Assembly: GCF_900111765.1 (NCBI RefSeq)
Contig: NZ_FOIB01000013.1
Location: forward strand, 62,001 to 126,000
Length of the DNA: 64,000 nucleotides
From: Myxococcus fulvus
GTDB lineage: Bacteria > Myxococcota > Myxococcia > Myxococcales > Myxococcaceae
Direction: 5' to 3'
Shown here: positions 1-64,000 of the stretch, in pieces
Numbering within the stretch: position 1 is the stretch's first letter
Layout of the letters: each line of letters starts with the position of its first letter
The notes under the pieces: generated by a model
Database searches by the model: none
What the model saw: only the letters and a program-made list of their open reading frames with translations
What the model was told of the DNA's origin: nothing
Position numbers and translations under genes: made by a program

Positions 1-44
1 CCCAGAAGGTGCTGGAGAGCTGGGGCGCGGTCGGCGTGAAGTAG
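1..44 (+). CDS. C-terminal end of an upstream gene (partial)
   Basis: Only the last 13 codons are in the window, ending at the TAG at 42-44. They read [13 protein letters not shown]. This is too short to identify. The hairpin at 67-101 lies just downstream, which supports a real gene end here. Confidence 0.45.
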
Positions 45-66
45 TCGCTGTCCCGCGTGCTTCATC

Positions 67-101
67 CCCGCCGCGCTCGAGCCTCCGGCTCGCGCGGCGG
101 G
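67..101 (+). terminator. Hairpin after the partial upstream gene
   Basis: Arms 67-75 plus 78-83 pair with 87-101 around a 3-nt loop. A 2-nt bulge (CT at 76-77) interrupts the 5' arm. No T-run follows, so it is a terminator-like hairpin rather than a classical intrinsic terminator. Confidence 0.45.
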
Positions 102-273
102 CGCATCACCGGGCCTCCTCATGCGTCGTCGGCGCCGCGCGCGCCTGACAACCGGGGGCTCCCGGGTGGAGCGGACGGCTGCCCGCAGGCTCGCCCCGCT
201 CTCCGGAACGAGGCTCCCACCCGGGGGCAACACCATCTCGTCTTCCAGAGAGCCTTCATCCCCAGGAGAGCAC

Positions 274-1665
<1,392 letters not shown>

Positions 1666-1687
1666 GGTGGCGCTGTCGGGGAGAGTG

Positions 1688-1724
1688 CGGGAGCGCGTCA
1701 GGTGCGGACGCGCTCCCGTTTTTG
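1688..1724 (+). terminator. Intrinsic terminator of gadB
   Basis: Perfect 12-bp arms at 1688-1699 and 1707-1718 enclose a 7-nt loop and are followed by TTTTT at 1719-1723. It lies between the convergent gadB and hydrolase genes. Only the plus strand has the T-run, so it should act mainly on gadB. Confidence 0.9.
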
Positions 1725-1726
1725 TG

Positions 1727-2566
1727 TCAGCGCTCGTCGTTGCGCTGGATGAAGTCCACCAGGCTGTCCACGTAGCGCGAGTCGATGAGCGTCGTCAGGT
1801 GCGTGCGGCCGGGGATGATGACGTTCTCGAATCCCGCCAGCTCCCGCTCCAGACGCACCGTCTTGGAGTAGGGCGCGTCGAACTCGCCGTTCACCGCCTG
1901 CACCGGCACGCGCAGGGAGGGCAGGTCGATGGAGGGGGGCCACCACGCGGTCCACGCCTCGGTGATGGCGGCGACGAAGCGCGGGTCCGGCGGAGGGTCG
2001 CCGGCGATTTCGTCGAGGATGCGCTGCTCGTCGGGGTCCGTGCCCTTCGGGTCCCTGGCCTCGGCCTCCGCGCGGATGACCGGGTCCAGCTCCTCGACGC
2101 CCGCGCCGCCCAGGCTCGCGCTGATGACCCGCTCGGGTGCGCGGGTCATCAACACGCGCGTCATCGCCGCGCCCATGGAGTAGCCAACGAGGTGGGCCCG
2201 TTCGATTCCGAGCGTGTCCATCAGCTCGAGGACATCCAGGACCATGGGCTCACCGTAGGACGAGGCCGTGTAGGGGCGGTCGCTCTGTCCGTGGCCTCGC
2301 TGGTCCAGGATGATGAGGCGGTGGCCCTGCTTCGCCAGGGCCCCGGCGATGCCTGGGGCCACCCAGGACGGATGCGCGCTGCCCAGGAGCCCGTGGAGCA
2401 TGACCACGGGCGAGCCGCGCCCCTCGAACTCCAGATAGTGGAGCTTCAGCCCGTCCCGGTTGGTGAACCAGCGGTCCTTCGGCTCAAAGGAGGCTTCGGG
2501 GTCATCCGAGCAGCCCACCAGCGCGAGGAGGGCGAGGGGCAACAGGGCCACGTACGACTTCAGCAT
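1727..2566 (-). CDS. Alpha/beta-hydrolase lipoprotein
   Basis: This 279-residue protein has a lipoprotein signal (MLKSYVALLPLALLALVGC) with lipobox LVGC, so it is probably anchored in the cell envelope. An alpha/beta-hydrolase fold follows. The visible pieces are the HG oxyanion turn (VVMLHGLLGS), the nucleophile elbow GYSMG with the catalytic serine, a candidate acid in NGEFDAPYS and the catalytic histidine in GRTHLTTL. The substrate cannot be read from sequence; esterase or lipase activity is the family expectation. The ATG at 2566 is preferred over an in-frame ATG ten codons upstream, because GGGAGA precedes it and the signal peptide begins there. Confidence 0.82.
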   Translation of the reverse strand: MLKSYVALLPLALLALVGCSDDPEASFEPKDRWFTNRDGLKLHYLEFEGRGSPVVMLHGLLGSAHPSWVAPGIAGALAKQGHRLIILDQRGHGQSDRPYTASSYGEPMVLDVLELMDTLGIERAHLVGYSMGAAMTRVLMTRAPERVISASLGGAGVEELDPVIRAEAEARDPKGTDPDEQRILDEIAGDPPPDPRFVAAITEAWTAWWPPSIDLPSLRVPVQAVNGEFDAPYSKTVRLERELAGFENVIIPGRTHLTTLIDSRYVDSLVDFIQRNDER

Positions 2567-2697
2567 GCGGTGTGTCTCCCGGAGAAATGCGGCCACAAAT
2601 GCCGTGGTCTCCGGGAAACACCGCGTACTTGTGAATCTGTTACTGCTGTTTCAGCGAAACGAGATGGGCTCGAACTGCTTCCCGTCGCGCGAGGACG

Positions 2698-3804
2698 TCA
2701 GGTGGTGGGGGACTTCTTCCTGGTCGAGGACTGCTTCGCGGCCAAGGACTCCTTCGTGGCCGAGGGTTTCTTCGCGGCCGAGGGTTTCTTCGCTGCTGAG
2801 GGCTTCTTCGCTGCTGAGGACTTCTTCCCGACGGAGGAGTGCCTCGCGGCGGAGGGCACCTTCGCGGCCTTGGACTCCTTCGCGGTGGGCGCCTTGCCCT
2901 TGGCGTCAGGCTGCGCGCCCGACAGCGCCTCCAACTCGCGCACCAGCGCCTTGTCACCGAGCTTCTTCGCGCGCTCCAGGAGCGACCTGCCGCCGACCTT
3001 GACGTCCAGATTGGCGCCGAGCGCGCGGAGCGCGAGCAGTCGACCCACGCGGCAGGGCGTGGTGACCGGGCCCTTCAGCTCGGCGGACACATCCCAGTCG
3101 CCGACATGAAGCATCCCTTGTACGAGGTCCTTCGCGCGCTGGCCCTTGGCCGCCTGCGGCTTGCGAGCGCGGAGCCACTCGAGGAGTCCCTCGTCCGCGA
3201 ACGCGCCCTCCAGCCCCCGGAACGCGGACGCATGGTCATCCGGATGGAAGGGCGAGGGGCGGGGATTCTCGGCCACCCAGTCCAGCAGCGCCTGATAGGC
3301 GTCCGGCTTGCCCTTGCGAGCGCGGTGGATGGCCTTCCACGCCATCACGCCTCGCTCACCCCGGTGCCGCGCGGGGAGCTCCGCGTCCAGGGACTTGCTC
3401 TCGGCCAACAGGTCCTCGGCCTGCTTCAGCCGCGCCGGAGTGGGGTCCGTGCGGAGGATGTTCTCCGCGTGCTGCGCCAGCGCGAGCGCCCGAGCACGGT
3501 GCGCCACCGTGTCGCCGCCGTCCGCCTTCACCTTCTTCGTCAGCTCGAGGATGCGCCCACGCACCGCGCGCTGCGGCTCCTGGAAACGACTCTGCCACTC
3601 ACCCGGCGAATGGTCCCGGTCGCGCTCGTAGGCCTGGTTCAGCGCGTGCAGGGCCTCCAGGTGGTCCGGCTGCGCGGTGAGGACCTCCTGGAGCAGCGCC
3701 TTCGCCGTGCCGAAGCTCCGCGGGTACTGGTCGAGCAACTTGTCGGCGCGAGCGAAGAGCGAGTCGACGTCGGAGGCACGGAGCTTGGGCATGGGGGCGT
3801 GCAT
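2698..3804 (-). CDS. Hypothetical protein with a histone-H1-like Lys/Ala/Ser/Pro tail
   Basis: 368 residues. The first roughly 290 residues are helical and resemble degenerate TPR-like helices (QPDHLEALHALNQAYERD), but no family is recognised. Residues around 300-368 form a low-complexity basic tail dominated by repeats of the unit SAAKKP and variants (SATKES, LAAKQS), like the C-terminus of histone H1 or bacterial H1-like DNA-binding proteins. There is no signal peptide. GGGGAGAG precedes the ATG at 3804. The start lies 28 nt after the stop of the MFS gene on the same strand, so the two may be co-transcribed. DNA or RNA binding by the tail is inference. Confidence 0.75.
   Translation of the reverse strand: MHAPMPKLRASDVDSLFARADKLLDQYPRSFGTAKALLQEVLTAQPDHLEALHALNQAYERDRDHSPGEWQSRFQEPQRAVRGRILELTKKVKADGGDTVAHRARALALAQHAENILRTDPTPARLKQAEDLLAESKSLDAELPARHRGERGVMAWKAIHRARKGKPDAYQALLDWVAENPRPSPFHPDDHASAFRGLEGAFADEGLLEWLRARKPQAAKGQRAKDLVQGMLHVGDWDVSAELKGPVTTPCRVGRLLALRALGANLDVKVGGRSLLERAKKLGDKALVRELEALSGAQPDAKGKAPTAKESKAAKVPSAARHSSVGKKSSAAKKPSAAKKPSAAKKPSATKESLAAKQSSTRKKSPTT
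2754..2826 (-). repeat. 18-bp tandem repeats encoding the SAAKKP tail
   Basis: At least four consecutive near-identical 18-bp units (plus-strand pattern TTCTTCGCGGCCGAGGGT, later TTCTTCGCTGCTGAGGGC) encode the six-residue repeat of the H1-like tail. The reading frame is kept, so the repeats are part of the gene and can vary in copy number. Confidence 0.8.
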
Positions 3805-3832
3805 AGCACTCTCCCCATCAGGTCCGTGTTCC

Positions 3833-5305
3833 TCAGTGCGGCGCGGCGGCGCTGTCGCTGGACAGGGGCGCGTTCGTGTTCCGGCTCACGCGCGGGAAGA
3901 ACAGCCCCGACACGAAGGCCGCCACCGAGAAGGCGCAGATGAGCCAGAAGTTGATGTTCAACCCCGTGGTGAGCGCCCCGCTCAGCGACTTGAGCATCGC
4001 CTCCGGAATGGCCGCGTGCCCTCGCTCCGGCCCCAGCAGCGCGTTGGCGGCCGACAGCGGCACCGATGGGTCCTTCATCAATTGCGACACCATCACGCCC
4101 CCCATCAGGCCCACACCCAGCACACCCCCGATGGTGCGGAAGAACATGTTGCTGGCCGTGGCCACGCCCCGCAGCTCCCAGCCCACGCTGGTCTGCACCG
4201 CGATGAGCAGCGCGGTGGACGCGAAGCCCAGCCCCACCCCGAACAGCGCCATCGCCACCTGGAGCGCGATGAGCGACGCACCCTGGACCAAGAGCAGCGT
4301 CATCAGCACCGTGCCCACCATCGTCAGTCCCAGCCCGCCGACGATGAGCGGCCGGAAGCCCGTGCGCAGCAGCAGCTTGCCCGCGAACACCGAGGCCAGC
4401 GGCCAGCCGACGATCATGGGCGTGATCATCCCGCCCGCCACCGTGGGCGTGCTGCCCAGCACCGCCTGCACGTACAGCGGCACGTACGTGGTCGCGCCGA
4501 ACATCGCCGCGGAGAACAGCGCCCCGGCCACCGAGGAGATGGCGATGGCGGGCGACTGGAAGATGCTCATCGGGATGACCGGCGCGGGCGCACGGCGCTC
4601 CACCGCGACGAACGCCCACAAGAGCCCCAGCGCCACCGGCAGCGCCCACAGGTTCATCCCCAGGCCCTGCACGCCGACGAGCAGCGCCACCACGCCCGCG
4701 CACAAGAGCGCCGCGCCCGCGTAGTCCAGTTGCTGCGGCTTCCGCTCCACCTGCTCGTGGAAGAACGCCACCACCAGCGCGAACGTCAGCACGCCCACCG
4801 GCACGTTGATGAAGAAGATCCAATGCCAGCTCAGGTACTTCACGATGAGCCCGCCCGTGACAGGCCCCACCAGCCCCGCCACGCCCCACACCGCGCTGAA
4901 GGCGCCCTGCACCCGCGCGCGCTCCTGCATCGTGTACAAATCCCCGATGATGGTGAGCGCCACCGGCTGGATGGCACCCGCACCCAGGCCCTGCAACGTC
5001 CGGAAGGCGATGAGCATCCCCATCGACGTCGCCAGCCCGCTGGCGATGGAGCCCACCAGGAACAGGCCGATTCCGAACAGCAGCACCGGCTTGCGACCGT
5101 ACAGGTCCGCCAGCTTCCCGTAGATGGGGACGGTGATGGTGGACGCCAGCATGTACGCGGTGAAGACCCACGCGTAGCTCTGGATGCCACCCAGCTCGCC
5201 CACCACCGTGGGCATCGCGGTGGAGACGACGGTGACCTCCAGCGCCGCCATGAAGAGGCTCGTCGCGAGCGCCAGGGTCGTCAGGGGACGGTGAGTCTTT
5301 CGCAT
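3833..5305 (-). CDS. MFS drug exporter, DHA2 (EmrB/QacA) family
   Basis: 490 residues with about 14 hydrophobic segments, as expected for the 14-TM DHA2 proton antiporters of the inner membrane. Visible family motifs are motif A (GKLADLYGRKPVLLFG, after TM2), the D1-type LEVTVVSTAMPTV in TM1 and the motif C-like stretch AFSAVWGVAGLVGPVTGG in TM5. The start at 5305 is chosen because MRKTHRPLTTLALATSLFMAALE is the normal DHA2 N-terminus; the frame is open further upstream. The ribosome-binding site is weak. The substrate is unknown, and no regulator gene lies beside it. Confidence 0.88.
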   Translation of the reverse strand: MRKTHRPLTTLALATSLFMAALEVTVVSTAMPTVVGELGGIQSYAWVFTAYMLASTITVPIYGKLADLYGRKPVLLFGIGLFLVGSIASGLATSMGMLIAFRTLQGLGAGAIQPVALTIIGDLYTMQERARVQGAFSAVWGVAGLVGPVTGGLIVKYLSWHWIFFINVPVGVLTFALVVAFFHEQVERKPQQLDYAGAALLCAGVVALLVGVQGLGMNLWALPVALGLLWAFVAVERRAPAPVIPMSIFQSPAIAISSVAGALFSAAMFGATTYVPLYVQAVLGSTPTVAGGMITPMIVGWPLASVFAGKLLLRTGFRPLIVGGLGLTMVGTVLMTLLLVQGASLIALQVAMALFGVGLGFASTALLIAVQTSVGWELRGVATASNMFFRTIGGVLGVGLMGGVMVSQLMKDPSVPLSAANALLGPERGHAAIPEAMLKSLSGALTTGLNINFWLICAFSVAAFVSGLFFPRVSRNTNAPLSSDSAAAPH

Positions 5306-5453
5306 GATGTCGGGCGGGGTGGGGTCGCCCACTTCTAATGGCCACCTCCCGGAGACGCCAGCGTCAATCTTTTCGCGTACTTGGAAAACCAGGGAAAAGC
5401 CCGGAGAGCATGTCGATCCGAGCCTTGCTCGTTCGTCGCGGAGAAAGAGTGGC

Positions 5454-5520
5454 GAGTGGCGCGCTCGGTCCATGGCCCGGGGGGGCCGTCAGGAGAGGTC
5501 GGACCGAGCGCGCGCCACTC
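5454..5520. repeat. Large imperfect inverted repeat upstream of the SRPBCC gene
   Basis: An 18-nt left arm (5454-5471) pairs with a 20-nt right arm (5501-5520) with one 2-nt bulge. The arms are separated by 29 nt. The right arm ends only five bases before the GAGGAG ribosome-binding site of the gene at 5535, so the structure could be an attenuator-like leader or a protein-binding dyad. Confidence 0.55.
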
Positions 5521-5534
5521 CTTCGAGGAGCTTT

Positions 5535-6170
5535 ATGAAGAAGACACCCGGAGTCCTGTTGGCGGTCATCGTCCTGGGCTTGTTCGTGGCCATCAGTCGC
5601 AGGCCGGACACCTTCCGCGTCGAGCGCACGGCCCACATCCAGGCTCCCGCCGAGCTCGTCTTCACGCTGGTGAACGACTTCCGCTACTGGGAGCAGTGGT
5701 CCCCGTGGTGGAAGCTGGAGCCCACGCAGCAGGTCTCCCTGACGGGCGCGGCCTGGGGTGTGGGGGCCGTCTACGAGTGGCGGGGCCGGCGCACCGGCTC
5801 CGGGCGGATGGAAATCGTGGAGAGCCGCCCGTACGAGTACGTCCGCATCCGGCTGGACTTCCTGGAGCCCATGCGCGCCACCAACACCACCGAGTACGTG
5901 CTGACGCCCGCACCGGGCGGGGTGGCGCTCACCTGGGTGATGGCCGGCGAGAACACCTTCGCGGGCAAGGCGCTCCAGCTCTTCTCCAGCATGGACGAGG
6001 TGATGGGGCGCGACTTCGAGCGGGGCCTGGCCGACATCAAGCTCGTGGCCGAGTCCCTCCGGGGCGCCGCGCGGCCCTCCGTGGGCGACGCGGGCTTCCG
6101 CGGCGACAGCGACTCGCGGGACGCCGCGCTCGAGGTCGTCGTCACCCGGCAGCACCCGAACCACGAATAA
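5535..6170 (+). CDS. Membrane-anchored SRPBCC (START/Bet v1-like) protein
   Basis: 211 residues. An N-terminal hydrophobic segment (KKTPGVLLAVIVLGLFVAIS) is followed by an SRPBCC ligand-binding domain. Its typical opening is visible (VERTAHIQAPAELVFTLVNDFRYWEQWSPW), as is the C-terminal helix that ends GRDFERGLADIKLVAE. Proteins of this type bind hydrophobic ligands; no ligand can be inferred here. The ATG at 5535 follows GAGGAG by four nucleotides. The gene diverges from the MFS exporter, and a large inverted repeat lies just before it. The tail after residue 180 is polar and looks disordered. Confidence 0.85.
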   Translation: MKKTPGVLLAVIVLGLFVAISRRPDTFRVERTAHIQAPAELVFTLVNDFRYWEQWSPWWKLEPTQQVSLTGAAWGVGAVYEWRGRRTGSGRMEIVESRPYEYVRIRLDFLEPMRATNTTEYVLTPAPGGVALTWVMAGENTFAGKALQLFSSMDEVMGRDFERGLADIKLVAESLRGAARPSVGDAGFRGDSDSRDAALEVVVTRQHPNHE

Positions 6171-6236
6171 CGTGTATTTGTTATCAGGCGGATACGGCTT
6201 CGAGGACGCAGCGGCGCCGTGACACATGGGACACGC

Positions 6237-6260
6237 AACCTTGGGGGCTCCTGGCCGATA
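6237..6260 (+). promoter_or_regulatory. Putative promoter motif AACCTT-N11-GCCGATA
   Basis: AACCTT at 6237-6242 and GCCGATA at 6254-6260 lie 34 nt upstream of the ATG at 6295. A very similar pair occurs at 39913-39938 before another signal-less protein gene. The downstream half resembles the -10 element of flagellar-type (sigma-28) promoters. Assignment to a sigma factor is inference. Confidence 0.4.
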
Positions 6261-6294
6261 CTGAATCTGGATTTCTCCAGACAACGGCCGAGAC

Positions 6295-8367
6295 ATGTCA
6301 CCCCGGATTCCCCCACCGAGCCGTCCCGCTACCTCCTCCACGTCCTCGCAGGCCCGCTCCTCGGAGTCCGAGGCGCAGCCGACCCAGGCCGCGTCCCGCC
6401 CTGCTAGCGCGGGTGCGCGTGGACCTGGGGTGAAGGACTTCTTCGACGACGTCCGCCAGACGCGCAACGCGGAGGCGAAGCGCGCGCCCACCCAGGCCTC
6501 GCAGGTGGAGCACGGGCCGGTGGCCCGGGCCTTCTCGCGCAAGGACGGCAGCCTGCTGGCGACGCCGCTCGTGCCCAGCGCGGCGACGGTGCCCACCCAG
6601 GCCTCCAGCCGCCCGGGCATGGGCGCCATCCCCTACGACGGCGGCACGACGTTCCGCGTGTGGGCGCCCAACGCGCAGCGGGTGCAGGTGGCCGGCGACT
6701 TCAGCAACTGGCAGTCGGTGGAGCTGCAGCGCGAGCCCAGCGGCAACTTCTCGCTCGACGTGCCCGGCGCGAAGGCGGGCGACCAGTACCAGTACGTGGT
6801 GCAGGGCAAGTACGGCGACTGGCGCTGGAAGGGAGACCCGCGCGCCAACGACGTGACGAACTCCACGGGCAACTCCGTCGTCGTGGACCACAAGTCCTAC
6901 GAGTGGAAGCACGACTGGGAGTTCAAGATGCCGCCCTGGAACGAGGCGGTCATCTACGAGATGCACGTGGGCACGTTCAACGACGAGCCCGGCTGGGGCC
7001 CCGGCAACTGGCAGAGCGCCATCGACAAGCTGGACCACCTGAAGGAGCTGGGCATCAACGTGGTGGAGCTGATGCCGTCGGCCGAGTTCGCCGCGGACTT
7101 CTCCTGGGGCTACAACCCGGCCTTCCCCAACGCGCCGGAGAGCGCGTACGGCACGCCGGATGACTTGAAGCGCTTCGTCGACGAGGCGCACAAGCGCGGC
7201 ATCGGCGTGGTGATGGACGTCGTCTACAACCACCTGGGGCCCAGTGACTTGCCCCACTGGGACTTCGACGGCGAGACGTACGGCAAGGGCGGCAGCTACT
7301 TCTACACGGACTGGCGCGCCAAGACGCCGTGGGGCGACACGCGCCCGGACTACGGCCGCCACGAGGTGCGCGACTACCTGCGCGACAACGCGATGATGTG
7401 GCTGCGCGACTACCACATGGACGGGTTGCGCCTGGACGCCACCAAGGAGATCCGCCAGGCCAGCGGCGCGAACAACCCCGAGGGCTGGCAGCTCCTGCGA
7501 GACATCAACGAGGCGGTCAACCGCGAGTTCCCGCAGAAGATCATCATCGCGGAGGACCTGGGCAACGAGGCGGGCCTCACGCACCCGGACGGCGCCAACT
7601 TCGACACGCAGTGGGATTCCAACTTCGTGCACCCCATCCGCGCGGCGCTGACGGCGCCCTCCGACGCGGCCCGGGACATGAACGCCGTCGCCGACGCCAT
7701 CCGCTTCAAGTACAACGGCAGCGCCAACCAGCGCGTCATCTACACCGAGAGCCACGACGAGGTGGCCAACGGCAAGCAGCGGCTGCCCAGCGAGGTGGGC
7801 GGCTGGGACGCGGGCGGCTACCACGCCAAGAAGAGCTCCATCCTCGGCGCCGCGCTCACCATGACGAGCCCCGGCATCCCGATGCTCTTCCAGGGCCAGG
7901 AGTTCCTCGAGGACGGCCACTTCCAGGACGGAGATCCGCTCGACTGGAAGAAGAAGGAGACGTACGCCGGCATCAACCAGGCGTACACGGACCTCATCAA
8001 GCTGCGCCGCAACTGGAACGACAACACGGCGGGCCTGCGCGGTGAGAACGTCAACGTCCACCACGTGAACAACCACGACAAGGTCGTGGCCTTCCACCGC
8101 TGGGACAAGGGCGGCGCGGGCGACGACACCATCGTCATCGTCAACTTCGGCGGGAAGCACCTGTCCAACTACGAGCTGGGCCTGCCCTCCGACGGCACGT
8201 GGAAGGTGCGCTACAACAGCGACTGGAAGGGCTACTCCGACAACTTCGGCGACGCGCAGAGCTTCGACGTGGGCGGCCGCTGGAACGGCAAGGACGGCCT
8301 GCCCGCCAGCGGCAGCCTCAACAACCTGGGGCCCTACAGCGTCGTCATCCTGTCGAAGGACAAGTGA
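6295..8367 (+). CDS. GH13 alpha-glucan enzyme with CBM48 (branching-enzyme/trehalohydrolase-like)
   Basis: 690 residues. Residues 1-100 are a Ser/Pro/Ala-rich leader without a signal peptide. A CBM48/early-set domain follows (residues 120-205, FRVWAPNAQRVQVAGDFSNW), then a GH13 TIM barrel and a C-terminal beta domain. All four conserved regions are present: DVVYNH; GLRLDATKEI with the nucleophile Asp381; IIAEDLGN with the acid/base Glu420; and YTESHDE with Asp488. The family includes glycogen branching enzyme and maltooligosyltrehalose trehalohydrolase. Branching enzyme-like activity on alpha-1,4-glucans is the likely role, but specificity cannot be settled. No glycogen operon surrounds it. 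The start is not well fixed, because no clear Shine-Dalgarno site precedes it. Confidence 0.85.
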   Translation: MSPRIPPPSRPATSSTSSQARSSESEAQPTQAASRPASAGARGPGVKDFFDDVRQTRNAEAKRAPTQASQVEHGPVARAFSRKDGSLLATPLVPSAATVPTQASSRPGMGAIPYDGGTTFRVWAPNAQRVQVAGDFSNWQSVELQREPSGNFSLDVPGAKAGDQYQYVVQGKYGDWRWKGDPRANDVTNSTGNSVVVDHKSYEWKHDWEFKMPPWNEAVIYEMHVGTFNDEPGWGPGNWQSAIDKLDHLKELGINVVELMPSAEFAADFSWGYNPAFPNAPESAYGTPDDLKRFVDEAHKRGIGVVMDVVYNHLGPSDLPHWDFDGETYGKGGSYFYTDWRAKTPWGDTRPDYGRHEVRDYLRDNAMMWLRDYHMDGLRLDATKEIRQASGANNPEGWQLLRDINEAVNREFPQKIIIAEDLGNEAGLTHPDGANFDTQWDSNFVHPIRAALTAPSDAARDMNAVADAIRFKYNGSANQRVIYTESHDEVANGKQRLPSEVGGWDAGGYHAKKSSILGAALTMTSPGIPMLFQGQEFLEDGHFQDGDPLDWKKKETYAGINQAYTDLIKLRRNWNDNTAGLRGENVNVHHVNNHDKVVAFHRWDKGGAGDDTIVIVNFGGKHLSNYELGLPSDGTWKVRYNSDWKGYSDNFGDAQSFDVGGRWNGKDGLPASGSLNNLGPYSVVILSKDK

Positions 8368-8411
8368 CGCGTCGTTCCCCGCATCACCGGACGCGGTGAG
8401 GACTGACCCGG

Positions 8412-8437
8412 GCCCCTGTCGCTTGACGGACAGGGGC
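8412..8437 (+). terminator. Hairpin terminator after the GH13 gene
   Basis: Arms 8412-8420 and 8429-8437 are perfect complements around an 8-nt loop. There is no T-run. It separates the GH13 gene from the GH18-like gene, so those two are probably transcribed separately. Confidence 0.6.
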
Positions 8438-8460
8438 TCGCCCCCCGTGGACAATGTCGT

Positions 8461-10077
8461 GTGCCGCGGCCATCCGGCACAACGGCCGGCATGGCCAGAA
8501 ACGCGATGGTGGTGGTGGCGCGCCCGGAGTGGGTTACGGGCGGCAGTCCCTGGTGGTCGACCTTCAAGGTGACCCTGCTCAACCTGTCGGACGAGGCGGT
8601 GGTCAACCCCGCCATCGGCTTCCGGGTGGCGCCCGACCAGGTGGTCCAGAACAACTACGGCCTCTTGTGGCGGCGCCACGGCGACACGCTGACGGGCACG
8701 CTGGTGGCCGAGCGCCAGACGATTGCCCCGCGCGCGTCCCAGGAGTTCCGGCTGTCCATCCGGACGGAAGGGGCGCACCGGGGCGCGCTCCCCTCCTGCT
8801 TCACCGTGGACGGTGAGCCCGCGGACCCGCCGAGGGACGTCGAGCCGCCGTCGTCTCCCCGGCGCGTGCGCGCCACGCTCGTGGGCTCGCGGCTCTGCAC
8901 GCTGGGCTGGGATGCGTCCACCGACAACGTGGCCGTCGCGGGCTACCAGGTGACGTACTCGAGCATGGACCGCGAGCAGGCGCGGACCCTCACCTGCACC
9001 CGGCCCTCCATCACCCTCACCGGCCTGACGCCTCGCACCGAGTACCTGGTGTCGGTGGCGGCGTACGACTTGTCCGACAACCTGTCGAAGCTCACGCCTC
9101 CGGTGATGGTGCGCACGGCGGCGCCCTTGCCGGACGCGGGGGACTGGGACGTGCCCCGCGCGCCCTTCCTGGACCTCGCGTCCGCGCCCCGGCCCATCGT
9201 GTCGGAGCTGGCGCGGGCGTGCGGGCTGGATGGCGTCATGCTCGGCGGTCTGGGCGTGCGCGCGGGAGGCGCGCGGAAGGTGGCGTGGGGCGGACACCTG
9301 CGGCTGGTGGACGCGGTGGATGGGCGCTCCCACGAGGCGGAGGCCTCGGTCTCCGACTACGGCAAGGAGGACCTGGAGGCGTTCCGACGAAGCGGGGGCA
9401 GGGTGGTGCTGTCCTTCGGCGGAGGCGCCGGGCTGATGCCGCTGGAGGTGGAGGAGACGGACGTGGCCCGCCTCGTCGCCACCTACGCGGCCATCCTCCG
9501 CAACTACCAGGTCCGTCACCTCGACTTCGCCTTCGACAGCGCGTTCCTCCACGATGACGCGGGCCTGGAGCGCCACGTCGCGGCCATGTCCCAGCTGCTC
9601 CTGGTGTGTCCGTCGCTGAGGCTGTCGTACTCGCTGCCGGCGGATGGCGCGCCGGGGGCGCTCGCGGGCTTCAACGACGCGGGAGTGCGCCTGCTCCAGC
9701 GGCTGTCCTCGGCGGGAATCGAGCCGTCGCTCGTCAACGGCCTCTTGCTGGAGCTGGGGCCCACGGCGCCCGTGGACACCTTCGAGTGCTGTGCCCAGGC
9801 GCTCCACGGCATGCACGCGCACCTGTCCGCCGCCTTCCCGCGCTGGGACACCGACAAGGTCTGGCGACGCCTGGGCGCCAGCCCCCTGTTCGGCGGACAC
9901 CCCAACGGCCGCGACTTCACCCTGGAGCACCAGCGCAGGCTGGTGGCGCTCGCCCACAAGCTGCGCCTGGGCTGCCTCTCCGGCCGCGCGGGCGTCCGGG
10001 ACACGGGCCTGTCCTTCTCGCGGTGCATCGCCACCTACCTGCCGGGCGCATCGTCGACACGTGCGCTCACGTCGTGA
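8461..10077 (+). CDS. GH18-like protein with degenerate active site, N-terminal binding domain and FnIII
   Basis: 538 residues. Residues about 12-110 form a beta-rich domain like the carbohydrate-binding modules found on chitinases (WWSTFKVTLLNLSDEAVVNP). A fibronectin type III domain follows (about 130-225, GWDASTDNVAVAGYQVTYS), then a GH18 barrel (about 235-530). The GH18 catalytic motif DFDIE of the ChiC/ChiD-like group is replaced by LDFAFD (Asp355, Ala357, Asp359): the middle Asp and the catalytic Glu are lost. A chitin-binding, non-hydrolytic role is therefore likely. No signal peptide is evident. The start is uncertain: GTG at 8461 or ATG at 8491, neither with a clear ribosome-binding site. 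Confidence 0.75.
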   Translation: MPRPSGTTAGMARNAMVVVARPEWVTGGSPWWSTFKVTLLNLSDEAVVNPAIGFRVAPDQVVQNNYGLLWRRHGDTLTGTLVAERQTIAPRASQEFRLSIRTEGAHRGALPSCFTVDGEPADPPRDVEPPSSPRRVRATLVGSRLCTLGWDASTDNVAVAGYQVTYSSMDREQARTLTCTRPSITLTGLTPRTEYLVSVAAYDLSDNLSKLTPPVMVRTAAPLPDAGDWDVPRAPFLDLASAPRPIVSELARACGLDGVMLGGLGVRAGGARKVAWGGHLRLVDAVDGRSHEAEASVSDYGKEDLEAFRRSGGRVVLSFGGGAGLMPLEVEETDVARLVATYAAILRNYQVRHLDFAFDSAFLHDDAGLERHVAAMSQLLLVCPSLRLSYSLPADGAPGALAGFNDAGVRLLQRLSSAGIEPSLVNGLLLELGPTAPVDTFECCAQALHGMHAHLSAAFPRWDTDKVWRRLGASPLFGGHPNGRDFTLEHQRRLVALAHKLRLGCLSGRAGVRDTGLSFSRCIATYLPGASSTRALTS

Positions 10078-10092
10078 GCACCTTTCCGAAGT

Positions 10093-10106
10093 ACGACGCG
10101 CGTCGT
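10093..10106. promoter_or_regulatory. Operator palindrome 1 (BlaI-type)
   Basis: ACGACGCGCGTCGT is a perfect 14-bp palindrome that ends on the first base of the TTGACA element at 10106. With the second palindrome at 10115 it brackets the promoter of the blaI-like gene, the arrangement expected for autorepression by a winged-helix BlaI/MecI dimer. Confidence 0.7.
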
Positions 10107-10134
10107 TGACAACATACGATTCGAGTCGTACTTT
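10106..10134 (+). promoter_or_regulatory. Sigma-70-type promoter of the blaI/M56 operon
   Basis: TTGACA (10106-10111) is followed after 17 nt by TACTTT (10129-10134). Transcription would start at about 10141, which is the A of the ATG, so the message may be leaderless. GGAG at 10135-10138 would then not be transcribed. The promoter is overlapped by both operator palindromes. Confidence 0.65.
10115..10130. promoter_or_regulatory. Operator palindrome 2 (BlaI-type)
   Basis: TACGATTCGAGTCGTA is palindromic at 14 of 16 positions. Its centre lies 23 bp from the centre of palindrome 1, and it fills the spacer and part of the -10 element. BlaI/MecI operators usually have TACA..TGTA cores; here the half-site reads TACGA. 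Confidence 0.7.
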
Positions 10135-10140
10135 GGAGAC

Positions 10141-10530
10141 ATGACGACAGAAGCCATTCCCACGGAAGTCGAGCTCGCCATCCTGGGCGTGCTCTGGAAG
10201 CGCGGTCCCTGCACCGTGCGAGACGTGCACGAAGCGCTGGGGCGAGAGGACGGCAAGAGCGCCGGCTACACCACCACGCTCAAGCAGCTCCAGGTGATGT
10301 CGGCCAAGGGGCTGGTGAGCCGTGACGAGAGCTCGCGCAGCCACGTGTACGCGGCGAGCATCAATGAGTCGCGCACCAAGCGCCAGCTGGTGAAGGACCT
10401 GCTGGAGCGCGTCTTCGGGGGCGCGTCGGGTGAGCTCGCGGTGCAGGCGCTGTCGCTCAAGCCCGCGTCGAAGGAAGAGCTCGAGGACCTGCGTCAGCTG
10501 CTGGACGAGGGCAAGGGGGGCAAGCGATGA
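10141..10530 (+). CDS. BlaI/MecI/CopY-family repressor
   Basis: 129 residues, the family's normal size. The N-terminal winged helix is clear (EVELAILGVLWKRGPCTVRDVHEAL, then KSAGYTTTLKQLQVMSAKGLVSRD), and the C-terminal helices dimerise (RQLVKDLLERVFGGASGELAVQAL). The ATG at 10141 directly follows the predicted promoter. The stop overlaps the start of the M56 peptidase gene by four bases (ATGA), so the two are translationally coupled. By family precedent the membrane peptidase leads to cleavage of this repressor on signal detection and so derepresses the operon. The cleavage site cannot be placed from sequence alone. Confidence 0.93.
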   Translation: MTTEAIPTEVELAILGVLWKRGPCTVRDVHEALGREDGKSAGYTTTLKQLQVMSAKGLVSRDESSRSHVYAASINESRTKRQLVKDLLERVFGGASGELAVQALSLKPASKEELEDLRQLLDEGKGGKR

Positions 10531-12119
10531 GCCCGACCTGGCTGATGGAGGAGGGCGCCCGGGCGCTCACGGTGTGGCTGGCCCAGGGCGTGTGGCAGGC
10601 GAGCCTCGTCGCGCTGCTCGCGGCTGCGGCGCTGTGGCTCCTGCGCGGTCGCTCGGCGCGACTGCGCTACGCGGTGGGGTGTCTGGCGTTGGCGGCCCTG
10701 GTGCTCGCGCCGGTGGGCTCGCTGCTGCTGTCGTCTCCGGAGGCCGCGAAGGGGGACGCGGCCTCGGGCGCCGTCGAGGTGGCCCCGTCCGGGCTCGAGG
10801 CGTCACGGACGGAGGCGCCGCCCGCGGGTGAGCGCGTCTTCGTGCCCCAGGCGGCGGTTTCCGGTGACGTCCTCGGGCAGTGGCCCCTCGCGCTCGGCGG
10901 GCTCTGGCTCCTGGGTGCGTGCGTGGGGCTGGCGCGGCTGTTCGTGAGCGGGTGGCGCACGTCGCGGCGGCTGGTGCGGCCGGCGACGCCCGTGTCCTCG
11001 GCGCTGAGCCTGACGGTGTCGCGCGTCTCGGAGCGGCTGGGGCTGCGGCGTCCGGTGCGCACGCTCGAGTCCCCGCTCGCGCCGTCCCCGCTGGTGCTGG
11101 GCGTGGTGCGTCCGGTGCTGGTGTTGCCCCAGGGCGTGGGGGAGCGCCTGTCGTCCGCGCAGCTGGAGTCGGTGCTGGCGCACGAGCTGGCCCACGTGCG
11201 TCGCCACGACACCGCCGTCAACCTCCTGCAGTGCCTGGTGGAGACGCTGTTCTTCTTCCACCCGGCGGCGCGGTGGCTGTCCGCGCAGGTGCGGCTGGAG
11301 CGCGAGCACTGCTGTGACGACGTGGCGGTGGGCTTCTGCGGCAACGTGCGGCTGTACTCCGGCGCGCTGCTGGGGCTCGAGGAGCTGCGGCAGTCGGGGC
11401 CGGCGCTGGTGCTCGGCGCGGGCAGCCATCCGCTCGCGGCCAGGGTGCGTCGACTTCTGGGACGCACGCCGGTGGAGGCGCCGCGCGGGAGCGGGTGGGC
11501 CCGGCGCGTGGCCAGCGTGATGGGAGTGCTGGCCATCTCCTGCGTGGCCTGGGCGTGGGAGGCTCCGGCGAGCGCACCCCGTGCCGGCAAGGGCATGCTC
11601 GCGGCGGGGATGTGCTCACGCCCCGTGTACCCGAAGGACTTCACCGCCATCGCCACCCACGTGAATGGGGACCGCACGCTGCGCCACCGGCTCTTCGTCT
11701 CGCGCTGCGGTCGCATCCGGCTGGAGGACGCCACGGGCGCGTCCGTGTACACGCTCCTCTTCGACGTGGGCACGGGGGAGAGCGCGATGATGAATGCCCG
11801 CGAGCACACCTACGAGACCCACTGGGGCGAGAAGGAGCCGGGCCTCCCGCTGCACCTGCCCGGAGGCTGCTCGTCACAGGGCCCGGGCTGCGAGCGCCAG
11901 GCGGAGGAGGCGGTGGCGGGACGTCGTGCGCAGCGCTGGCACCGCGTGCACTCGGCCCATGACACCGTGACGCGGTGGATGGACCTGGAGCTGGGCTATC
12001 CCATCCGCGAGGAGTCCGAGCTGTTCGGCACCCTGACGCTGTCGGACATCCGGCTGGTGGAGCACGGCGCCACGCTCTTCACCCTCCCGAGCGACTACCG
12101 GGCGGCGACGGCGCCATAG
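10527..12119 (+). CDS. BlaR1/MecR1-like M56 zinc peptidase with an unrecognised C-terminal domain
   Basis: 530 residues. The N-terminal half has several membrane segments and the M56 catalytic motif HELAH (His219-His223) in SVLAHELAHVRRHD, followed by the conserved HPAARWLSAQVRLERE...CCDD. A final membrane segment at about 330-350 leads to a periplasmic domain of about 180 residues. That domain is not the penicillin-binding sensor of BlaR1: no SxxK acylation motif is seen. It contains paired cysteines (GGCSSQGPGCER) and beta-strand-like stretches, perhaps a lipoprotein-localisation (LolA)-like fold, but this is only an impression. It is coupled to blaI and is probably the signal transducer of the pair. 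The stimulus is unknown. Confidence 0.85.
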   Translation: MSPTWLMEEGARALTVWLAQGVWQASLVALLAAAALWLLRGRSARLRYAVGCLALAALVLAPVGSLLLSSPEAAKGDAASGAVEVAPSGLEASRTEAPPAGERVFVPQAAVSGDVLGQWPLALGGLWLLGACVGLARLFVSGWRTSRRLVRPATPVSSALSLTVSRVSERLGLRRPVRTLESPLAPSPLVLGVVRPVLVLPQGVGERLSSAQLESVLAHELAHVRRHDTAVNLLQCLVETLFFFHPAARWLSAQVRLEREHCCDDVAVGFCGNVRLYSGALLGLEELRQSGPALVLGAGSHPLAARVRRLLGRTPVEAPRGSGWARRVASVMGVLAISCVAWAWEAPASAPRAGKGMLAAGMCSRPVYPKDFTAIATHVNGDRTLRHRLFVSRCGRIRLEDATGASVYTLLFDVGTGESAMMNAREHTYETHWGEKEPGLPLHLPGGCSSQGPGCERQAEEAVAGRRAQRWHRVHSAHDTVTRWMDLELGYPIREESELFGTLTLSDIRLVEHGATLFTLPSDYRAATAP

Positions 12120-12126
12120 CACCGCC

Positions 12127-13398
12127 TCAGGGCGCGGGCTTCGCGGTGGGGCCCACCTTGGCGAGCAGCGCCTCGCGGGGAATCCTCAGCGTGAAGACGG
12201 AGCCGCGCCCCAGCTCGCTCTCCACGTCGATGGTGCCCGCGTGCGCCTCGACAATCTGGTGGGTGATGAAGAGCCCCAGGCCCATGCCGCCGTAGTTGCG
12301 CTCGGACACCGCGCGCACGAAGCGCTCGAAGATGCGGCGCTGCTGGGTGGGGGCGATGCCGATGCCCTCGTCCCGCACGGTGATGACGGCCTCGGTGTCC
12401 GCCGCCCTCGCGCTCAGGAAGATGGGCTTGCCCGCGCCGTACTTGATGGCGTTGGTGACCAGGTTCGTCACGGCCTGCTCCAGCCGTCGCCGGTCCCACG
12501 TCCCTTCGAGCGGCTCGGGCGCGTCCACGTCCAGCCGGCAGCCCGCGACGTGGGCCTGGGGCGCGTAGCGGCTGGCGATGTCGCGCAGGAGCGCGGACAG
12601 GTCCATGCGCTCGGGCTCCACCGTGAGCCGGCCCACGTTGATGCGCGAGACATCCAGCAGGTCATCGATGAGGTCCGCCAGCTTGCGCACCTGGCTGCTC
12701 GCCGAGGCCAGCTCGCGCGACAGTCTGCCGTCCGCCAGGAGCGCCTGGGGGTGGGTCTCCGCGATGCGCTTCATGGCGGTGAGCTTCAGTTGCAGCGGCG
12801 TCAGCGGCGTCTTCAGCTCATGCGAGGCCACGGAGAGGAACTCGTCGCGCGCCCGCAGGGCCTCGCGCAGCCGCTCCAGCTCCCGCGTCTCCTCGGCGTG
12901 CTTTCGCTGGGTGAAGTCCCGCGTCACCTTGCCGAAGCCCCGCAGCTCCCCGCTCTCGTCGAACAGGGCGGTGATGACCACGTTGGCCCAGAACCGGGTG
13001 CCGTCCTTGCGCACCCGCCAGCCCTCGTCCTCGAAGCGGCCCAGCCGGACGGCGGACTCCAGCTCCCAGGCGGGCTTGCCCCAGGCGATGTCCTCGGGGG
13101 GATAGAAGCGGCTGAAGTGCTGGCCCAGGATTTCGTCGGCCCGGTAGCCCTTGATGCGCTCGGCGCCCAGGTTCCAGCTCGCGATGTGGCCCTCCACGTC
13201 CAGCGTGAGGATGGCGTAGTCGGAGACGCTCGCGATGAGCAGGCGGAGCTGGTCCTCCGTGTCCCGCCCGGCACGGTCCCTCCGCGAGTAGGTGATGACC
13301 CCGTCGTTCGAGTTCAGAAGGTGGTCGTGGTTGTCGCCCAAGGTGCCCTCTTCCAGCCGCCTAGGAGAACACGTCAGTGTCGCCACGCAAGCGTCCAT
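12127..13398 (-). CDS. PAS-domain hybrid-type sensor histidine kinase (no receiver)
   Basis: About 423 residues and soluble. A PAS domain spans about 50-165 (LLIASVSDYAILTLDVEGHIASWN ... GYRADEILGQHFSRFY) with a PAC-like tail. Then come a HisKA domain with SVASHELKTP (phospho-acceptor His193) and an HATPase_c domain with N box NLVTNAIKYG, G1 DEGIGIA and G2 GMGLGLF. No transmembrane segment or receiver domain is present, and no response regulator is adjacent, so it is an orphan cytoplasmic kinase. The start is ambiguous: ATG at 13398, or TTG at 13341 preceded by GGAAGAGGG. It converges with the M56 peptidase gene with only 7 bp between. Confidence 0.85.
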   Translation of the reverse strand: MDACVATLTCSPRRLEEGTLGDNHDHLLNSNDGVITYSRRDRAGRDTEDQLRLLIASVSDYAILTLDVEGHIASWNLGAERIKGYRADEILGQHFSRFYPPEDIAWGKPAWELESAVRLGRFEDEGWRVRKDGTRFWANVVITALFDESGELRGFGKVTRDFTQRKHAEETRELERLREALRARDEFLSVASHELKTPLTPLQLKLTAMKRIAETHPQALLADGRLSRELASASSQVRKLADLIDDLLDVSRINVGRLTVEPERMDLSALLRDIASRYAPQAHVAGCRLDVDAPEPLEGTWDRRRLEQAVTNLVTNAIKYGAGKPIFLSARAADTEAVITVRDEGIGIAPTQQRRIFERFVRAVSERNYGGMGLGLFITHQIVEAHAGTIDVESELGRGSVFTLRIPREALLAKVGPTAKPAP

Positions 13399-13520
13399 CC
13401 CATCCTTTCGTCCAGTAGACGAAGGCGTCCCCCTCCTGCCAGGGCGGTGGATGGACCGGAGGGCCCCCCGCCCGCCCTCTGCGGGCAGGCGAGGGAGCAC
13501 CCGGAGCGAAGCGGCCCTCT

Positions 13521-15197
13521 TCAGGCCGAGGCGTCCTCGCCGAAGGCGCGCTCCACCAGGGCCTTGAGGGGCGCGTGGGCGGGCAGCGTCCCGAAGCAGG
13601 CACCGTGAGCGCCGCCCAGCCGCGTCTCGCAGAAGGTGTCGGCGACCTGACTGTTGCCGGCTCGCAGCAGCAGCGAGGCCTGGAGCGCCAGGGCCAGCCG
13701 CTCGACGACGAAGCGCGAGCGGCCCTCCAGCGTGGCCGTGTCCGCGAAGTCCTTGGAGATGCGGGCCAGCTCCGCGTCGAACGCCGGGTGGCCGCCCTGC
13801 GCCGTCATCAGCTCCTGGAACAGGGCCTCGCGGCTGGCCGGCTCGCGGGTGGCCGCGCGCAGCACGTCCAGGCACTGGATGTTGCCGCTGCCCTCCCAGA
13901 TGGAGTTGAGGGGCGCCTGGCGGTAGAGCCGGGGCAGGTTGGACTCCTCGACGTAGCCGGCGCCGCCCAGGCACTCCTGGGCCTCGTTGACGAAGACGGG
14001 CGCGCGCTTGCACACCCAGTACTTGCCCACCGCGGTGGCCATGCGGGCGAAGGCCGCCTCGCGCTCGTCGCGGGGCCCCGCGTCCACGGCCCGGGCCACG
14101 CGCGCCGTCAGCACCGTGTGGGCCTCCGACTCGAGCGCCAGGTCCGCCAGCACGTTGAGCATCAGCGGCTGGTCGACGAGCCTGCGGCCGAACGCCTTGC
14201 GGTGGCGGGTGTGGTGGATGGCCTGCACCAGCGCCTGGCGCATCAGGCTGCTGGAGCCAATCATGCAGTCCTGCCGGGTGAGGGCCACCATCTCCAGGAT
14301 GGTCGCCACGCCGCGGCCCTCCTCGCCCACCATCCAGGCCACCGCGCCCTGGAACTCCACCTCCGAGCTGGCGTTGCTCCAGTCGCCCAGCTTGTCCTTG
14401 AGCCGCTGGATGCGGATGGCGTTGCGCTCACCGTCCGGCGTGAAGCGCGGCAAGAGGAAGCACGACAGGCCGCCCTCGGCCTGGGCCAGCACGAAGAAGG
14501 CGTCGCTCATGGGCGCGGAGAAGAAGAACTTGTGCCCCACCAGTGAGTACGGATTGCCGGGCCCCTTCTCCCCCAGCCGGTGGGCGCGCGTGGTGTTGCT
14601 GCGCACGTCGGAGCCGCCCTGCTTCTCCGTCATGCCCATGCCGATGGTGACGCCCGTCTTCTTCTCCGACGGGATGAAGCGCGAGTCGTACGATGCCGCG
14701 GTGACGCGCGGCAGCCACTGCTGGGCCAGCCCCGGGTGGTGACGGAAGGTGGGCACGCACGCGTACGTCATCGTCAACGGACAGCTGGTGCCCTGGTCCG
14801 CCTGGTTGTGCAGATAGGACAGCGCCATGCGCGCCACGTGCGCCCCGGGCGTCTGCTCGTGACGCCAGGCGAAGTTGGGGATGCCGTGGGTGATGGCCGC
14901 TTCCATGATGCGGTGGTAGGCGGGATGGAACTCCACCTCGTCCAGCCGGTTTCCATAGCGGTCGAAGGGCTTGAACTTCGGCTTGTTCTCGTTGGCGAGG
15001 AAGCCCTGCTGCATCAGCTCGCCGCCCACCAGCGGGCCGTACTTCGCGATGTCCGCCTCCGCCCAGCCGCCGCCCTCGCGGTGGACGGCCTCACGCAGGG
15101 GCACGTCGGTCTTCCAGGCGTCGTAGACCAGGGGCGGCGCCTGATTGGTGACTTCATGGGTGGCGAAGGTGGGCGCGAGGGGGGCGGAAGAACTCAT
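13521..15197 (-). CDS. aidB: AidB-type acyl-CoA dehydrogenase family flavoprotein
   Basis: 558 residues, close to E. coli AidB. The N-terminus (THEVTNQAPPLVYDAW, LREAVHREGGGWAEADI) and the FAD-site block (GMGMTEKQGGSDVRSNTTRA) are those of the AidB subgroup rather than of beta-oxidation dehydrogenases. AidB binds FAD and DNA and belongs to the adaptive response to alkylation damage; its enzymatic substrate is unsettled. The C-terminal part (LGGAGYVEESNLPRLYRQAPLNSIWEGSGN) carries the acyl-CoA dehydrogenase signature. The ATG at 15197 is chosen because MSSSAPLAPTFATHEV begins the conserved region. The frame extends upstream without a better ribosome-binding site. No ada or alkA homologue is adjacent. 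Confidence 0.88.
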   Translation of the reverse strand: MSSSAPLAPTFATHEVTNQAPPLVYDAWKTDVPLREAVHREGGGWAEADIAKYGPLVGGELMQQGFLANENKPKFKPFDRYGNRLDEVEFHPAYHRIMEAAITHGIPNFAWRHEQTPGAHVARMALSYLHNQADQGTSCPLTMTYACVPTFRHHPGLAQQWLPRVTAASYDSRFIPSEKKTGVTIGMGMTEKQGGSDVRSNTTRAHRLGEKGPGNPYSLVGHKFFFSAPMSDAFFVLAQAEGGLSCFLLPRFTPDGERNAIRIQRLKDKLGDWSNASSEVEFQGAVAWMVGEEGRGVATILEMVALTRQDCMIGSSSLMRQALVQAIHHTRHRKAFGRRLVDQPLMLNVLADLALESEAHTVLTARVARAVDAGPRDEREAAFARMATAVGKYWVCKRAPVFVNEAQECLGGAGYVEESNLPRLYRQAPLNSIWEGSGNIQCLDVLRAATREPASREALFQELMTAQGGHPAFDAELARISKDFADTATLEGRSRFVVERLALALQASLLLRAGNSQVADTFCETRLGGAHGACFGTLPAHAPLKALVERAFGEDASA

Positions 15198-15282
15198 GGG
15201 GCGAGGATAGGCGAGCGACTCGGGCCCGGCGAGCGCAACCTCCGCGCCGGCTCGCACCGGAAGTGAGGGAGCGGTGGGCCCG

Positions 15283-15756
15283 TCAGAAGGTCATCGTCAT
15301 CACGAGCGTGTCGGAGTAGGCGCCCGCCGGGACGCTCTGCTGGGCGGGGATGCGCCCGTAGATGGGGACGGTGACGTCCAGCGCCAGGATGGGGATGACC
15401 GGCCCGTAGCGGGAGGTCCCCGACGTGCCGTTGCCCCAGACGAGCAGCCGCGCCGCGTCCACGTAGAGGTTGTACGAGAGCGTGTTGGAGGAGGGGCCTC
15501 GCATGTGCCGGTTCGCGTGGGTGCCCGAGTGCCCCGGGCTCAGGTCGATGGTCATCGGCGTGAGCTGCAGCAGGCACTGGTAGGTGACGCTCCCCGCGGT
15601 GTCGAGCGGGAGCGGGGCGATGGGCGTGTAGGTGGCGAAGTTCAGTCCCACCACGCTCCGAATCTGACATGTCGCCCGCGCCTGCCCCGGCGCGAGCAGA
15701 CACAGGCCCGCCAGCACCAACGCCCCCACTCCCAGGGCCTCACCTCGACGACTCAT
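15283..15756 (-). CDS. Spore coat protein U (SCPU) domain subunit, distal copy
   Basis: 157 residues. A signal peptide (GALVLAGLCLLAPGQARA) is followed by an SCPU domain: TCQIRSVVGLNFATYTPIAPLPLDTAGSVTYQC with a likely cysteine pair, then YNLYVDAARLLVWGNG, and a C-terminal donor-type strand GAYSDTLVMTMTF. SCPU proteins are secreted, pilin-like subunits exported by chaperone-usher systems. The ATG at 15756 overlaps the end of the usher gene by 17 bp. A GTG two codons upstream is the alternative. It is the last gene of the cluster, a second subunit besides the one at 18847-19374. Confidence 0.88.
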   Translation of the reverse strand: MSRRGEALGVGALVLAGLCLLAPGQARATCQIRSVVGLNFATYTPIAPLPLDTAGSVTYQCLLQLTPMTIDLSPGHSGTHANRHMRGPSSNTLSYNLYVDAARLLVWGNGTSGTSRYGPVIPILALDVTVPIYGRIPAQQSVPAGAYSDTLVMTMTF

Positions 15757-18055
15757 CCACACACCTCACCGTTCCCAGGTTGATGACCTGGCCCGCCAGG
15801 GATGGGACCTCCAGCGTCGCGAGGCATCGTCCACCGGGGTGGGTGACGAGCGCCACGTGGCGTCCAGGTGGGATTCCCACCAGCTCGAACTCCCCATGCC
15901 AGCCGATGGGCGACGTGAAGCGCTGTCCGTCCACCACCACCTGGAGCTCGCCGTGTGCGGGCGCGGCCTGTCCACCCGCGCGCACCAGCGTGCCCCGGAA
16001 GGCGCGCACCGAGTCCACCTGGAAGTCGAGCACCACGCCGCCCCGTCGCCACGGCGCCACCAGCTTCTCCGTGGTGCGCACGTACACCTCCAGGGGGAGG
16101 TCCCCGTCGGCGAGCGACAGCCGGTTGGCGCCGTACGCCTGCAGCCGCGTCACCATCAACTCGCCGCGCGAGTCCGTGTGGCCGATGAGGTGGTTGTCCA
16201 GCCGCACGCCCACGCCCTCCACGCCCTCCACGCGCACCAGCGCGTAGCCCTGGTCCACCGCGCGCGTGGCGCGGATGCGCCCGCCCAGGGCCACCAGTCC
16301 CCCGGACACCTCGGCGGCGCCCACCAGCACGCCCTCGCGCCACTCCGCGCCGCCCGCATAGCGGCCCACGTTCGTCTCGTACTCGACGCGCGCGAGCGCC
16401 CGGTCCTGCTGCCCCGCCTGCGCCTGGACCTGGAAGCCCAGGCCCCCCTCGAGCGGGATGCCCCGGGACAGGTCCACCGCCGTGTCACCGCCGCGCTGTC
16501 CCTGCGTGTGGCCCACCGTGCCCGTGGTCCTCGCATCCAGGAGGGCCGTCAGGTGCACCATGCCCTCCAGCGCGGAGGGGCCCCGGGACTCCTGGTTGCG
16601 GCTGGCCGAGAAGGAGAGCATGGCCCGGTCCATCACCTGGGCGGACGTCGACGCGCTCAGCCACGTCGTCCACCCGCGGCCCTTCCAGCGCGTCACCGCG
16701 GCCTGCCCCCCGACGCTGACGCGGCTGCCCAGCGCCACGAAGAGCGAGCCCCCTGCCTCCAGCCTCGGATGCGCCCCCGGCGCGCGGCTCGCGTTGGCGT
16801 AGTGGGGGCTGAGCGCCCGCGTGAAGAGGGAGCCGCCCGCCCACCGGCCCTGGAGCGAGTAGCCCAGGCCGGCCGCGAGCCCCGTGCGCCGCTCGCTGAC
16901 GCTCAGCGCCTGCGACACCTCCAGCTCCCCCAGCGGCAGTTGCAGCCACTGCACCGCGCCCGTGCTGAGCAGGTCCGGCGACAGCTCCAGCCGCACGCCC
17001 GGCGTCAGCCACGACGTGGCGCCCATCCGGAAGTGGCCCAGCATCAGCGGCCGGCCGTAGTCGAAGCTGCGCGTGGCCAGCGACTCGCGCTCGACGCCGA
17101 GCGACAACTGGTAGTCCGCCACGCCCGGCGCGAGCAGCTGCGCGCCCAGCGAGTACGCGGCGCTGACCTCGCGCGTGCGCCCGAAGGCGTCGCGCACCAC
17201 GTAGCGCGCGGTGCCCTCGCCCCGGGGCACGGTGAGGTTCTCCAGCCGGTAGGGGCCCGGTGGCAGCTCGCTGCGGCTCACCAGGCGGTTGTTGACGTAC
17301 ACCTCCAGCGTCGACGGCGTGGTGACGTCTCCGGCCAGGTCCTGCACCGGGTTGCGCACGAAGTAGGGGTTGAGCTCGAACGAGCGCAGCACGTGCGCGC
17401 CCGCCACCACCGCGCCGCCCCCCAGCACGCCCCCGTAGCCGGTGGCCTCGCCGGCGATGGCGCGCAGCATGAACTCGGGGAAGTCCACCGTGAGCTGGCT
17501 CAGGCCCCGCAGGGGCGTGGAGCCGGGGTTCCAGCGCGCCTGGGTGGTGACGAGCACGCGGCCCAGCGACGCGCCCGTCTCGCCGAACAGCGAGACGCGC
17601 GTGTTGCGGGCGTGGGCCGCGTAGTTGATGAACGCGCTGGGGCTGCCCGTCAGCGCGTAGCCGGGCGGCGCCGACGGGCTCAGGTTCACCCGCGTGGTGA
17701 CGAAGGCCCAGGCTGGCAGCTCGCACACCAGCTCCGTGGTGCGCTCGTCCAGATGGAAGCGCGCGTTGGCGCCCAGTGACTCGAGCGAGACGTAGCCCTG
17801 CCCGTCGATGCGCTCCACGCCCGCGCCCAGCCGCCCCAGGTCGACGCCCGCCGCCTCCAGCGCGGAGACGGGCAACAGCACGTCCTTGCCCCTGAGGCGG
17901 GGGAAGACATCCCCCCGGGGGACGCCGTTGAGCGTCAGCCCGACGACGATGGGCGCCTGGACGGTGGCGGGCTCCACCGCGCGCGCGCCTCCCCCGTGCG
18001 GCGCCAGCATCAGGGCCAGCGCCGCCCAACCCCACTTCGATGTCGGACGGCTCAT
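15740..18055 (-). CDS. Outer-membrane fimbrial usher (FimD/PapC family)
   Basis: 771 residues with a signal peptide (WGWAALALMLAPHGGGARA). The usher N-terminal domain follows (APIVVGLTLNGVPRGDVFPRLRG), then the 24-strand barrel with the plug-region signature (VYVNNRLVSRSELPPGPYRLENL), and a C-terminal domain with GRHVALVTHPGG. It is somewhat shorter than enterobacterial ushers, as is usual for myxobacterial and other SCPU-type ushers. It is expected to bind chaperone-subunit complexes and secrete the SCPU subunits at the outer membrane. Its ATG overlaps the chaperone stop by four bases (ATGA), a sign of translational coupling. Confidence 0.92.
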   Translation of the reverse strand: MSRPTSKWGWAALALMLAPHGGGARAVEPATVQAPIVVGLTLNGVPRGDVFPRLRGKDVLLPVSALEAAGVDLGRLGAGVERIDGQGYVSLESLGANARFHLDERTTELVCELPAWAFVTTRVNLSPSAPPGYALTGSPSAFINYAAHARNTRVSLFGETGASLGRVLVTTQARWNPGSTPLRGLSQLTVDFPEFMLRAIAGEATGYGGVLGGGAVVAGAHVLRSFELNPYFVRNPVQDLAGDVTTPSTLEVYVNNRLVSRSELPPGPYRLENLTVPRGEGTARYVVRDAFGRTREVSAAYSLGAQLLAPGVADYQLSLGVERESLATRSFDYGRPLMLGHFRMGATSWLTPGVRLELSPDLLSTGAVQWLQLPLGELEVSQALSVSERRTGLAAGLGYSLQGRWAGGSLFTRALSPHYANASRAPGAHPRLEAGGSLFVALGSRVSVGGQAAVTRWKGRGWTTWLSASTSAQVMDRAMLSFSASRNQESRGPSALEGMVHLTALLDARTTGTVGHTQGQRGGDTAVDLSRGIPLEGGLGFQVQAQAGQQDRALARVEYETNVGRYAGGAEWREGVLVGAAEVSGGLVALGGRIRATRAVDQGYALVRVEGVEGVGVRLDNHLIGHTDSRGELMVTRLQAYGANRLSLADGDLPLEVYVRTTEKLVAPWRRGGVVLDFQVDSVRAFRGTLVRAGGQAAPAHGELQVVVDGQRFTSPIGWHGEFELVGIPPGRHVALVTHPGGRCLATLEVPSLAGQVINLGTVRCVDESSR

Positions 18056-18831
18056 GGGACGGTGGGCGGCACGCAGGGGACGGAGGCCTTCACGGGGGAG
18101 GACTGGCGGAAGACGCCCTGGTCCGTCTCCACCTCCACCTCCAGCGAGCGGATGCGCTGGCACTGCTCCACCGGCGTCTCCAGGGCGAAGACGCGCGAGC
18201 CGCCCGACAGCACGTACCAGCCGGCCTCCTCCTTCTCCACCAGCCGCTGGCCCTTCTCATCCAGCCCTCGCACGCGCGCCTGGCGGATGAAGAAGCTGAC
18301 GGTGCCCGGGTTCTTCACCCGGAAGTGGAACCGCGACTGGCGCAGGTCCACCTCCTCCACGCGGGCCTGGAGGTCCTTGTGCTGGGGCGCGACGAACACC
18401 GGCACCGAGACGCGGGTGAGTATCTTCAGGCCCATGCTCGGTGGCACCGGGCCGAAGGGGGGCAGCTCCTCCACGATGAGCCGGAAGGTGCGCTCCGTGT
18501 CCCGGGGAGCCGAGGAGATGCCCACCCGGATGGGGCGGGACTCCCCCGGCTCCAACGTCAACATCGACGGGAAGAAGAACACCTCCTGGGTCGGCTCGAG
18601 GCTCATGCGGCCGGTCTCGTCCTGGGCCCACGTGTGCATGGACGCCTGGAAGCGCGTGGTCTCGTCGCCCAGGTTCTTCACCGTCACCACCACCCCACGG
18701 GCGCCGCCGACGAGCTCCAGGCGCACGGGGTTGACCTCGACGGAGGCGGCGAGCCCCGGGACGGGCAGCGCGAGGAGCCACGACGCCCACCAGCGGATGT
18801 GGCGGGCCCAGGAAGACAGACGCGGATGCAT
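18052..18831 (-). CDS. Periplasmic PapD-like pilus chaperone
   Basis: 259 residues. A signal peptide ends near GLAASVEV. Two Ig-like domains follow. The N-terminal domain shows the family pattern (VEVNPVRLELVGGARGVVVTVKNLGDETTRFQASMHTW ... FFPSMLTLEPGESRPIRVG), and VPVFVAP marks the second strand block. It should hold SCPU subunits in the periplasm by donor-strand complementation and deliver them to the usher. GAGG lies a few bases before the ATG. It sits 15 bp after the first SCPU gene and overlaps the usher gene. It is slightly longer than PapD because of a C-terminal extension. Confidence 0.9.
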   Translation of the reverse strand: MHPRLSSWARHIRWWASWLLALPVPGLAASVEVNPVRLELVGGARGVVVTVKNLGDETTRFQASMHTWAQDETGRMSLEPTQEVFFFPSMLTLEPGESRPIRVGISSAPRDTERTFRLIVEELPPFGPVPPSMGLKILTRVSVPVFVAPQHKDLQARVEEVDLRQSRFHFRVKNPGTVSFFIRQARVRGLDEKGQRLVEKEEAGWYVLSGGSRVFALETPVEQCQRIRSLEVEVETDQGVFRQSSPVKASVPCVPPTVP

Positions 18832-18846
18832 GGTGCCTCGGGTGGC

Positions 18847-19374
18847 TCAGAAGGTGATGGTGGCGACGACGGTGTCGTTGTACGTGCCGGACGGGACGAC
18901 CTGTCCGCGCGGCACCGTGCCGTAGACAATCACTGGCGTGGACAGGCCCGTGCCGATGTACGGCAGGCCCGTGCCCGCGGTGTTGCCCCAGACCACCAGG
19001 CGCGCCAGGTCCTGGTAGAGGTCATAGGCCAGGTGGTCATTGGAGTTGGTGTTGCGCATGCGGCGGCGCGGCACCGCGTCCGTCGAGCCCGTGGCGGCGT
19101 GGGTGCCCTGGCCCAGCGTCACCACGGCGGTGCTCAGCAGGGTGCACTGCACCGTCAGCGTGCCGGTGCCGAGCAGGTCGATGCCGCCCGCGGAGTTGAT
19201 GACCACCGGGTCGTAGTTGCCGAAGTTGAGCGTGCCGGAGTTGATGGTGCACGCGGACGCGACGGTGGCCGTCACGGTGAGGTTCGCGGTGGCGGTGGCG
19301 GCGTCGGCGCCCGTGGCGGTGAAGACAGCCGCGGCGGCGGTGGCGGCGGCGAGGGTGCTTCGAATGGCTTTCAT
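18847..19374 (-). CDS. Spore coat protein U (SCPU) domain subunit, proximal copy
   Basis: 175 residues. A signal peptide (MKAIRSTLAAATAAAAVFTATGADAA) is followed by an SCPU domain (ATVASACTINSGTLNFGNYDPVVINSAGGIDLLGTGTLTVQC) and YDLYQDLARLVVWGN; it ends in SGTYNDTVVATITF. It is first in the operon and probably the major subunit. The order subunit, chaperone, usher, subunit resembles the Myxococcus mcu spore-coat cluster, which supports a role in the coat of myxospores or a developmental surface structure; that functional link is inference. The ATG at 19374 is chosen for the signal peptide. Confidence 0.9.
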   Translation of the reverse strand: MKAIRSTLAAATAAAAVFTATGADAATATANLTVTATVASACTINSGTLNFGNYDPVVINSAGGIDLLGTGTLTVQCTLLSTAVVTLGQGTHAATGSTDAVPRRRMRNTNSNDHLAYDLYQDLARLVVWGNTAGTGLPYIGTGLSTPVIVYGTVPRGQVVPSGTYNDTVVATITF

Positions 19375-19574
19375 GTGCGTTGCTCCAGCGGCGGATGGGG
19401 GAATCCCTTCCGTGGCGTCTGGCCATTGCAGACTGGGCGCCAACGTGGGGCGCGCCAAGGCGGCCAGGCGTGGGGCGCCTCGCACTTCACGCTCGCGGCG
19501 TGGAGTGCATGGCACTCCCGGCACCGCGGGGCAGGAGACTTTCCACCCCAGGGCGTCCGTCCCGGGACGCGGGG

Positions 19575-19606
19575 CACCCCGGGCGCCAGTCGTGGTGCCC
19601 GGGGTG
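19575..19606 (-). terminator. Hairpin downstream of the chitinase gene
   Basis: Perfect 10-bp arms at 19575-19584 and 19597-19606. The hairpin lies about 70 nt after the chitinase stop and about 200 nt before the first SCPU gene, in an intergenic stretch of 301 bp where nothing else was recognised. There is no T-run. Confidence 0.55.
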
Positions 19607-19675
19607 TGCGGGCCCGGAGGGTGGACGGGTTCCCCTCTCGGGGCCGCTGGTTTCCCTCCCGGGCCCCGCGGGGAC

Positions 19676-21544
19676 TCAGGGCTGGAAGGCCTCCTTCACG
19701 GCATCCAGGGGAGGATTGGCGCCGGTGGAGGGATTGGTGCAACCCTGGTTCAGGGTCCAGATGATGGTGCCGCCGAAGCCGTTGGCGCGGGCCCACGCTC
19801 CCTTGGCGGCGATGGCCTGCGGCGAGTCATATGAAATCCAACGCACGGTGCCGTCCACCACGGGGCGGGTGAAGGTGACGTAGCTGGACTGGGCCGCCGC
19901 GTCCCAGCGGTAGGTGCCGCTGGCGGACAGCTGGAGGATGCGCGCGTAGGTGAAGTCGTTGTCGCTGCCCACGTAGTCGGACCAGTCGGTGTAGGGCTGG
20001 TAGGGGCCGGTGATGTTACGCCAGGCCATGCCGTAGAAGGGCATGCCCATGCCCAGCTTCGCCTTGGGCAGCCCCGCGGCCACCCAGGCGTTGAGGCTGG
20101 AGGACACCGACGTCGGATGCGTGCCGGACTCGCCCGTGAGCGCGGAGCCGTACCACGAATCCCAGCCGCCCCAGGGGCCGGTCATCTCGTACGTCATGAC
20201 GTTCATCTGGTCCATGTAGGGCACCAGGTTGGCGAACCACGGGTCCGCGTCCTCGGGGAAGTTGGCGTTCACCCAGTTGATGGGGATGGTCATCAGCATG
20301 TCGGGCCGCGCCGCGCGCAGCTCCCGCACCAGCGCCAGCAGGTTGGGCTTGTCCTCCGGCTCGATGGGCTCCCAGTCGATGTCCAGGCCGTCGTAGCCGA
20401 AGCTGTCCATGGCGGCGATGAGGTTCTGGACGAAGCGGGCGCGGTTGGCGTTGGAGGCGGCGCCCACCCAGCCGTCGTGCTCTCCGGAGCCGCCCACCAT
20501 GATGAGCGCCTTGCGGCCGGCGGCGTGGGCCCGCGTGGACAGCGTGCGGGCGATGGCCGGCCCGTTGTCGTTGTCGAACTGGGTGTTCACCGTGCCGTCG
20601 GGGTTGGGCGTGACGCGGCCGACCAGGATGTGCGTCAGGGCGCTGAAGTCCACCTTCTCCGGGGGATACAGGTCCGCGTTCCAGCCGGTGTAATAGCCAG
20701 ACACCCACAGCCCGCCGCCGGGCGCGGCGCTGACGGTGACGGTGGCCTCGGCGGACTTGCTGGGGTCCGCGAGGCTCTGGGCCACCACGTGATACGTCCC
20801 GGGCGTGGAGGGCGCGGTGTAGACGCCCGCCTGGGTGACGGCGCCGCCGGCGGTGCCCTCGCGCACGCTCCAGCGCACCTGGGTGTTGGTGGTGCCCGTC
20901 ACGGTGGCGACGAAGGTGCTGGTGCCCCCGGGAGGCAGGGTGACGGCGGGCGGCGAGACCGTGACTTGCACGGGAGCGGGCCCGCCCGAGTCCTCCAGGC
21001 GCACCTCGTCGAAGTAGAGCGTGGGCAGCGGCACCCCGCGCGTCTCCTGTATCACCAGGCCCTTCATTCGCGAGCCGATGGGGAGCAGGGCCGACAGCGG
21101 CACCCGGCACGTCACCCAGGTGTTGGCGACGATGCGTCCGCCGGTGCAGCGGGCGCCCAGGGGCGTGCCCGGGGTGAGCACGTTCTCCTGGAAGGCGCGC
21201 ACCTGCACCGCCGCGGCCTCTCCGCCCGTGCCGCCGTGCACGCGCAGCACCAGCGTGTCCGTGGCCGCCACCACCCGGGGCTCCGTCTGGAAGAACAGGC
21301 CCTCATTCGCTCGCATCGTCACGGAGATGGAGTGTCGTCCTCCGGAGACGGGCGAGGTGTTCGTCAGCGAGTGTTGCGCCCAGGAGAAGTCCTGCCACGG
21401 CGCCACCATGCCATCCAGGTATATCCAGCTCGTGATGGCCAGCCCCTGCTCCTGGGGGCCTTGCGTCCTCGGCGCCTGCGCGTGTGTCCCCCAGGCCGAC
21501 AGCAGCACCACGGCCATGGCCATCCATCCCACCCAGCGTTTCAT
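19676..21544 (-). CDS. Secreted GH18 chitinase
   Basis: 622 residues. Signal peptide (MKRWVGWMAMAVVLLSAWGTHA). Residues about 30-215 form a jelly-roll-like domain with an Ig-like PKD/BIG-type domain after it (VTVSPPAVTLPPGGTSTFVATVTGT). The GH18 barrel starts near residue 300 (LWVSGYYTGWNADLYPPEKVDF). The catalytic motif DGLDIDWE is intact, with the acid Glu392. QMNVMTYEM and the final IIWTLNQG also fit GH18. It should cleave beta-1,4-GlcNAc polymers outside the cell, useful to a predator of fungi. AGGAGA precedes the ATG at 21544. It is an active counterpart to the degenerate GH18-like protein at 8461. Confidence 0.92.
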   Translation of the reverse strand: MKRWVGWMAMAVVLLSAWGTHAQAPRTQGPQEQGLAITSWIYLDGMVAPWQDFSWAQHSLTNTSPVSGGRHSISVTMRANEGLFFQTEPRVVAATDTLVLRVHGGTGGEAAAVQVRAFQENVLTPGTPLGARCTGGRIVANTWVTCRVPLSALLPIGSRMKGLVIQETRGVPLPTLYFDEVRLEDSGGPAPVQVTVSPPAVTLPPGGTSTFVATVTGTTNTQVRWSVREGTAGGAVTQAGVYTAPSTPGTYHVVAQSLADPSKSAEATVTVSAAPGGGLWVSGYYTGWNADLYPPEKVDFSALTHILVGRVTPNPDGTVNTQFDNDNGPAIARTLSTRAHAAGRKALIMVGGSGEHDGWVGAASNANRARFVQNLIAAMDSFGYDGLDIDWEPIEPEDKPNLLALVRELRAARPDMLMTIPINWVNANFPEDADPWFANLVPYMDQMNVMTYEMTGPWGGWDSWYGSALTGESGTHPTSVSSSLNAWVAAGLPKAKLGMGMPFYGMAWRNITGPYQPYTDWSDYVGSDNDFTYARILQLSASGTYRWDAAAQSSYVTFTRPVVDGTVRWISYDSPQAIAAKGAWARANGFGGTIIWTLNQGCTNPSTGANPPLDAVKEAFQP

Positions 21545-21947
21545 GTGTTCTCCTCTCGGGGCATGTCGGGCACCGCGCTCAGCTGCGGCGTCGCACGGGC
21601 CATGAGCCCCGGTGGCGGTCCGAGATGGTCCGGCCACGACAGGCAAGCTGGGTGAAGGGTCCCCGGCGGAAAACCCCGCCCCCAGTCCCAGACGGCGGCC
21701 GTGAGACGACATTCACGCGGCGGCTGGGACAATGAATGGCGTCAATCCCTTACAGAAGAGGCGCCCTCGTCTGGGATTCGAGACACCCTCTGTCGGCTCC
21801 AGGGGTGGTGATTCGGACCCGGCTTGCGCGCGGCGTCCCGCCGTGGGTGGGCCTGGGTGGACATGGCGCCTGTCGGTCGGTTGGTCCTAGCATCCGTGGG
21901 CGAGCCGCGACCGGGAACCTTGAGGAATCGCTGGGGGTGGGGCGGAC
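21545..21947. other. Intergenic region, no gene recognised
   Basis: 403 bp between the divergent chitinase gene and the decayed locus. It must hold the chitinase promoter, but no clear -35/-10 pair or operator was found. No RNA gene was recognised. Confidence 0.5.
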
Positions 21948-22500
21948 ATGAGCAAGTGGGGCGTGGGCGCGTCGCCGGAGGCGACCGATGATGTGCTCTC
22001 CACGGGTTCTCTCGTGGAGGGCTTCCGGGTGCTGCGGCTGCTCGGCGAGGGCGCTTCGGGGCGAAGCCGCTCGGCTTCCGCATCTTCGACAACCTCCAGT
22101 TGAGCAGCTACACCGCCATCACCGACGAGAAGACCACGGTCCGCAATGACGCCTCACCGGAGGATGCCGCCAAGGCGAGCAATCTCGAGAACTTCATCGA
22201 GGCAGGAGGGAACCTGACCCTCACGGGAAAGCTGCCCCTGATGGCCATCATCCCGCCGACCCCCGTCCGGCGGGCAGGGGCTGCGCACCATCGCCTCCAT
22301 GCGCGTCATGGAGCTCATCAACGCGGATGTCGAGCCGCTCGGCGTCTCCTCGGACAAAGGGTTCGGGTGCGCCAGCTCGGCCTGCGCTTCTATGGACAGA
22401 CGGCTGCCATCGAGGATGGGACGTCATGGTCATCATGGGACCCGCGAAGATGCGGGGGCCGTGGATCCTCTCGGTGGGCATCGCCCCCTTCGCGCCATGA
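21948..22500 (+). pseudogene. Decayed locus: Hanks-type kinase N-terminus joined to a multiply frameshifted coding remnant
   Basis: An ATG at 21948 opens a kinase-like start (GSLVEGFRVLRLLGEGASG, the glycine-rich ATP loop) that ends at a TGA at 22101 after 51 codons. Protein-like sequence then continues in other frames. Frame of 22100: GFRIFDNLQLSSYTAITDEK to LTLTGKLPLMAIIPPTP. Frame of 22299: GQGLRTIASMRVMELINADV. Frame of 22100 again: VRQLGLRFYGQTAAIEDG. Frame of 22420: DVMVIMGPAKMRGPWILSV, ending at the TGA at 22498. Each segment looks like real protein, so at least three single-base indels and probably one deletion junction near 22060 have destroyed the gene or genes. The identity of the second part is unknown. 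Confidence 0.65.
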
Positions 22501-22591
22501 GGCGCCGACGACTCAGGTGGTTTGCGGGGGTGCTCTGAATCCCAGGTTCCACTACACTTCCAGGAAACCTGTGACTCCCAGTTGGAGACGA

Positions 22592-23341
22592 ATGATGTCC
22601 AGTGCCTTTCCGCGCACCCTGCGAAGCCTCGCCGCCATGGCGGCCCTCCTGTCCCTGACCGCCTGTGGCGACGACGACGACAACACCCCCGAGCCGCCCG
22701 GGCCCCTGGCGTGTGACGCCTCCACCTACGCCGAGGCCGTGCGCAACGCGGCGGAGCCCACGAGCGCGGACATCTCCACGGACCTGTGGGCCATCAGCCC
22801 GTCCAACACGAAGCTCGTCTGGAACGCGGACAAGACGGCCGTGCGCATGGCCATCTGGACCACATTCCAGGGCTACACGGTGGGCCAGAACACGCTGACG
22901 CGCGAGGTGTGGGTCACCCCCGCGCCGCAGCTGCAGACGTTCTGCAAGACCGTTCCCCAGGACAAGCTGGTGGCGCGCGTCAACCAGTACCTGGGCCTGC
23001 CCCCCGCGGGCGAGAGCGACAGCGGGCGCTACATCGTCGAGCTGTGGGTGAAGCCCTCGGACATGTTCCGGCCCTGCCCGGACTCGGAGATCGACGACGG
23101 CAGCTGCGGCCTGCAGTTCCCCGAGTCGGCCACCAACGAGCACAAGAACTGGATGAACGCGTACTTCGCCTCCAGCTACGGCTTCTGGCAGCGCACCCAG
23201 TACCCGTGGACCGGCCTGGGCTACACGTATGACTGGTGCAACGCCGACACGCACGTCGGCGCCAGCGAGTACGTGGTCCGCTCCGCCTCCATCGTCGAGG
23301 TGACCGGCAAGTTCGAGCGCGCCGTCTACTGCGCGCAGTAG
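22592..23341 (+). CDS. Lipoprotein of unknown function
   Basis: 249 residues. Signal peptide MSSAFPRTLRSLAAMAALLSLTAC ends in lipobox LTAC, followed by an acidic/Pro linker (GDDDDNTPEPPGP). The mature domain of about 200 residues has six cysteines (CDASTY, FCKTV, RPCPDSE, GSCGLQ, DWCNAD, YCAQ) and is rich in Trp and Tyr, suggesting a disulphide-stabilised surface or periplasmic domain. The ORF is open far upstream into the decayed locus. ATG 22592 or 22595 is chosen because GGAG at 22584-22587 precedes them and the signal begins there. No family is recognised. Confidence 0.8.
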   Translation: MMSSAFPRTLRSLAAMAALLSLTACGDDDDNTPEPPGPLACDASTYAEAVRNAAEPTSADISTDLWAISPSNTKLVWNADKTAVRMAIWTTFQGYTVGQNTLTREVWVTPAPQLQTFCKTVPQDKLVARVNQYLGLPPAGESDSGRYIVELWVKPSDMFRPCPDSEIDDGSCGLQFPESATNEHKNWMNAYFASSYGFWQRTQYPWTGLGYTYDWCNADTHVGASEYVVRSASIVEVTGKFERAVYCAQ

Positions 23342-23362
23342 TCGCCAACCCCTCCCACCGGT

Positions 23363-23385
23363 CCGCTCACCGCAACAGTGAGCGG
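23363..23385. terminator. Hairpin between convergent genes
   Basis: Arms 23363-23370 and 23378-23385 are perfect complements with a 7-nt loop. It overlaps the last codons of the NIPSNAP gene and lies 21 bp after the lipoprotein stop, so it could serve both directions. Confidence 0.5.
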
Positions 23386-24197
23386 GCCGTGGGCTCCAGC
23401 AACAGCGTCTCCGGCTCGGCCTTCAGCTTCGCGCGCAGCCCCGGGCGCACCGTCTGCTTCCAGTCGCGAGAGCCCTCCAGCCTCTCCTCGTGCGCGCGGT
23501 ACGCCTCCCGGCTCGCGAACCGCGTGAAGTAGACGACCACGTGCTCCCCTTCCCGCACGGGCAGCGCCGGGAAGGTGTTCGTCGCGTGCTCACTCTGGAA
23601 CACCGCCAGGGGCGTGGCCCCCGCCTTCGTCAGCTCCGGCACCAGCTTCCCCTCGACGTACTCCACGAACGCCGCGTCCACGGGCACGTCACGGTGGAGA
23701 ATCGTCGCCACGACGAGTGAGCCGGGCACCTCGCGCGCCTCCACGCCCGGACGCGCCTGCGACGGCGCGGGGAACCCCCGCCGACCCGGGAGCGGCTTCA
23801 ACAGGAGCACGTTCGACGAGTCCAGCATCGTCGCGTTCGCGGCCTCCCGGTGCTCTTTCCACACCGGGCTGCCATAGAACGACTTCAGCGCCCCCTCGCG
23901 CGTCACCATGTCCGGAAAGCCGCGCAGCCACACGAAGCGCTCGGGCCTCGCCGCGTCCCGGAACTGGCCGACGAGCCGGGCGCCTCGCGACTCCTGGCTC
24001 TCGATGAACTCCCGCTCGAACAGCGAGACGAGCACGTCCCGCTGCCCCTCGCGCAGCGTGTACTGCCTCAACTCCAGCACGGCACAGCATTCATCCGACG
24101 ACGGTTTCACGGGCGTGACTCCAGCACCGGAGGCTGGCGGGCGCGCGTGGGCCGTCCACGTCAGGGACAAACAGAGGGCGAGGAGGGACAGTCGCAT
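23367..24197 (-). CDS. NIPSNAP-family (dimeric alpha/beta barrel) exported protein
   Basis: 276 residues. A cleavable-looking signal (MRLSLLALCLSLTWTAHA) is followed by two ferredoxin-like halves. The first has the NIPSNAP opening CCAVLELRQYTLREGQRDVLVSLFEREFIESQE, with VWLRGFPDM and FYGSPVWKEHREAANATM. The second repeats the pattern (HVVVYFTRFASREAYRAHEERL). Such domains occur in small-molecule monooxygenases and binding proteins; no activity can be assigned. The export signal is unusual for this family. Confidence 0.8.
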   Translation of the reverse strand: MRLSLLALCLSLTWTAHARPPASGAGVTPVKPSSDECCAVLELRQYTLREGQRDVLVSLFEREFIESQESRGARLVGQFRDAARPERFVWLRGFPDMVTREGALKSFYGSPVWKEHREAANATMLDSSNVLLLKPLPGRRGFPAPSQARPGVEAREVPGSLVVATILHRDVPVDAAFVEYVEGKLVPELTKAGATPLAVFQSEHATNTFPALPVREGEHVVVYFTRFASREAYRAHEERLEGSRDWKQTVRPGLRAKLKAEPETLLLEPTARSLLR

Positions 24198-24198
24198 C

Positions 24199-24222
24199 GG
24201 GCCTTCCGGAAGAAGAAGGCCC
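24199..24222 (-). terminator. Hairpin between ridA and the NIPSNAP gene
   Basis: Perfect 8-bp arms at 24199-24206 and 24215-24222. It lies after the RidA stop and directly before the NIPSNAP start on the minus strand, so it may end ridA transcripts or structure the NIPSNAP leader. Confidence 0.45.
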
Positions 24223-24282
24223 CACGGTACGGACGAATCAGGTCAGTTCCGGTCCTCATTCGGACGGCCCGCGCCCCGCGGC

Positions 24283-24675
24283 TCAGGGCACGTAGGCGAC
24301 GCAGTCGATCTCCACCATCAATCCCTCGTCGGGGAGCGCCGACACCTGCACGGTGGTGCGCGCGGGGCGGTGTCCGGCGAAGACGCGCTCGTAGACGGCG
24401 TTCATCCGGCGGAAGTCCTTCATGTCCGTCAGGAAGACACCGCAGCGCAGGACGTGCTGGAGGCTGGAGCCGCCCGCGACGAGGATGCGCTCGAGGTTGC
24501 GCAGCACCTGCTCCGTCTGCGCCTCGATTCCCTCCGCCTGCTTCCCGGTGGCCGGGTCCGTGGCGGCCTGTCCGGAGACGAAGAGCAGCGACTCCAGCTT
24601 CATCGCGGGCGAGTAGGGGCCCACGGGCTTGGGCAGCCCCGGCGCACTCACGACTTCGTGTTTCGTCGACGTCAT
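24283..24675 (-). CDS. ridA: RidA/YjgF family enamine/imine deaminase
   Basis: 130 residues, normal for the family. Visible signatures are PVGPYSPAM at the start, LLFVSGQAATDPATG, QVLRNLERILVAGGSSLQHVL and the C-terminal PARTTVQVSALPDEGLMVEIDCVAY with the conserved arginine that binds the carboxylate. RidA hydrolyses reactive 2-aminoacrylate-type enamines formed by PLP enzymes. The ATG at 24675 follows a strong AGGAGG by nine bases. It diverges from the Kelch gene. Confidence 0.93.
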   Translation of the reverse strand: MTSTKHEVVSAPGLPKPVGPYSPAMKLESLLFVSGQAATDPATGKQAEGIEAQTEQVLRNLERILVAGGSSLQHVLRCGVFLTDMKDFRRMNAVYERVFAGHRPARTTVQVSALPDEGLMVEIDCVAYVP

Positions 24676-24850
24676 GGATGGATGCCTCCTGGCGCCAGGG
24701 ACCCCACATGACCTCCCAGGGCGAGTCAAGTGGGTCCGGTTCAAGGAAAAGCGTGATACAGCGTGCGTCGACACGCGCGGGTCCTTCCGCGTGGCACGCG
24801 CCCCGGCGCGTAGGCCCGTGATTCACACTCGGGTCCTGGGAGGGTGACAG

Positions 24851-27800
24851 ATGCAGTCGAGATGCGTCTTGCAACGCCTGGTCTTGATGCTGTGCTGTGC
24901 CGTGGTGTGGTCGTGCGAGCAACAGCGCGAACTGCCCGCGGCGGAGGATGCGCTCGCCCTGGCCCGGAGCTACTTCCCGGAGCTCGCCACGGACGAGGGC
25001 GCCCCCAGGCGCTTCTCCTCGTCGGACACGCCGGCCTCCGGAAAGGATGCTCGGGCGCTGACGGCCCGGCTCATCGGGAGCGGGACGCTGGAGATTTCCA
25101 CCCGGGGGCTGTCCTTCCGGGTCGAGTCGTCGCCGGGTGAGGCCGACCACGGGACGCCGCGCCATGAGGGCGCGGTCTCGTACGTGGGCGAGCGGCACTT
25201 CTTCTTCCCGGTGGGCGGCTTCGCGGAGCTGAGCCAGGGCTGGCGCGGCTCGCGCATCGAGGAGGCCTGGGTGGTGGACGCCTCCGAGCCCACCCACCGC
25301 GCCGAGTACCGCGTCACGCTCCCGGCCACGGTGACGCGGCTGCGGGACACGGGCGAGGTCATCGAGTTCCTCGACGAGGACGGCTCGCCGGTGCTGCGCT
25401 TCCACCCGTCCGAGGTCCGTGACGCGGAAGGAACCTCCCGTCGCGGGGCGGCGCGGCTGTCGGGCGTGCGCGAGAGCGCCGTCGCGAAGGTGTTCGACGT
25501 CGTGAGCCCCCAGGTGGGCATCGTCTCGGAGGTCGCGCTCGCGGGGCTCCAGGCGCCGCTGGTGGTCGACCCCGGCTGGTCCTCGACGGGGGTGATGGCG
25601 ACCGCGCGGGCCCAGCACGCCGCCATCCCGCTGACGGATGGCTCCGTCCTGGCGGTGGGCGGCGTCAACAGCCTGGGCTTCGTCACCAGCGCGGAGCGGT
25701 TCGACCCCACGCGGGGCGCCTGGTCCGTCGTCGCGGCCCCGGGCATCACCGGCAATACGACGGTGGGGCTGATGCTGCCGTCGGGCAGGGCCGTCGCCTT
25801 CACGGACGGCAGCCAGACGGGGCGCCTGTACGACGCGGCGGCGAACACCTGGACCGCCACGGGCGCGATGTCCGCGAACCGGTCGCTGCCGACCGCCACG
25901 CTGCTGTCCTCGGGGCAGGTGCTGGTCGCGGGCGGCTCCAACCTGGCGACGGCGGAGCTGTACGACCCGACGACGAACACCTTCACGGCCACGGGCGCCA
26001 TGTCCACGGTCCGCCGTGCCCACGTCGCGGCGCGGCTGAGGGATGGCCGGGTGCTGGTGGTCAGTGGCTTCAACAACACCGAGATCGAGGTTCCCACCGC
26101 GGAGATCTACGACCCCACCGCCGGTACCTGGACGCTCGCGGCCCCGCCCCTGGTGCCGCGTCACTACGCGACCGGGACGCTGCTGCCCGATGGCCGGGTG
26201 CTGCTCGCGGGTGGCCGTACGCGCACGGATGTCACCACGCACGCGGAGCTCTACGACCCCACGGCCAACACCTGGACCGCGACGGGCGCGCTGCGTCTTC
26301 CTCGCAACGGACACACGGCCACGCTGCTGCCGGATGGGAAGGTCGTGGTCATGGGCGGTTCGGACTTCGGGAGGGTGGGGCAGACGGTCTCGGAAATCTA
26401 TGACCCGGCGACGGGGACCTGGAGCGACGCGGGCACGTTGGCCGCGGGCCGCGAGAACGCCACCGCCACGCTGCTCGTCACCGGGCAGGTGCTGGTCGCC
26501 GGCGGCTTCAACCAGTCTGGGGGCTCCACGGTCTTCTCCGCGGAGACGGACCGCTACGAGGCCTCCAGCTCCCGCTGGACGCCGGCCGGCGCGCTGGCGA
26601 CGGCGCGCGAGGCCCAGTCGGCCGTGCTGCTGCCCTCGGGACAGGTGCTGGTCGCCGGAGGCCGCGCCGACACGGGCGTGCTCGGCGACACGGAGCGCTA
26701 CACGCCCGCGAGTGACGCGTGGGCCCCCGCGGCCCCGATGAGCACGACGCGCGAGCGCGCCACGTTGACGCTGCTGCGCTCGGGTCAGGTGCTCGCCATC
26801 GGCGGCGCCAACGACGGCGGCGCGCGCCTGTCCTCGGCGGAGCGGTACGACCCGACGACGGACACCTGGGCCCCGGCGGGGAACATGGCGGGCGCGCGCG
26901 ATGGCCACACCGCCACGCTGCTCGCGACGGGCGACGTGCTGGTGACGGGCGGACGGCTCGCGGGCGTGACGGAGATCTACGACGTGGCCGCCAACACCTG
27001 GCGTCCGGTGGCCACGACCCCGGAGACCCGCACGAACCACGCCGCGGTGCTGTTGCCGGACGGTCGGGTGCTGGTGGCGGGAGGCCGCTTCTCCGCGACG
27101 TCGGTCAACTCGGCGGAGATATATGACCCGGCCCTGGACACGTGGAACCCCGTCGCGTCGCTCGCGGAGGGCCGGGCCCGCTTCTCGCTGACCCTGCTGC
27201 CGTCCGGGCGGGTGCTGGCAGCGGGAGGCCTGTCGCCCACGGCCCAGACGGCGACGGCGGAGCTGTACGACCCGACGACCAACACCTGGTCTCCCGCGGG
27301 GAGTCTCACCACCGCGCGGTCCGACCACTCCGCCGTGCTGCTGCCCTCCGGGCGCGTGCTCGTCGCGGGTGGCGAGGGCGCGGCGGGCGTGCTGAACAGC
27401 GCGGAGCTGTACGACCCGGTGACGAACACGTGGCAGCCCGCGGCGAACCTGCCCGAGGGCCGGACGCTCTCGAATCTCATCATGCTGTCCACCGGCGAGG
27501 CGCTGACCTTCGGCGGACAGGACTCGGGCGGCCTCTGGCTGACGAGCGCCTTGCGCTACGACGACACGGGCGCGCAGCCCGCGTGGCGGCCGACGGTGGC
27601 CACGCCGGACCAGGTGCCCATCGGCTGCCCGGTGCGCATCACCGGCACGGGGTTCCAGGGCATCTCCGGCGCCAGCTCGGGTGACTACCGCGACTCCTCG
27701 ACGGCCTTCCCGCAGGTGCGCCTGCAGGCCGTCGAGGGCCGGCGGCTGTGGAGCCTGCCGGGCAGCGACATGTCCGCCACGGGCGTGACGGCCACCATCC

Positions 27801-28753
27801 CCGCGAGCGCGACACCCGGCGCGTATGTGCTCTCCGTCTTCGCCAACGGCGTGGGCGGTGGCCGCATGGTGCGCGCGGTGACGAACACGGCGCCCGTCGC
27901 GCAGGACCTGGCGGCCCTGTCGAGCAACGGGACGCCCGTGGAGGTGACGCTGACGGGGACGGACGCGGAGGGCTCCGTGCTCACGTTCATCATCGTCACG
28001 CCGCCGGCGCACGGCACGCTCAGCGGCACGCCTCCCAACCTCACGTACACGCCGAACCCGGGCTACATCGGACCGGACAGCTTCACGTACCGGGCGCGCG
28101 ACTGCGGGCTCGACAGCAACGTGGCCACGGTGGGGCTCGACGTGACGGATGATCCGCCGACGCTCACCTGTCCGGCGGACCTGGTGGTGGACGCCACGAG
28201 CGCGTCCGGCGCGGTGGTGGACTACCCCCCGGCGACGGCGTCCGACAACGGCGGGCCCGCGCCCACGGTGACGTACTCGCCGCCCTCCGGCAGCACGCTG
28301 CCCCTGGGCGACACGACGGTGACGGTGACGGCGGTGGACGCCGGCGGTCAGCAGGTCACCTGCACCTTCCGGGTGACGGTGCGCGACACGACGGCGCCCA
28401 CGCTGACGTGCCCCGCCGACATCCAGGTCCAATCCGACGCGCAGGGCGGCGCGGAGGTGACCTACAGCGTGCCGCCTCCGACGGACACCGCCGGCGCCGT
28501 CACCGTGACGACGTCGCACCCGTCCGGCTCGCGCTTCCCGACGGGCCGCACGCGCGTCACCGTCACCGCGACGGACGCGTCGGGGAACTCCTCCCGGTGC
28601 GAGTTCGACGTCACCGTGCAGACCTTCGTGGTGCGCATCGCGGGCGGCAGCTGCCAGGCCGCGGGCGGTGGAGCGAACCTGGCGTTGGTGGTGCTGGCGG
28701 TGCTCGCCGTGTGGGCGGGGCGTCGTCGTGGCCGCGAGGAGGCGGGTCGATGA
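24851..28753 (+). CDS. Giant Kelch-repeat/HYR surface protein with MYXO-CTERM sorting tail
   Basis: 1300 residues. It begins with a lipoprotein-like signal (LVLMLCCAVVWSC). Residues about 25-250 are a leader domain. Residues about 255-900 contain roughly a dozen Kelch/galactose-oxidase-type blades, each with LLPSGQVLVAGG-like and YDPTTNTW-like strands, probably two propellers. An IPT-like stretch, a cadherin/Big-type domain (TYTPNPGYIGPDSFTYRA) and two HYR domains (TCPADLVVDATS; TCPADIQVQSDA) follow. The end is a MYXO-CTERM tail: a Cys (GGSCQAAGGG), a hydrophobic segment and an Arg cluster (WAGRRRGRE), the signal for processing and surface anchoring. It overlaps the next gene by ATGA. GGGAGG precedes the ATG. 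Confidence 0.9.
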   Translation: MQSRCVLQRLVLMLCCAVVWSCEQQRELPAAEDALALARSYFPELATDEGAPRRFSSSDTPASGKDARALTARLIGSGTLEISTRGLSFRVESSPGEADHGTPRHEGAVSYVGERHFFFPVGGFAELSQGWRGSRIEEAWVVDASEPTHRAEYRVTLPATVTRLRDTGEVIEFLDEDGSPVLRFHPSEVRDAEGTSRRGAARLSGVRESAVAKVFDVVSPQVGIVSEVALAGLQAPLVVDPGWSSTGVMATARAQHAAIPLTDGSVLAVGGVNSLGFVTSAERFDPTRGAWSVVAAPGITGNTTVGLMLPSGRAVAFTDGSQTGRLYDAAANTWTATGAMSANRSLPTATLLSSGQVLVAGGSNLATAELYDPTTNTFTATGAMSTVRRAHVAARLRDGRVLVVSGFNNTEIEVPTAEIYDPTAGTWTLAAPPLVPRHYATGTLLPDGRVLLAGGRTRTDVTTHAELYDPTANTWTATGALRLPRNGHTATLLPDGKVVVMGGSDFGRVGQTVSEIYDPATGTWSDAGTLAAGRENATATLLVTGQVLVAGGFNQSGGSTVFSAETDRYEASSSRWTPAGALATAREAQSAVLLPSGQVLVAGGRADTGVLGDTERYTPASDAWAPAAPMSTTRERATLTLLRSGQVLAIGGANDGGARLSSAERYDPTTDTWAPAGNMAGARDGHTATLLATGDVLVTGGRLAGVTEIYDVAANTWRPVATTPETRTNHAAVLLPDGRVLVAGGRFSATSVNSAEIYDPALDTWNPVASLAEGRARFSLTLLPSGRVLAAGGLSPTAQTATAELYDPTTNTWSPAGSLTTARSDHSAVLLPSGRVLVAGGEGAAGVLNSAELYDPVTNTWQPAANLPEGRTLSNLIMLSTGEALTFGGQDSGGLWLTSALRYDDTGAQPAWRPTVATPDQVPIGCPVRITGTGFQGISGASSGDYRDSSTAFPQVRLQAVEGRRLWSLPGSDMSATGVTATIPASATPGAYVLSVFANGVGGGRMVRAVTNTAPVAQDLAALSSNGTPVEVTLTGTDAEGSVLTFIIVTPPAHGTLSGTPPNLTYTPNPGYIGPDSFTYRARDCGLDSNVATVGLDVTDDPPTLTCPADLVVDATSASGAVVDYPPATASDNGGPAPTVTYSPPSGSTLPLGDTTVTVTAVDAGGQQVTCTFRVTVRDTTAPTLTCPADIQVQSDAQGGAEVTYSVPPPTDTAGAVTVTTSHPSGSRFPTGRTRVTVTATDASGNSSRCEFDVTVQTFVVRIAGGSCQAAGGGANLALVVLAVLAVWAGRRRGREEAGR

Positions 28754-30639
28754 GCTCCTCGAATCCTCTCCTCCGACTCTTCAGCTCGAAGGACCTTCCC
28801 TTGCGTAAATCGGCACGGATGTGTGTGCTCGCCGCGGCCCTGGCCTCGGCGGGCGGCGCCTCGGCGCAGACGACCTCCACTCCCCTGAGCCCCTTCGACG
28901 CGGAGCGGCTGCGGCTGAACGCGTCGGCGGTGGACTCGCTCACCGTGGACACCGGGCGGCTGCTCAACGAGGGCGGCTACCGGCTCAGCCTGCTCGTGGG
29001 CTACGAGCGCGGCATCCTGGTGCTGGAGGGCAGCGACGGCAGCGAGCGCTCCATCCTCCACTACCGCACGTCGGCCTGGGTGCAGGGGGCGTGGTCGCCG
29101 GTGGACCGGTTGGAGCTGTCCGCGCGGCTGCCCGTCATCATCCACCAGGGCGGCCATGGCGAGGGCATGTACGTCGGCATCTCCACGCCGTCGTCCTCGG
29201 GCCTGGGCACGCCGGAGGTGGGCGCGCGCTACTCGCTCTTGCGTCGCGACGAGGGCGCGCCCTTGTCGCTCGCGGTGGGGCTCGACGTGGGGCTCCCCGG
29301 TGGACGCGCGAGCGCCTTCGGTCGACAGGAGCACTGGGCGGGCCTGCAGTTCTCGCCCCGCGTCTCGCTCGGCCGCGAGGTGGGCATGTTCGCGCTGGGC
29401 GCCAGCGTGGGCGCGCGCATCCGGTCCACGGAGGTGAATCCGGGCCGCGACGTGGGCACGGAGCTGGAGCAGTCCGTGGTGGTGGCCACGCGCGGCGAGG
29501 GGCTCCGCGGTGAGCTGGCGCTGCAGGTGGCCGAGTCGCTGGTGCAGCCCGATGTGGCGGTGGAGCTGCTCGGCGGTGTGCGGCTGCCCATCGGTCACGG
29601 CTTCGAGGTGAACGCGCTCGCCGGGAAGGGCTTCACGAGCATCCCCGGCTCGCCCGCGTGGCGGCTGGGCGCGGGAATCGCCTGGGCGCACAACCCCGCC
29701 CGCGAGGACGTCTGCCAGGGTGGACGCAAGCACACGCCCGAGCAGTGCCCGGACAACGACGACGACAACGACGGCGTGCTCAACAAGTCCGACCGCTGCC
29801 CGAACGAGGCGGGCTCGGCGGACAACGAGGGCTGCCCGGACCCGGACTCGGATGGCGACGGTGTGCCGGACCGGACGGACGCGTGCCCGAACGAGGCCGG
29901 CAGCAAGGACGCGGGTGGCTGCCCGGACAAGGACGGCGACGGCGTGCCGGACGCGAAGGACCAGTGCCCGGACGAGAAGGGCACGGCGGAGAACCAGGGC
30001 TGCCCCGCCACGAAGGACACGGATGGCGACGGCGTCCCGGACGACCAGGACCAGTGCCCCGACCAGAAGGGCACGGCCGAGAACCAGGGCTGCCCCGCGG
30101 CGAAGGACTCGGACGGCGACGGCGTGCCGGACGACGAGGACAAGTGCCCCGACCGGAAGGGTACGGCGGAGAACCAGGGCTGCCCGGCCGCGAAGGACAC
30201 GGACGGTGACGGCATCCCGGATGACCAGGACAAGTGCCCGAACGAAGCGGGCGTGGCGGGTCGTCAGGGCTGCCCGGAGCCGGCGCCGGTGGAGGAGAAG
30301 CTGTCGCTCGCGGACCGTCGCGTCACCTTCACGGTGGGCCGCGCCGAAATCGAGGGCGAGGGCGCCAAGGTGCTGGATGACGTGGCCGCGCAGCTGAAGG
30401 CGCGTCCGAATGTCGCGGTCCGCATCGAGGGCCACACGGACAACACCGGTCCGGAGGAGCTCAACCGCACGCTGAGCCAGGAGCGCGCGGAGTCGGTGCG
30501 CGCCTACCTCATCAAGCGCGGCATCGACGGCAAGCGCCTGGAGGCCAGGGGCTACGGTCCGTCGCGTCCCATCGCGACGAACGACACCCTGGAAGGCCGC
30601 AGCGAGAACCGCCGCGTGGAGTTCATCATCAAGCGGTAA
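28750..30639 (+). CDS. OmpA-family outer-membrane protein with TSP3 calcium-binding repeats
   Basis: 629 residues. The signal peptide is probably MCVLAAALASAGGASA, starting at the internal Met24. A beta-barrel-like domain of about 270 residues follows (RLSLLVGYERGILVLEG ... GAGIAWAHNPA). Then come about six thrombospondin type 3 repeats of the form DxDGDGVPDxxDxCP (residues about 335-500), expected to bind calcium. The end is an OmpA peptidoglycan-binding domain (VTFTVGRAEIEGEGAKVLDDVA, EGHTDNTG, LSQERAESVRAYLIKRGI, GRSENRRVEFIIKR). Translation is coupled to the Kelch/HYR protein upstream, so the pair may form one surface complex tied to peptidoglycan. That partnership is inference. Confidence 0.92.
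   Translation: MSSSNPLLRLFSSKDLPLRKSARMCVLAAALASAGGASAQTTSTPLSPFDAERLRLNASAVDSLTVDTGRLLNEGGYRLSLLVGYERGILVLEGSDGSERSILHYRTSAWVQGAWSPVDRLELSARLPVIIHQGGHGEGMYVGISTPSSSGLGTPEVGARYSLLRRDEGAPLSLAVGLDVGLPGGRASAFGRQEHWAGLQFSPRVSLGREVGMFALGASVGARIRSTEVNPGRDVGTELEQSVVVATRGEGLRGELALQVAESLVQPDVAVELLGGVRLPIGHGFEVNALAGKGFTSIPGSPAWRLGAGIAWAHNPAREDVCQGGRKHTPEQCPDNDDDNDGVLNKSDRCPNEAGSADNEGCPDPDSDGDGVPDRTDACPNEAGSKDAGGCPDKDGDGVPDAKDQCPDEKGTAENQGCPATKDTDGDGVPDDQDQCPDQKGTAENQGCPAAKDSDGDGVPDDEDKCPDRKGTAENQGCPAAKDTDGDGIPDDQDKCPNEAGVAGRQGCPEPAPVEEKLSLADRRVTFTVGRAEIEGEGAKVLDDVAAQLKARPNVAVRIEGHTDNTGPEELNRTLSQERAESVRAYLIKRGIDGKRLEARGYGPSRPIATNDTLEGRSENRRVEFIIKR
29977..30246 (+). repeat. Three 90-bp tandem repeats in the TSP3 region
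   Basis: Units 29977-30066, 30067-30156 and 30157-30246 each encode 30 residues beginning KGTAENQGCP and containing one DGDG.PDD.D.CPD calcium loop. They are nearly identical at DNA level, indicating recent expansion or homogenisation. Confidence 0.85.
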
Positions 30640-30653
30640 CGGCAGGACCTGGA

Positions 30654-30683
30654 GGCCCGCGGAGCCACGACGCTCCGCGGGCC
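30654..30683. terminator. Terminator after the Kelch/OmpA operon
   Basis: Perfect 12-bp arms at 30654-30665 and 30672-30683 with a 6-nt loop. It lies between the convergent OmpA-family and LysE genes and may act in both directions. A TTC follows on the plus strand, but there is no long T-run. Confidence 0.75.
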
Positions 30684-30705
30684 TTCGGGCATGAGGTGCC
30701 GGGGC

Positions 30706-31311
30706 TCACGCCACGGCGACGTAGGCGGCCACCGCCACCATGCACGCGCCGAACGTCCAGCCCTGGATGCGCAGGGCGCGCTCGGAGCGGAAGCGCCCCA
30801 GGATGAGCTTCCCGCCGTAGATCCACGGGAAGTGGCACGCCACGCAGACGACCAGGAAGGCCCCGGTGAGCTGCGCCGTCTGCGCGAGCATCCCGAGCTC
30901 CGGCCGCAGGAACTGCGAGAACATCACCAGAATCATCGAGTGGATCTTCGGGTTGAGTGCGACGGCGAGCAGGCCCTCGACGAAGCCGAGCCGCTCCGGC
31001 TCCGCGTCCTCCGTGCTGGGCGCGCGGGTGCTTCGCACGAAGCTCCACGCGAGATGGAGCAGGTACGCCACGCTGCTCCAGCGCAGCACGTGCAGCAGCG
31101 CGGGCACGCCTTGCAGCGCGCGGCCCAGGCCCAGGCCGTAGAGCAGGCACAGGGCGACGTTGGCCACCTCGAAGCCCACCCAGAAGGGCAGCGTGCCGCG
31201 GAGGCCGAAGCGGCCTCCGGCGGTGGCGAGCACCGTGTTGCCGGGGCCCGGACTGAACACCATCGGCACCGTGTAACCGAGGAACATCACCCAGACTTCA
31301 GCGGGAATCAT
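30706..31311 (-). CDS. LysE/RhtB-family amino-acid exporter
   Basis: 201 residues with about six membrane segments, the size of LysE/RhtB exporters. The family signature is present near the N-terminus (YTVPMVFSPGPGNTVLATAGGRFGLRGTLPFWVGFEVAN) together with the second-half motif GLLAVALNPKIHSMILVMFSQF. It probably exports an amino acid or derivative using the proton gradient. The ATG at 31311 fits the family N-terminus (MIPAEVWVMFLGY). It diverges from a LysR gene 121 bp away, the common arrangement in which the LysR protein controls the exporter. Confidence 0.88.
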   Translation of the reverse strand: MIPAEVWVMFLGYTVPMVFSPGPGNTVLATAGGRFGLRGTLPFWVGFEVANVALCLLYGLGLGRALQGVPALLHVLRWSSVAYLLHLAWSFVRSTRAPSTEDAEPERLGFVEGLLAVALNPKIHSMILVMFSQFLRPELGMLAQTAQLTGAFLVVCVACHFPWIYGGKLILGRFRSERALRIQGWTFGACMVAVAAYVAVA

Positions 31312-31408
31312 GGCGTAAGCCCCAGGCCCCCGGCGCGTCCATCGCGTCGGGCACACGGTGGGACAAACTCCATTTCGAGCCCGCTCCCCAGCGAGCTATC
31401 CTCGGGCC

Positions 31409-31431
31409 CTCGATAAAGGGAGCTCATCGAG
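31409..31431. promoter_or_regulatory. LysR-type box (CTCGAT-N11-ATCGAG) over the lysR ribosome-binding site
   Basis: Perfect 6-bp inverted arms with an 11-nt spacer have the T-N11-A form of LysR-binding sites. The site covers GGGAG (31418-31422) and ends one base before the ATG at 31433. It fits autoregulation of the LysR gene. Confidence 0.5.
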
Positions 31432-31432
31432 C

Positions 31433-32335
31433 ATGCGACGCATTCCACCGCTCGGCGCCCTTCGTGCCTTCGAGGCGGGAGCACGGCACCTGAGCTTCAC
31501 CCGCGCCGCCACCGAGCTGCGCGTCACACAGGCCGCCATCAGCCACCAGGTGCGTCAGCTGGAGGACTGGCTCGGCGTGTCGCTGTTCGAGCGCCGGGGC
31601 CACGCGCTGACGCTCACGCAGAAGGGACAGGCCTACCTGCGCGAGCTCACCCCCGCCTTCGAGCGACTGGCCGAGGCGACCACTCGCCTGTACGAGGCGG
31701 AGCAGGGCCCGCTGCGCGTCACGGTGCTGCCCTCGCTCGCTTCGTGCTGGCTCGTCCCCCGGCTTGCGTCCTTCCGTCAGCACCACGAGGAGCTGGAGCT
31801 CCAGATATCGAGCGCCGTCGAGCTGTGGGACTTCCTGGATGACCGCTTCGATGTCGGCGTGCGCTCCGGGCTGGGGAAGTGGACGGGGCTCAAGGCGGAG
31901 CTGCTGGCGCCGGAGGGGCTCACGCCCGTGTGTACGCCCGCGCTCGCCCGGAGGCTTCGCGCGCCGTCGGACCTGCGCAAGCTGCGGCTCCTCCACGACA
32001 CGCCGAAGGACGGCTGGCGGCGCTGGTTGGACGCGGCCGGCGTGGAGGGCGTGGAGACGACGAAGGGCTTCGCGTTCAACGACGCGGGGCTGGTGCTCCA
32101 GGCCGCGCGCCAGGGCGAGGGCGTGGCGCTGGGCCGGCTGATGCTCGCCGCCGAGGACCTGCGGACCGGACGGCTCGTCCGGCCCTTCGAGACGGTGCTC
32201 CCCAACGACTACGGCTACTGGCTGGTGCATCCCCGGCCGCTGTCGGGCCGCTCCGACGTGGCGGCGCTGCGCGCCTGGCTGCTCTCCGAGGCGCGCGCCA
32301 CCGCGCGGTCCGTGGGGCTCGCCGTTACGGGGTAG
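31433..32335 (+). CDS. LysR-family regulator (GcvA-like)
   Basis: 300 residues. The N-terminal winged helix (RRIPPLGALRAFEAGARHLSFTRAATELRVTQAAISHQVRQLEDWLGVSLFERRGH) is of the GcvA/AmpR type, and a periplasmic-binding-like effector domain follows. It likely controls the divergent LysE exporter and itself. The ATG at 31433 is the family start; a LysR-type box overlaps its ribosome-binding site. Its last 11 bp overlap the 3' end of the convergent lipoprotein gene. Confidence 0.9.
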   Translation: MRRIPPLGALRAFEAGARHLSFTRAATELRVTQAAISHQVRQLEDWLGVSLFERRGHALTLTQKGQAYLRELTPAFERLAEATTRLYEAEQGPLRVTVLPSLASCWLVPRLASFRQHHEELELQISSAVELWDFLDDRFDVGVRSGLGKWTGLKAELLAPEGLTPVCTPALARRLRAPSDLRKLRLLHDTPKDGWRRWLDAAGVEGVETTKGFAFNDAGLVLQAARQGEGVALGRLMLAAEDLRTGRLVRPFETVLPNDYGYWLVHPRPLSGRSDVAALRAWLLSEARATARSVGLAVTG

Positions 32336-33818
32336 CCCCGGCCGAGCAGGAGAAGTCGGCCAGCGTGCTCCACAGTTGCAGGTCGCCCGTGTCGTCCTTG
32401 GCGAAGAAGAAGACGTGCTCGCCCAGGCGGCGGAAGCCCGCGGGTGAGGAGCCCCAGGGACCCGGGCTGATGTCCTCGAGCTGCCCCGTGGTGGCCGACG
32501 TGCCCCGGGTGAACCAGGGCTCGGTGGCGCCGTACTCGGACCCGCTGAAGAGCAGCGCGCCATGGCCCGTGTCGAACAGCGGAGAGCTGGAGTCGAGGCT
32601 CAGGTCCAACGGGCGATGGATGAACCGCGTGCCCGCGGCGCTGCCATCCGTCACCCACAGAGACACATCCTGGTGGCCGGGCCCCGTGCCGCCGATGGCC
32701 ATGGTGAAGTAGAGCTTCCCTTCGGAGCGCTGCGCGCGCTGCAGATAGGGCATGGCATCCGGGCGATTCGAGTAGGGGTTGTCCAGGGTGGCGATGCGCG
32801 CCTTGCCGCCACCCTCCAGCGAGAGGCGCTCCACGTGGAGCGAGCGCAGGTTCGACGACAGCGTGCCCAGGTAGACCCAGGAGCCCAGCACGCCGAGCAG
32901 CCGCGTGGACCTGCCGAAGGAGTCCAGTCGCACCGTGCCTTGCGCGGTGCCGTCCGTCTTCCACACCTCGTCGTGCGAGCCGTCGTTCATCACGAACAGG
33001 CCCACGTCGCCCGTCGGGTCCACGTGGTGGACGTACGCGTCGCGCGAGTCCACCTTCTTGACGGCGAACGTGCCGGCGGGCGTGCCGTCGGTGCGCCACA
33101 GCGTGGTGCCGCCGCGCTCCGAGGACAGGAACAGGAGCAGCGCGTTGCCCACCTTCAGCGAGGAGGCCTGGACGGTGACGTCGTCGGAGACGAGGGCCAC
33201 GCGGAAGGTGCCTTCGGGCGTCCCATCCGAGCGCCACAGTTCGTGATGCACGTAGGGCGGCCGGGTGTCGAACGTCCCCCGGACGAAGACGAGCACGTCC
33301 TCGAGCGCGGTGTGGTGCATCAGGGACGAGCCCTCCGCGCCGGGCGTCATGTCCTTGAGCAGCCGGCTCCCTGCCTGGGTGCCGTCGCTGACCCACAGCT
33401 CGTTGCCGGTGACGGGGTCGTCGACCTCGAAGAAGACCTTGCTTCCCATGGCCACCATGCCACCCAGCCGCGGGGCGCGGCGCGGGGTGGGGGCGAAGCG
33501 GTTCACCTCCACGGTGCCCCCGGGCGTTCCATCCGTGCGCCAGAGGGCGGCGCTGCCATCCTGGAAGTTGGTGCCGAAGTAGAGACTCCCTCCCATGTCG
33601 ACGAGCAGGTCCGTCCCGCGCTGCTTGCCGGCGATGAGGACGGGGCCGGAGCCCGGCGGAGTGATGACCTTCAACCGGGAGGCCGTGCCCTGGGGGCAGG
33701 CCTGGGCACGGGCTTCGCTTCGGCCCGTGTCGACGGCCTGTGTCTCTTCGGCGCTCGTGGAAACTCCGCACCCCGCAAGTCCGAGTCCCAACAAGGTGCA
33801 CCAGAGTCTTGCCCGCAT
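32325..33818 (-). CDS. ELWxxDGTxxGT-repeat lipoprotein
   Basis: 497 residues. Lipoprotein signal MRARLWCTLLGLGLAGC with lipobox LAGC. The mature part consists of repeated strands with the motif (E/A)LWRTDGTPxGT: ALWRTDGTPGGT, ELWVSDGTQAGS, ELWRSDGTPEGT, TLWRTDGTPAGT, EVWKTDGTAQGT, SLWVTDGSAAGT. This ELWxxDGT repeat is typical of propeller-like surface proteins in myxobacteria. The function is unknown; a surface binding or scaffold role is plausible. The ATG at 33818 has AAAGGAA upstream. The start codon ten triplets further upstream lacks a site. Confidence 0.85.
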   Translation of the reverse strand: MRARLWCTLLGLGLAGCGVSTSAEETQAVDTGRSEARAQACPQGTASRLKVITPPGSGPVLIAGKQRGTDLLVDMGGSLYFGTNFQDGSAALWRTDGTPGGTVEVNRFAPTPRRAPRLGGMVAMGSKVFFEVDDPVTGNELWVSDGTQAGSRLLKDMTPGAEGSSLMHHTALEDVLVFVRGTFDTRPPYVHHELWRSDGTPEGTFRVALVSDDVTVQASSLKVGNALLLFLSSERGGTTLWRTDGTPAGTFAVKKVDSRDAYVHHVDPTGDVGLFVMNDGSHDEVWKTDGTAQGTVRLDSFGRSTRLLGVLGSWVYLGTLSSNLRSLHVERLSLEGGGKARIATLDNPYSNRPDAMPYLQRAQRSEGKLYFTMAIGGTGPGHQDVSLWVTDGSAAGTRFIHRPLDLSLDSSSPLFDTGHGALLFSGSEYGATEPWFTRGTSATTGQLEDISPGPWGSSPAGFRRLGEHVFFFAKDDTGDLQLWSTLADFSCSAGATP

Positions 33819-33927
33819 GTCCGTTCCTTTCCGGGTCCAAAAAAGCAACGGACGGTGGGGCGGGAGGCCCGGACTTCCAACGTGCGCCTCGGGGAGGGGT
33901 TCCCGTTCACGACAGGTCGTCTGGCGC

Positions 33928-34389
33928 CTACCAGCGGGCGTTCGGGTCCACGCGCTGGCGCGTCGCCGCGTTGAGGCGGTTCCAGAGGTTGACCAGCCCG
34001 ATGGACATCACGAGCGCGCCCAGCGCCGTCTCGTCGTAGTGCCGGGCGGCCTCCTGCCAGACGTCATCGGGCACCGCGTCCGAACGGTCGCTCAATCGCG
34101 TGACGCATTCGGTGAGCGCCAGCGCGGCGCGCTCGGCGTCGGTGAAGTAGGGCGTGTCGCGCCAGGCGGCGACGGCGAAGAGTCGTTCCTCGCTCTCGCC
34201 AGCCTTCCGGGCCGTGCGCGGGTGCATGTCCACGCAGACCGAGCAGCCGTTGATTTGGCTGGCGCGCAGGTGGACCAGGTCCAGCGTCTTCTGCGGCACG
34301 CCGCCCTTGCTCGTGGCCTTGGAGAGCGCCATCAGCGCGTGCATGGCCTCGGGGACGACCATCGCGGGGTTCTTCATGCGGGAGTTCAT
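33928..34389 (-). CDS. AhpD-like carboxymuconolactone decarboxylase family protein
   Basis: 153 residues. The AhpD-fold core is clear: DLVHLRASQINGCSVCVDMHPRTARKAGESEERL, with the CxxC redox pair (CSVC) and the downstream histidine. Such proteins are alkylhydroperoxidases or thiol-based reductases. It is divergent from a SigJ-type ECF sigma gene and is preceded by a matching promoter at 34492-34518, so it is the likely target of that sigma. GGAG about ten bases upstream supports the ATG at 34389. Confidence 0.9.
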   Translation of the reverse strand: MNSRMKNPAMVVPEAMHALMALSKATSKGGVPQKTLDLVHLRASQINGCSVCVDMHPRTARKAGESEERLFAVAAWRDTPYFTDAERAALALTECVTRLSDRSDAVPDDVWQEAARHYDETALGALVMSIGLVNLWNRLNAATRQRVDPNARW

Positions 34390-34491
34390 GACAGGGGTGC
34401 TCCGGGAGCCACGAAGGGCTCCGGTGGAAGGGAGTTGCTGAACAGCTGTCTGCGTGTCACATCGACGCCGTGTTGCGTCCGGCGCCGCGAT

Positions 34492-34518
34492 GACGGAGCC
34501 CCGCGAAAGAATGTGACC
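34492..34518 (-). promoter_or_regulatory. Putative ECF41-type promoter of the AhpD-like gene
   Basis: On the minus strand GGTCACA (complement of 34512-34518) is followed after 16 nt by CGTC (complement of 34492-34495). The published ECF41 target pattern is close to TGTCACA-N16-CGTC, so one base differs. The 5' untranslated region would be about 95 nt. On the plus strand a second TGTCACA at 34455-34461 has CGTC after only 14 nt, a weaker candidate for autoregulation of the sigma gene. Confidence 0.65.
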
Positions 34519-34519
34519 G

Positions 34520-35404
34520 ATGGACGAAGAAATTCGGCGAGCCAGGGAGTTCGAGTCCCATCGGACGCACCTTCGAGCCGTCGCGTACCGGATGCTGGGC
34601 TCGGTGAGCGAGGCGGAGGACGCGGTCCAGGAGGCCTGGCTCCATGTGCGTCGGGCGGACACCCACGAGGTGGTGAACCCCCGGGGCTGGCTGACGACGG
34701 TGGTGGCGCGGGTGTGCCTGGACTTCCTGCGCACCCGCAACTCCCGCCGTGAGGAGTCCGAGGACCTTCAGGGGGTCTCCCGGTTGGAGAATGTGCCCGC
34801 CGCGAGCGACCCCGAGCAGGAGTCGCTGATGGCGGACTCGGTGGGCGTGGCGCTGCTGGTGGTGCTGGACGCGCTCAGTCCTCCGGAGCGCATCGCCTTC
34901 GTGCTGCACGACATGTTCTCGCTGTCGTTCGACGACATCGGGCCCATCGTGGGACGCACGTCGACGGCGACGCGTCAGCTGGCCAGCCGGGCGCGGCGCC
35001 GCGTCCATGGGGCCGCGCTCTCTCCGGACGCGGACCTGAGCCGGCAGCGGGAGCTGGTCGCGGCCTTCCATGCGGCGGCGCGGGGAGGGGACCTGGACGC
35101 GCTGCTCGCCGTATTGGACCCGGACGTGGTGGCGCGCACGGATGCGCGGGTGTTGCCGGCCGGGGCGACGCGGGAGGTCCGGGGGGCGGCGTCGGTGGCG
35201 CGTCAGGCCACCCTCGCGTCGGCGCGCGCGCGCTTCACGCAGCTCGCGCTCATCGATGGACAGGTGGGACTGGTCATCGCTCCGGGGGGACGGCTGGTGT
35301 CCGTGCTGCGCTTCACCGTGGAGGGTGGGCGCGTGGTGGCCATCGAGTCCATCTTCGACCCCGAGCGCTTGAGGCGGCTCGAGGTGACGGTGTTCCCCGG
35401 CTGA
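34520..35404 (+). CDS. SigJ/ECF41-like sigma factor with SnoaL-like C-terminal domain
   Basis: 294 residues. Sigma region 2 (ESHRTHLRAVAYRMLGSVSEAEDAVQEAWLHV) and region 4 (LSPPERIAFVLHDMFSLSFDDIGPIVGRTSTATRQLASRARRRV) are followed by a SnoaL-like domain of about 110 residues (AFHAAARGGDLDALLAVLDPDVVARTD) ending in DPERLRRLEV. In the ECF41 and ECF56 groups this extension tunes sigma activity without an anti-sigma factor, and the neighbour is typically a carboxymuconolactone decarboxylase, as here. The WLPEP linker motif of classical ECF41 is not seen, so an ECF56-like relative is possible. Confidence 0.9.
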   Translation: MDEEIRRAREFESHRTHLRAVAYRMLGSVSEAEDAVQEAWLHVRRADTHEVVNPRGWLTTVVARVCLDFLRTRNSRREESEDLQGVSRLENVPAASDPEQESLMADSVGVALLVVLDALSPPERIAFVLHDMFSLSFDDIGPIVGRTSTATRQLASRARRRVHGAALSPDADLSRQRELVAAFHAAARGGDLDALLAVLDPDVVARTDARVLPAGATREVRGAASVARQATLASARARFTQLALIDGQVGLVIAPGGRLVSVLRFTVEGGRVVAIESIFDPERLRRLEVTVFPG

Positions 35405-35434
35405 GTTGTTCGTCGCGGCGCGGGAGGGCTCGGC

Positions 35435-36721
35435 TCACCAGGCCGTGCCGCTCAGGCTGCTCTCGCGCAGGCCGCCCTTCGGGAGCACGGTGAGGAAGCG
35501 GCGCGACACCGGGTGCCACGCGGTGGGCTTGAGGGTGGCGTCCTCGTGGAGCTTCTCGCCGGTCTCGATGTCCCAGACGGCGGTGCCGGTGTCCGCGGCG
35601 CTGGCGAGCAGCAGGTTGCCGTCGCACTCGAAGTCGCCGCGGGGGCCTGGGAACCAGCGCAGGAGCTTGCCGGTGGAGACGTCGTGGAAGAGCGCGGCGT
35701 CGATGAGCATGTCCGCGTCGCTGCCGAAGCCCCAGGTGGCGAGGATGCGGGGGCTCACGAAGCAGCGCGGGCCGTCCCAGTGGTAGGGAATCTCGCGGAG
35801 CCGTCGTCGCGAGGGACCATCCTCGGACTCCCAGACGTTGTCCCGCACCCAGCGCCCCAGCGAGAGGCTGGTGAGGATTCCCACCGGATGCCAGACCCAG
35901 CCGTCGTCCACGAGCCACTCGTCGTTGGGCGACACGGTGAGGCCGCAGTGGAAGTAGTCGAGCTCGTGCGCGGGAATGGGTTGGTTGGGCTCGCCTCGGG
36001 GTGGGCGCTCGCGAATGCTCAGCAGCGCTCCGGTGGCGGGGTCCGACAGGTCGAGTCGGTTCCACGCGGTGGCGTGCACGAGCAGCGTGCGCTCCGCGTC
36101 CCGGAAGAAGGCGATGGAGAAGTCGCAGTGCTCCGTGTGGTACGAGCCGCGGGAGAGCTTCATCGTCACCGCGCCGGTGGACAGGTCGACGACGACGCCG
36201 ATGCTCCCGCGCTGGTGGACCACGGCGGCGAAGCGGGCGCAGGCGGAGACGTGCAGCGCGAGCGGTGCCGCGAAGTCGATCGACGTGAGGCTCACCGAGC
36301 CCAACTGCTCGGGTGTGTCTTCGTTGAAGTCCAGGCGCAGCAGCGTGCCTTCCGCATCCACCGCGAGCCAGCTCGAGGCGCCGAGCGCGGCGACGGCGAG
36401 CGGCTTGCGTCCGGCGAGTGAGGGGAAGGCGTGTTCTCGATGTTCGAAGTGGAGGGTGGTGGCGCGGGCGCGGGACTCGGGGCGGCCGATGACGCCGATG
36501 ATGTCGAAGATGCGCCCCATGGTGGACTGCTGACAGTCCGCGCAGATGGGGCGGTGGGCCTGTCCGGGATGACTGACGCGGCTGCAGTCCTCGCACAGCA
36601 GGTCCATCGAGGAGCCCAAGCCGGTGAAGCGGATGTAGTAGCCCGCGTCCTCGTTCTCGAGCAGGTGGACGCAGCACAGCCCCGCGACGGGCGCGGCATG
36701 TCCACAGGCGAGTGTCTCCAC
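35435..36721 (-). CDS. Zinc-ribbon plus beta-propeller protein, function unknown
   Basis: 428 residues. The first about 65 residues have paired Cys/His motifs (CGH, CCVH, CEDC, CADCQQ) spaced like a double zinc finger or B-box. The rest is made of strands with W.D.. and VDLSTGAV, VWDIETGEKLHEDA patterns typical of WD40/quinoprotein propellers. There is no signal peptide or membrane segment, so it is probably cytoplasmic and may bind a partner protein. The start is a GTG at 36721 preceded by GAGG. Neighbours on the same strand (36962 onwards) are 240 bp away and unrelated. Confidence 0.75.
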   Translation of the reverse strand: METLACGHAAPVAGLCCVHLLENEDAGYYIRFTGLGSSMDLLCEDCSRVSHPGQAHRPICADCQQSTMGRIFDIIGVIGRPESRARATTLHFEHREHAFPSLAGRKPLAVAALGASSWLAVDAEGTLLRLDFNEDTPEQLGSVSLTSIDFAAPLALHVSACARFAAVVHQRGSIGVVVDLSTGAVTMKLSRGSYHTEHCDFSIAFFRDAERTLLVHATAWNRLDLSDPATGALLSIRERPPRGEPNQPIPAHELDYFHCGLTVSPNDEWLVDDGWVWHPVGILTSLSLGRWVRDNVWESEDGPSRRRLREIPYHWDGPRCFVSPRILATWGFGSDADMLIDAALFHDVSTGKLLRWFPGPRGDFECDGNLLLASAADTGTAVWDIETGEKLHEDATLKPTAWHPVSRRFLTVLPKGGLRESSLSGTAW

Positions 36722-36961
36722 GGCGGACCTCGGGGTGAAGGTGAGTCCGGCAAGGTACCCGAGCCGCGTCGACGTCGCATCCGACGCGGGTCGTGGAAAC
36801 GCGGCGTGGCCTGTGCGTTGGAGCCCGGGTCCGCTTGTGTCGAGAAACTCCGTCCGCGCTTCATCAAAGGCTCACGGGACTGACCCGGTGAGCAGGTGGC
36901 CTACCTGGGCGCCGACGCATCGAGCCTTGGGCCAGCCTGGAAGATTCCGCCGCGCGTCCGG

Positions 36962-37708
36962 TCAGACGCGGTGGTCCGCCTTGGACGCGTCGCTGGCGTC
37001 GACGATCTCCACGTTGCGGAAGTCCTCACAGGGCTTGGCGAAGCCGAGCACGTACTTCAGCGTGCGCAACTCCAGCAGCAGCTTGTTCCACAGCCTGCGC
37101 GGCAGGCTCGGCTTCACGGCGACGGGCAGCGTCAGCGCGCTGTCGTTGAGGTCCAGGTAGTGGCACGTCGTGCGCCCCAGGCCCTCGAACTCGTGCTCCA
37201 GCCCCTGGGCCTTGCCTCGCAGCTCCGGCTCCAGCCGCTGGTGCACCGCGTCGGTCATCAGGACGTACTCGGACACCGGCACGTCGTTCTTCAACATCCG
37301 ATGCACGAGGATGACGTCGACGCCCGCCAGCTCCGTGAGGTGCTTCACACGCTGGAACGCCACTTCTCCGGAGTGGGCCACGAACTTCAGCGTCAGCGAA
37401 CCCACCTGCATGCACCCGTCGCACTTGCACATCCGGTCGACGTCCAACAGCGTCCGCCGCGCGAGGAACGCACGCCGGATGTCGGCGATGCGCTGGGCGA
37501 GCGAGCCGTGGTCCTCTCCCACCGCGTAGAAGAACGCCGCGTCGCCTTCCAGCTTGGCGAGCTTGAGCTTCCCCGACGCGTCGATGACCGCCTCGAGCAG
37601 CTGCGCCACCGAGTCCTGCGCATGCGCGAGGCTGAAGCGGTGATGCTTCATGAAGCGGGTGTAGCCGCCGATGTCCGCGATGAGCAGCAGCGCCTTCTCT
37701 GTCGCCAT
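36962..37708 (-). CDS. DUF2652 protein, class III nucleotidyl-cyclase-like fold
   Basis: 248 residues. The N-terminus ALLLIADIGGYTRFMKHHRFSLAHAQDSVAQLLEAVID parallels the FADIxGFT metal-binding segment of class III adenylate/guanylate cyclases, and KLAKLEGDAAFFY parallels the KxxGD segment. A CKCDGC motif near residue 95 could bind a metal. DUF2652 proteins are cyclase homologues whose enzymatic activity has not been clear. It is followed 53 bp upstream on the same strand by the radical SAM gene, so the two may be co-transcribed. Confidence 0.8.
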   Translation of the reverse strand: MATEKALLLIADIGGYTRFMKHHRFSLAHAQDSVAQLLEAVIDASGKLKLAKLEGDAAFFYAVGEDHGSLAQRIADIRRAFLARRTLLDVDRMCKCDGCMQVGSLTLKFVAHSGEVAFQRVKHLTELAGVDVILVHRMLKNDVPVSEYVLMTDAVHQRLEPELRGKAQGLEHEFEGLGRTTCHYLDLNDSALTLPVAVKPSLPRRLWNKLLLELRTLKYVLGFAKPCEDFRNVEIVDASDASKADHRV

Positions 37709-37760
37709 TCGGCCTCCAGCGTAGCCCAGCGCCCAGGGGAGGCAAGCCGCCCACCCGGGC

Positions 37761-39794
37761 TCAGCGCCGCGCCTCCACCTCCTCGCGAAGGCGGTGCAGG
37801 GCCTCCGCGAGCGGATTGTCGGGATGGAGCCTCACCTGGATGGGCATGCCGAGCAGCACCTCCAGCTCCGTGAACCCCTTCATCACCGGTCCCGGCGCCT
37901 GGGTGTCGACCTGAATCATCAGGGACTTCTCCCAGGACACGGTCTCCAGCCGGTCGTCGGCGGACAGGTACGGCCGCAGGCGTGGCACCATGTCCGCGGC
38001 CCCAGGGTTCTTCCTCGCGAAGTACCCGGTGACGACGACGCGCTGGCTCGTGAGCAGGAGCGCCCGTCCGCCCTGGCGATGGGCCAGGTAGCCCAGCCGA
38101 GGACCGAAGTGCCCCTCCTCGAGCAGCACGTGCGCGCCGGCCACGGTGACGGCGCCCTCCAGGTCCCGGGCGTAGCGCGACGCGGCCTCCGCCGAATCGA
38201 ACAGGACCCACAGCCGCGTCCGCGTGGCCCTCGGGTGCCTCGACGCGAGCGCCTGCTTCAGGTTCGCCTCCCGCGGCATCTCCACCAACTCCGCCGCGAG
38301 CACCGCGCCATGCTCCTGGGCCATCTCGGAGAGGCCGTTCACGACCGTGTCGAGCGCGTCCTCCTCTCCGGTCTCGCCCCAGAAAGCCACCAGCCCGTGG
38401 AGCTGGTTCGCGTGGCGCACGAAGGTGCCCAACTCCGCCGTGTCCAACGCGCGCGCCAGCGCCGGGAGCGACGCCGCGTCCTTCACCCCGAACACCGTGG
38501 CCAGCATGACCTGGGAGTGGACATGGATACCGGTCTGGACCAGGCGGCCCTTGCGCTTCCACACCAACGTCCTCAACGCGCGGAAGTCATCTCCCAGCGT
38601 CATGTCGGTGTGCATCAGCACCGAGCGCCCCACCGCGAGCATCACCTGGGGCGCGTACTCATCCGCCGCGATGGGGATGCCCTCGGCCGCCAGCAAGGCC
38701 CTCCACCGCTCGGGGTAGTCGCTCCCTGACTTCCAGTCCGGAGCGAGCGTCTCCAGATAGGCAGTCGCCTCCTCGGGCGTGTCGAAGCGGCCCACGAGCA
38801 CGCAGTCGCCGCTGTTGTTGCCGGAGAAACCGCGCCACACCCGGACACCGTCCTCGAGCACATCCGCGCGCGGTGAGCTCACGCGCGCGCAGCCCGGCAG
38901 GGGCGACGGCGTGGACAGCGTCGCCTGGTTCCCCTCCCACGCCTGGAGCACGTCCTCCGCCGAGCCGATGGGCAGGCCCGCGCCATGGAACGAGCAGGAC
39001 TTCAGCTTCCGGTCCGACGTCAGCGTGACGAAGTCGCGCCCTGCGCCGCAGTCACCACCGAAGAGCCGGGGCACCTCCAGCAGCATGTCCCCGAAGCAGA
39101 CCGACAACCGCGTGCGCACCGGACTTCCCGCCACGATGTCCGTGAGCCGCGACTCGTCCTCCACGTCCAGCCGCAGCGCCGCATCCCGCCCCACGTAGCG
39201 CAGGAGCGCGACATCACGGCACCCCAACGCTTCCAGCCTCCGCAGCCGCTCCGGAAGGCCGGCCACCTGCTCCGGCGTGGCGAGCAGGTTCACCCCGAAG
39301 GTCTGCCCCGCGCGGGCCAGCCGTGCCACGCTGGCCTCCCAGTCGTTGTCCTCGTACAGGGACACACGCACCTCACCCAGGTGGGGCCGCAGTCGCGCGA
39401 GCCGCTCCTCCGAGAGCAGCACCCCGTTCGTGGTGAAGTGGATGGCCAGCGGCGTGTGCGTCGCCAGTCGCTCGACGAGCGCATCGAAGCCCCGGAACGC
39501 GAGCGGCTCCCCACCACCGAAGGCCACCTCCAGCGTCCCCGCGCGCGACAGCCCCGAGAGCACCTCGAACGCCGAGTCCACCGTCCAGTCACTGCGCGCC
39601 TCGCGCTCCCGCGAACAGAAACCACACGCCAGGTTGCACGCGTTGGTGATGCCGAAGAGCACCAGCCGGGGCGCGCGGCGTCGCAGATGCCGTGTCCCGG
39701 GCGCATCGAGCCGGAGGTTCGTCCCCGTCTTCCGATGGAACCAGAGGAGGGCGCCGTCGAGAGCATGGGGACGCCAGTCGGGCTGCGGCTGCAT
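37761..39794 (-). CDS. Radical SAM protein with a long uncharacterised C-terminal extension
   Basis: 677 residues. The radical SAM motif is CNLACGFC (Cys53, Cys57, Cys60), followed by the GGE motif (VAFGGGEPLAF) and the normal half-barrel up to about residue 290. Cysteines after the core (FGGDCGAG, LKSCSFHG, PGCARV) could bind an auxiliary cluster, as in SPASM/Twitch proteins. The last about 380 residues are not recognised; they contain ACT-like or ferredoxin-like alternations (VRVWRGFSGNNSGDCVLVGRF; LVQTGIHVHSQVMLATVFG). The start at 39794 is the second Met; the upstream one is less well placed. It is probably a maturase or modification enzyme of unknown substrate. Confidence 0.8.
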   Translation of the reverse strand: MQPQPDWRPHALDGALLWFHRKTGTNLRLDAPGTRHLRRRAPRLVLFGITNACNLACGFCSREREARSDWTVDSAFEVLSGLSRAGTLEVAFGGGEPLAFRGFDALVERLATHTPLAIHFTTNGVLLSEERLARLRPHLGEVRVSLYEDNDWEASVARLARAGQTFGVNLLATPEQVAGLPERLRRLEALGCRDVALLRYVGRDAALRLDVEDESRLTDIVAGSPVRTRLSVCFGDMLLEVPRLFGGDCGAGRDFVTLTSDRKLKSCSFHGAGLPIGSAEDVLQAWEGNQATLSTPSPLPGCARVSSPRADVLEDGVRVWRGFSGNNSGDCVLVGRFDTPEEATAYLETLAPDWKSGSDYPERWRALLAAEGIPIAADEYAPQVMLAVGRSVLMHTDMTLGDDFRALRTLVWKRKGRLVQTGIHVHSQVMLATVFGVKDAASLPALARALDTAELGTFVRHANQLHGLVAFWGETGEEDALDTVVNGLSEMAQEHGAVLAAELVEMPREANLKQALASRHPRATRTRLWVLFDSAEAASRYARDLEGAVTVAGAHVLLEEGHFGPRLGYLAHRQGGRALLLTSQRVVVTGYFARKNPGAADMVPRLRPYLSADDRLETVSWEKSLMIQVDTQAPGPVMKGFTELEVLLGMPIQVRLHPDNPLAEALHRLREEVEARR

Positions 39795-39912
39795 GGGGAC
39801 CTCGTGGGGAGAGTGGCCCCCATACGTCCACCTTCGCACAGCCCTGACTCCATGGCGCGCCCGGTCGAACGCTCGCTCAGTTCCTGGAAGTCCGTGCTCT
39901 TACACAACAAGA

Positions 39913-39938
39913 AACCTTTGCGGGGACCGGGCCGATAA
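39913..39938 (+). promoter_or_regulatory. Putative promoter motif AACCTT-N12-GCCGATAA
   Basis: AACCTT at 39913-39918 and GCCGATAA at 39931-39938 lie 46 nt upstream of the ATG at 39984. The pair resembles the one at 6237-6260 before the GH13 gene, with one extra base of spacing. Confidence 0.4.
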
Positions 39939-39983
39939 CCCGACAGACGCCCCGCTCATCCCCACACCCCCGAGGTTCCAGCC

Positions 39984-41054
39984 ATGGGCATCCGGCTCCC
40001 CAGCTTCAACGACGTGAAGAAGACGGTGACCCGCACCGTGGACGACGTGAAGGACACCGTCGTCGACAAGGCCAAGGGCGTGAAGGACGCCGTCGTCGAC
40101 AAGGCCCAGGACGCGAAGAAGGCCGTCGTCGACACCTCGCGCGACGTCTTCGAGGACGTCAAGCGCAACCCCGTCGCGGACGCCTTCAAGAAGGCCATCA
40201 CCGACCCCAAGGACCTGGCGCGGGACGTGTTCCAGACGGGCCTGCGGACCGCCTACCACGGCGCCAACGCGCTGCTCCCGGACGGCGCGACGAACGTGCT
40301 GCTCAAGGGCACGGAGCTGGGCGTGGACGCGCTCGCCAAGACGTCCGAAGTCGTCCTGGGCAAGGACGCCTCGCTCACCGACAGCCTCAAGAAGCTGGGC
40401 GACGTCGACCTGGAGGCCATCAATCGCACCACGGACCCGGTGACGGGCCAGAAGCTCGAGGCCGACTGGACGAAGCTGTGGGGCACGTGGCTGCTCGAGG
40501 AGAAGCCGGCGGACCTGGGCACGTGGGACAAGACGACGGACGGCGAGGGCCGCACCGTGGACCGCGTCACCATCACCGATGACAAGTACACCCAGGACCT
40601 CGCGGGCCGTCCGCACCAGCAGCAGATGACCGAGGAGTTCTTCAAGATGTACCCGAACCCCCAGCCGGGCGACGTCTTCCCGCCCACGCAGGGGGACCCG
40701 AAGGTCATCGCCGACGCGAACGACAAGGCCCTGTATCGCTTCACCGGCCCCGGCACCTCCGAGGAGAACAAGGCCGCGCCGTACACCGCGCTCGAGTGGT
40801 TCATGGGCTCGTACAGGACCCAGATCGAGTGCACCGGCGTCGACCCGAAGACGGGCAAGCCGAACCTCGAATACAAGGTGACGAACAACTCCCACCTCGA
40901 GTCGGGCACGCGCGTGCCCCAGTCCTTCCAGGACAAGGGCCTGCCGGACGCGCTCGTGGGCGACGTCGAGCGCGAGCGGGGCCTGGGCGTCGGCGGCAGC
41001 TTCATCCAGGACTTCGTCTGGACGAGCAACGGCGTGGACAACCCCAACAAGTAG
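39984..41054 (+). CDS. Hypothetical protein with amphipathic repeat leader
   Basis: 356 residues. Residues 1-75 are an amphipathic helix of near-repeating units (VDDVKDTVVDKAKGVKDA, VVDKAQDAKKAVVD), like LEA or apolipoprotein-type 11-mers. The globular remainder is rich in Trp, Asp and Lys (TKLWGTWLLEEKPADLG, ALEWFMGSYRTQIEC) and matches no family I recognise. No signal peptide or membrane segment. A clear terminator follows the gene. GAGG nine bases upstream supports the ATG. It is adjacent to another signal-less protein with a low-complexity leader, and both may belong to a secreted or surface-targeted set. Confidence 0.75.
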   Translation: MGIRLPSFNDVKKTVTRTVDDVKDTVVDKAKGVKDAVVDKAQDAKKAVVDTSRDVFEDVKRNPVADAFKKAITDPKDLARDVFQTGLRTAYHGANALLPDGATNVLLKGTELGVDALAKTSEVVLGKDASLTDSLKKLGDVDLEAINRTTDPVTGQKLEADWTKLWGTWLLEEKPADLGTWDKTTDGEGRTVDRVTITDDKYTQDLAGRPHQQQMTEEFFKMYPNPQPGDVFPPTQGDPKVIADANDKALYRFTGPGTSEENKAAPYTALEWFMGSYRTQIECTGVDPKTGKPNLEYKVTNNSHLESGTRVPQSFQDKGLPDALVGDVERERGLGVGGSFIQDFVWTSNGVDNPNK

Positions 41055-41078
41055 CGCACGTCCTCCCGCTGTATCCAT

Positions 41079-41125
41079 GAAGGCCCGGTGGCCCGCGTCG
41101 ATGCGGCCCCGGGCCTTCTGTCTTT
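41079..41125 (+). terminator. Intrinsic terminator after the 39984 gene
   Basis: Perfect 10-bp arms at 41079-41088 and 41109-41118 are followed by the T-rich TGTCTTT. The 20-nt loop can pair internally. It separates this gene from the DUF1023 hydrolase gene. Confidence 0.8.
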
Positions 41126-41249
41126 CACGCCAGGGCTCGCGCGCCGGGATGTTTGTCTTTGTGCGTCATCTGATTTTCGCGCACATCGGGAAACTAATTC
41201 CCACCCATCGCGATGATAAAGGCATCCCCCAGCCATTCGAGGCGATGTC

Positions 41250-42668
41250 ATGGCCCCCATCTCATCTGTCGACCGTGGAGCAGCCGAGGCAGCCCGCAGG
41301 CGCGCGGAGGCGGCTCGAATCGCCGCCCAGGCGCAGGCCGCCGCCGCCAAGGTGAAGGAGAAGGCCGCGCAGAAGCCCCAGCCCCAGCAGACGCTCACCG
41401 CGTTCGAGGGGCCTCGGAAGGTGGGGGCGGAGCGGCTGACGGGACAGAAGGCCTCTCCCGTGGCCAAGGGCCCGCTCGACGCCGCGCCCGCGGACCCGAA
41501 GGCGCGCGCGGGCTGGTGGAAGCAGCTGTCCCCCACGGAGCAGATGCAGGCGGTCAGCTCGGACCCGAAGAAGGTCGGCTCCCTGGATGGCCTGCCCGCG
41601 TCCGTGCGTGACACCGCGAACCGCCAGCAGCTCAAGAACGAGCTGACCCAGCTCACCGCCGAGGCCGACAAGGCCAAGAAGGACTACCTGGACAACCGCT
41701 CGCTGGGAGACAAGCTGCGCGACGCGCTCCGCCCGGGCAGTGCCGCGGACGAGCCGGCCGAGAAGTTCCTCCCGGAGGCGAAGCGGCACCAGCTGGAGAA
41801 CGCGCGGGCGGTGCAGAAGCAGCTGGAGCGGACGGAGAAGGAGGTCGGCTCCGCGCAGCTGCTCGTCTATGACTCCGCCTTCGTCAAGGGCGAGGGGCGC
41901 GCGGCCATCGTCGCCGGCAACCTGGACACGGCCAAGCACGTGTCGGTGAGCGTGCCCGGGCTCAACTCGGACGTGCGCGACTACATGGACAACATCACCA
42001 GCGACGCGCTGAACCTGCACAAGGCCGCGGGCAAGGAGCATGGCGAGGTCGCGACGGTGGCGTGGATGGGCTACGACGCGCCGGGCTTCCAGAACGTGGC
42101 GTCCGACAACGCCGCGGAGAATGGCGCGAAGCTGCTGGCCGCGGACGTGGCAGGCATCCGTGCCAGCCGCGAGGGCAACCAGCCCCACCTGACGGTGATT
42201 GGCCACAGCTACGGCAGCACCACCGCCTCCATCGCCGCGGACAAGAACGGCCTCCAGGCGGATGACCTGGTGCTCATCGGCAGCCCGGGCGCTGGCAGCG
42301 CGAAGTCGGTGAAGGACTACGACGGGCCGCTCGCCAACGGGCACGTCTGGTCCGGCTCGGCCAGCCGGGACTTCGTCTCCTGGCTCAACGGCAGCAACCT
42401 GCCGGGAGACCCGCTGGGCCAGGACCCGACCGAGAACCTGTTCGGCGCGAAGCGCTTCACCGCCGAGGCGACGGACCGCGGGGACAAGAGCAACTTCGAG
42501 GACCACTCCAAGTACTACCGCGCCGGCTCCGAGTCCCTGGGCAACCTGGCCGACATCGTCACCGGCAACTACGGCGGTGTGGACTCGGCGAAGCACCGCT
42601 ACGGCGAGCACGACTGGTTCAAGGGCAACCGCGTCATCGACCCGGAGACCCAGCGCCCCGTGTCGTGA
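41250..42668 (+). CDS. DUF1023-type alpha/beta-hydrolase with actinobacterial-style leader domain
   Basis: 472 residues. An Ala/Lys-rich leader (1-80) is followed by GWWKQLSPTEQMQAVSSDPK and VGSLDGLPASVRDTANRQQL. This WW..LSP.EQ / LDGLPA.VRD.ANR module is characteristic of actinobacterial secreted DUF1023 proteins linked to ESX/WXG-type export. The hydrolase domain follows from about 200, with nucleophile GHSYG, acid in ASRDFVSW and histidine in EDHSKYY. Lipase or esterase activity is possible but untested. No signal peptide is present. The next gene is convergent with a terminator between. Confidence 0.85.
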   Translation: MAPISSVDRGAAEAARRRAEAARIAAQAQAAAAKVKEKAAQKPQPQQTLTAFEGPRKVGAERLTGQKASPVAKGPLDAAPADPKARAGWWKQLSPTEQMQAVSSDPKKVGSLDGLPASVRDTANRQQLKNELTQLTAEADKAKKDYLDNRSLGDKLRDALRPGSAADEPAEKFLPEAKRHQLENARAVQKQLERTEKEVGSAQLLVYDSAFVKGEGRAAIVAGNLDTAKHVSVSVPGLNSDVRDYMDNITSDALNLHKAAGKEHGEVATVAWMGYDAPGFQNVASDNAAENGAKLLAADVAGIRASREGNQPHLTVIGHSYGSTTASIAADKNGLQADDLVLIGSPGAGSAKSVKDYDGPLANGHVWSGSASRDFVSWLNGSNLPGDPLGQDPTENLFGAKRFTAEATDRGDKSNFEDHSKYYRAGSESLGNLADIVTGNYGGVDSAKHRYGEHDWFKGNRVIDPETQRPVS

Positions 42669-42681
42669 TGCAGCCCGTGTG

Positions 42682-42711
42682 ACTCGAGGCAGGTCCAGCG
42701 TGTCCTCGAGT
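42682..42711. terminator. Hairpin between convergent genes
   Basis: Perfect 8-bp arms (42682-42689 and 42704-42711) lie between the DUF1023 hydrolase stop and the LytTR stop, so it can serve both strands. Confidence 0.6.
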
Positions 42712-42734
42712 TCATCGTGTCCGCTCCGGGGACG

Positions 42735-43478
42735 TCAGCCGAAGCGCTCCTTGAGCACGGCCGCGTAGCTGCGGCTGAGCGGCAGCGGTGACTCGACGCC
42801 GCGCAGGTACACGTCGCCGCCACCGCCAAGGCCCCGGTCCACGCGCTCGACGAGCGTCAGGTTGACCAGGGCGGAGCGGTGGATGCGCGCGAAGGTCCGC
42901 TCCGGCAGCCGGGTCTCCCACTCCTTCAGGGGCCGAGGCGAGAGCGTGCACGTCCCGTCCACCGTCACCAGCTCCACGTAGTCGCCCGCGCCGCGCAGGC
43001 AGACCAGCTGGTCCACCCGCACGAAGCGCGACTTGGCACCGTTCTCCAGGAACAACATGTCCGTCTCGGTCAGCTTGTGGCGCGAGGGCGCTTGCGCGGC
43101 AGCCGGCTTGTCCTTCTCCGCGTCCTCCAGTCGCGCCAGCGTCCGGGCCAGCCGCTCCGGGTGCACGGGCTTGAGCAGGTAGTCGAGCGCATTGACCTCG
43201 AACGCCCGGAGCGCGTGCGCGTCGAAGGCCGTCACGAAGATGACCTCCAGGCGAGGCTCGGGCAGCCGGGCGAGCAGGTCGAACCCACTCTCCCCCGGCA
43301 TCTGCACGTCCAGGAACAAGAGCTCCGGCTTCAGCTCGTCGATTCGCGCGAGCGCGCTGGCCACGCTGTCCGCCTCGCCCACCACCTTCACGTGGGGGAA
43401 GGGCGTCAGCATCTCGCGCAGCTCGGCGCGCGCCAGCCGTTCGTCATCCACCAGCAACGCGCGCAGCGGGTGCGTCAT
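42735..43478 (-). CDS. LytTR-family response regulator
   Basis: 247 residues. A receiver domain (ALLVDDERLARAELREML with the acidic pair, phospho-acceptor in ELLFLDVQMPGESG, VTAFDAHALRAFEVNALDYLLKP with the conserved Thr and Lys) is joined by a Pro/Ala linker to a LytTR DNA-binding domain (FVRVDQLVCLRGAGDYVELVTVDG ... RTFARIHRSALVNLTLVERV). The start overlaps the end of the LytS-like kinase gene by 35 bp. The pair forms a LytS/LytR-type two-component system. Confidence 0.93.
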   Translation of the reverse strand: MTHPLRALLVDDERLARAELREMLTPFPHVKVVGEADSVASALARIDELKPELLFLDVQMPGESGFDLLARLPEPRLEVIFVTAFDAHALRAFEVNALDYLLKPVHPERLARTLARLEDAEKDKPAAAQAPSRHKLTETDMLFLENGAKSRFVRVDQLVCLRGAGDYVELVTVDGTCTLSPRPLKEWETRLPERTFARIHRSALVNLTLVERVDRGLGGGGDVYLRGVESPLPLSRSYAAVLKERFG

Positions 43479-44562
43479 GTGACTCCTCGGCGAGAATCGG
43501 GGTCCACTCCTGGGCGGGCAGCTCCACGCGGACGCGCACCCAGCCCTCCTCCTCGGAGGTCTCCAGTCGCGCGCGCTCCGCGTAGAGCTGGGCCAGCCGC
43601 TCGCGCACGTTGCGAAGGCCGGTGCCCGTGCCCTCGGGGCCCATCTCCCGGGCGGGCGGCGCCCACACGCCGGTGTTCTCCACCAGGATGCGCAGCACGT
43701 CCTGCTCCCGCGTGACTCCCAGCCGCACCCGCACCGGCAGCTTCCCCGACGCCAGCCCGTGCTTCACCGCGTTGTCCACCAGCGGCTGGATGAGGAACGC
43801 CGGCACGGAGAGCCGCTCGGTGCCCGGCATCACCGACACGTGCACGTCCAGCTTCTCCTCGAAGCGCACCGACTCGATGCTCAGGTAGTTGCGCACCATG
43901 GCGAGCTCCTCCTCCAGGGGCACGTGCGGGCTGTCCCCCTTCTGGAGCGAGAAGCGCAGGAAGTCCGCCATCTCCGTGACCATGCGTTTGGCGCGCGCCG
44001 GGTCCTCGCCAATCAGCGCGCGGACCGACGTCAGCGCGTTGAACAGGAAGTGCGGACGCACCTGGTGCCGCAGCGACGCCAGCCGCGCCTCCTGCGCCAG
44101 GGTGTCCGCCTTCAGCGCTCGCTCGCGCTCGTCCTGCCACGCCCGGGCGTGCTTGATGCCGAAGTACAGCCCGCTCCAGCCCAGCAACGTCACCGCGTAG
44201 TCGAGCGCGGACCGGGCGAACATCATGCGGTTGGTGCGCCAGTTGTATGTGTCATACAGCCACGTGGCCCACACCTCGGCGAGGACCATCCACAGCACGC
44301 CGAACGTCGCGCTGGTGACCATGGCCCAGGCGGCCTGACGGGTGAAGCCGCCGGGGAACAGGCGCTGGTAGCCCAGCCGCATCAGCGAGGTGAGCAGCAG
44401 GCCGAACATCGCCCGGCTGCCCTTGGCGATGAGCAGGTGCGCCGCCCGCCCATCGGAGGCGGCCGCGGGCAGGAAGGTGACGATGAGCAGGAGCGCGTAG
44501 AGCCCCCAGCCACCGAACTGCATCGGCCAGAAGGAGGGCCTCGACGCCGCGCGGGAGTCCAT
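43444..44562 (-). CDS. LytS/YehU-type sensor histidine kinase
   Basis: 372 residues. Four or so membrane segments in the first 150 residues are followed by a His_kinase domain with RHQVRPHFLFNALTSVRALI (phospho-acceptor His in HFLFN) and an HATPase_c domain (IQPLVDNAVKHGLASG; GTGTGLRNVRERLAQLY). The ATG at 44562 (MDSRAAS) is preferred; an earlier in-frame Met 22 codons upstream lacks support. It overlaps the LytTR regulator gene, its cognate partner. The membrane part is not a classical 5TM-LYT domain, and the signal is unknown. Confidence 0.92.
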   Translation of the reverse strand: MDSRAASRPSFWPMQFGGWGLYALLLIVTFLPAAASDGRAAHLLIAKGSRAMFGLLLTSLMRLGYQRLFPGGFTRQAAWAMVTSATFGVLWMVLAEVWATWLYDTYNWRTNRMMFARSALDYAVTLLGWSGLYFGIKHARAWQDERERALKADTLAQEARLASLRHQVRPHFLFNALTSVRALIGEDPARAKRMVTEMADFLRFSLQKGDSPHVPLEEELAMVRNYLSIESVRFEEKLDVHVSVMPGTERLSVPAFLIQPLVDNAVKHGLASGKLPVRVRLGVTREQDVLRILVENTGVWAPPAREMGPEGTGTGLRNVRERLAQLYAERARLETSEEEGWVRVRVELPAQEWTPILAEESHDAPAARVAGG

Positions 44563-44624
44563 GCGCGGCAGGGTACCAGAGGGCCCCGGGCCCGAGGGCG
44601 GACGGGCATGTTCGCCTGGCTGCC

Positions 44625-45749
44625 TCATCGCCCGAGCATCGAGCGCAGCAGCGCGGCGAAGGCGGTCATCTCCTCCACCGTGCCCACCGTCAGCCGCAGG
44701 CGCGCGGCGTCCGCGGCGATGGGGACGTTGGGCTGGGTCGTCAGGTGGAAGCCGTGGGGAGCGAAGCGCACGGGCAGGTCCAGCAGCTCCGGAGGCAGGG
44801 GCATCCAGACGAAGTTGGCGTGGCCCGGCACGTACTTCATCCCCACGGTGTCCAGGGCCTTGGTGGTGATGCGGCGCGCGTCGGTGATGAGCTTGCGGAT
44901 GCGCGGCACGAAGGCCTTGTCCTGGAGGCTGGCGAGCGCGGCCTCGATGGACACGGCGTTGGGCAGCGTCATCTGCCGCTCGGAGAGCTTCTTCACGAGC
45001 GCGGGCTGGGCCAGCGCGTAACCCACGCGCATGCCGGCGAGCCCGTGAATCTTGGAGAAGGAGCGGGTGATGATGACGTCCTTCCCCGCGCGCACCTGGT
45101 CGACCATGGAGAGGCCCGGCGCGGGCTCCAGGTATTGGATGTAGACCTCGTCCACCAGCACGGTGGCGCGGGGGGCCACGGCCTCGCAGAAGGCGCGCAG
45201 CCGGCCCGAGTCGACGATGGTGCCGGTGGGGTTGTTGGGATTGCAGACCGAGACGAGCTTCGTGCCCGCGTCCACGCGCGCCGCGAGCGCGTCCAGGTCG
45301 TGCGTCATCGTGGCGTCGAGGGGGACCCGCTGGACCTTGCCTCCGGCCCGCTCGGCGTAGGTGGCCACGATGGGGAAGGACGGGTCGGGACAGATGACGC
45401 CGCCGCCTCCGGACGCGAACTCGTTGGCGATGAGCACCAGCGCCTCGAAGGCGCCCGCGGTGAGCAGGACGTGCTCCGACGTCAGCCCCTCCTGCTCGGC
45501 GATGAGGCGCTTGAGCGCGTCGACGCGGTCCTGTGAGGCATAGCGGCTGGAGAGGTGCAGCGACTCGCGCATCACCCGCAGGGCGCCCTCGCAGGGGCCG
45601 TAGCGGTTCTCGTTGAAGAAGAGGCGGACGGGGTCCTGGCTCCAGTTCTTGCGAGGGGCGGGCGCCGCCATCGACAGCTCGGGGCGGACCACGAGCGCGG
45701 CGGCGGCGCCGGCGAGGAGGGCCCGGCGGGTGGGAAGGGGGTGGGGCAC
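44625..45749 (-). CDS. Tat-exported PLP-dependent aminotransferase (HisC-like, class I/II)
   Basis: 374 residues. The GTG at 45749 follows AGGGAGA and begins a twin-arginine signal (PTRRALLAGAAAALVV ... SMAAPAP), which is unusual for a fold-type I aminotransferase. The catalytic domain has SVCNPNNPTGT, DEVYIQYL and the PLP lysine in TRSFSKIHGLAGMRVGYA. Periplasmic members of this group are known mainly from proteobacterial histidinol-phosphate-aminotransferase-like proteins of unclear role. If exported, cofactor would be bound before Tat transport. It is separated by 62 bp from the LytS gene on the same strand. Confidence 0.85.
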   Translation of the reverse strand: MPHPLPTRRALLAGAAAALVVRPELSMAAPAPRKNWSQDPVRLFFNENRYGPCEGALRVMRESLHLSSRYASQDRVDALKRLIAEQEGLTSEHVLLTAGAFEALVLIANEFASGGGGVICPDPSFPIVATYAERAGGKVQRVPLDATMTHDLDALAARVDAGTKLVSVCNPNNPTGTIVDSGRLRAFCEAVAPRATVLVDEVYIQYLEPAPGLSMVDQVRAGKDVIITRSFSKIHGLAGMRVGYALAQPALVKKLSERQMTLPNAVSIEAALASLQDKAFVPRIRKLITDARRITTKALDTVGMKYVPGHANFVWMPLPPELLDLPVRFAPHGFHLTTQPNVPIAADAARLRLTVGTVEEMTAFAALLRSMLGR

Positions 45750-45971
45750 GAGGGTTCTCCCTGCGCGAGTGGGCGGGGTGTGGGTTCGCGCCTGGGGGAG
45801 GTTAGACGTTTCCGCGGGCTTCCGGAGGAGGGGCATCTGTGAGGCGCACCCGGCGTCGGTGAGTGGCGAGCCGCGTCGACGAGCTGCGGCATTCCTCGGG
45901 CGTACAGCCGGGATGGACGCAGCACCTTTCGCGCGTCGATTCCCGAGAATGTGATGGGGAGGCTTCGAGCC

Positions 45972-46852
45972 ATGTCTTTCGATTCCGTCAGCCGTATCCG
46001 TCGTTCGGTGGTGGAGTTGCCCAGACGGACTCCGCCGCCTCCGCCCGCAGAGGCGAAGCCCGCCGCGAAGCCCACGGGCTACTCCCAGGCGGACACCTTC
46101 GAGGCGAAGCCCGCCGCCGAGTCCTCGGCGCCCGCCGGCAACACCTGGTCCGGAGATTTGCCGTTGTCGGAGGCCCGCAACGCGCACCGCACCAACACGA
46201 AGGAGGAGTTCCAGGCCGCGCTCGACAGCGACGCCAACTGGTTCGAGGGGATGTCCGCAAGGAGATCAACAACGACACGCCGGAGATGCGTCACGACAAG
46301 GCGCACGAGGACGGCGACAACCTCACCCTCAATGAATGGCTGACGATGGGGAAGGAGTCCGGGCGCGGGCTCAAGCTCGACATCAAGGAGAGCGACCAGG
46401 TTCCGGCCGTCCTCGATGAAATCGAGAAGGTGGGCATCCCGCAGGACCGGCTGATGCTCAACCTGGGCTTCGAGGCCATGGAGAAGTGGGGGCCGGAGAT
46501 TCGCGAGCGCTTCCCCGATGCCATCCTCGCCATCAACCCGCCGACCGAGGGCGAGGTGAAGGCCGCGGACGCCCGGAAGATGGTCGAGCAGGCCGAGGCG
46601 CTGGGCGGCCCCGTCACCTTCGTGGTGCGCCACGACAAGCTGTCGGACGAGGCCATCGAGACCTTCCTGCCCGCGGGCCCCGTGTCCGTGTGGGGCGAGG
46701 CCGACGACCCGGTGAAGGCCGCCGAGGCGCTGCGCGAGCGGGGCGTCAACGGCGTCGTCGACATCGCCGGGCCCCACGGGAACAACTGGGGCGGCAAGGT
46801 GGACGCCGCGAAGAACTGGCTCCGCACGCAGTGGGACAAGGCCTTCGGCTGA
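45972..46852 (+). pseudogene. Frameshifted PLC/FAM151-like phosphodiesterase gene
   Basis: An ATG at 45972 (GGGGAGG nine bases before) opens a Pro/Ala/Lys-rich leader and then LSEARNAHRTNTKEEFQAAL and DANWFEG. Coding switches frame at the GGGG run 46247-46250 and continues as DVRKEINNDTPEMRHDKAHE through LKLDIKES to the TGA at 46850-46852. One missing base in the G-run restores a single protein of about 293 residues. The joined protein looks like a TIM-barrel phosphodiesterase of the GDPD/FAM151 type, with an acidic WFEGDVR and a catalytic-like RHDK. It is either a recent pseudogene, a sequencing error or a -1 frameshift site. No signal peptide. Confidence 0.75.
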
Positions 46853-46859
46853 AGTCACG

Positions 46860-46886
46860 CTGGCGGTGGACGGACGCCACCGCCAG
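46860..46886. terminator. Bidirectional hairpin terminator
   Basis: Perfect 10-bp arms at 46860-46869 and 46877-46886 fill the 37-bp gap between the convergent phosphodiesterase-like gene and the SDR gene. Confidence 0.7.
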
Positions 46887-46889
46887 GAC

Positions 46890-47840
46890 TCAGGCGCGGG
46901 GCTGGGACTGCCGCAGCCACGCCACCGTGTCGCTCAGCGTCTGGCGGTGGGCGCGCGGCTGGTAGTCGAGCTCCTCGTGGCTCCACAGGGTCTTGAAGCC
47001 CCAGTGGCACGTGGACATCTCGAGCACGACGGGGTCCGGCAGCTTCTTGAGCGGCACCTTCGAGCCCAGCTTCGCCAGGCCCTGCACGACGAGCGTGGGC
47101 ACGTCGGGCTTGTCCACCTTGATGCCAGCGACCTCGCCCACGCGCTCGAAGAAGGTGCGCAGGGACAGGGACGTCCCGGGCAGGTGGTACGTGTCGCGCC
47201 AGGTGTCGCGCCTGGCCAGCCGCGCGAGCGCGTGCGCCACGTCGCGCACGTCGGTGAAGGCGATGCCGCCCGCGGGGATGAAGGGCAGCCGGCCGTTGAG
47301 CACGCGCGCGACGTTGGTCGTCGAGCGGCCCAGCGTGTCGCCCGGGCCGAGCAGCACCGGAGGCCGCACCACCGTCAGCTCCACGCCCAGCTGCTTCGCG
47401 AGCTTGCGCGACTGCTCCTCGGCGCGAATCTTCGACAGGTAGTAGGGCCAGCGGCCGACGACGCCCTCCGCGTAGAGCGAGTGTTCGTCCGCCTCGATGG
47501 TGGCGTGGGGGAAGCAGCCCACGGTGCCGGACGTCGACACCAGCACCATCCGGGCGTCGAGCGCCCTCGCCGCGCGCACCATCGCCAGCGAGCTCTCGAT
47601 GTTGAAGCGCACCATCTCCTCGGCGTGGTGCCGGCTGTGGTGCACCATGCCCGCCGCGTGAATCACCACGCGCGTGCCCTTCGCCTGGGACAGCCACGCG
47701 TCGGGCTCCATCGGCGTGCCCGATATCTGCTGGGCCGGGGTGTCGAGCGGCGAGCGCACCAGCGCCACCGCGTCGTCGCCCAGCACCTCCAGCAGGTTGC
47801 GTCCCAGAAAGCCGCTGGCACCCGTGACGAGCGTCTTCAC
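46890..47840 (-). CDS. NAD(P)-dependent SDR/epimerase, probable alkyl-DHAP reductase step
   Basis: 316 residues. Extended SDR with the nucleotide motif TLVTGASGFLGRNLLE and the catalytic YYLSKIRAEEQ (YxxxK). HAAGMVHHSRH, VRPPVLLGPGD and FTDVRDVAHAL are also family-typical. The start is a GTG at 47840 with GAGGTG upstream; it overlaps the stop of the acyl reductase/acyltransferase gene (GTGA), so it is coupled. Being the last gene of an AGPS operon, it may reduce the keto group of alkyl- or acyl-DHAP; this is inferred from context, since its family is broad. Confidence 0.85.
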   Translation of the reverse strand: MKTLVTGASGFLGRNLLEVLGDDAVALVRSPLDTPAQQISGTPMEPDAWLSQAKGTRVVIHAAGMVHHSRHHAEEMVRFNIESSLAMVRAARALDARMVLVSTSGTVGCFPHATIEADEHSLYAEGVVGRWPYYLSKIRAEEQSRKLAKQLGVELTVVRPPVLLGPGDTLGRSTTNVARVLNGRLPFIPAGGIAFTDVRDVAHALARLARRDTWRDTYHLPGTSLSLRTFFERVGEVAGIKVDKPDVPTLVVQGLAKLGSKVPLKKLPDPVVLEMSTCHWGFKTLWSHEELDYQPRAHRQTLSDTVAWLRQSQPRA

Positions 47841-50446
47841 GACTGCACCTCGCCCCGCCACGCGCAGGCCTGCTGGAACTGGGCGAGCTGCGCCGCGTTC
47901 GGACCCCACTCGAGGTCGTCACCCGAGGGCTTCACGATGTCGAGCGACAAGAGCGCCTGCACCACGCCGTCCAGGTGCGGACGGTGCGCCACCGGCACGG
48001 CCTTCAGCTCGCAGGGCGCGCTCACCTTCGTCGCCTCCAGGTAGTCGCGCACCACGGGCTCGAAGAGCGCCTTCACCACCGCGTCGACGCGCACATCGCC
48101 CATCTCCGCCAGCGGCGTGGCGCACCAGCGGTAGCGCGACAGGTGCGTCTCCAGCGCGGGGTTGCCCGGCTGGCGCGCCAGCACGTCGCCCGCGAACCAG
48201 TTCTGCCACTGGTTGCGCAGCGAGTGCGCCAGCGTCGGAGTCAGGGGCGAGGGCACCGGCAGCTCGCTGGCGATGACGCGCCCGCCCCGCCGCTCGATGG
48301 CGTCCTTCAGCCACGCCTCGTCGACGCCCGGAATCGGGTGCTCGGCGAGGAACGCGCGCAGGTGGAAGCTGCTCACCGCGGTGTGGCGCTGCAGCTCGGC
48401 CATCACCGTGTGGCTCAGCGCGCGCACGTCCGTGTCCGGGCCCATGGCCTGGGGCTGTCCGCACGCCACGTGCACGCGGCCCAGCTGGACCTGTCCACGC
48501 GCCAGCTTGCCCAGCCACGACATGACGCCCGTGAGCGTCATCTTCGGGCGCGGCTTGCCGGACAGCTCCTCGCACAGCGAAGCCTCCTCCGGGAGCCGGT
48601 CGTAGGAGATGGCCACGGGCAGGACGACGAACTGGCGCCCCGTGTTCTGCAGGGCACGCAGCAGGCCCCGCTTGGGCGGCAGCATCAGCCGCGCGCGGCT
48701 GCGCTGACCCTCGATGAAGAACATGAGCGAGGCGTTCTTCTCGGTGAGCCGGCGCAGCTCCTCGCCCAGCTCCGGCACCTCGCGGCCCACGCCGCGCTTG
48801 ATGAAGAAGGCCTGCGAGTCCTTGAGGATGGGCCCCACCACGGGGATTCGGCCGAACTCCTCCGCCGCGGCGATGTGCGGCATGGAGATGCCCAGCTCCG
48901 GGTGCTGGAAGCACAGGTAGCTGGTGAGCAGGAAGTCGAAGTAGCTGCGGTGCGTGGGCGCCAGCACCACCAGCGCGCCCGGGGGCACCTGCGCCATCGC
49001 GCGCTCGAACGAGGGCCGGTCGAACGTCACGTCGCTGGTGCAGTGGCGGAACGTCTTGCGCAGCGCATAGCCGAACACCTTGAGCGTGGTGTTGGCGGCC
49101 GGGCGCTCCTTGAGCCACGTGCTGTCCGCGCGCCCGTCATCGTGCTTGGGCCCGGCGAAGGACACCTGCGACTCGTCGCGCGACAGCAGGTGGCGGTACA
49201 TGCCCTCGTTCACCACGCGCACGTACTCGCGCGGCTCGAAGCCGGGGACCTCCAGCGCAGAGGCGCGCACGAAGTCGAAGGTGTGGTGCGTGAAGTACGA
49301 GAAGCCCTCGTTGAGGTACTGGACCTTCTGGTCCGCGCGCACGAGCTTGCGCAGGGCCTTGCTCTGCCCGAGCACCGTCAGGGCGGCCTTCTGCAGCTGC
49401 ACGGGCAGCTCGCGCCGCACCAGGTCGGCGGCGTCGAAGCCGTGGTCCTTGCGGCCGACGAACATGTCGGGCGCCTTCACCACGCCGGGGCGGTGCTTGA
49501 ACCACTCGATGGTGGCCGCGGCCGCCATGTCGATGCGCAGCGCCCGCTGCACGCCCATGGTGGCGTGGACGATGGGCACCGGCTGGCCTTCGGCCGGCAT
49601 GGGGCCGAACACCGCGCGCACCACCTCACTGGCCACCACGTCCACCGGCACCACGTCCAGGCGCACCGACGGGTCCGCGTTGAAGGCCCGCACCACGCCC
49701 AGGCCGCTGTACAAGAGGCACCCGGCGAGCGCGGCCGGGCTGTCGAGCCAGGCGGGGAAGGGCGTGCGGTGCGCGGCCGACACGATGCTGGGGCGCACGA
49801 TGACCACGGGCACGTGGCCGCGCCGCTGGCAGATGAGGTGCTCGGCGACGCTCTTGGTGAGCGTATAGGTGTTGGGGTGGCCGGTGAGCGTCAGCCACTC
49901 GCGGCCGTCGCCTTCCGCCACCTGGAACGCCTCGTAGAGCTCCGAGGCGGGCTTGGGCAGGTGCGCCAGCCGCTCCTCGATGGGGCCGGGGCGCCAGACG
50001 CTGACGTACGCGGTCGACACGTCGACCATGCCCACGACCTTGGGGCACTCGCGCGCCAGCTCCAGCACGGACAGCGCGCTGCGGATGTTGGCGGACGTCG
50101 CCTGCGCGAGCGGCAGGTCGAACTCCACGCTCGCCGCGCAGTGCACCACGTGCGTGACGCTGCCACGCACGGCGTCCCGGTCCGTGGCGGACAGGCCGCA
50201 GGCGGGCTGCTCCAAATCCCCGCTCACCACGTCGACCTGCTGGGTCCAGCCGGCCGGCAGGCGCGAGAAGCAGGCGGCCTGGGCCACCTTGGCGAAGCGC
50301 TCGGTGGCCGACTGCACGCGGCCCTGACGGTCCTTGGACTCGCGGACCAGCACGGTGACGCGCTCGACGCCCTGGTGCAGCAGCGCCTCCAGCACCACCT
50401 TGCCGACGAAGCCGGTGACGCCGGTGAGAAAGACATGGCGGGACAT
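47837..50446 (-). CDS. Fatty acyl-CoA reductase fused to a PlsB/GNPAT-like acyltransferase
   Basis: 869 residues. The N-terminal domain (1-about 260) is the male-sterility type NAD-binding reductase: FLTGVTGFVGKVVLEALL, HCAASVEFDLPL, YTLTKSVAEHLI (YxxxK) and VRPSIVSAAH. A FAR C-terminal segment follows. Residues about 480-720 are a glycerol-3-phosphate/DHAP acyltransferase with motif I APTHRSYFDF (HxxxxD), motif II SQAFFIKR, motif III FIEGQRSR and motif IV VVLPVAISYDR. The fusion can supply both the fatty alcohol and acyl-DHAP that AGPS needs, which in animals come from FAR1 and GNPAT. Start overlaps the AGPS stop (TGATG). Confidence 0.92.
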   Translation of the reverse strand: MSRHVFLTGVTGFVGKVVLEALLHQGVERVTVLVRESKDRQGRVQSATERFAKVAQAACFSRLPAGWTQQVDVVSGDLEQPACGLSATDRDAVRGSVTHVVHCAASVEFDLPLAQATSANIRSALSVLELARECPKVVGMVDVSTAYVSVWRPGPIEERLAHLPKPASELYEAFQVAEGDGREWLTLTGHPNTYTLTKSVAEHLICQRRGHVPVVIVRPSIVSAAHRTPFPAWLDSPAALAGCLLYSGLGVVRAFNADPSVRLDVVPVDVVASEVVRAVFGPMPAEGQPVPIVHATMGVQRALRIDMAAAATIEWFKHRPGVVKAPDMFVGRKDHGFDAADLVRRELPVQLQKAALTVLGQSKALRKLVRADQKVQYLNEGFSYFTHHTFDFVRASALEVPGFEPREYVRVVNEGMYRHLLSRDESQVSFAGPKHDDGRADSTWLKERPAANTTLKVFGYALRKTFRHCTSDVTFDRPSFERAMAQVPPGALVVLAPTHRSYFDFLLTSYLCFQHPELGISMPHIAAAEEFGRIPVVGPILKDSQAFFIKRGVGREVPELGEELRRLTEKNASLMFFIEGQRSRARLMLPPKRGLLRALQNTGRQFVVLPVAISYDRLPEEASLCEELSGKPRPKMTLTGVMSWLGKLARGQVQLGRVHVACGQPQAMGPDTDVRALSHTVMAELQRHTAVSSFHLRAFLAEHPIPGVDEAWLKDAIERRGGRVIASELPVPSPLTPTLAHSLRNQWQNWFAGDVLARQPGNPALETHLSRYRWCATPLAEMGDVRVDAVVKALFEPVVRDYLEATKVSAPCELKAVPVAHRPHLDGVVQALLSLDIVKPSGDDLEWGPNAAQLAQFQQACAWRGEVQS

Positions 50447-52341
50447 CAGTGAGGCTCCTCGTTCGGGGTGAGCGCCACCGGGCCGTTGATGCCGCTGTTC
50501 GACGCGCCGAAGACGTTCTCCGGGTCGATGGCCGCCTTCACCTTGCGGTTCAGCGCCAGCGCGCCCTCGGAGTAGACCTCCGGCAGGAAGTCGCGGCGGA
50601 TCTTGCCGACGCCGTGGTGGTGCGACAGCGAGCCGCCCGCGGCGAGGATCTCCTCGCGCGCCGCGTGCTCCAGCGCCGCGTAGGCGCCGACCGGGTCCTC
50701 CACGCCCTTCGCGTAGAAGCCCAGGTAGAAGTAGATGACCACACCCGTCTGGTAGACCTGGGTGAGGCGGCCGGTGAAGAACACCTTGCCGGGCAGCTTC
50801 AGCGCGGCGTGCTCCTTCTCCACCCGGCGCTGCACGCGCTCGTAGAGCTCCAGCGCGCGGCTCCACGGCACGCTCGTCTCGAAGCTCTCCGCGATGGCCC
50901 AGTGCTCGAAGGTGAGGTCGCGGATGTAGGCGATGCCGAAGGTGAGCTGGTAGCCGCGCTCGCCGTTGGCGCCGCCGCCCTTCATGCCGCCGTGCGCGGC
51001 GGCGATGCGGTAGAGCGTCTTCTCCTGGAAGTCGACCTCCTCGCGCGAGCCCTCGAACACGATGGTCGCCACCGCGAGCTTGTACGGGTCGAAGCCCTTG
51101 AGCTTCGTGACGACGACCTTCTCCAGCTCGCTCTTGAGCTTCGCCGCCAGCCCGTGCTTGGCGGGCTTGAGCGCCTGGCCGAAGTGGAACTGGGTGTTGT
51201 CCATCACGCGCACGCTGGCGGGCACCGCGCCGGACTGCTGCAGCTCGTAGAGGAACGCCAGGCCCTCGGCCAGGTCCGGGAAGATGACCGAGCCGTAGCG
51301 CTGGACCTCGGGCAGCGGGAAGAGCTTCACCACCGCCGTGGTGATGATGCCGAAGTTGCCCTCGCTGCCGAACATGTACTGGCGCGGGTTGACGCCCACG
51401 CTCTCACGCGGCGCCTGGCGCGGGCGCTCCACGATTCCCTGGGCGGTGACGACCCGCATGTCCAGCACCAGGTCCTCGATGTTGCCGTAGCGGTTCTTCT
51501 TCATGCCGCTGGCGTTGGTCGCAATCCAGCCGCCCAGCGTGGAGAACTCCAGGCTGTCGGGCTCGTGGCCCATGGTGAAGCCGAACTTCGCCAGCTCGCT
51601 CATCAGGTGGCGGCCGGTGGCCCCCGCCTCGATGCAGGCCATGCGGTTGACGGTGTCGATCCACAGGACGCGGTTCATCTGCCGCATGTCCACGGCGATG
51701 ACCAGGCGCGCTTCCGACAGGGGGATGCGCAGGGCCTCGGTGACGTTGGTGCCGCCGCCGAAGGGGATGACACACGCGCCGTGCTTCGTGGCGGTCTCCA
51801 CCAGCTTCACGACCTCGTCGTGGCCGCGCGGGAAGACCACCAGGTCCGGGACGCGGTCCAGCTTCGTGTAGCGGATGGCCCAGATCTCCCCGCCCGTGTG
51901 CCCGTGGCCCCGGCGCAGCCGCTGCTTGGGGTCGTCGGTGAGCTGGTCCTCCTTCAAGAACCCGCGCAGCGCGGTGAGCAGCGCCGGGTCCTTCTTCGCC
52001 TCGGGAATCTGGGGCGGGTAGTGGGGCTCGTTGCGGTTGTCGTAGCCCAGCGGCGAGGCCAGCTTGGCGGCGAACCACGGCATCAGCTCCGGCAGCGCCA
52101 CGTTGCTGATGTTGTAGCGGGTGCCCGTCAGCAGCGTGCTGCCATCGGGTTGCACCACGAAGCGGGTGTCCTCGAAGCCCCAGCCCTCGAGGGATTCGAC
52201 GTCCTGGGACGCGGGGGAGACGGGGGGCGTGAAGCGCGTGTCTCCAGACGACACAGTGGACGACTTGCCGTCGAGGCGCTCGCCGGTTCCGCTCTGCACC
52301 GCATTACCCAGACGGTGCAGCAATCCTGATTTGTCAGCCAT
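50446..52341 (-). CDS. agps: Alkyldihydroxyacetone-phosphate synthase (AGPS), ether-lipid enzyme
   Basis: 631 residues, close to eukaryotic AGPS. A type-4 FAD-binding (PCMH) domain is visible (VPDLVVFPRGHDEVVKLVETATKHGACVIPFGGGTNVTEAL; LGGWIATNASGMKKNRYGNIEDLV). The hallmark active-site histidines appear in GGSLSHHHGVGKIRRDFL. AGPS replaces the acyl chain of acyl-DHAP with a fatty alcohol, forming the ether bond. In Myxococcus such ether lipids mark development. It heads a coupled operon with the FAR-acyltransferase and the SDR, and diverges from a TetR gene. The ATG at 52341 is the family start. Confidence 0.93.
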   Translation of the reverse strand: MADKSGLLHRLGNAVQSGTGERLDGKSSTVSSGDTRFTPPVSPASQDVESLEGWGFEDTRFVVQPDGSTLLTGTRYNISNVALPELMPWFAAKLASPLGYDNRNEPHYPPQIPEAKKDPALLTALRGFLKEDQLTDDPKQRLRRGHGHTGGEIWAIRYTKLDRVPDLVVFPRGHDEVVKLVETATKHGACVIPFGGGTNVTEALRIPLSEARLVIAVDMRQMNRVLWIDTVNRMACIEAGATGRHLMSELAKFGFTMGHEPDSLEFSTLGGWIATNASGMKKNRYGNIEDLVLDMRVVTAQGIVERPRQAPRESVGVNPRQYMFGSEGNFGIITTAVVKLFPLPEVQRYGSVIFPDLAEGLAFLYELQQSGAVPASVRVMDNTQFHFGQALKPAKHGLAAKLKSELEKVVVTKLKGFDPYKLAVATIVFEGSREEVDFQEKTLYRIAAAHGGMKGGGANGERGYQLTFGIAYIRDLTFEHWAIAESFETSVPWSRALELYERVQRRVEKEHAALKLPGKVFFTGRLTQVYQTGVVIYFYLGFYAKGVEDPVGAYAALEHAAREEILAAGGSLSHHHGVGKIRRDFLPEVYSEGALALNRKVKAAIDPENVFGASNSGINGPVALTPNEEPH

Positions 52342-52432
52342 GGTCGCGCGCAGTGGTACATAGGGTTGCTCGGTGCGTCAACGCGCGTGCGTTTCGCAGG
52401 TGCGCACCGCGTTACGCACTTTCGGAACGCGC

Positions 52433-52503
52433 GGTCTCGTAAGTGGCCTAACGAGACCCGCGGTCTCGTAATCCGGCTTCTTCCGAGACAGGAAGTCTCG
52501 TAA
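52433..52503. promoter_or_regulatory. TetR-type operator array between tetR and the ether-lipid operon
   Basis: GTCTCGTAA occurs three times (52434, 52463 and 52495; spacings 29 and 32). The first copy pairs with ACGAGACC at 52451-52458 to give a perfect 8-bp inverted repeat with a 10-nt spacer (52433-52458). CGAGAC at 52484-52489 gives a second, looser dyad with the middle copy. The array sits just upstream of the TetR start and fits autoregulation plus control of the divergent AGPS operon. Confidence 0.7.
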
Positions 52504-52512
52504 AGGGAGGTC

Positions 52513-53040
52513 ATGCGAGCGGGCCGACCGAGGGACGAGGGCGTGCGCCGGGCCATCCTGGTGGCGGCGCAGGAGCTGGTGCTGGAGCGGGGCTATGCGG
52601 CCGTCACCATGGGGGACGTGGCGAAGCGGGCCGGTGCGGGGAAGCAGACCCTCTACCGCTGGTGGCCCGGCAAGGGGGCGCTGGTGCTGGACGCGTTCTC
52701 GGAGTGGGTGAGCCAGGCGCCCAGGCTGCGCGGCCCTCGCAGGCCCTCCCTGTCCTCCACGCTGGTGGAGCTGTGCCGGGGCGCCTCGGAGGCGGCGCCG
52801 GTGCTGCGCGCGCTGATGGCGGAGGCGCAGTTCGACGAGGACCTCCACCGGCGGCTCCTCGCCCAGCTCGTGCGGCCGCGCGGCGACGAGCTCCGGGCCT
52901 GCCTCGTCGACCGGCGGCCAGCGGACCGGGAGCTGGTGGTCAACGTGCTCTCCGGGCTGGTGTGGCAGCGGCTGATGCTCAACGAGCCGCTCGACGCGCG
53001 CTTCGTGCGCTTCGCCCTGCGGGTGGTGGAGCGCATCTGA
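52513..53040 (+). CDS. TetR-family repressor
   Basis: 175 residues. The N-terminal helix-turn-helix is typical (GRPRDEGVRRAILVAAQELVLERGYAAVTMGDVAKRAGAGKQTLYRWWPGKGAL). The C-terminal half is helical and variable, the ligand-binding part. It diverges from the ether-lipid operon with the GTCTCGTAA array between, and is its probable regulator. The purine-rich AAGGGAGG ends only two bases before the ATG, an unusually short spacing, but no alternative start fits the domain. Confidence 0.92.
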   Translation: MRAGRPRDEGVRRAILVAAQELVLERGYAAVTMGDVAKRAGAGKQTLYRWWPGKGALVLDAFSEWVSQAPRLRGPRRPSLSSTLVELCRGASEAAPVLRALMAEAQFDEDLHRRLLAQLVRPRGDELRACLVDRRPADRELVVNVLSGLVWQRLMLNEPLDARFVRFALRVVERI

Positions 53041-53245
53041 AGGGGGGCCGGCGGCCAGGCGGGCCCCCGCCCAAGGGTGGGCGGAACGGAGTTGGCCGGC
53101 CCGTTCCCGCTGTGCTAGCTAGCGCCCAGCCACTCGACGCTCCGATGGCGGCGCGGCATCTCGTCGCGACCGTAGGGTGTCCTCGGGTGGCATTTCTTCG
53201 GCTGGCGCCTCCCGAGCATCGACCCCGTTGTTGCTGGAGGCCTAC

Positions 53246-54268
53246 ATGTCGACGTCCGAACTGCCCGTCCTCGAGTTCATCCTCGCGAACTACAAGAACT
53301 TCAACGCGCGGGCGACGCGCGACTCGCTCTTGTCCTACTGGGACCACGTCTCCACGGGTGGCCGGATGTTCTGGAGCGTCGCGGGCGCGATGTCGTCGGC
53401 GCAGCTGGGCATCACCCTGGCGCCCGCCATCCGCTCGGGCCTGATTCACGGCCTGTCCGTCACGGGCGCGAACCTGGAGGAGTCGCTCTTCCGGCTCGTC
53501 GCGCACGCCGCGTACAAGGACTTCCCGGAGTACCGCTACTTCACCAAGCAGGACGACACCAAGATCCTCGAGCAGCGGATGCGCCGGGTGACGGACACGA
53601 GCATCCCGGAGGACGAGGCGTTCCGCGCGGTGGAGAAGTTCATCGTCCCGATGTGGAAGACGGCGACGGAGAAGGGCCAGCGCCGCTTCTGGCACGAGTA
53701 CTTCTACGAGGTCATCCAGATGCTGGACCCCTCGGCGTACGAGGGTGACCCGGAGGCCTGCTGGCTGCTCGAGGCGGCGCGGCGCAAGCTGCCCATCGTG
53801 GTCCCCGGCTACGAGGACTCGACGTTCGGCAACATCTTCGCGTCCTACGTGAAGTCGGGCGAGTGCAGCGCGAGCATCGTCAAGTCCGGCATCGAGTACA
53901 TGGCGGACTTCTATGACCGCTACGAGGAGCTGTCCGCGGGCCAGGGCGTGGGCTTCTTCCAGATTGGCGGCGGCATCGCCGGTGACTTCCCCATCTGCGT
54001 CGTCCCGTCCATCAAGTACGACCTGCAGAAGCCCGTGAAGCCGTGGGCGTACTTCTGCCAGATCAGCGACTCGACGACGTCCTACGGCTCGTACTCGGGC
54101 GCGACGCCCAACGAGAAGATCACCTGGGACAAGCTGACGGAGACGACGCCGATGTTCGTCATCGAGTCGGACGCCACCATCGTCGTCCCGCTGATGCTGC
54201 GCGCGCTGCTGGAGTGCCAGGGCAACCCGAAGGCGGCGGGCGCCCTCATCGCGAAGCACCGCGGCTGA
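53246..54268 (+). CDS. Deoxyhypusine-synthase-like protein
   Basis: 340 residues. The fold of deoxyhypusine synthase (NAD-dependent aminobutyl transfer from spermidine) is recognisable: LSVTGANLEESLFRLVAHAAYKDFPEYRYF, PIVVPGYEDSTFGN, FFQIGGGIAGDFPICVVPSI, and SYSGATPNEKITWDKL with a lysine at the position of the catalytic Lys of the eukaryotic enzyme. Bacteria lack eIF5A, so the bacterial homologues must use another acceptor, for example to make homospermidine, or have other roles. GGAGG five bases upstream supports the ATG at 53246. Two hairpins follow the gene. Confidence 0.88.
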   Translation: MSTSELPVLEFILANYKNFNARATRDSLLSYWDHVSTGGRMFWSVAGAMSSAQLGITLAPAIRSGLIHGLSVTGANLEESLFRLVAHAAYKDFPEYRYFTKQDDTKILEQRMRRVTDTSIPEDEAFRAVEKFIVPMWKTATEKGQRRFWHEYFYEVIQMLDPSAYEGDPEACWLLEAARRKLPIVVPGYEDSTFGNIFASYVKSGECSASIVKSGIEYMADFYDRYEELSAGQGVGFFQIGGGIAGDFPICVVPSIKYDLQKPVKPWAYFCQISDSTTSYGSYSGATPNEKITWDKLTETTPMFVIESDATIVVPLMLRALLECQGNPKAAGALIAKHRG

Positions 54269-54295
54269 GATGTTCGTGGGGATGTGACGGCATGC

Positions 54296-54371
54296 CGGGG
54301 CGGGAGGACTCCCTGCCGCCCCGCGCCGGATGCGTCGTGACGTGGCCGCCTCGTGGAATGCCCCCACGAGG
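54296..54371 (+). terminator. Two consecutive hairpins after the DHS-like gene
   Basis: Hairpin 1 has perfect 8-bp arms 54296-54303 and 54316-54323. Hairpin 2 has perfect 8-bp arms 54349-54356 and 54364-54371 with a 7-nt loop. The second arms extend with weaker complementarity (GGCC..GGCC). They end the DHS-like transcript and isolate it from the hotdog cluster. They occupy part of the 511-bp gap at 54269-54779; the rest holds the repeat block described next. Confidence 0.65.
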
Positions 54372-54554
54372 CCTGGCCGCTCCGGCGCGGATGTGACGCT
54401 CCTCGATGTCCGTCGTGATGCCCGCGCATTCCCATGCGCCGTGGTGGCGCGCCTGGAGATTCGTGGGGGCCCGGTGTCGGCTGTCGGGCACTTGCCGGCG
54501 GGCGAGCCCCGGGCCCGGTGCGGGCACGCGTGAAACACGGACGAGGCGCGTGAT

Positions 54555-54660
54555 GCGGGGTGAGCCGGCGCCCGCATTGTCTGTGATTGTCGCCCTGGAG
54601 GGTGTCTGTGTTTCGAGTTGACGCCAGGGACGGGCGTGGTGATGTATGAGCCGTCCGGTC
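54555..54660 (+). repeat. Duplicated upstream region, copy A
   Basis: The stretch containing TTGACG (54618-54623), a 17-nt spacer and GATGTATGAGCCGTC is repeated with few changes at 55641-55746 before the paralogous gene. The conserved TTGACG and GATGTA spacing suggests a shared promoter; the exact -10 is uncertain. Confidence 0.65.
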
Positions 54661-54779
54661 GCGAATCATTTCGTGCTCATCCAGGGAGACCTCGGGTTTT
54701 CGGCCGGGCGTGATTCATGACCTGCCCCAGTGGCTCGCTCCGCGCTGTCGTCAGGCGTGCACAGGAAGGGACAAGTGCA

Positions 54780-55616
54780 ATGAAGCCTCTGCTTGAACTC
54801 ATTGGAGAGACGGCGCCGTACGTCAGGGCCTTCGACGTGACGGTCAAGGAGGATGGTGCGGTGCTCGGCTGGTTCAAGCCCGAGCAGCAGCGTTACGCCG
54901 AGACGACCTTGCTGAGCGTCTCCGAGGCGCTGCGCTCCATGGCCCTCCACGGTGCCCTGATTGCCGCCGAGGCGAACCCGGTGAAGGCCCGTCACTACTA
55001 CCTGGGCAGCCGCGCCGAGCTCCAGGTGTTCCCGGTCGAGGCCACCGGACTGGAGGCCTTCCAGTGCGAGGGACGCCTGGTGGGAATCGACCACTCGGAC
55101 CTGGGCCCCATCTACCGGGTGAAGGGGAGCTGCCGCACGGACAAGGGCGAGCTTTACGCGGAGCTGGACGGCGCCCTGCTGGTGCTGACGGAGGAGGAGT
55201 TCGTGGGGCTCAAGGGCGCGGATGTGTCGCCACGCCCCAGGTGGACCCCGGGCCAGCCGAGCCCCTATGCGGACCCCTTGCGCCCCATGACGCTGGAGTG
55301 GACGGAGCCTGGGAAGATGCTCCGGGCGTCACTCCCGGGTTTGCCTCGCGAGGACTTCGCCGGTCACTTCGACATCCGTCCGCTCTGTCCCATGTCACTG
55401 ATCGTGGCGAACGCCGCCTCGCTGCTGGGGCGCTTCCCCGGATACGAGCGGTTCTGGATCCGCCACTGCTCCTTCTCCTGCAGGGACGTGGTGGACCCTG
55501 GCCAGGCGCAGCGGCTCATCTGTGTCTCCGACAAGCCTGGACGGTTCGTGGTCACCGTGGAGAGCGACGAGGGCCAGCGGCTGGGCCGTTTCAAGTTCGA
55601 GGCCGTGCCTGCCTGA
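54780..55616 (+). CDS. Double-hotdog-fold protein, copy A
   Basis: 278 residues. Each half resembles a hotdog domain. The N-terminal half (LLELIGETAPYVRAFDVTVKEDGAVLGWFKPEQQR; YYLGSRAELQVFPVEATGLEAFQCEGRL) looks like the acyl-thioester hotdogs. The C-terminal half has LPREDFAGHFDIRPLCPMSLIVANAASLL, which parallels the FFxGHFPGxPxxPGVLxxEA signature of FabA/FabZ dehydratases, keeping the GHF catalytic histidine. A dehydratase or thioesterase role on an acyl substrate is likely. AGGAAGGG precedes the ATG. It is the upstream member of a tandem duplicate. Confidence 0.7.
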   Translation: MKPLLELIGETAPYVRAFDVTVKEDGAVLGWFKPEQQRYAETTLLSVSEALRSMALHGALIAAEANPVKARHYYLGSRAELQVFPVEATGLEAFQCEGRLVGIDHSDLGPIYRVKGSCRTDKGELYAELDGALLVLTEEEFVGLKGADVSPRPRWTPGQPSPYADPLRPMTLEWTEPGKMLRASLPGLPREDFAGHFDIRPLCPMSLIVANAASLLGRFPGYERFWIRHCSFSCRDVVDPGQAQRLICVSDKPGRFVVTVESDEGQRLGRFKFEAVPA

Positions 55617-55640
55617 GCCTGCGTGACGGAGCTGTCGGGT

Positions 55641-55746
55641 GCGGGGTGTGTTCATGCCCGCAGTGCCTGTGATTGCTGCCCTGGAGGGTGTCTCCGTTCG
55701 GGTTGACGCGAGGATCGTGCGTGGTGATGTATGAGCCGTCTCATTC
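55641..55746 (+). repeat. Duplicated upstream region, copy B
   Basis: Counterpart of 54555-54660, with TTGACG at 55703-55708 and the same 17-nt spacing to GATGTATGAGCCGTC. The duplication unit therefore includes promoter and gene. Confidence 0.65.
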
Positions 55747-55770
55747 GTGAAACATGAAAGGACGCGTGCA

Positions 55771-56607
55771 ATGGAAGACCTGCTCGACCTCATCGGAGAG
55801 ACGGCGCCCTATGCAAGGCTCTTCGGTGTGACGTCCAAGGACGACGTGGTGCTCTGTTGGTTCAAGCCCGAGCAGCAGCGCCATGCCGAGACGACCTTGA
55901 TGAGCTGCTCCGAGGGAATGCGCGCCATGGGCGTCATGGGCGCCCTGGTCGGCGCCTCGGCGAATCCGTCGAAGGCGTGTCGTCATTACTACCTGGGGCT
56001 GCAGGCCGACTTCCGGGCGTTCCCGGTCGAGGCCACCGATTCAGAGGTGTTCCAGTGCGTGGGGCGCCTGGAGAAGGTCCGTCGCTCGAAGCTGGGCCCC
56101 ATCTATCAGGTGAGCGGGGCGTGTCTCACGGACCGGGGTGAGCGCTATGCGGAGATGGAGGGGGCCCTGCTGGGGCTGACGGAGGAGGAGTTCGTGAACT
56201 TCAAGGGGCGCGACGCGGCCGCGCCGGCTCCCTGGACTCCGGACATGCCGAGCCCCTATGTCGACCCTGTACGGACCCTGGACGTACAGTGGCTGGAGCC
56301 TGGAAGGAAGCTCCGGACGACGCTGCCTGGCTTTCCTCGCGAGGACTTCGCCGGACATTTCGGCATCCGTCCCTTGTGTCCGGTGTCCATGCTCTCGGCG
56401 AACGCGTGTTCGCTCGTGAGTCACTTCTCCGGATACGAGAAGCATTGGATCAGCCGCTGCACCCTCGTCTGTGAGGACGTGGTGGCGGCCGAGCAGGAGC
56501 AGCGGCTCACCTGTGTCCAGGAGGACGGCGGCAGGTTCTCGGTCCACGTGGAGAGCGGCGAGGGCCGGAGTCTGGCTCAGTTCAAGATCGACGCGATGCG
56601 CGTCTGA
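55771..56607 (+). CDS. Double-hotdog-fold protein, copy B
   Basis: 278 residues, exactly the length of copy A, and clearly homologous over the whole length (DLIGETAPYARLFGV, FKPEQQRHAETTL, YYLGLQADFRAFPVEATDSEVFQC, EDFAGHFGIRPLCPVSML). The GHF histidine is kept. The second Met (55771) is chosen over the first (55747) because it aligns with copy A and AAAGGA precedes it. It ends 15 bp before the lipocalin-like gene, so they are probably one operon. Confidence 0.72.
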   Translation: MEDLLDLIGETAPYARLFGVTSKDDVVLCWFKPEQQRHAETTLMSCSEGMRAMGVMGALVGASANPSKACRHYYLGLQADFRAFPVEATDSEVFQCVGRLEKVRRSKLGPIYQVSGACLTDRGERYAEMEGALLGLTEEEFVNFKGRDAAAPAPWTPDMPSPYVDPVRTLDVQWLEPGRKLRTTLPGFPREDFAGHFGIRPLCPVSMLSANACSLVSHFSGYEKHWISRCTLVCEDVVAAEQEQRLTCVQEDGGRFSVHVESGEGRSLAQFKIDAMRV

Positions 56608-56622
56608 CGCGGAGGTGATGTG

Positions 56623-57081
56623 ATGCTCAAGGATGAACTGGTGGGGACGTGGAAGCTCTTGTCCATGGAGTACGTGCAGCCAGATGGCCGGCGCAATCAC
56701 CCCTTCGGAATCCACCTGCTGGGCTGCTTGATGTACGACGCGCACGGGAACATGTCGGTCCAGCTCATGCGCAAGGACAGGGCCTCCTTCGAGTCCCCGG
56801 ACCCGCTGGCCAGCCAGCCCCAGGAGACGAAGGCGGCGATGGACGGGGCCACCTTCTACTTCGGCACCTACTCCGTCGACGAGGAGACGCGCGTCGTGTC
56901 CCACGCCATCGAGGGGAGCCTCTTCCCGAACTGGCAGGGCGTGGTGCAGCGGCGGCATGCCGTCGTGGAGGCGGAGAAGCTCTCCCTTCGGACCGAGCCC
57001 ATGCCTTTCAAGGGGAGCCACGGGGTGATGGTGCTGACCTGGCGCAGGCTGACCGGCCGGGCGGGCACGCCGGGCCACTGA
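56623..57081 (+). CDS. Lipocalin-like domain protein
   Basis: 152 residues. The lipocalin-like (Lipocalin_5 type) signature is visible: LKDELVGTWKLLSMEYVQPDGRRNHPFGIHLLGCLMYDAHGNMSVQLM, then FYFGTYSVDEETRVVSHAIEGS. These small barrels bind or modify small molecules in biosynthetic clusters. The ATG at 56623 follows GGAGG by seven bases; a GTG one codon upstream is possible. It sits between the hotdog pair and the B12-radical-SAM gene. Confidence 0.82.
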   Translation: MLKDELVGTWKLLSMEYVQPDGRRNHPFGIHLLGCLMYDAHGNMSVQLMRKDRASFESPDPLASQPQETKAAMDGATFYFGTYSVDEETRVVSHAIEGSLFPNWQGVVQRRHAVVEAEKLSLRTEPMPFKGSHGVMVLTWRRLTGRAGTPGH

Positions 57082-57174
57082 GGGCTCGCTCCGACGCTCG
57101 AACCTGAAGCACGTCCACCGCCCCGGGATGGACTACGCTCCGTGGTCTTCGTCGGAAAGGTCGGTGCGTGTCCC

Positions 57175-58893
57175 ATGGGTGGTGGTCGTGTGCTCTCGCC
57201 AGTGCTCCTCGTCGGTGCCGGATTGGGGGAGGCCACGTGCGGCATCCTCTACCTGGCCAGCTACCTGCGACGCGGCGGCATCGAGGCCTTCGTGCGGCTG
57301 TACGACGGCGACGAGACCCAGGCCGAGGTCATCCGCTCGTTCGAGGCCCTGGTGCGTCGCGTGCGCCCCAAGCTGGTGGGCATCAGCCTCAAGTGGTTCC
57401 ACCACGTCGACCGCGCGCTGCTCATCGCCCGGACGCTGCGGAAGATCGACCCGTCCATCCGCGTCGTCGTGGGCGGCAACTCCGCCTCCTACTGGTGGCG
57501 GGAGCTGCACGCGTTCGACTGCATCGACCACGTGGTGCTGGGGGACGGTGAGCGGCCGCTCCTGGCCCTGTGCCAGGGGGAGGACGCTCCGCCCAACTGC
57601 GTGAGGAGGGACCCGGATGGCCGTGCGCGCCGGTTGCCGCTCGAGTACGTGCAGGGCGCCACCAACACCGAGGACGTCTTCTACTCGCACTTCGACGAGA
57701 TGTTCCTGAGCCAGCTCGACCTGAACTCCTTCTCCGGCTGGGTGGCGCCGGGCAAGGGGTGCGGCGAGAACTGCCTGTACTGCGGCGGCGCGCGTGGGAA
57801 CCAGAAGGCCGCCTTCGGTCGGGCGAAGCCCTTCCTTCGCTCCGAGGAGAGCGTCCGGAGGGACCACCAGGAGATCGCCGGCAAGACGTGGCAGATGCGC
57901 TACGACTTCGCGGGGAGCTCGGCGGAGTTCCTGGGCAGCACCTGGGCGGGCGTGGACCTGTCCGGCCACTGCTGCACGTACTTCCTGTGGGGCGTGCCGC
58001 GCCTGGAGCTGGTCGAGGCGCTGTCGAACACCTTCGAGCGCGTCTACATGGTGGTGGACATCGGCTGCTTCTCCGAGAAGCAGCGCCTGGAGCAGATGGG
58101 CCGCGGGCTGCTCAAGCCCTGCGCGAAGGACCGGGAGCTGCTCGAGCTCATCGAGGGCTGCCGCCGCTACAAGAACCTGGGCGTCGAAATCTCCGGCATC
58201 GGCGGGCTGCCGTTCGCCAGCGAGGCCACGCTCGTCGAGGAGCTCGCGCTGGTCAAACGCATCATCGACCAGGACTGCGTGGTGGGCTACCAGCGGCTGG
58301 AGTCGCAGCCCGGAGCGCTCGTCACCGAGCACCCCGCGAGGTTCGACATGGTGAGCGAGGCGCGCACGTTCAACGAGTTCCTCGACTTCTTCGAGCGCCG
58401 TGAGCCGGGCGACGTGTCCGTCCCGATGATTCGCTTCCGCGACGCGAAGCTGGAGGCGGCGGTGCAGCGCACCTCCGAGCAGGTGGATGCGCTGGCGTGG
58501 AAGCACCGGGACGCGCGACGCAACCTGGACGTCAACGGGCGCACGCGGCTGGTCAACACCGCGTCCTCGCCCCGGCGCTTCTCGCTGGGGGACTGGCTGG
58601 GCAGCCACCGGGCTCCGGTGAAGGTCGCGGGTGAGCAGGTGACCGTCCTTCGCTCCGTCGACGGCATCACCTTGAGCTGCGCGCCCACCGTCAGCCCGCG
58701 CAGGTTCTCCGACCCCACGCTGGTCCAGGGCGACGACGGGGCCATCCTGCTGGCGGCCCTCGCCGCGTTCGAGCGCCCCACCACGGTGTCCAGCGCGGTG
58801 TCGCACCTGGGCAGCAAGGCCCGGCTGGACCCACACTCCGCCCGGGAGGTCATCGACCACCTGGTGGAGGGGCGCTTCCTCCAGCCGGGCTGA
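57175..58893 (+). CDS. B12-binding-domain radical SAM enzyme
   Basis: About 572 residues. The N-terminal part (LLVGAGLGEATCGILYLASYLRRGGIEAFV; VGISLKWFHHVDRALLIARTLRKIDPSIRVVVGGNSAS; VVLGDGERPL) has the Rossmann pattern of cobalamin-binding radical SAM proteins, although the His of DxHxxG is not obvious. The radical SAM motif is CGENCLYC (Cys196, Cys200, Cys203), and the C-terminal 80 residues look like a winged helix (AAFERPTTVSSAVSHL). Family members catalyse methylations or C-C bond formation on small molecules. The start is ATG 57175 or an upstream GTG at 57142. It converges with nhaA with 3 bp between. Confidence 0.85.
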   Translation: MGGGRVLSPVLLVGAGLGEATCGILYLASYLRRGGIEAFVRLYDGDETQAEVIRSFEALVRRVRPKLVGISLKWFHHVDRALLIARTLRKIDPSIRVVVGGNSASYWWRELHAFDCIDHVVLGDGERPLLALCQGEDAPPNCVRRDPDGRARRLPLEYVQGATNTEDVFYSHFDEMFLSQLDLNSFSGWVAPGKGCGENCLYCGGARGNQKAAFGRAKPFLRSEESVRRDHQEIAGKTWQMRYDFAGSSAEFLGSTWAGVDLSGHCCTYFLWGVPRLELVEALSNTFERVYMVVDIGCFSEKQRLEQMGRGLLKPCAKDRELLELIEGCRRYKNLGVEISGIGGLPFASEATLVEELALVKRIIDQDCVVGYQRLESQPGALVTEHPARFDMVSEARTFNEFLDFFERREPGDVSVPMIRFRDAKLEAAVQRTSEQVDALAWKHRDARRNLDVNGRTRLVNTASSPRRFSLGDWLGSHRAPVKVAGEQVTVLRSVDGITLSCAPTVSPRRFSDPTLVQGDDGAILLAALAAFERPTTVSSAVSHLGSKARLDPHSAREVIDHLVEGRFLQPG

Positions 58894-58896
58894 GCC

Positions 58897-60306
58897 TCAC
58901 AGCTCGGTGGAGCTCTCCGCCTCGTCCGCGCTCCTCGCCGCGTTGCCCACGGTGACGGGCGGGAGCAGGAGCCGGCCGAGCACCAGCGTGAGAATCGCGG
59001 CGCAGGCGCTCGCGGCGAGGACGCCCAGCTTCGCGCCCGCGAGCAGGCTCGCGTCGGTGAAGGCGAGCTGCGCGATGAACAGCGCCATGGTGAAGCCCAC
59101 GCCCGCGACCAGGCCGAGCACCACGAGGTGGCGCGCGGTGAGGCCCGCGGGCAGCGTGCCGATGCGCAGCCGGAGCGTCGCGCCGATGGCGAGCAGCACG
59201 CCCACGGGCTTGCCGACGACGAGGCCCACGGCGACGGCCGTCGCCACGCTCCAGGCGGAGGCGCCGAGCGTCCCGCCCGACAGCTGGACGCCCGCGTTGG
59301 CGAGCGCGAACACCGGCATGATGCCGAAGGCCACCCAGGGGTGGAGCGACTCGATGAGGCTCTCCGCGGGGGACAGGGCCTCGCGCCGCGCGAGGTCCAC
59401 GTGCCGGAGCACCCGCGAGAGGTCCTCGTGCGAGTGCGCGCCCGTGGACTGTTGCCCGAGCGTCTCCAGCTCCTGGCGCACGTCGACGAGCAGCCCCTGG
59501 GGGCCGAGCCACGCGCGCACGGGCGTCATGAGGCCCACGATGACCCCGGCGATGGTCGGGTGGATGCCCGCGGCGTAGATGCCCGCCCACGCGACGAGCG
59601 CGGGCGCGACGTAGGCCCACTTCGAGCGCACGCCCAGCCGCTGCATCGCGAGCACGCCGACGAAGCCGAGCGCGGCCGTCAGCAGCCCGGCGAGCGAGAC
59701 ACCCGAGGAGTAGAAGAGCGCGATGACGACGATGGCGCCCAGGTCGTCGATGACGGCCAGGGCCAGGAGCAGCACGCGCAGGGCGGGCGGAACGCGCTGG
59801 CCGAGCAGCGTCAGGATGCCGAGCGCGAAGGCGATGTCGGTCGCCATCGGGACGCCCCAGCCGCTCCTCGTCTCGGGGGCGCCCGCGAAGGCGAGGTAGA
59901 GCAGGGCCGGCGCGAGCATCCCACCGAGCGCCGCCGCGACGGGGAGCGCGGCCCGACGCCACTCGGACAGCTCGCCGTGGTGGACCTCGCGGCGGATCTC
60001 CATGCCGACGACGAAGAAGAAGATGACCATCAACCCGTCGTTGACGACCCACTCCAGCGAGCGCTCGAAGCTGAACGCGCCGAGCCGGAAGCCGACGGGC
60101 GTGTGCCAGAGGCGGGTGTAGCTCTCCGCCCACGGGGAGTTGGCCCAGGCGAGCGCGACGGCGGCCGCGACCAGCAGGAGGATTCCGCTCGCGGCCTGGA
60201 TGCGCAGGAAGCGCTCCAGGGGGCGGCTCGCCAGACGCACGAGGCGGAGCAGGGGCTCCCAGGCCTCCGGCGGAGACGTGGGAGGAGGAGGGACAGGGGT
60301 CGACAT
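58897..60306 (-). CDS. nhaA: NhaA Na+/H+ antiporter
   Basis: 469 residues with about twelve membrane segments. Signature elements are present: GMEIRREVHHGELSEWRRAALPVAAALGG, VPMATDIAFALGIL and ALAVIDDLGAIVVIALFYS with the essential Asp pair of the transport site. It exchanges Na+ (and Li+) for protons and helps sodium and pH homeostasis. The N-terminal Pro-rich 20 residues are an extension. The ATG at 60306 directly follows the putative riboswitch leader. Confidence 0.95.
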   Translation of the reverse strand: MSTPVPPPPTSPPEAWEPLLRLVRLASRPLERFLRIQAASGILLLVAAAVALAWANSPWAESYTRLWHTPVGFRLGAFSFERSLEWVVNDGLMVIFFFVVGMEIRREVHHGELSEWRRAALPVAAALGGMLAPALLYLAFAGAPETRSGWGVPMATDIAFALGILTLLGQRVPPALRVLLLALAVIDDLGAIVVIALFYSSGVSLAGLLTAALGFVGVLAMQRLGVRSKWAYVAPALVAWAGIYAAGIHPTIAGVIVGLMTPVRAWLGPQGLLVDVRQELETLGQQSTGAHSHEDLSRVLRHVDLARREALSPAESLIESLHPWVAFGIMPVFALANAGVQLSGGTLGASAWSVATAVAVGLVVGKPVGVLLAIGATLRLRIGTLPAGLTARHLVVLGLVAGVGFTMALFIAQLAFTDASLLAGAKLGVLAASACAAILTLVLGRLLLPPVTVGNAARSADEAESSTEL

Positions 60307-60386
60307 GGCGCATCCTCGCCGGCGGTTCAACCGGCTCGGATGGCGGCCCGACCATCCACTGTCCTGCAGCGGTGTGCTGCACCCTT
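60307..60386 (-). promoter_or_regulatory. Structured nhaA leader, candidate nhaA-I-type (lithium) riboswitch
   Basis: In the minus-strand leader an outer stem GGTGC/GCGCC encloses three hairpins: TGCAGC/GCTGCA, GGATGG/CCATCC and GCCGG/CCGGC around TTGAACC. The 3' strand of the outer stem abuts the ATG, and the Shine-Dalgarno GAGGA lies within the last loop, so folding could control translation. Position and gene match the nhaA-I motif, known as class I Li+ riboswitches. The match to the Rfam consensus was judged from memory and not scored. Confidence 0.6.
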
Positions 60387-60457
60387 GGGTTGTGTGAGGC
60401 CCGGGCACCTTCTCACAGGCGGCATCGAGGGTCGACGAATACCGGCGCGTGGGGGGC

Positions 60458-61186
60458 TCACGCGTTGTCCCGGAAGGGGATGCCCGAGGCGCGGAAGAAG
60501 ACGGCCGTCAGGGCCGCTGGGAGCGCGGCGAGCACGGGGGAAAGCAGGCCATTGGGCCCTCCCTCCATCCTGGCGGGTATCTCCAGGGTGACGAGGAGCA
60601 CGCCCGCGGCGGCGAGCAGCAGCAGCGCCCGGAGGTCCGCGGGGCGCGCTTCCGGGGCGATGACCAGCTTGAGGGCTCGCCAGGCTGTCAGGCCCCCGAC
60701 GAGTGCTGCCATGAACTGGGAAAAGGGGGGGATGAGGGGGCCGTGGAAGGCGAGGCTCATCAGGGTGTGGCCGACCAGGCTCACCACCACGGTGCCCAGG
60801 CTCCCCAGCGTGGTGAGCGCGGCCGAGACGACGAGGACCCATCGCGGCGGTGCCAGGGCGGGAGTGCGCCCGAAGGTGAGGTCCGCGGGTGTCAGGCGTC
60901 GTGCCTCGGGGCCATCGAGCTTGAGCAGCGCCTTCACCGCGAGCGTCCGGCAGGAGCGTCCCTTCCGGTCCCGCACGGTCGTCAGGGTGCCGGAGTGCAG
61001 GAGTTCCCACAGGACAGCGCCCAGCTCGGGGGGGCCGCCTCGGTGGGCCACGTCGCGCAGGCGGGCGCTCAAGGTCTCCACGTCGAGCGTGGTCTCTCCC
61101 TGATGGGCGAGCACGGCCTGCTCGGCGAGGCCTCGCAGCGTCGCCACTTCCATCGCGGTGAGGTCGGACTGCGAGGGTTCGAGCAC
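60458..61186 (-). CDS. Hypothetical membrane protein
   Basis: 242 residues. The first about 110 residues are soluble and helical (AEQAVLAHQGETTLDVETLSARLRDVA). The rest has four hydrophobic segments (VLVVSAALTTLGSLGTVVVSLVG, FMAALVGGLTAWRALKLVI, ALLLLAAAGVLLVTLEI, VLAALPAALTAVFF). No family is recognised. The start is a GTG at 61186; a downstream ATG 11 codons in is possible. Confidence 0.7.
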   Translation of the reverse strand: MLEPSQSDLTAMEVATLRGLAEQAVLAHQGETTLDVETLSARLRDVAHRGGPPELGAVLWELLHSGTLTTVRDRKGRSCRTLAVKALLKLDGPEARRLTPADLTFGRTPALAPPRWVLVVSAALTTLGSLGTVVVSLVGHTLMSLAFHGPLIPPFSQFMAALVGGLTAWRALKLVIAPEARPADLRALLLLAAAGVLLVTLEIPARMEGGPNGLLSPVLAALPAALTAVFFRASGIPFRDNA

Positions 61187-61351
61187 GGCGCGCAGTCTAT
61201 GCCAGACGTGTGTGTTTGAGGTACGGGCCCGCGTGTGAGTCTTCAGGGAGAGGCCCCGCGAGGCCCCGAGGACCGCGGAGTGGGCGCGAGGAGCCGGGCC
61301 GCATGTGCGACCCTGGCGTGCGCGGCTTCAACGGACCTCCATCGCGGCATG

Positions 61352-62242
61352 TCAGGACCCAGGCGCGAGCACGGTGATGCGCAGCCGTCGTAGGTGCGCG
61401 CGCTCGCTGATGACGTTGAACGCGGCGACGCGGTCTCCCGCGACGTCGACTTCGAGGACCAGCCGCAGCCGTCCGCGAGGTGCGACGACGATGCCGGGCG
61501 TGCCGTCGATGAGCGCGACCCGGGCGAAGCGCGCTCGGCCCGTGTTGGTGAGGGTCTCCTCGGCCACGCGGCGGGCACCGCGCACCTCGGTCGGTGTCGC
61601 GGGCCGCAGCGCTCCCGCGTCCGCGCGCCGGACGACGTCGGGTGCCAGCACCGCGAGGAGCGCCTCCAGGTCACCGGCGCGTGACGCCGTGAGGAACGCC
61701 TCGATGACCTGACGGCGATGGGCGAGTTCCGCGGCGGAGCCCAGGGGCTTGCCCCGCACACGGTGACGCGCGCGGCTCGCCAGCTTCTTCGCTGCGACGG
61801 GCGAGCGCTCCACGATGGTGGCGATGTCCTCGAAGGACAGGCCGAACAGGTCATGCAGCACGAAGGCGATGCGCTCGGCGGGGCCCAACGTATCGAGCAC
61901 CACCAGGAGCGCGAGCCCCACGGACTCGGCTCGCACCGCCTCGTCCTCCAGGCTCGGTGTCTCGTCCCGGGCGAAGGACTCCTCGAGCAGCTCCGTGTCC
62001 GCCGGCGTCTCGTCTCGGTGCTGGCGCGCGCGCAGCATCTCCAGACACACGCGACCGAGGACGGTGGTCCACCAGCCATCGGGGTTGGCGATGGCGCGCG
62101 TGTCGGCCCGGCTGGCGCGCAGCCAGCACTCCTGCACGGCGTCATCGGCCTCCTCCGCGCTGCCGAGCATGCGGAAGGCCACCGCGCGCAGACGGCTCCG
62201 GGCGCGCTCGAAGGTCGCGGAAAATTCAGCGGAAATTCCCAA
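61352..62242 (-). CDS. SigJ/ECF41-like sigma factor with SnoaL-like domain (second copy)
   Basis: About 296 residues. Region 2 (ATFERARSRLRAVAFRMLGSAEEADDAVQECWLRA), region 4 (LGPAERIAFVLHDLFGLSFEDIATIVERSPVAAKKLASRAR) and the SnoaL-like tail (AFLTASRAGDLEALLAVLAPDVVRRADAG) correspond to the sigma at 34520. The start is a TTG at 62242 with AAAGGTG upstream and an in-frame stop immediately before. It diverges from a monooxygenase-like gene, whose upstream region carries a GGTCACC-N16-CATC element, so the two modules share their architecture. Confidence 0.88.
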   Translation of the reverse strand: MGISAEFSATFERARSRLRAVAFRMLGSAEEADDAVQECWLRASRADTRAIANPDGWWTTVLGRVCLEMLRARQHRDETPADTELLEESFARDETPSLEDEAVRAESVGLALLVVLDTLGPAERIAFVLHDLFGLSFEDIATIVERSPVAAKKLASRARHRVRGKPLGSAAELAHRRQVIEAFLTASRAGDLEALLAVLAPDVVRRADAGALRPATPTEVRGARRVAEETLTNTGRARFARVALIDGTPGIVVAPRGRLRLVLEVDVAGDRVAAFNVISERAHLRRLRITVLAPGS

Positions 62243-62243
62243 C

Positions 62244-62270
62244 GGTCACCTTTCGAGGTCGTGGTTCATC
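62244..62270 (+). promoter_or_regulatory. Putative ECF promoter of the monooxygenase-like gene
   Basis: GGTCACC (62244-62250), 16 nt, CATC (62267-62270). It resembles GGTCACA-N16-CGTC before the AhpD-like gene, with two differences. It overlaps the start region of the sigma gene. Confidence 0.45.
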
Positions 62271-62317
62271 AACACGGCGGAAGCGATGAACGGCACGAAC
62301 GCGACGAGGAGCCGAAT

Positions 62318-62623
62318 ATGCCGACGCTGATGGTGCGATACAAGGTGAAGGACGAAGGTGTTCCCGAGGTGGTCGCCGCGGTCCAGGCGGCCTTCGCGGC
62401 CATCGAGGCGAAGCGACTCCCGAAGCTGCGGTACGCGTACTTCCACCATCCCGAGAGTCGCGAGTTCTTCGCGCTGCTGGAGCTGGAGGAGGGCGCCGAG
62501 AACCCCTTGTTCGGCATCCCCGAGGCCCGTGCCCTGCAGGCCACCGTGGCGCGGCATGCCCTCGGAGACGCTCCGACGCCGCGACCGTGGGTGATGCTCG
62601 GCTCGCACGGCTTCGCGCGCTGA
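62318..62623 (+). CDS. Small antibiotic-biosynthesis-monooxygenase-like (dimeric barrel) protein
   Basis: 101 residues. MPTLMVRYKVKDEGVPEVVAAVQAAFAAIEAKRLPKLRYAYFHHPESREFFALLELEEGAENPLF fits the dimeric alpha/beta-barrel (ABM) fold. Members are monooxygenases, or are inert. GAGGAG precedes the ATG. Likely controlled by the divergent SigJ-type factor. Confidence 0.82.
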   Translation: MPTLMVRYKVKDEGVPEVVAAVQAAFAAIEAKRLPKLRYAYFHHPESREFFALLELEEGAENPLFGIPEARALQATVARHALGDAPTPRPWVMLGSHGFAR

Positions 62624-62636
62624 GGTCGGGTCGAGT

Positions 62637-63020
62637 TCAACGCTCCCGATAGATGGCTTCCATGTTGTTGCCATCGGGGTCCAGCACGAACGCCGCGTAG
62701 TAGCCCGCGGGATAGCCCAGGGCGGTGTCGCGCAGCCCCGGCGCGCCGTTGTCGATGCCGCCCGCTCGCACGGCCGCCGCGTGGAAGGCCTCCACCTCCG
62801 CGCGACTGCGCGCCGCGAAGGCGGTGTGCTGGCGGACGCCGTGCGGGTGGAAGCGGTCGATCCAGAAGATGGGATACGTGATGCCATAGCCCACGCCGAC
62901 GAGCTGCCCGTCCTCCGTGAGTTGTTCGACCCTCCGCAGGCCGAGCGCTCCCAGCGCCGCGTCGTAGAAGGCGGCCGAGCGCGCGACATCCGCGACGCCG
63001 ATTCCCGTGTGGTCAATCAC
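62637..63020 (-). CDS. VOC/glyoxalase-family protein
   Basis: 127 residues. Vicinal oxygen chelate fold: VIDHTGIGVADVARSAAFYDAALGALGLRRV with the first metal-ligand-like His, a second in HTAFAARSRAEVEAFH and a glutamate in FVLDPDGNNMEAIY. Such proteins are lyases, dioxygenases or antibiotic-binding proteins. GTG at 63020 follows GGAGGG; the frame is open upstream but the domain starts here. Confidence 0.85.
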   Translation of the reverse strand: MIDHTGIGVADVARSAAFYDAALGALGLRRVEQLTEDGQLVGVGYGITYPIFWIDRFHPHGVRQHTAFAARSRAEVEAFHAAAVRAGGIDNGAPGLRDTALGYPAGYYAAFVLDPDGNNMEAIYRER

Positions 63021-63256
63021 GCCGTGTCCCTCCAGGGCTCGAGCGGGCCGGAGGGTAGCCACGAACGGAGGATTCCTGAAGCCCGGTCCCACCCCCGCGC
63101 GAGTCCAGGTTTCGCGCCGGCGCGAGGGCCCTCTGGAGAGGAAGCGCGCGGACGCGACGCCGCGTGCGTTCGGAGGCATGATGGGCGAGCGCCGTCGACC
63201 TCGCGGAGGCCGCACGCGCGCCAGGAGCCACGGGCTGTTGCTGGGGGAGCGCGGGA

Positions 63257-64000
63257 ATGTCGGAGTCGGTCGAGCTGAGGTGCCTCCGGTGTGGTGCGCC
63301 GGATGCGGGGAACGTGGCGCGATGTGTGTGCGGCGCCAGCCTCCGGGTCGATGTGGTGTTGCGGGACGCGGTGGCGGACGAGCGGGCGCGCTTCGCGCTG
63401 GCCCGGGCCATCTCGCAGCTGGGCCCGCCTGCTCCCTCGTTCTCCGAAGCCCGAAGCCTGCTCGCCAGGGCGGGCGCGCCGCTGGCCCACGGGGTCTTTC
63501 GCGCCTTCGCGGAGAAGCTCCTGGCGGTGCTTCGCGCCCAGGGTGCCCGCGCGGAGCTGCGCCCCTTCGTGGAGGTGGCGGTCATCTCCGAGGAGCCCCC
63601 GAGGGGAGGTCGCCGCGCGCTCCTCCTCGGGGTGTTGCTCCTGGCCGCCGTCGGCGTGGGCGTGTGGGTGGCCCGTTCCCCACGCTTCGCGCGGACGCGC
63701 TCGGACGTCCTCGCCCTCGCCTCGGGTGAAGCGGCTGGGGGCGAGAAGGCCGCTGGACCCGTGGCCCTCTCCACCGCGGAGATCTCCCGCCGCGCGGGGC
63801 CGAGCACCCTGACGCTGCGGTGTGGAAGCAAGACGGGCTCCGGCTTCTTCGTGGAGCCGGAGCTGGTGCTGACCAACGAGCACGTGGTGTGCCCGCCAGG
63901 CAAGATGATGACGGCGGTGCTCGCGGATGGGCGCGAGCTGCTCGGCGAGACGGTGGCCAGCGACGTGGACCTGGACCTCGCCACCGTCCGCGTCGTGGGC
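63257..64000 (+). CDS. Zinc-ribbon, membrane-anchored trypsin-like serine protease (partial, runs off the window)
   Basis: The visible 248 codons start at the ATG at 63257 (GGGGGAG upstream) and continue beyond the window. The N-terminus has a zinc ribbon (CLRCGAPDAGNVARCVCGA), a helical segment, a transmembrane helix near residue 125 (ALLLGVLLLAAVGVGVWVA) and then a trypsin-like domain with GSGFFVEPELVLTNEHVV, catalytic His209, and VASDVDLDLATVRV with the catalytic Asp. The serine lies beyond the window. The order suggests a cytoplasmic ribbon and a periplasmic HtrA-like protease. Confidence 0.85.
   Translation, partial: MSESVELRCLRCGAPDAGNVARCVCGASLRVDVVLRDAVADERARFALARAISQLGPPAPSFSEARSLLARAGAPLAHGVFRAFAEKLLAVLRAQGARAELRPFVEVAVISEEPPRGGRRALLLGVLLLAAVGVGVWVARSPRFARTRSDVLALASGEAAGGEKAAGPVALSTAEISRRAGPSTLTLRCGSKTGSGFFVEPELVLTNEHVVCPPGKMMTAVLADGRELLGETVASDVDLDLATVRVVG

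Follow-up and report, generated by a model that had tools for sequence, protein, structure and literature searches.

A double-hotdog and lipocalin gene pair that comes and goes among myxobacteria, with a predicted His/Glu dyad split across one chain

What might two neighboring 278-residue proteins do in Myxococcus fulvus when neither is matched by any Pfam or NCBIfam model, and do they belong with the lipocalin-like and radical SAM genes that follow them? The window analyzed here is a 64,000-nucleotide stretch of contig NZ_FOIB01000013.1, in which these genes lie together (Table 1). A sequence-only reading of it had taken the two proteins and their upstream regions for tandem duplicates, had noted a FabZ-like GHF motif in each C-terminal half, and had proposed that all four genes are parts of one biosynthetic pathway. 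The duplication is clear, with 166 of 277 residues identical between proteins A and B (60%, BLASTP E 6e-123) and 80% identity across 116 nt in a local alignment of the upstream DNA, and both C-terminal halves do keep the motif, as FAGHF[DG]IRPLCP. The upstream repeat occurs at just these two places genome-wide (E <= 0.001) and found no match in L033, L034, or L098. A tree of the five hotdog proteins left its forks open, with no resolved topology; that A and B are sisters is judged from their identity and their common upstream DNA. A sigma-70 promoter scan found 0 sites, and one terminator-like site was found where 1.2 are expected.

Table 1. Features of the hotdog-lipocalin locus, in window coordinates
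Feature	Position	Strand	Remarks
Double-hotdog protein A (P0001, 278 aa)	54780..55616	+	Glu49 codon 54924-54926; GHF His196 codon 55365-55367
Double-hotdog protein B (P0002, 278 aa), tandem duplicate of A	55771..56607	+	Glu codon 55912-55914; GHF His codon 56356-56358
Non-coding DNA upstream of hotdog gene A, repeat copy 1	54554..54669	+	Local alignment; duplicated at 55640-55755
Upstream repeat copy 2	55640..55755	+	Aligns with 54554-54669
Lipocalin_5 protein (P0003, 152 aa)	56623..57081	+	PF13924, E 7e-37; 15 nt after hotdog gene B
B12-binding/radical-SAM protein (P0004)	57142..58893 (start possibly 57202)	+	Neighbor, outside the unit
Stretch absent from sibling genome G004 (2.4 kb)	54618..57029	.	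Exception: 23 nt identical to 56908-56930

The two downstream genes encode what the earlier reading had said they do. P0003 matches Lipocalin_5 over its full length at 126.9 bits against a gathering threshold of 25, and P0004 contains a B12-binding domain (Pfam, E 3e-13) as well as a CX3CX2C motif, read directly in the sequence as CGENCLYC, while scoring 13.8 bits against Pfam Radical_SAM (PF04055, cut-off 29.5) and 77 bits against the B12-binding radical SAM equivalog TIGR04190, which misses the cut-off of 500. That the hotdog pair, the lipocalin, and this enzyme work jointly as a four-gene pathway is suggested by their shared strand and small gaps, in this one genome, and by the presence of the radical SAM gene in 8 of 8 tested genomes with a hotdog/lipocalin locus, be it whole, partial, or broken. 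This co-occurrence, however, only reflects how rarely the radical SAM gene is missing: it was found in all 27 genus genomes examined, 25 of which have no full hotdog gene, and in 34 of 61 relatives. Its neighbors differ in 11 of the 12 other loci read, it sits on a different contig from the hotdog-lipocalin pair in G025, G053, and G154, and it is still 97% identical in the sibling genome G004, from which the block is gone. The radical SAM gene thus looks like a separate core gene and a neighbor by chance only, and we dropped the four-gene cluster, a reading that the genomics largely refutes and that we regard as highly improbable. What stands of the pathway proposal is the association of hotdog and lipocalin genes. 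The sequence-only reading had itself named homologs that never co-occur with the radical SAM gene as an outcome that would speak against it, and what we found comes close to this. Removing the enzyme from the story spares the search for a pathway that probably does not exist.

The conserved unit is the hotdog gene plus the lipocalin gene, an accessory two-gene cassette at 54780-57081. An intact hotdog gene was found in 4 of 195 genomes of the phylum (G000, the genome of this window, G025, G053, and G154) by a survey that scored 12 candidates per genome in most genomes and may miss weak relatives, and the lipocalin gene follows directly in all four of these loci; the G053 hotdog and lipocalin genes and the start of the G025 lipocalin gene were established by frame reading and tblastn. 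A contig scan with two narrow peptide patterns returned 2 loci. The lipocalin partner is conserved in G025, G053, and G154, and the five intact partner-type lipocalins cluster closely (279 bits or more), well separated from the other Lipocalin_5 proteins in 145 genomes of the order, which reach 127 bits or less, broken copies aside. Both genes are broken in G129 and G151, and one genome, G150, has the lipocalin gene without the hotdog gene. By sequence, the lipocalin found one chance-level match in the PDB, and the papers found on PF13924 do not, judging by their listings, deal with its function.

How the cassette comes and goes can be read in the sibling genome G004, which is about 95% identical to the window across 46889-61249 and whose alignment resumes at 57030, inside the lipocalin gene. 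Its junction holds exact 23-nt and 19-nt scraps of that gene, where 500 shuffles of the junction gave longest exact matches with a mean of 8.4 and a maximum of 15. These scraps rule out a recent insertion of the block in the window strain; it is therefore the sibling that lost it. A viral or plasmid origin was also considered, and no hotdog relative was found in the plasmids searched or, with narrow peptide patterns, in the viral contigs, nor did the hotdog or lipocalin protein match anything in PHROGs. If the block were a decaying remnant of a larger lost pathway, without present function, then its patchy presence, the broken copies, the scraps in G004, and the lone lipocalin gene would all be expected, and the dN/dS of 0.55 between hotdog genes A and B (NG86) is compatible with relaxed constraint. 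Yet all five hotdog reading frames are intact and retain every invariant residue, and among the G025, G053, and G154 hotdog genes dN/dS is 0.25-0.36 (NG86) or 0.13-0.21 (YN00, which gave values for 3 of 10 hotdog pairs, none involving A or B, and for 2 of 6 lipocalin pairs), which makes a remnant improbable.

The relationships of the hotdog protein point toward FabZ. P0001 finds core paralogs within the genus at E 6e-11 to 4e-8, and two of these match FabZ models at E 6e-7 and 9e-5, under the curated cut-offs (20-29 bits against 155 for TIGR01750 and 113 for NF000582), which P0001 and P0002 did not reach either. With a limit of E 10, a profile of 5 family members and 3 paralogs retrieved four PDB chains, every one of them FabZ (E 0.027-0.64); P0001 alone gave three weak PDB matches (E 0.3-0.61), FabZ not among them, to two hypothetical proteins and a carboxymuconolactone decarboxylase family protein. 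One paralog weakly matches the thioesterase FlK (E 0.028). A profile comparison of the N-terminal with the C-terminal half found no similarity (probability under 4%). The core myxobacterial paralog (L035:9344-10366 and orthologs) resembles the hotdog family over its whole length at 23-25% identity, with identical invariant residues, but differs in being present in 27 of 27 genus genomes searched and in having no lipocalin relative in three surrounding 20-kb stretches (L035, L036, and L039). Residues 60-181 of P0001 also match, at 30-32% identity, a 552-560-aa protein in G002 and G026 (E 1e-8 and 5e-7 against 20-kb stretches, 2.8e-7 and 1.7e-5 genome-wide). That protein has neither the GHF region nor a Pfam family, sits in a gene set judged by eye to be phage-tail-like, and was matched by neither P0002 nor P0006; we take the match, without proof, to be chance.

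Structure prediction agrees with the hotdog fold that had been proposed. The two AlphaFold models are of low confidence (pLDDT 63.8 and 61.8), and in both a beta-beta-alpha-beta4 order occurs twice, giving the elements of two hotdogs within 278 residues. Foldseek returned 234 and 273 PDB matches at E <= 0.001, and nearly all of the best 50 of each are titled acyl-thioester hydratases, dehydratases, thioesterases, or FAS. VIA-align Z scores reach 12.6 across about 100 residues, mainly in the C-terminal half, with coverage mainly of residues 66-278 of the P0001 model. The predicted fold is thus firmly supported for the C-terminal half and less firmly for the N-terminal half, where the grounds are the succession of predicted elements and the Foldseek alignments. 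Residues 37-48 and 190-202 of the P0001 model, Glu41 and the GHF motif included, fall under pLDDT 50, and the full-length packing of known double hotdogs is not reproduced (TM about 0.3, rmsd about 16-22 A).

Across 37 of 37 distinct sequences, E41, E49, R52, G58, H72, Y74, G195, H196, F197, and P204 are invariant, which places the catalytic-type GHF histidine of FabZ in every one. In FabZ, the catalytic Glu lies six residues after a conserved Pro, within the same domain; here that position, A210, holds a non-acidic residue in 36 of the 37: all 5 family members have A or G, 31 of 32 paralogs have S or G, and one paralog (L093) has E. In FabA, the two residues of each active site come from different subunits (PMC2698920). 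A comparable division within one chain may exist here, with His196 in the C-terminal hotdog and Glu49 in the N-terminal helix forming a putative split His/Glu dyad, the reverse of the order in polyketide synthase (PKS) dehydratases. Given the low confidence of the models and their failure to recover the packing of known double hotdogs, the proximity of Glu49 and His196 is hypothetical, and Glu41 is equally invariant.

Our preferred, still tentative, reading is that the hotdog protein acts on acyl thioesters as a (de)hydratase-like enzyme, its His/Glu dyad split within a single chain, and has a lipocalin partner. The gene is present here in tandem copies, each with its upstream region, and the protein itself would go back to the doubling of a FabZ-like hotdog inside one chain; each chain would be a built-in pseudo-dimer with one working site, to which the C-terminal hotdog would contribute His196 and the N-terminal hotdog helix Glu49, the mirror site being dead. 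The most likely chemistry would be the addition or removal of water on acyl-CoA or acyl-ACP, or else a related proton shuttle such as isomerization or cyclization, and the lipocalin barrel, probably co-transcribed with hotdog gene B, may bind, pass on, or further convert a small hydrophobic product. Several observations count against this: the lone lipocalin in G150, the L093 glutamate at the FabZ acid position, the invariance of Glu41, the A/B dN/dS, the dissimilar halves, and the PDB matches of P0001 alone. A hotdog domain can also serve as a catalytically silent acyl-thioester binder, as in FapR, and the hotdog proteins may instead be thioesterases or such binders, with the lipocalin as carrier. 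Thioesterases and FapR occupy the top VIA-align rows (Z 12.6 down), where FabZ at 12.2 and 11.6 is in effect tied with them, no more than about one Z unit away; Foldseek also places TesB and FatA in its top rows, and the FabZ acid is absent from its own domain. An invariant GHF histidine is, however, a dehydratase signature, and apart from the FlK match the profile matches are to FabZ, so we hold this alternative to be possible but somewhat unlikely.

Building on the (de)hydratase-like reading, one may go further and propose, though we think it doubtful, a new stand-alone double-hotdog family that arose independently in myxobacteria with the FabZ dyad split opposite to PKS dehydratases, and whose accessory branch forms with the lipocalin a two-protein dehydrating or cyclizing unit that acts on an acyl or polyketide chain bound to a carrier. 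If so, a homodimeric dehydratase would have been independently converted into a one-chain, one-site enzyme, and the opposite distribution of catalytic residues would make it a case, set up by nature, for testing how one of the two sites of a double hotdog is lost. The cassette, whose main protein is still without a family model in Pfam or NCBIfam, is testable by transfer of its two genes.

Among known systems, the lipocalin resembles Lipocalin_5 (PF13924) proteins through its full-length Pfam match. FabZ, the (3R)-hydroxyacyl-ACP dehydratase and the sole PDB molecule found by the family-plus-paralog profile, shares with P0001 and P0002 the hotdog fold and the GHF histidine motif with P at +8; it is a single hotdog assembled as a trimer of dimers, whereas P0001 has two predicted hotdogs in its 278 residues and no acid in the GHF domain. 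PKS DH and PT domains are one-chain double hotdogs with His and acid on different hotdogs, an arrangement also predicted for P0001. In the AviM PT domain, arranged like DH domains, the N-terminal hotdog carries the His and the C-terminal one the Asp (PMC9135731), and the stand-alone P0001 is unlike it in having the GHF His C-terminal and the candidate acid N-terminal. The mycobacterial dehydratase HadAB resembles the proposed P0001 arrangement in pairing two unlike hotdogs around a single active site but differs in consisting of two proteins, with both dyad residues on HadB (PMC4491049).

The unit that travels together is a double-hotdog gene followed by a lipocalin gene. A profile search of 195 genomes of the phylum found full hotdog genes in four, the window genome G000 with its two copies and G025, G053 and G154; in each of the last three, one intact hotdog gene precedes a lipocalin gene. 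Two further genomes hold broken versions: in G151 the hotdog match lacks the N-terminal part and is spread over two frames, with a lipocalin match that stops after 32 residues, and G129 has a single frame in which remnants of the two genes are fused. Across 145 genomes of the order, five intact lipocalins make up the close group, scoring 279 bits or more against 127 for the next best match; a hotdog gene adjoins four of them, and the fifth, in G150, has no such partner. This lone copy is 88% identical to the G053 lipocalin, and it immediately follows a frame of 747 aa that we take, by eye, to be UvrA-like.

Features of the hotdog-lipocalin locus, its surroundings and related loci
Feature	Location	Strand
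Ether-lipid-like gene set	46890-52299	minus
Deoxyhypusine-synthase-like gene	53177-54268	
Upstream repeat, first copy	54554-54669	
Upstream repeat, second copy	55640-55755	
Hotdog gene A (P0001)	54780-55616	
Hotdog gene B (P0002)	55771-56607	
Lipocalin_5 gene (P0003)	56623-57081	
Radical SAM gene (P0004)	57142-58893	
TCGAG, first copy	54613-54617	
TCGAG, second copy	56909-56913	
Core double-hotdog paralogues	L035:9344-10366; L036:8729-9760	
Partial P0001 match	L037:9475-9831; L038:9709-10065	
Lone close lipocalin (G150)	L101:8659-9102	

The sequence-only reading had counted the B12-binding radical SAM gene as a further member of this cluster, but its distribution makes it a bystander to the pair. 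It is a core gene, present in 34 of 61 genomes examined, including 27 of 27 of the genus, and in all eight genomes selected because they carry the hotdog-lipocalin locus entire, in part or in broken form, whereas full hotdog genes occurred in 3 of 100 genomes searched. In G025, G053 and G154 it lies on a different contig from the pair. When 12 radical SAM loci, out of 33 other genomes with the gene, were compared with window genes after 42000 (three of the fetched stretches end early at contig ends), only the sibling genome G004 had window neighbours in common; in one other locus, L072, the regulator-like genes of window 42735-44562 had two matches at 39-50%. The protein is a stand-alone B12-binding radical SAM protein that scores far below the listed NCBIfam cut-offs and extends to a second family of the order (G060, 60% identity), and this uncharacterised core enzyme is worth study by itself. 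Without this gene, the most exotic of the proposed members, the case is less unusual than first suggested: it comes down to a new family of double hotdogs in which a textbook dyad would be split in an unusual way that can be tested. A literature search that covered double hotdogs in Myxococcus, with no paper found, and hotdog, lipocalin and radical SAM proteins in myxobacteria, with one genome paper, gave no description of the hotdog-lipocalin pair.

The hotdog genes are tandem duplicates together with their upstream regions, as had been proposed: the two 278-aa frames share 60% identity, and the DNA 5' of each is also doubled. The lipocalin gene follows the second copy after 15 nt, and the radical SAM gene comes next. 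A third copy of the upstream repeat was not found at E ≤ 0.001 in the 10.8-Mb genome G000, which carries the window on its contig 13. The regions that surround the pair in three further genomes (L033, L034, L098) gave no match to the repeat either, which points to a duplication within the window lineage; a tree of the five hotdog proteins leaves this undecided. Third-position G+C of the two genes is the lowest and fourth-lowest of the 50 called window genes.

G004 lacks the block of two hotdog genes and lipocalin gene. Its identity to the window is 95.8% across 46889-54617 and 95.2% across 57030-61249; the fetched sequence ends close to 46889, and past 61249 the likeness becomes broken. Between 54617 and 57030 G004 has 19 nt against 2412 in the window. 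Its junction holds 23 nt identical to window 56908-56930, and both this stretch and the point at 57030 where alignment restarts lie within the lipocalin gene. Since these remnants persist, the lipocalin gene existed in the common ancestor of G000 and G004 and the block was lost by G004, probably in two steps. The junction coincides with a short TCGAG that the window has at both 54613-54617 and 56909-56913, as if the deletion had arisen by microhomology. Of the flanking genes, G004 keeps radical SAM at 97% and the deoxyhypusine-synthase-like gene at 99%. The latter matches PF01916 (E 3e-35), below all listed NCBIfam equivalog cut-offs, and has relatives in 42 of 61 genomes; depending on the group, these are about 73-99%, about 50% or 26-28% identical. 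The ether-lipid-like set, recognised by eye, comprises a reductase, an 869-aa fusion of reductase and acyltransferase, and an FAD-linked oxidase, which Pfam confirms; we presume a likeness to alkyl-DHAP synthase/Elb genes.

No family in Pfam, NCBIfam or PHROGs fits the hotdog protein, the hits being limited to chance level (0.13 for P0002, 0.072 for P0007). It has a core double-hotdog paralogue, matched in 27 of 27 genomes of the genus, to which P0001 is 27-30% identical inside residues 12-221; two paralogues of this kind reach FabZ models at E 9e-5 and 6e-7, under cut-offs. When five family members were combined with three paralogues in one profile, the PDB search gave four chains up to E 10, every one FabZ; P0001 alone found three weak matches that are not FabZ-type. 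Two AlphaFold models, built from three-sequence alignments (pLDDT 63.8 and 61.8), support the proposed double hotdog: the hotdog order of elements occurs twice in both, with unreliable relative placement of the halves, and their structure matches are hotdog structures. The predicted fold is well supported for the C-terminal half and less well supported for the N-terminal half. P0001 also matches a protein in L037 and L038 at 30-32% over about 125 residues, in what we take by eye to be a phage-tail-like set; this protein had no match from P0002 or P0006 and no Pfam family, and the likeness is probably chance.

In FabZ the catalytic glutamate lies six residues after the conserved proline of the GHF motif, a position that aligns with Ala210 of protein A. 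Across 37 distinct sequences, five of the family and 32 paralogues (42 frames reduced to 31 distinct, plus P0010), the GHF histidine and Pro204 are unchanged, and column 210 is A or G in the five family proteins; among the paralogues 30 have S, one has G and one has E. The last, L093 of G054, may show the ancestral state, as it alone among the paralogues keeps glutamate at the FabZ acid position. In the N-terminal half, Glu41, Glu49, Arg52, Gly58, His72 and Tyr74 are invariant, and both models place Glu49 early in the central helix of that half. Most simply read, each chain has a single site, formed by the C-terminal-hotdog histidine and an N-terminal-hotdog glutamate; helix position suggests Glu49 rather than Glu41 as the acid.

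If so, an acyl thioester would be held in the tunnel between the enzyme's two hotdogs, where the histidine would remove the alpha proton and the glutamate assist departure of the hydroxyl, or hydration would run in the reverse direction, and the lipocalin would receive the product, freed or still carrier-bound. Fungal lipocalin-like Diels-Alderases reportedly show lipocalin folds able to catalyse in such settings; they serve as precedent rather than as demonstrated relatives of the Lipocalin_5 partner. As for the dyad, PMC2698920 names a Glu-His pair and has the two residues of each FabA site come from different subunits. In AviM PT, as in PKS DH domains, the histidine belongs to the N-terminal hotdog and an aspartate to the C-terminal one, according to PMC9135731, whereas in the hotdog protein the proposed arrangement takes histidine from the C-terminal hotdog and glutamate from the N-terminal one.
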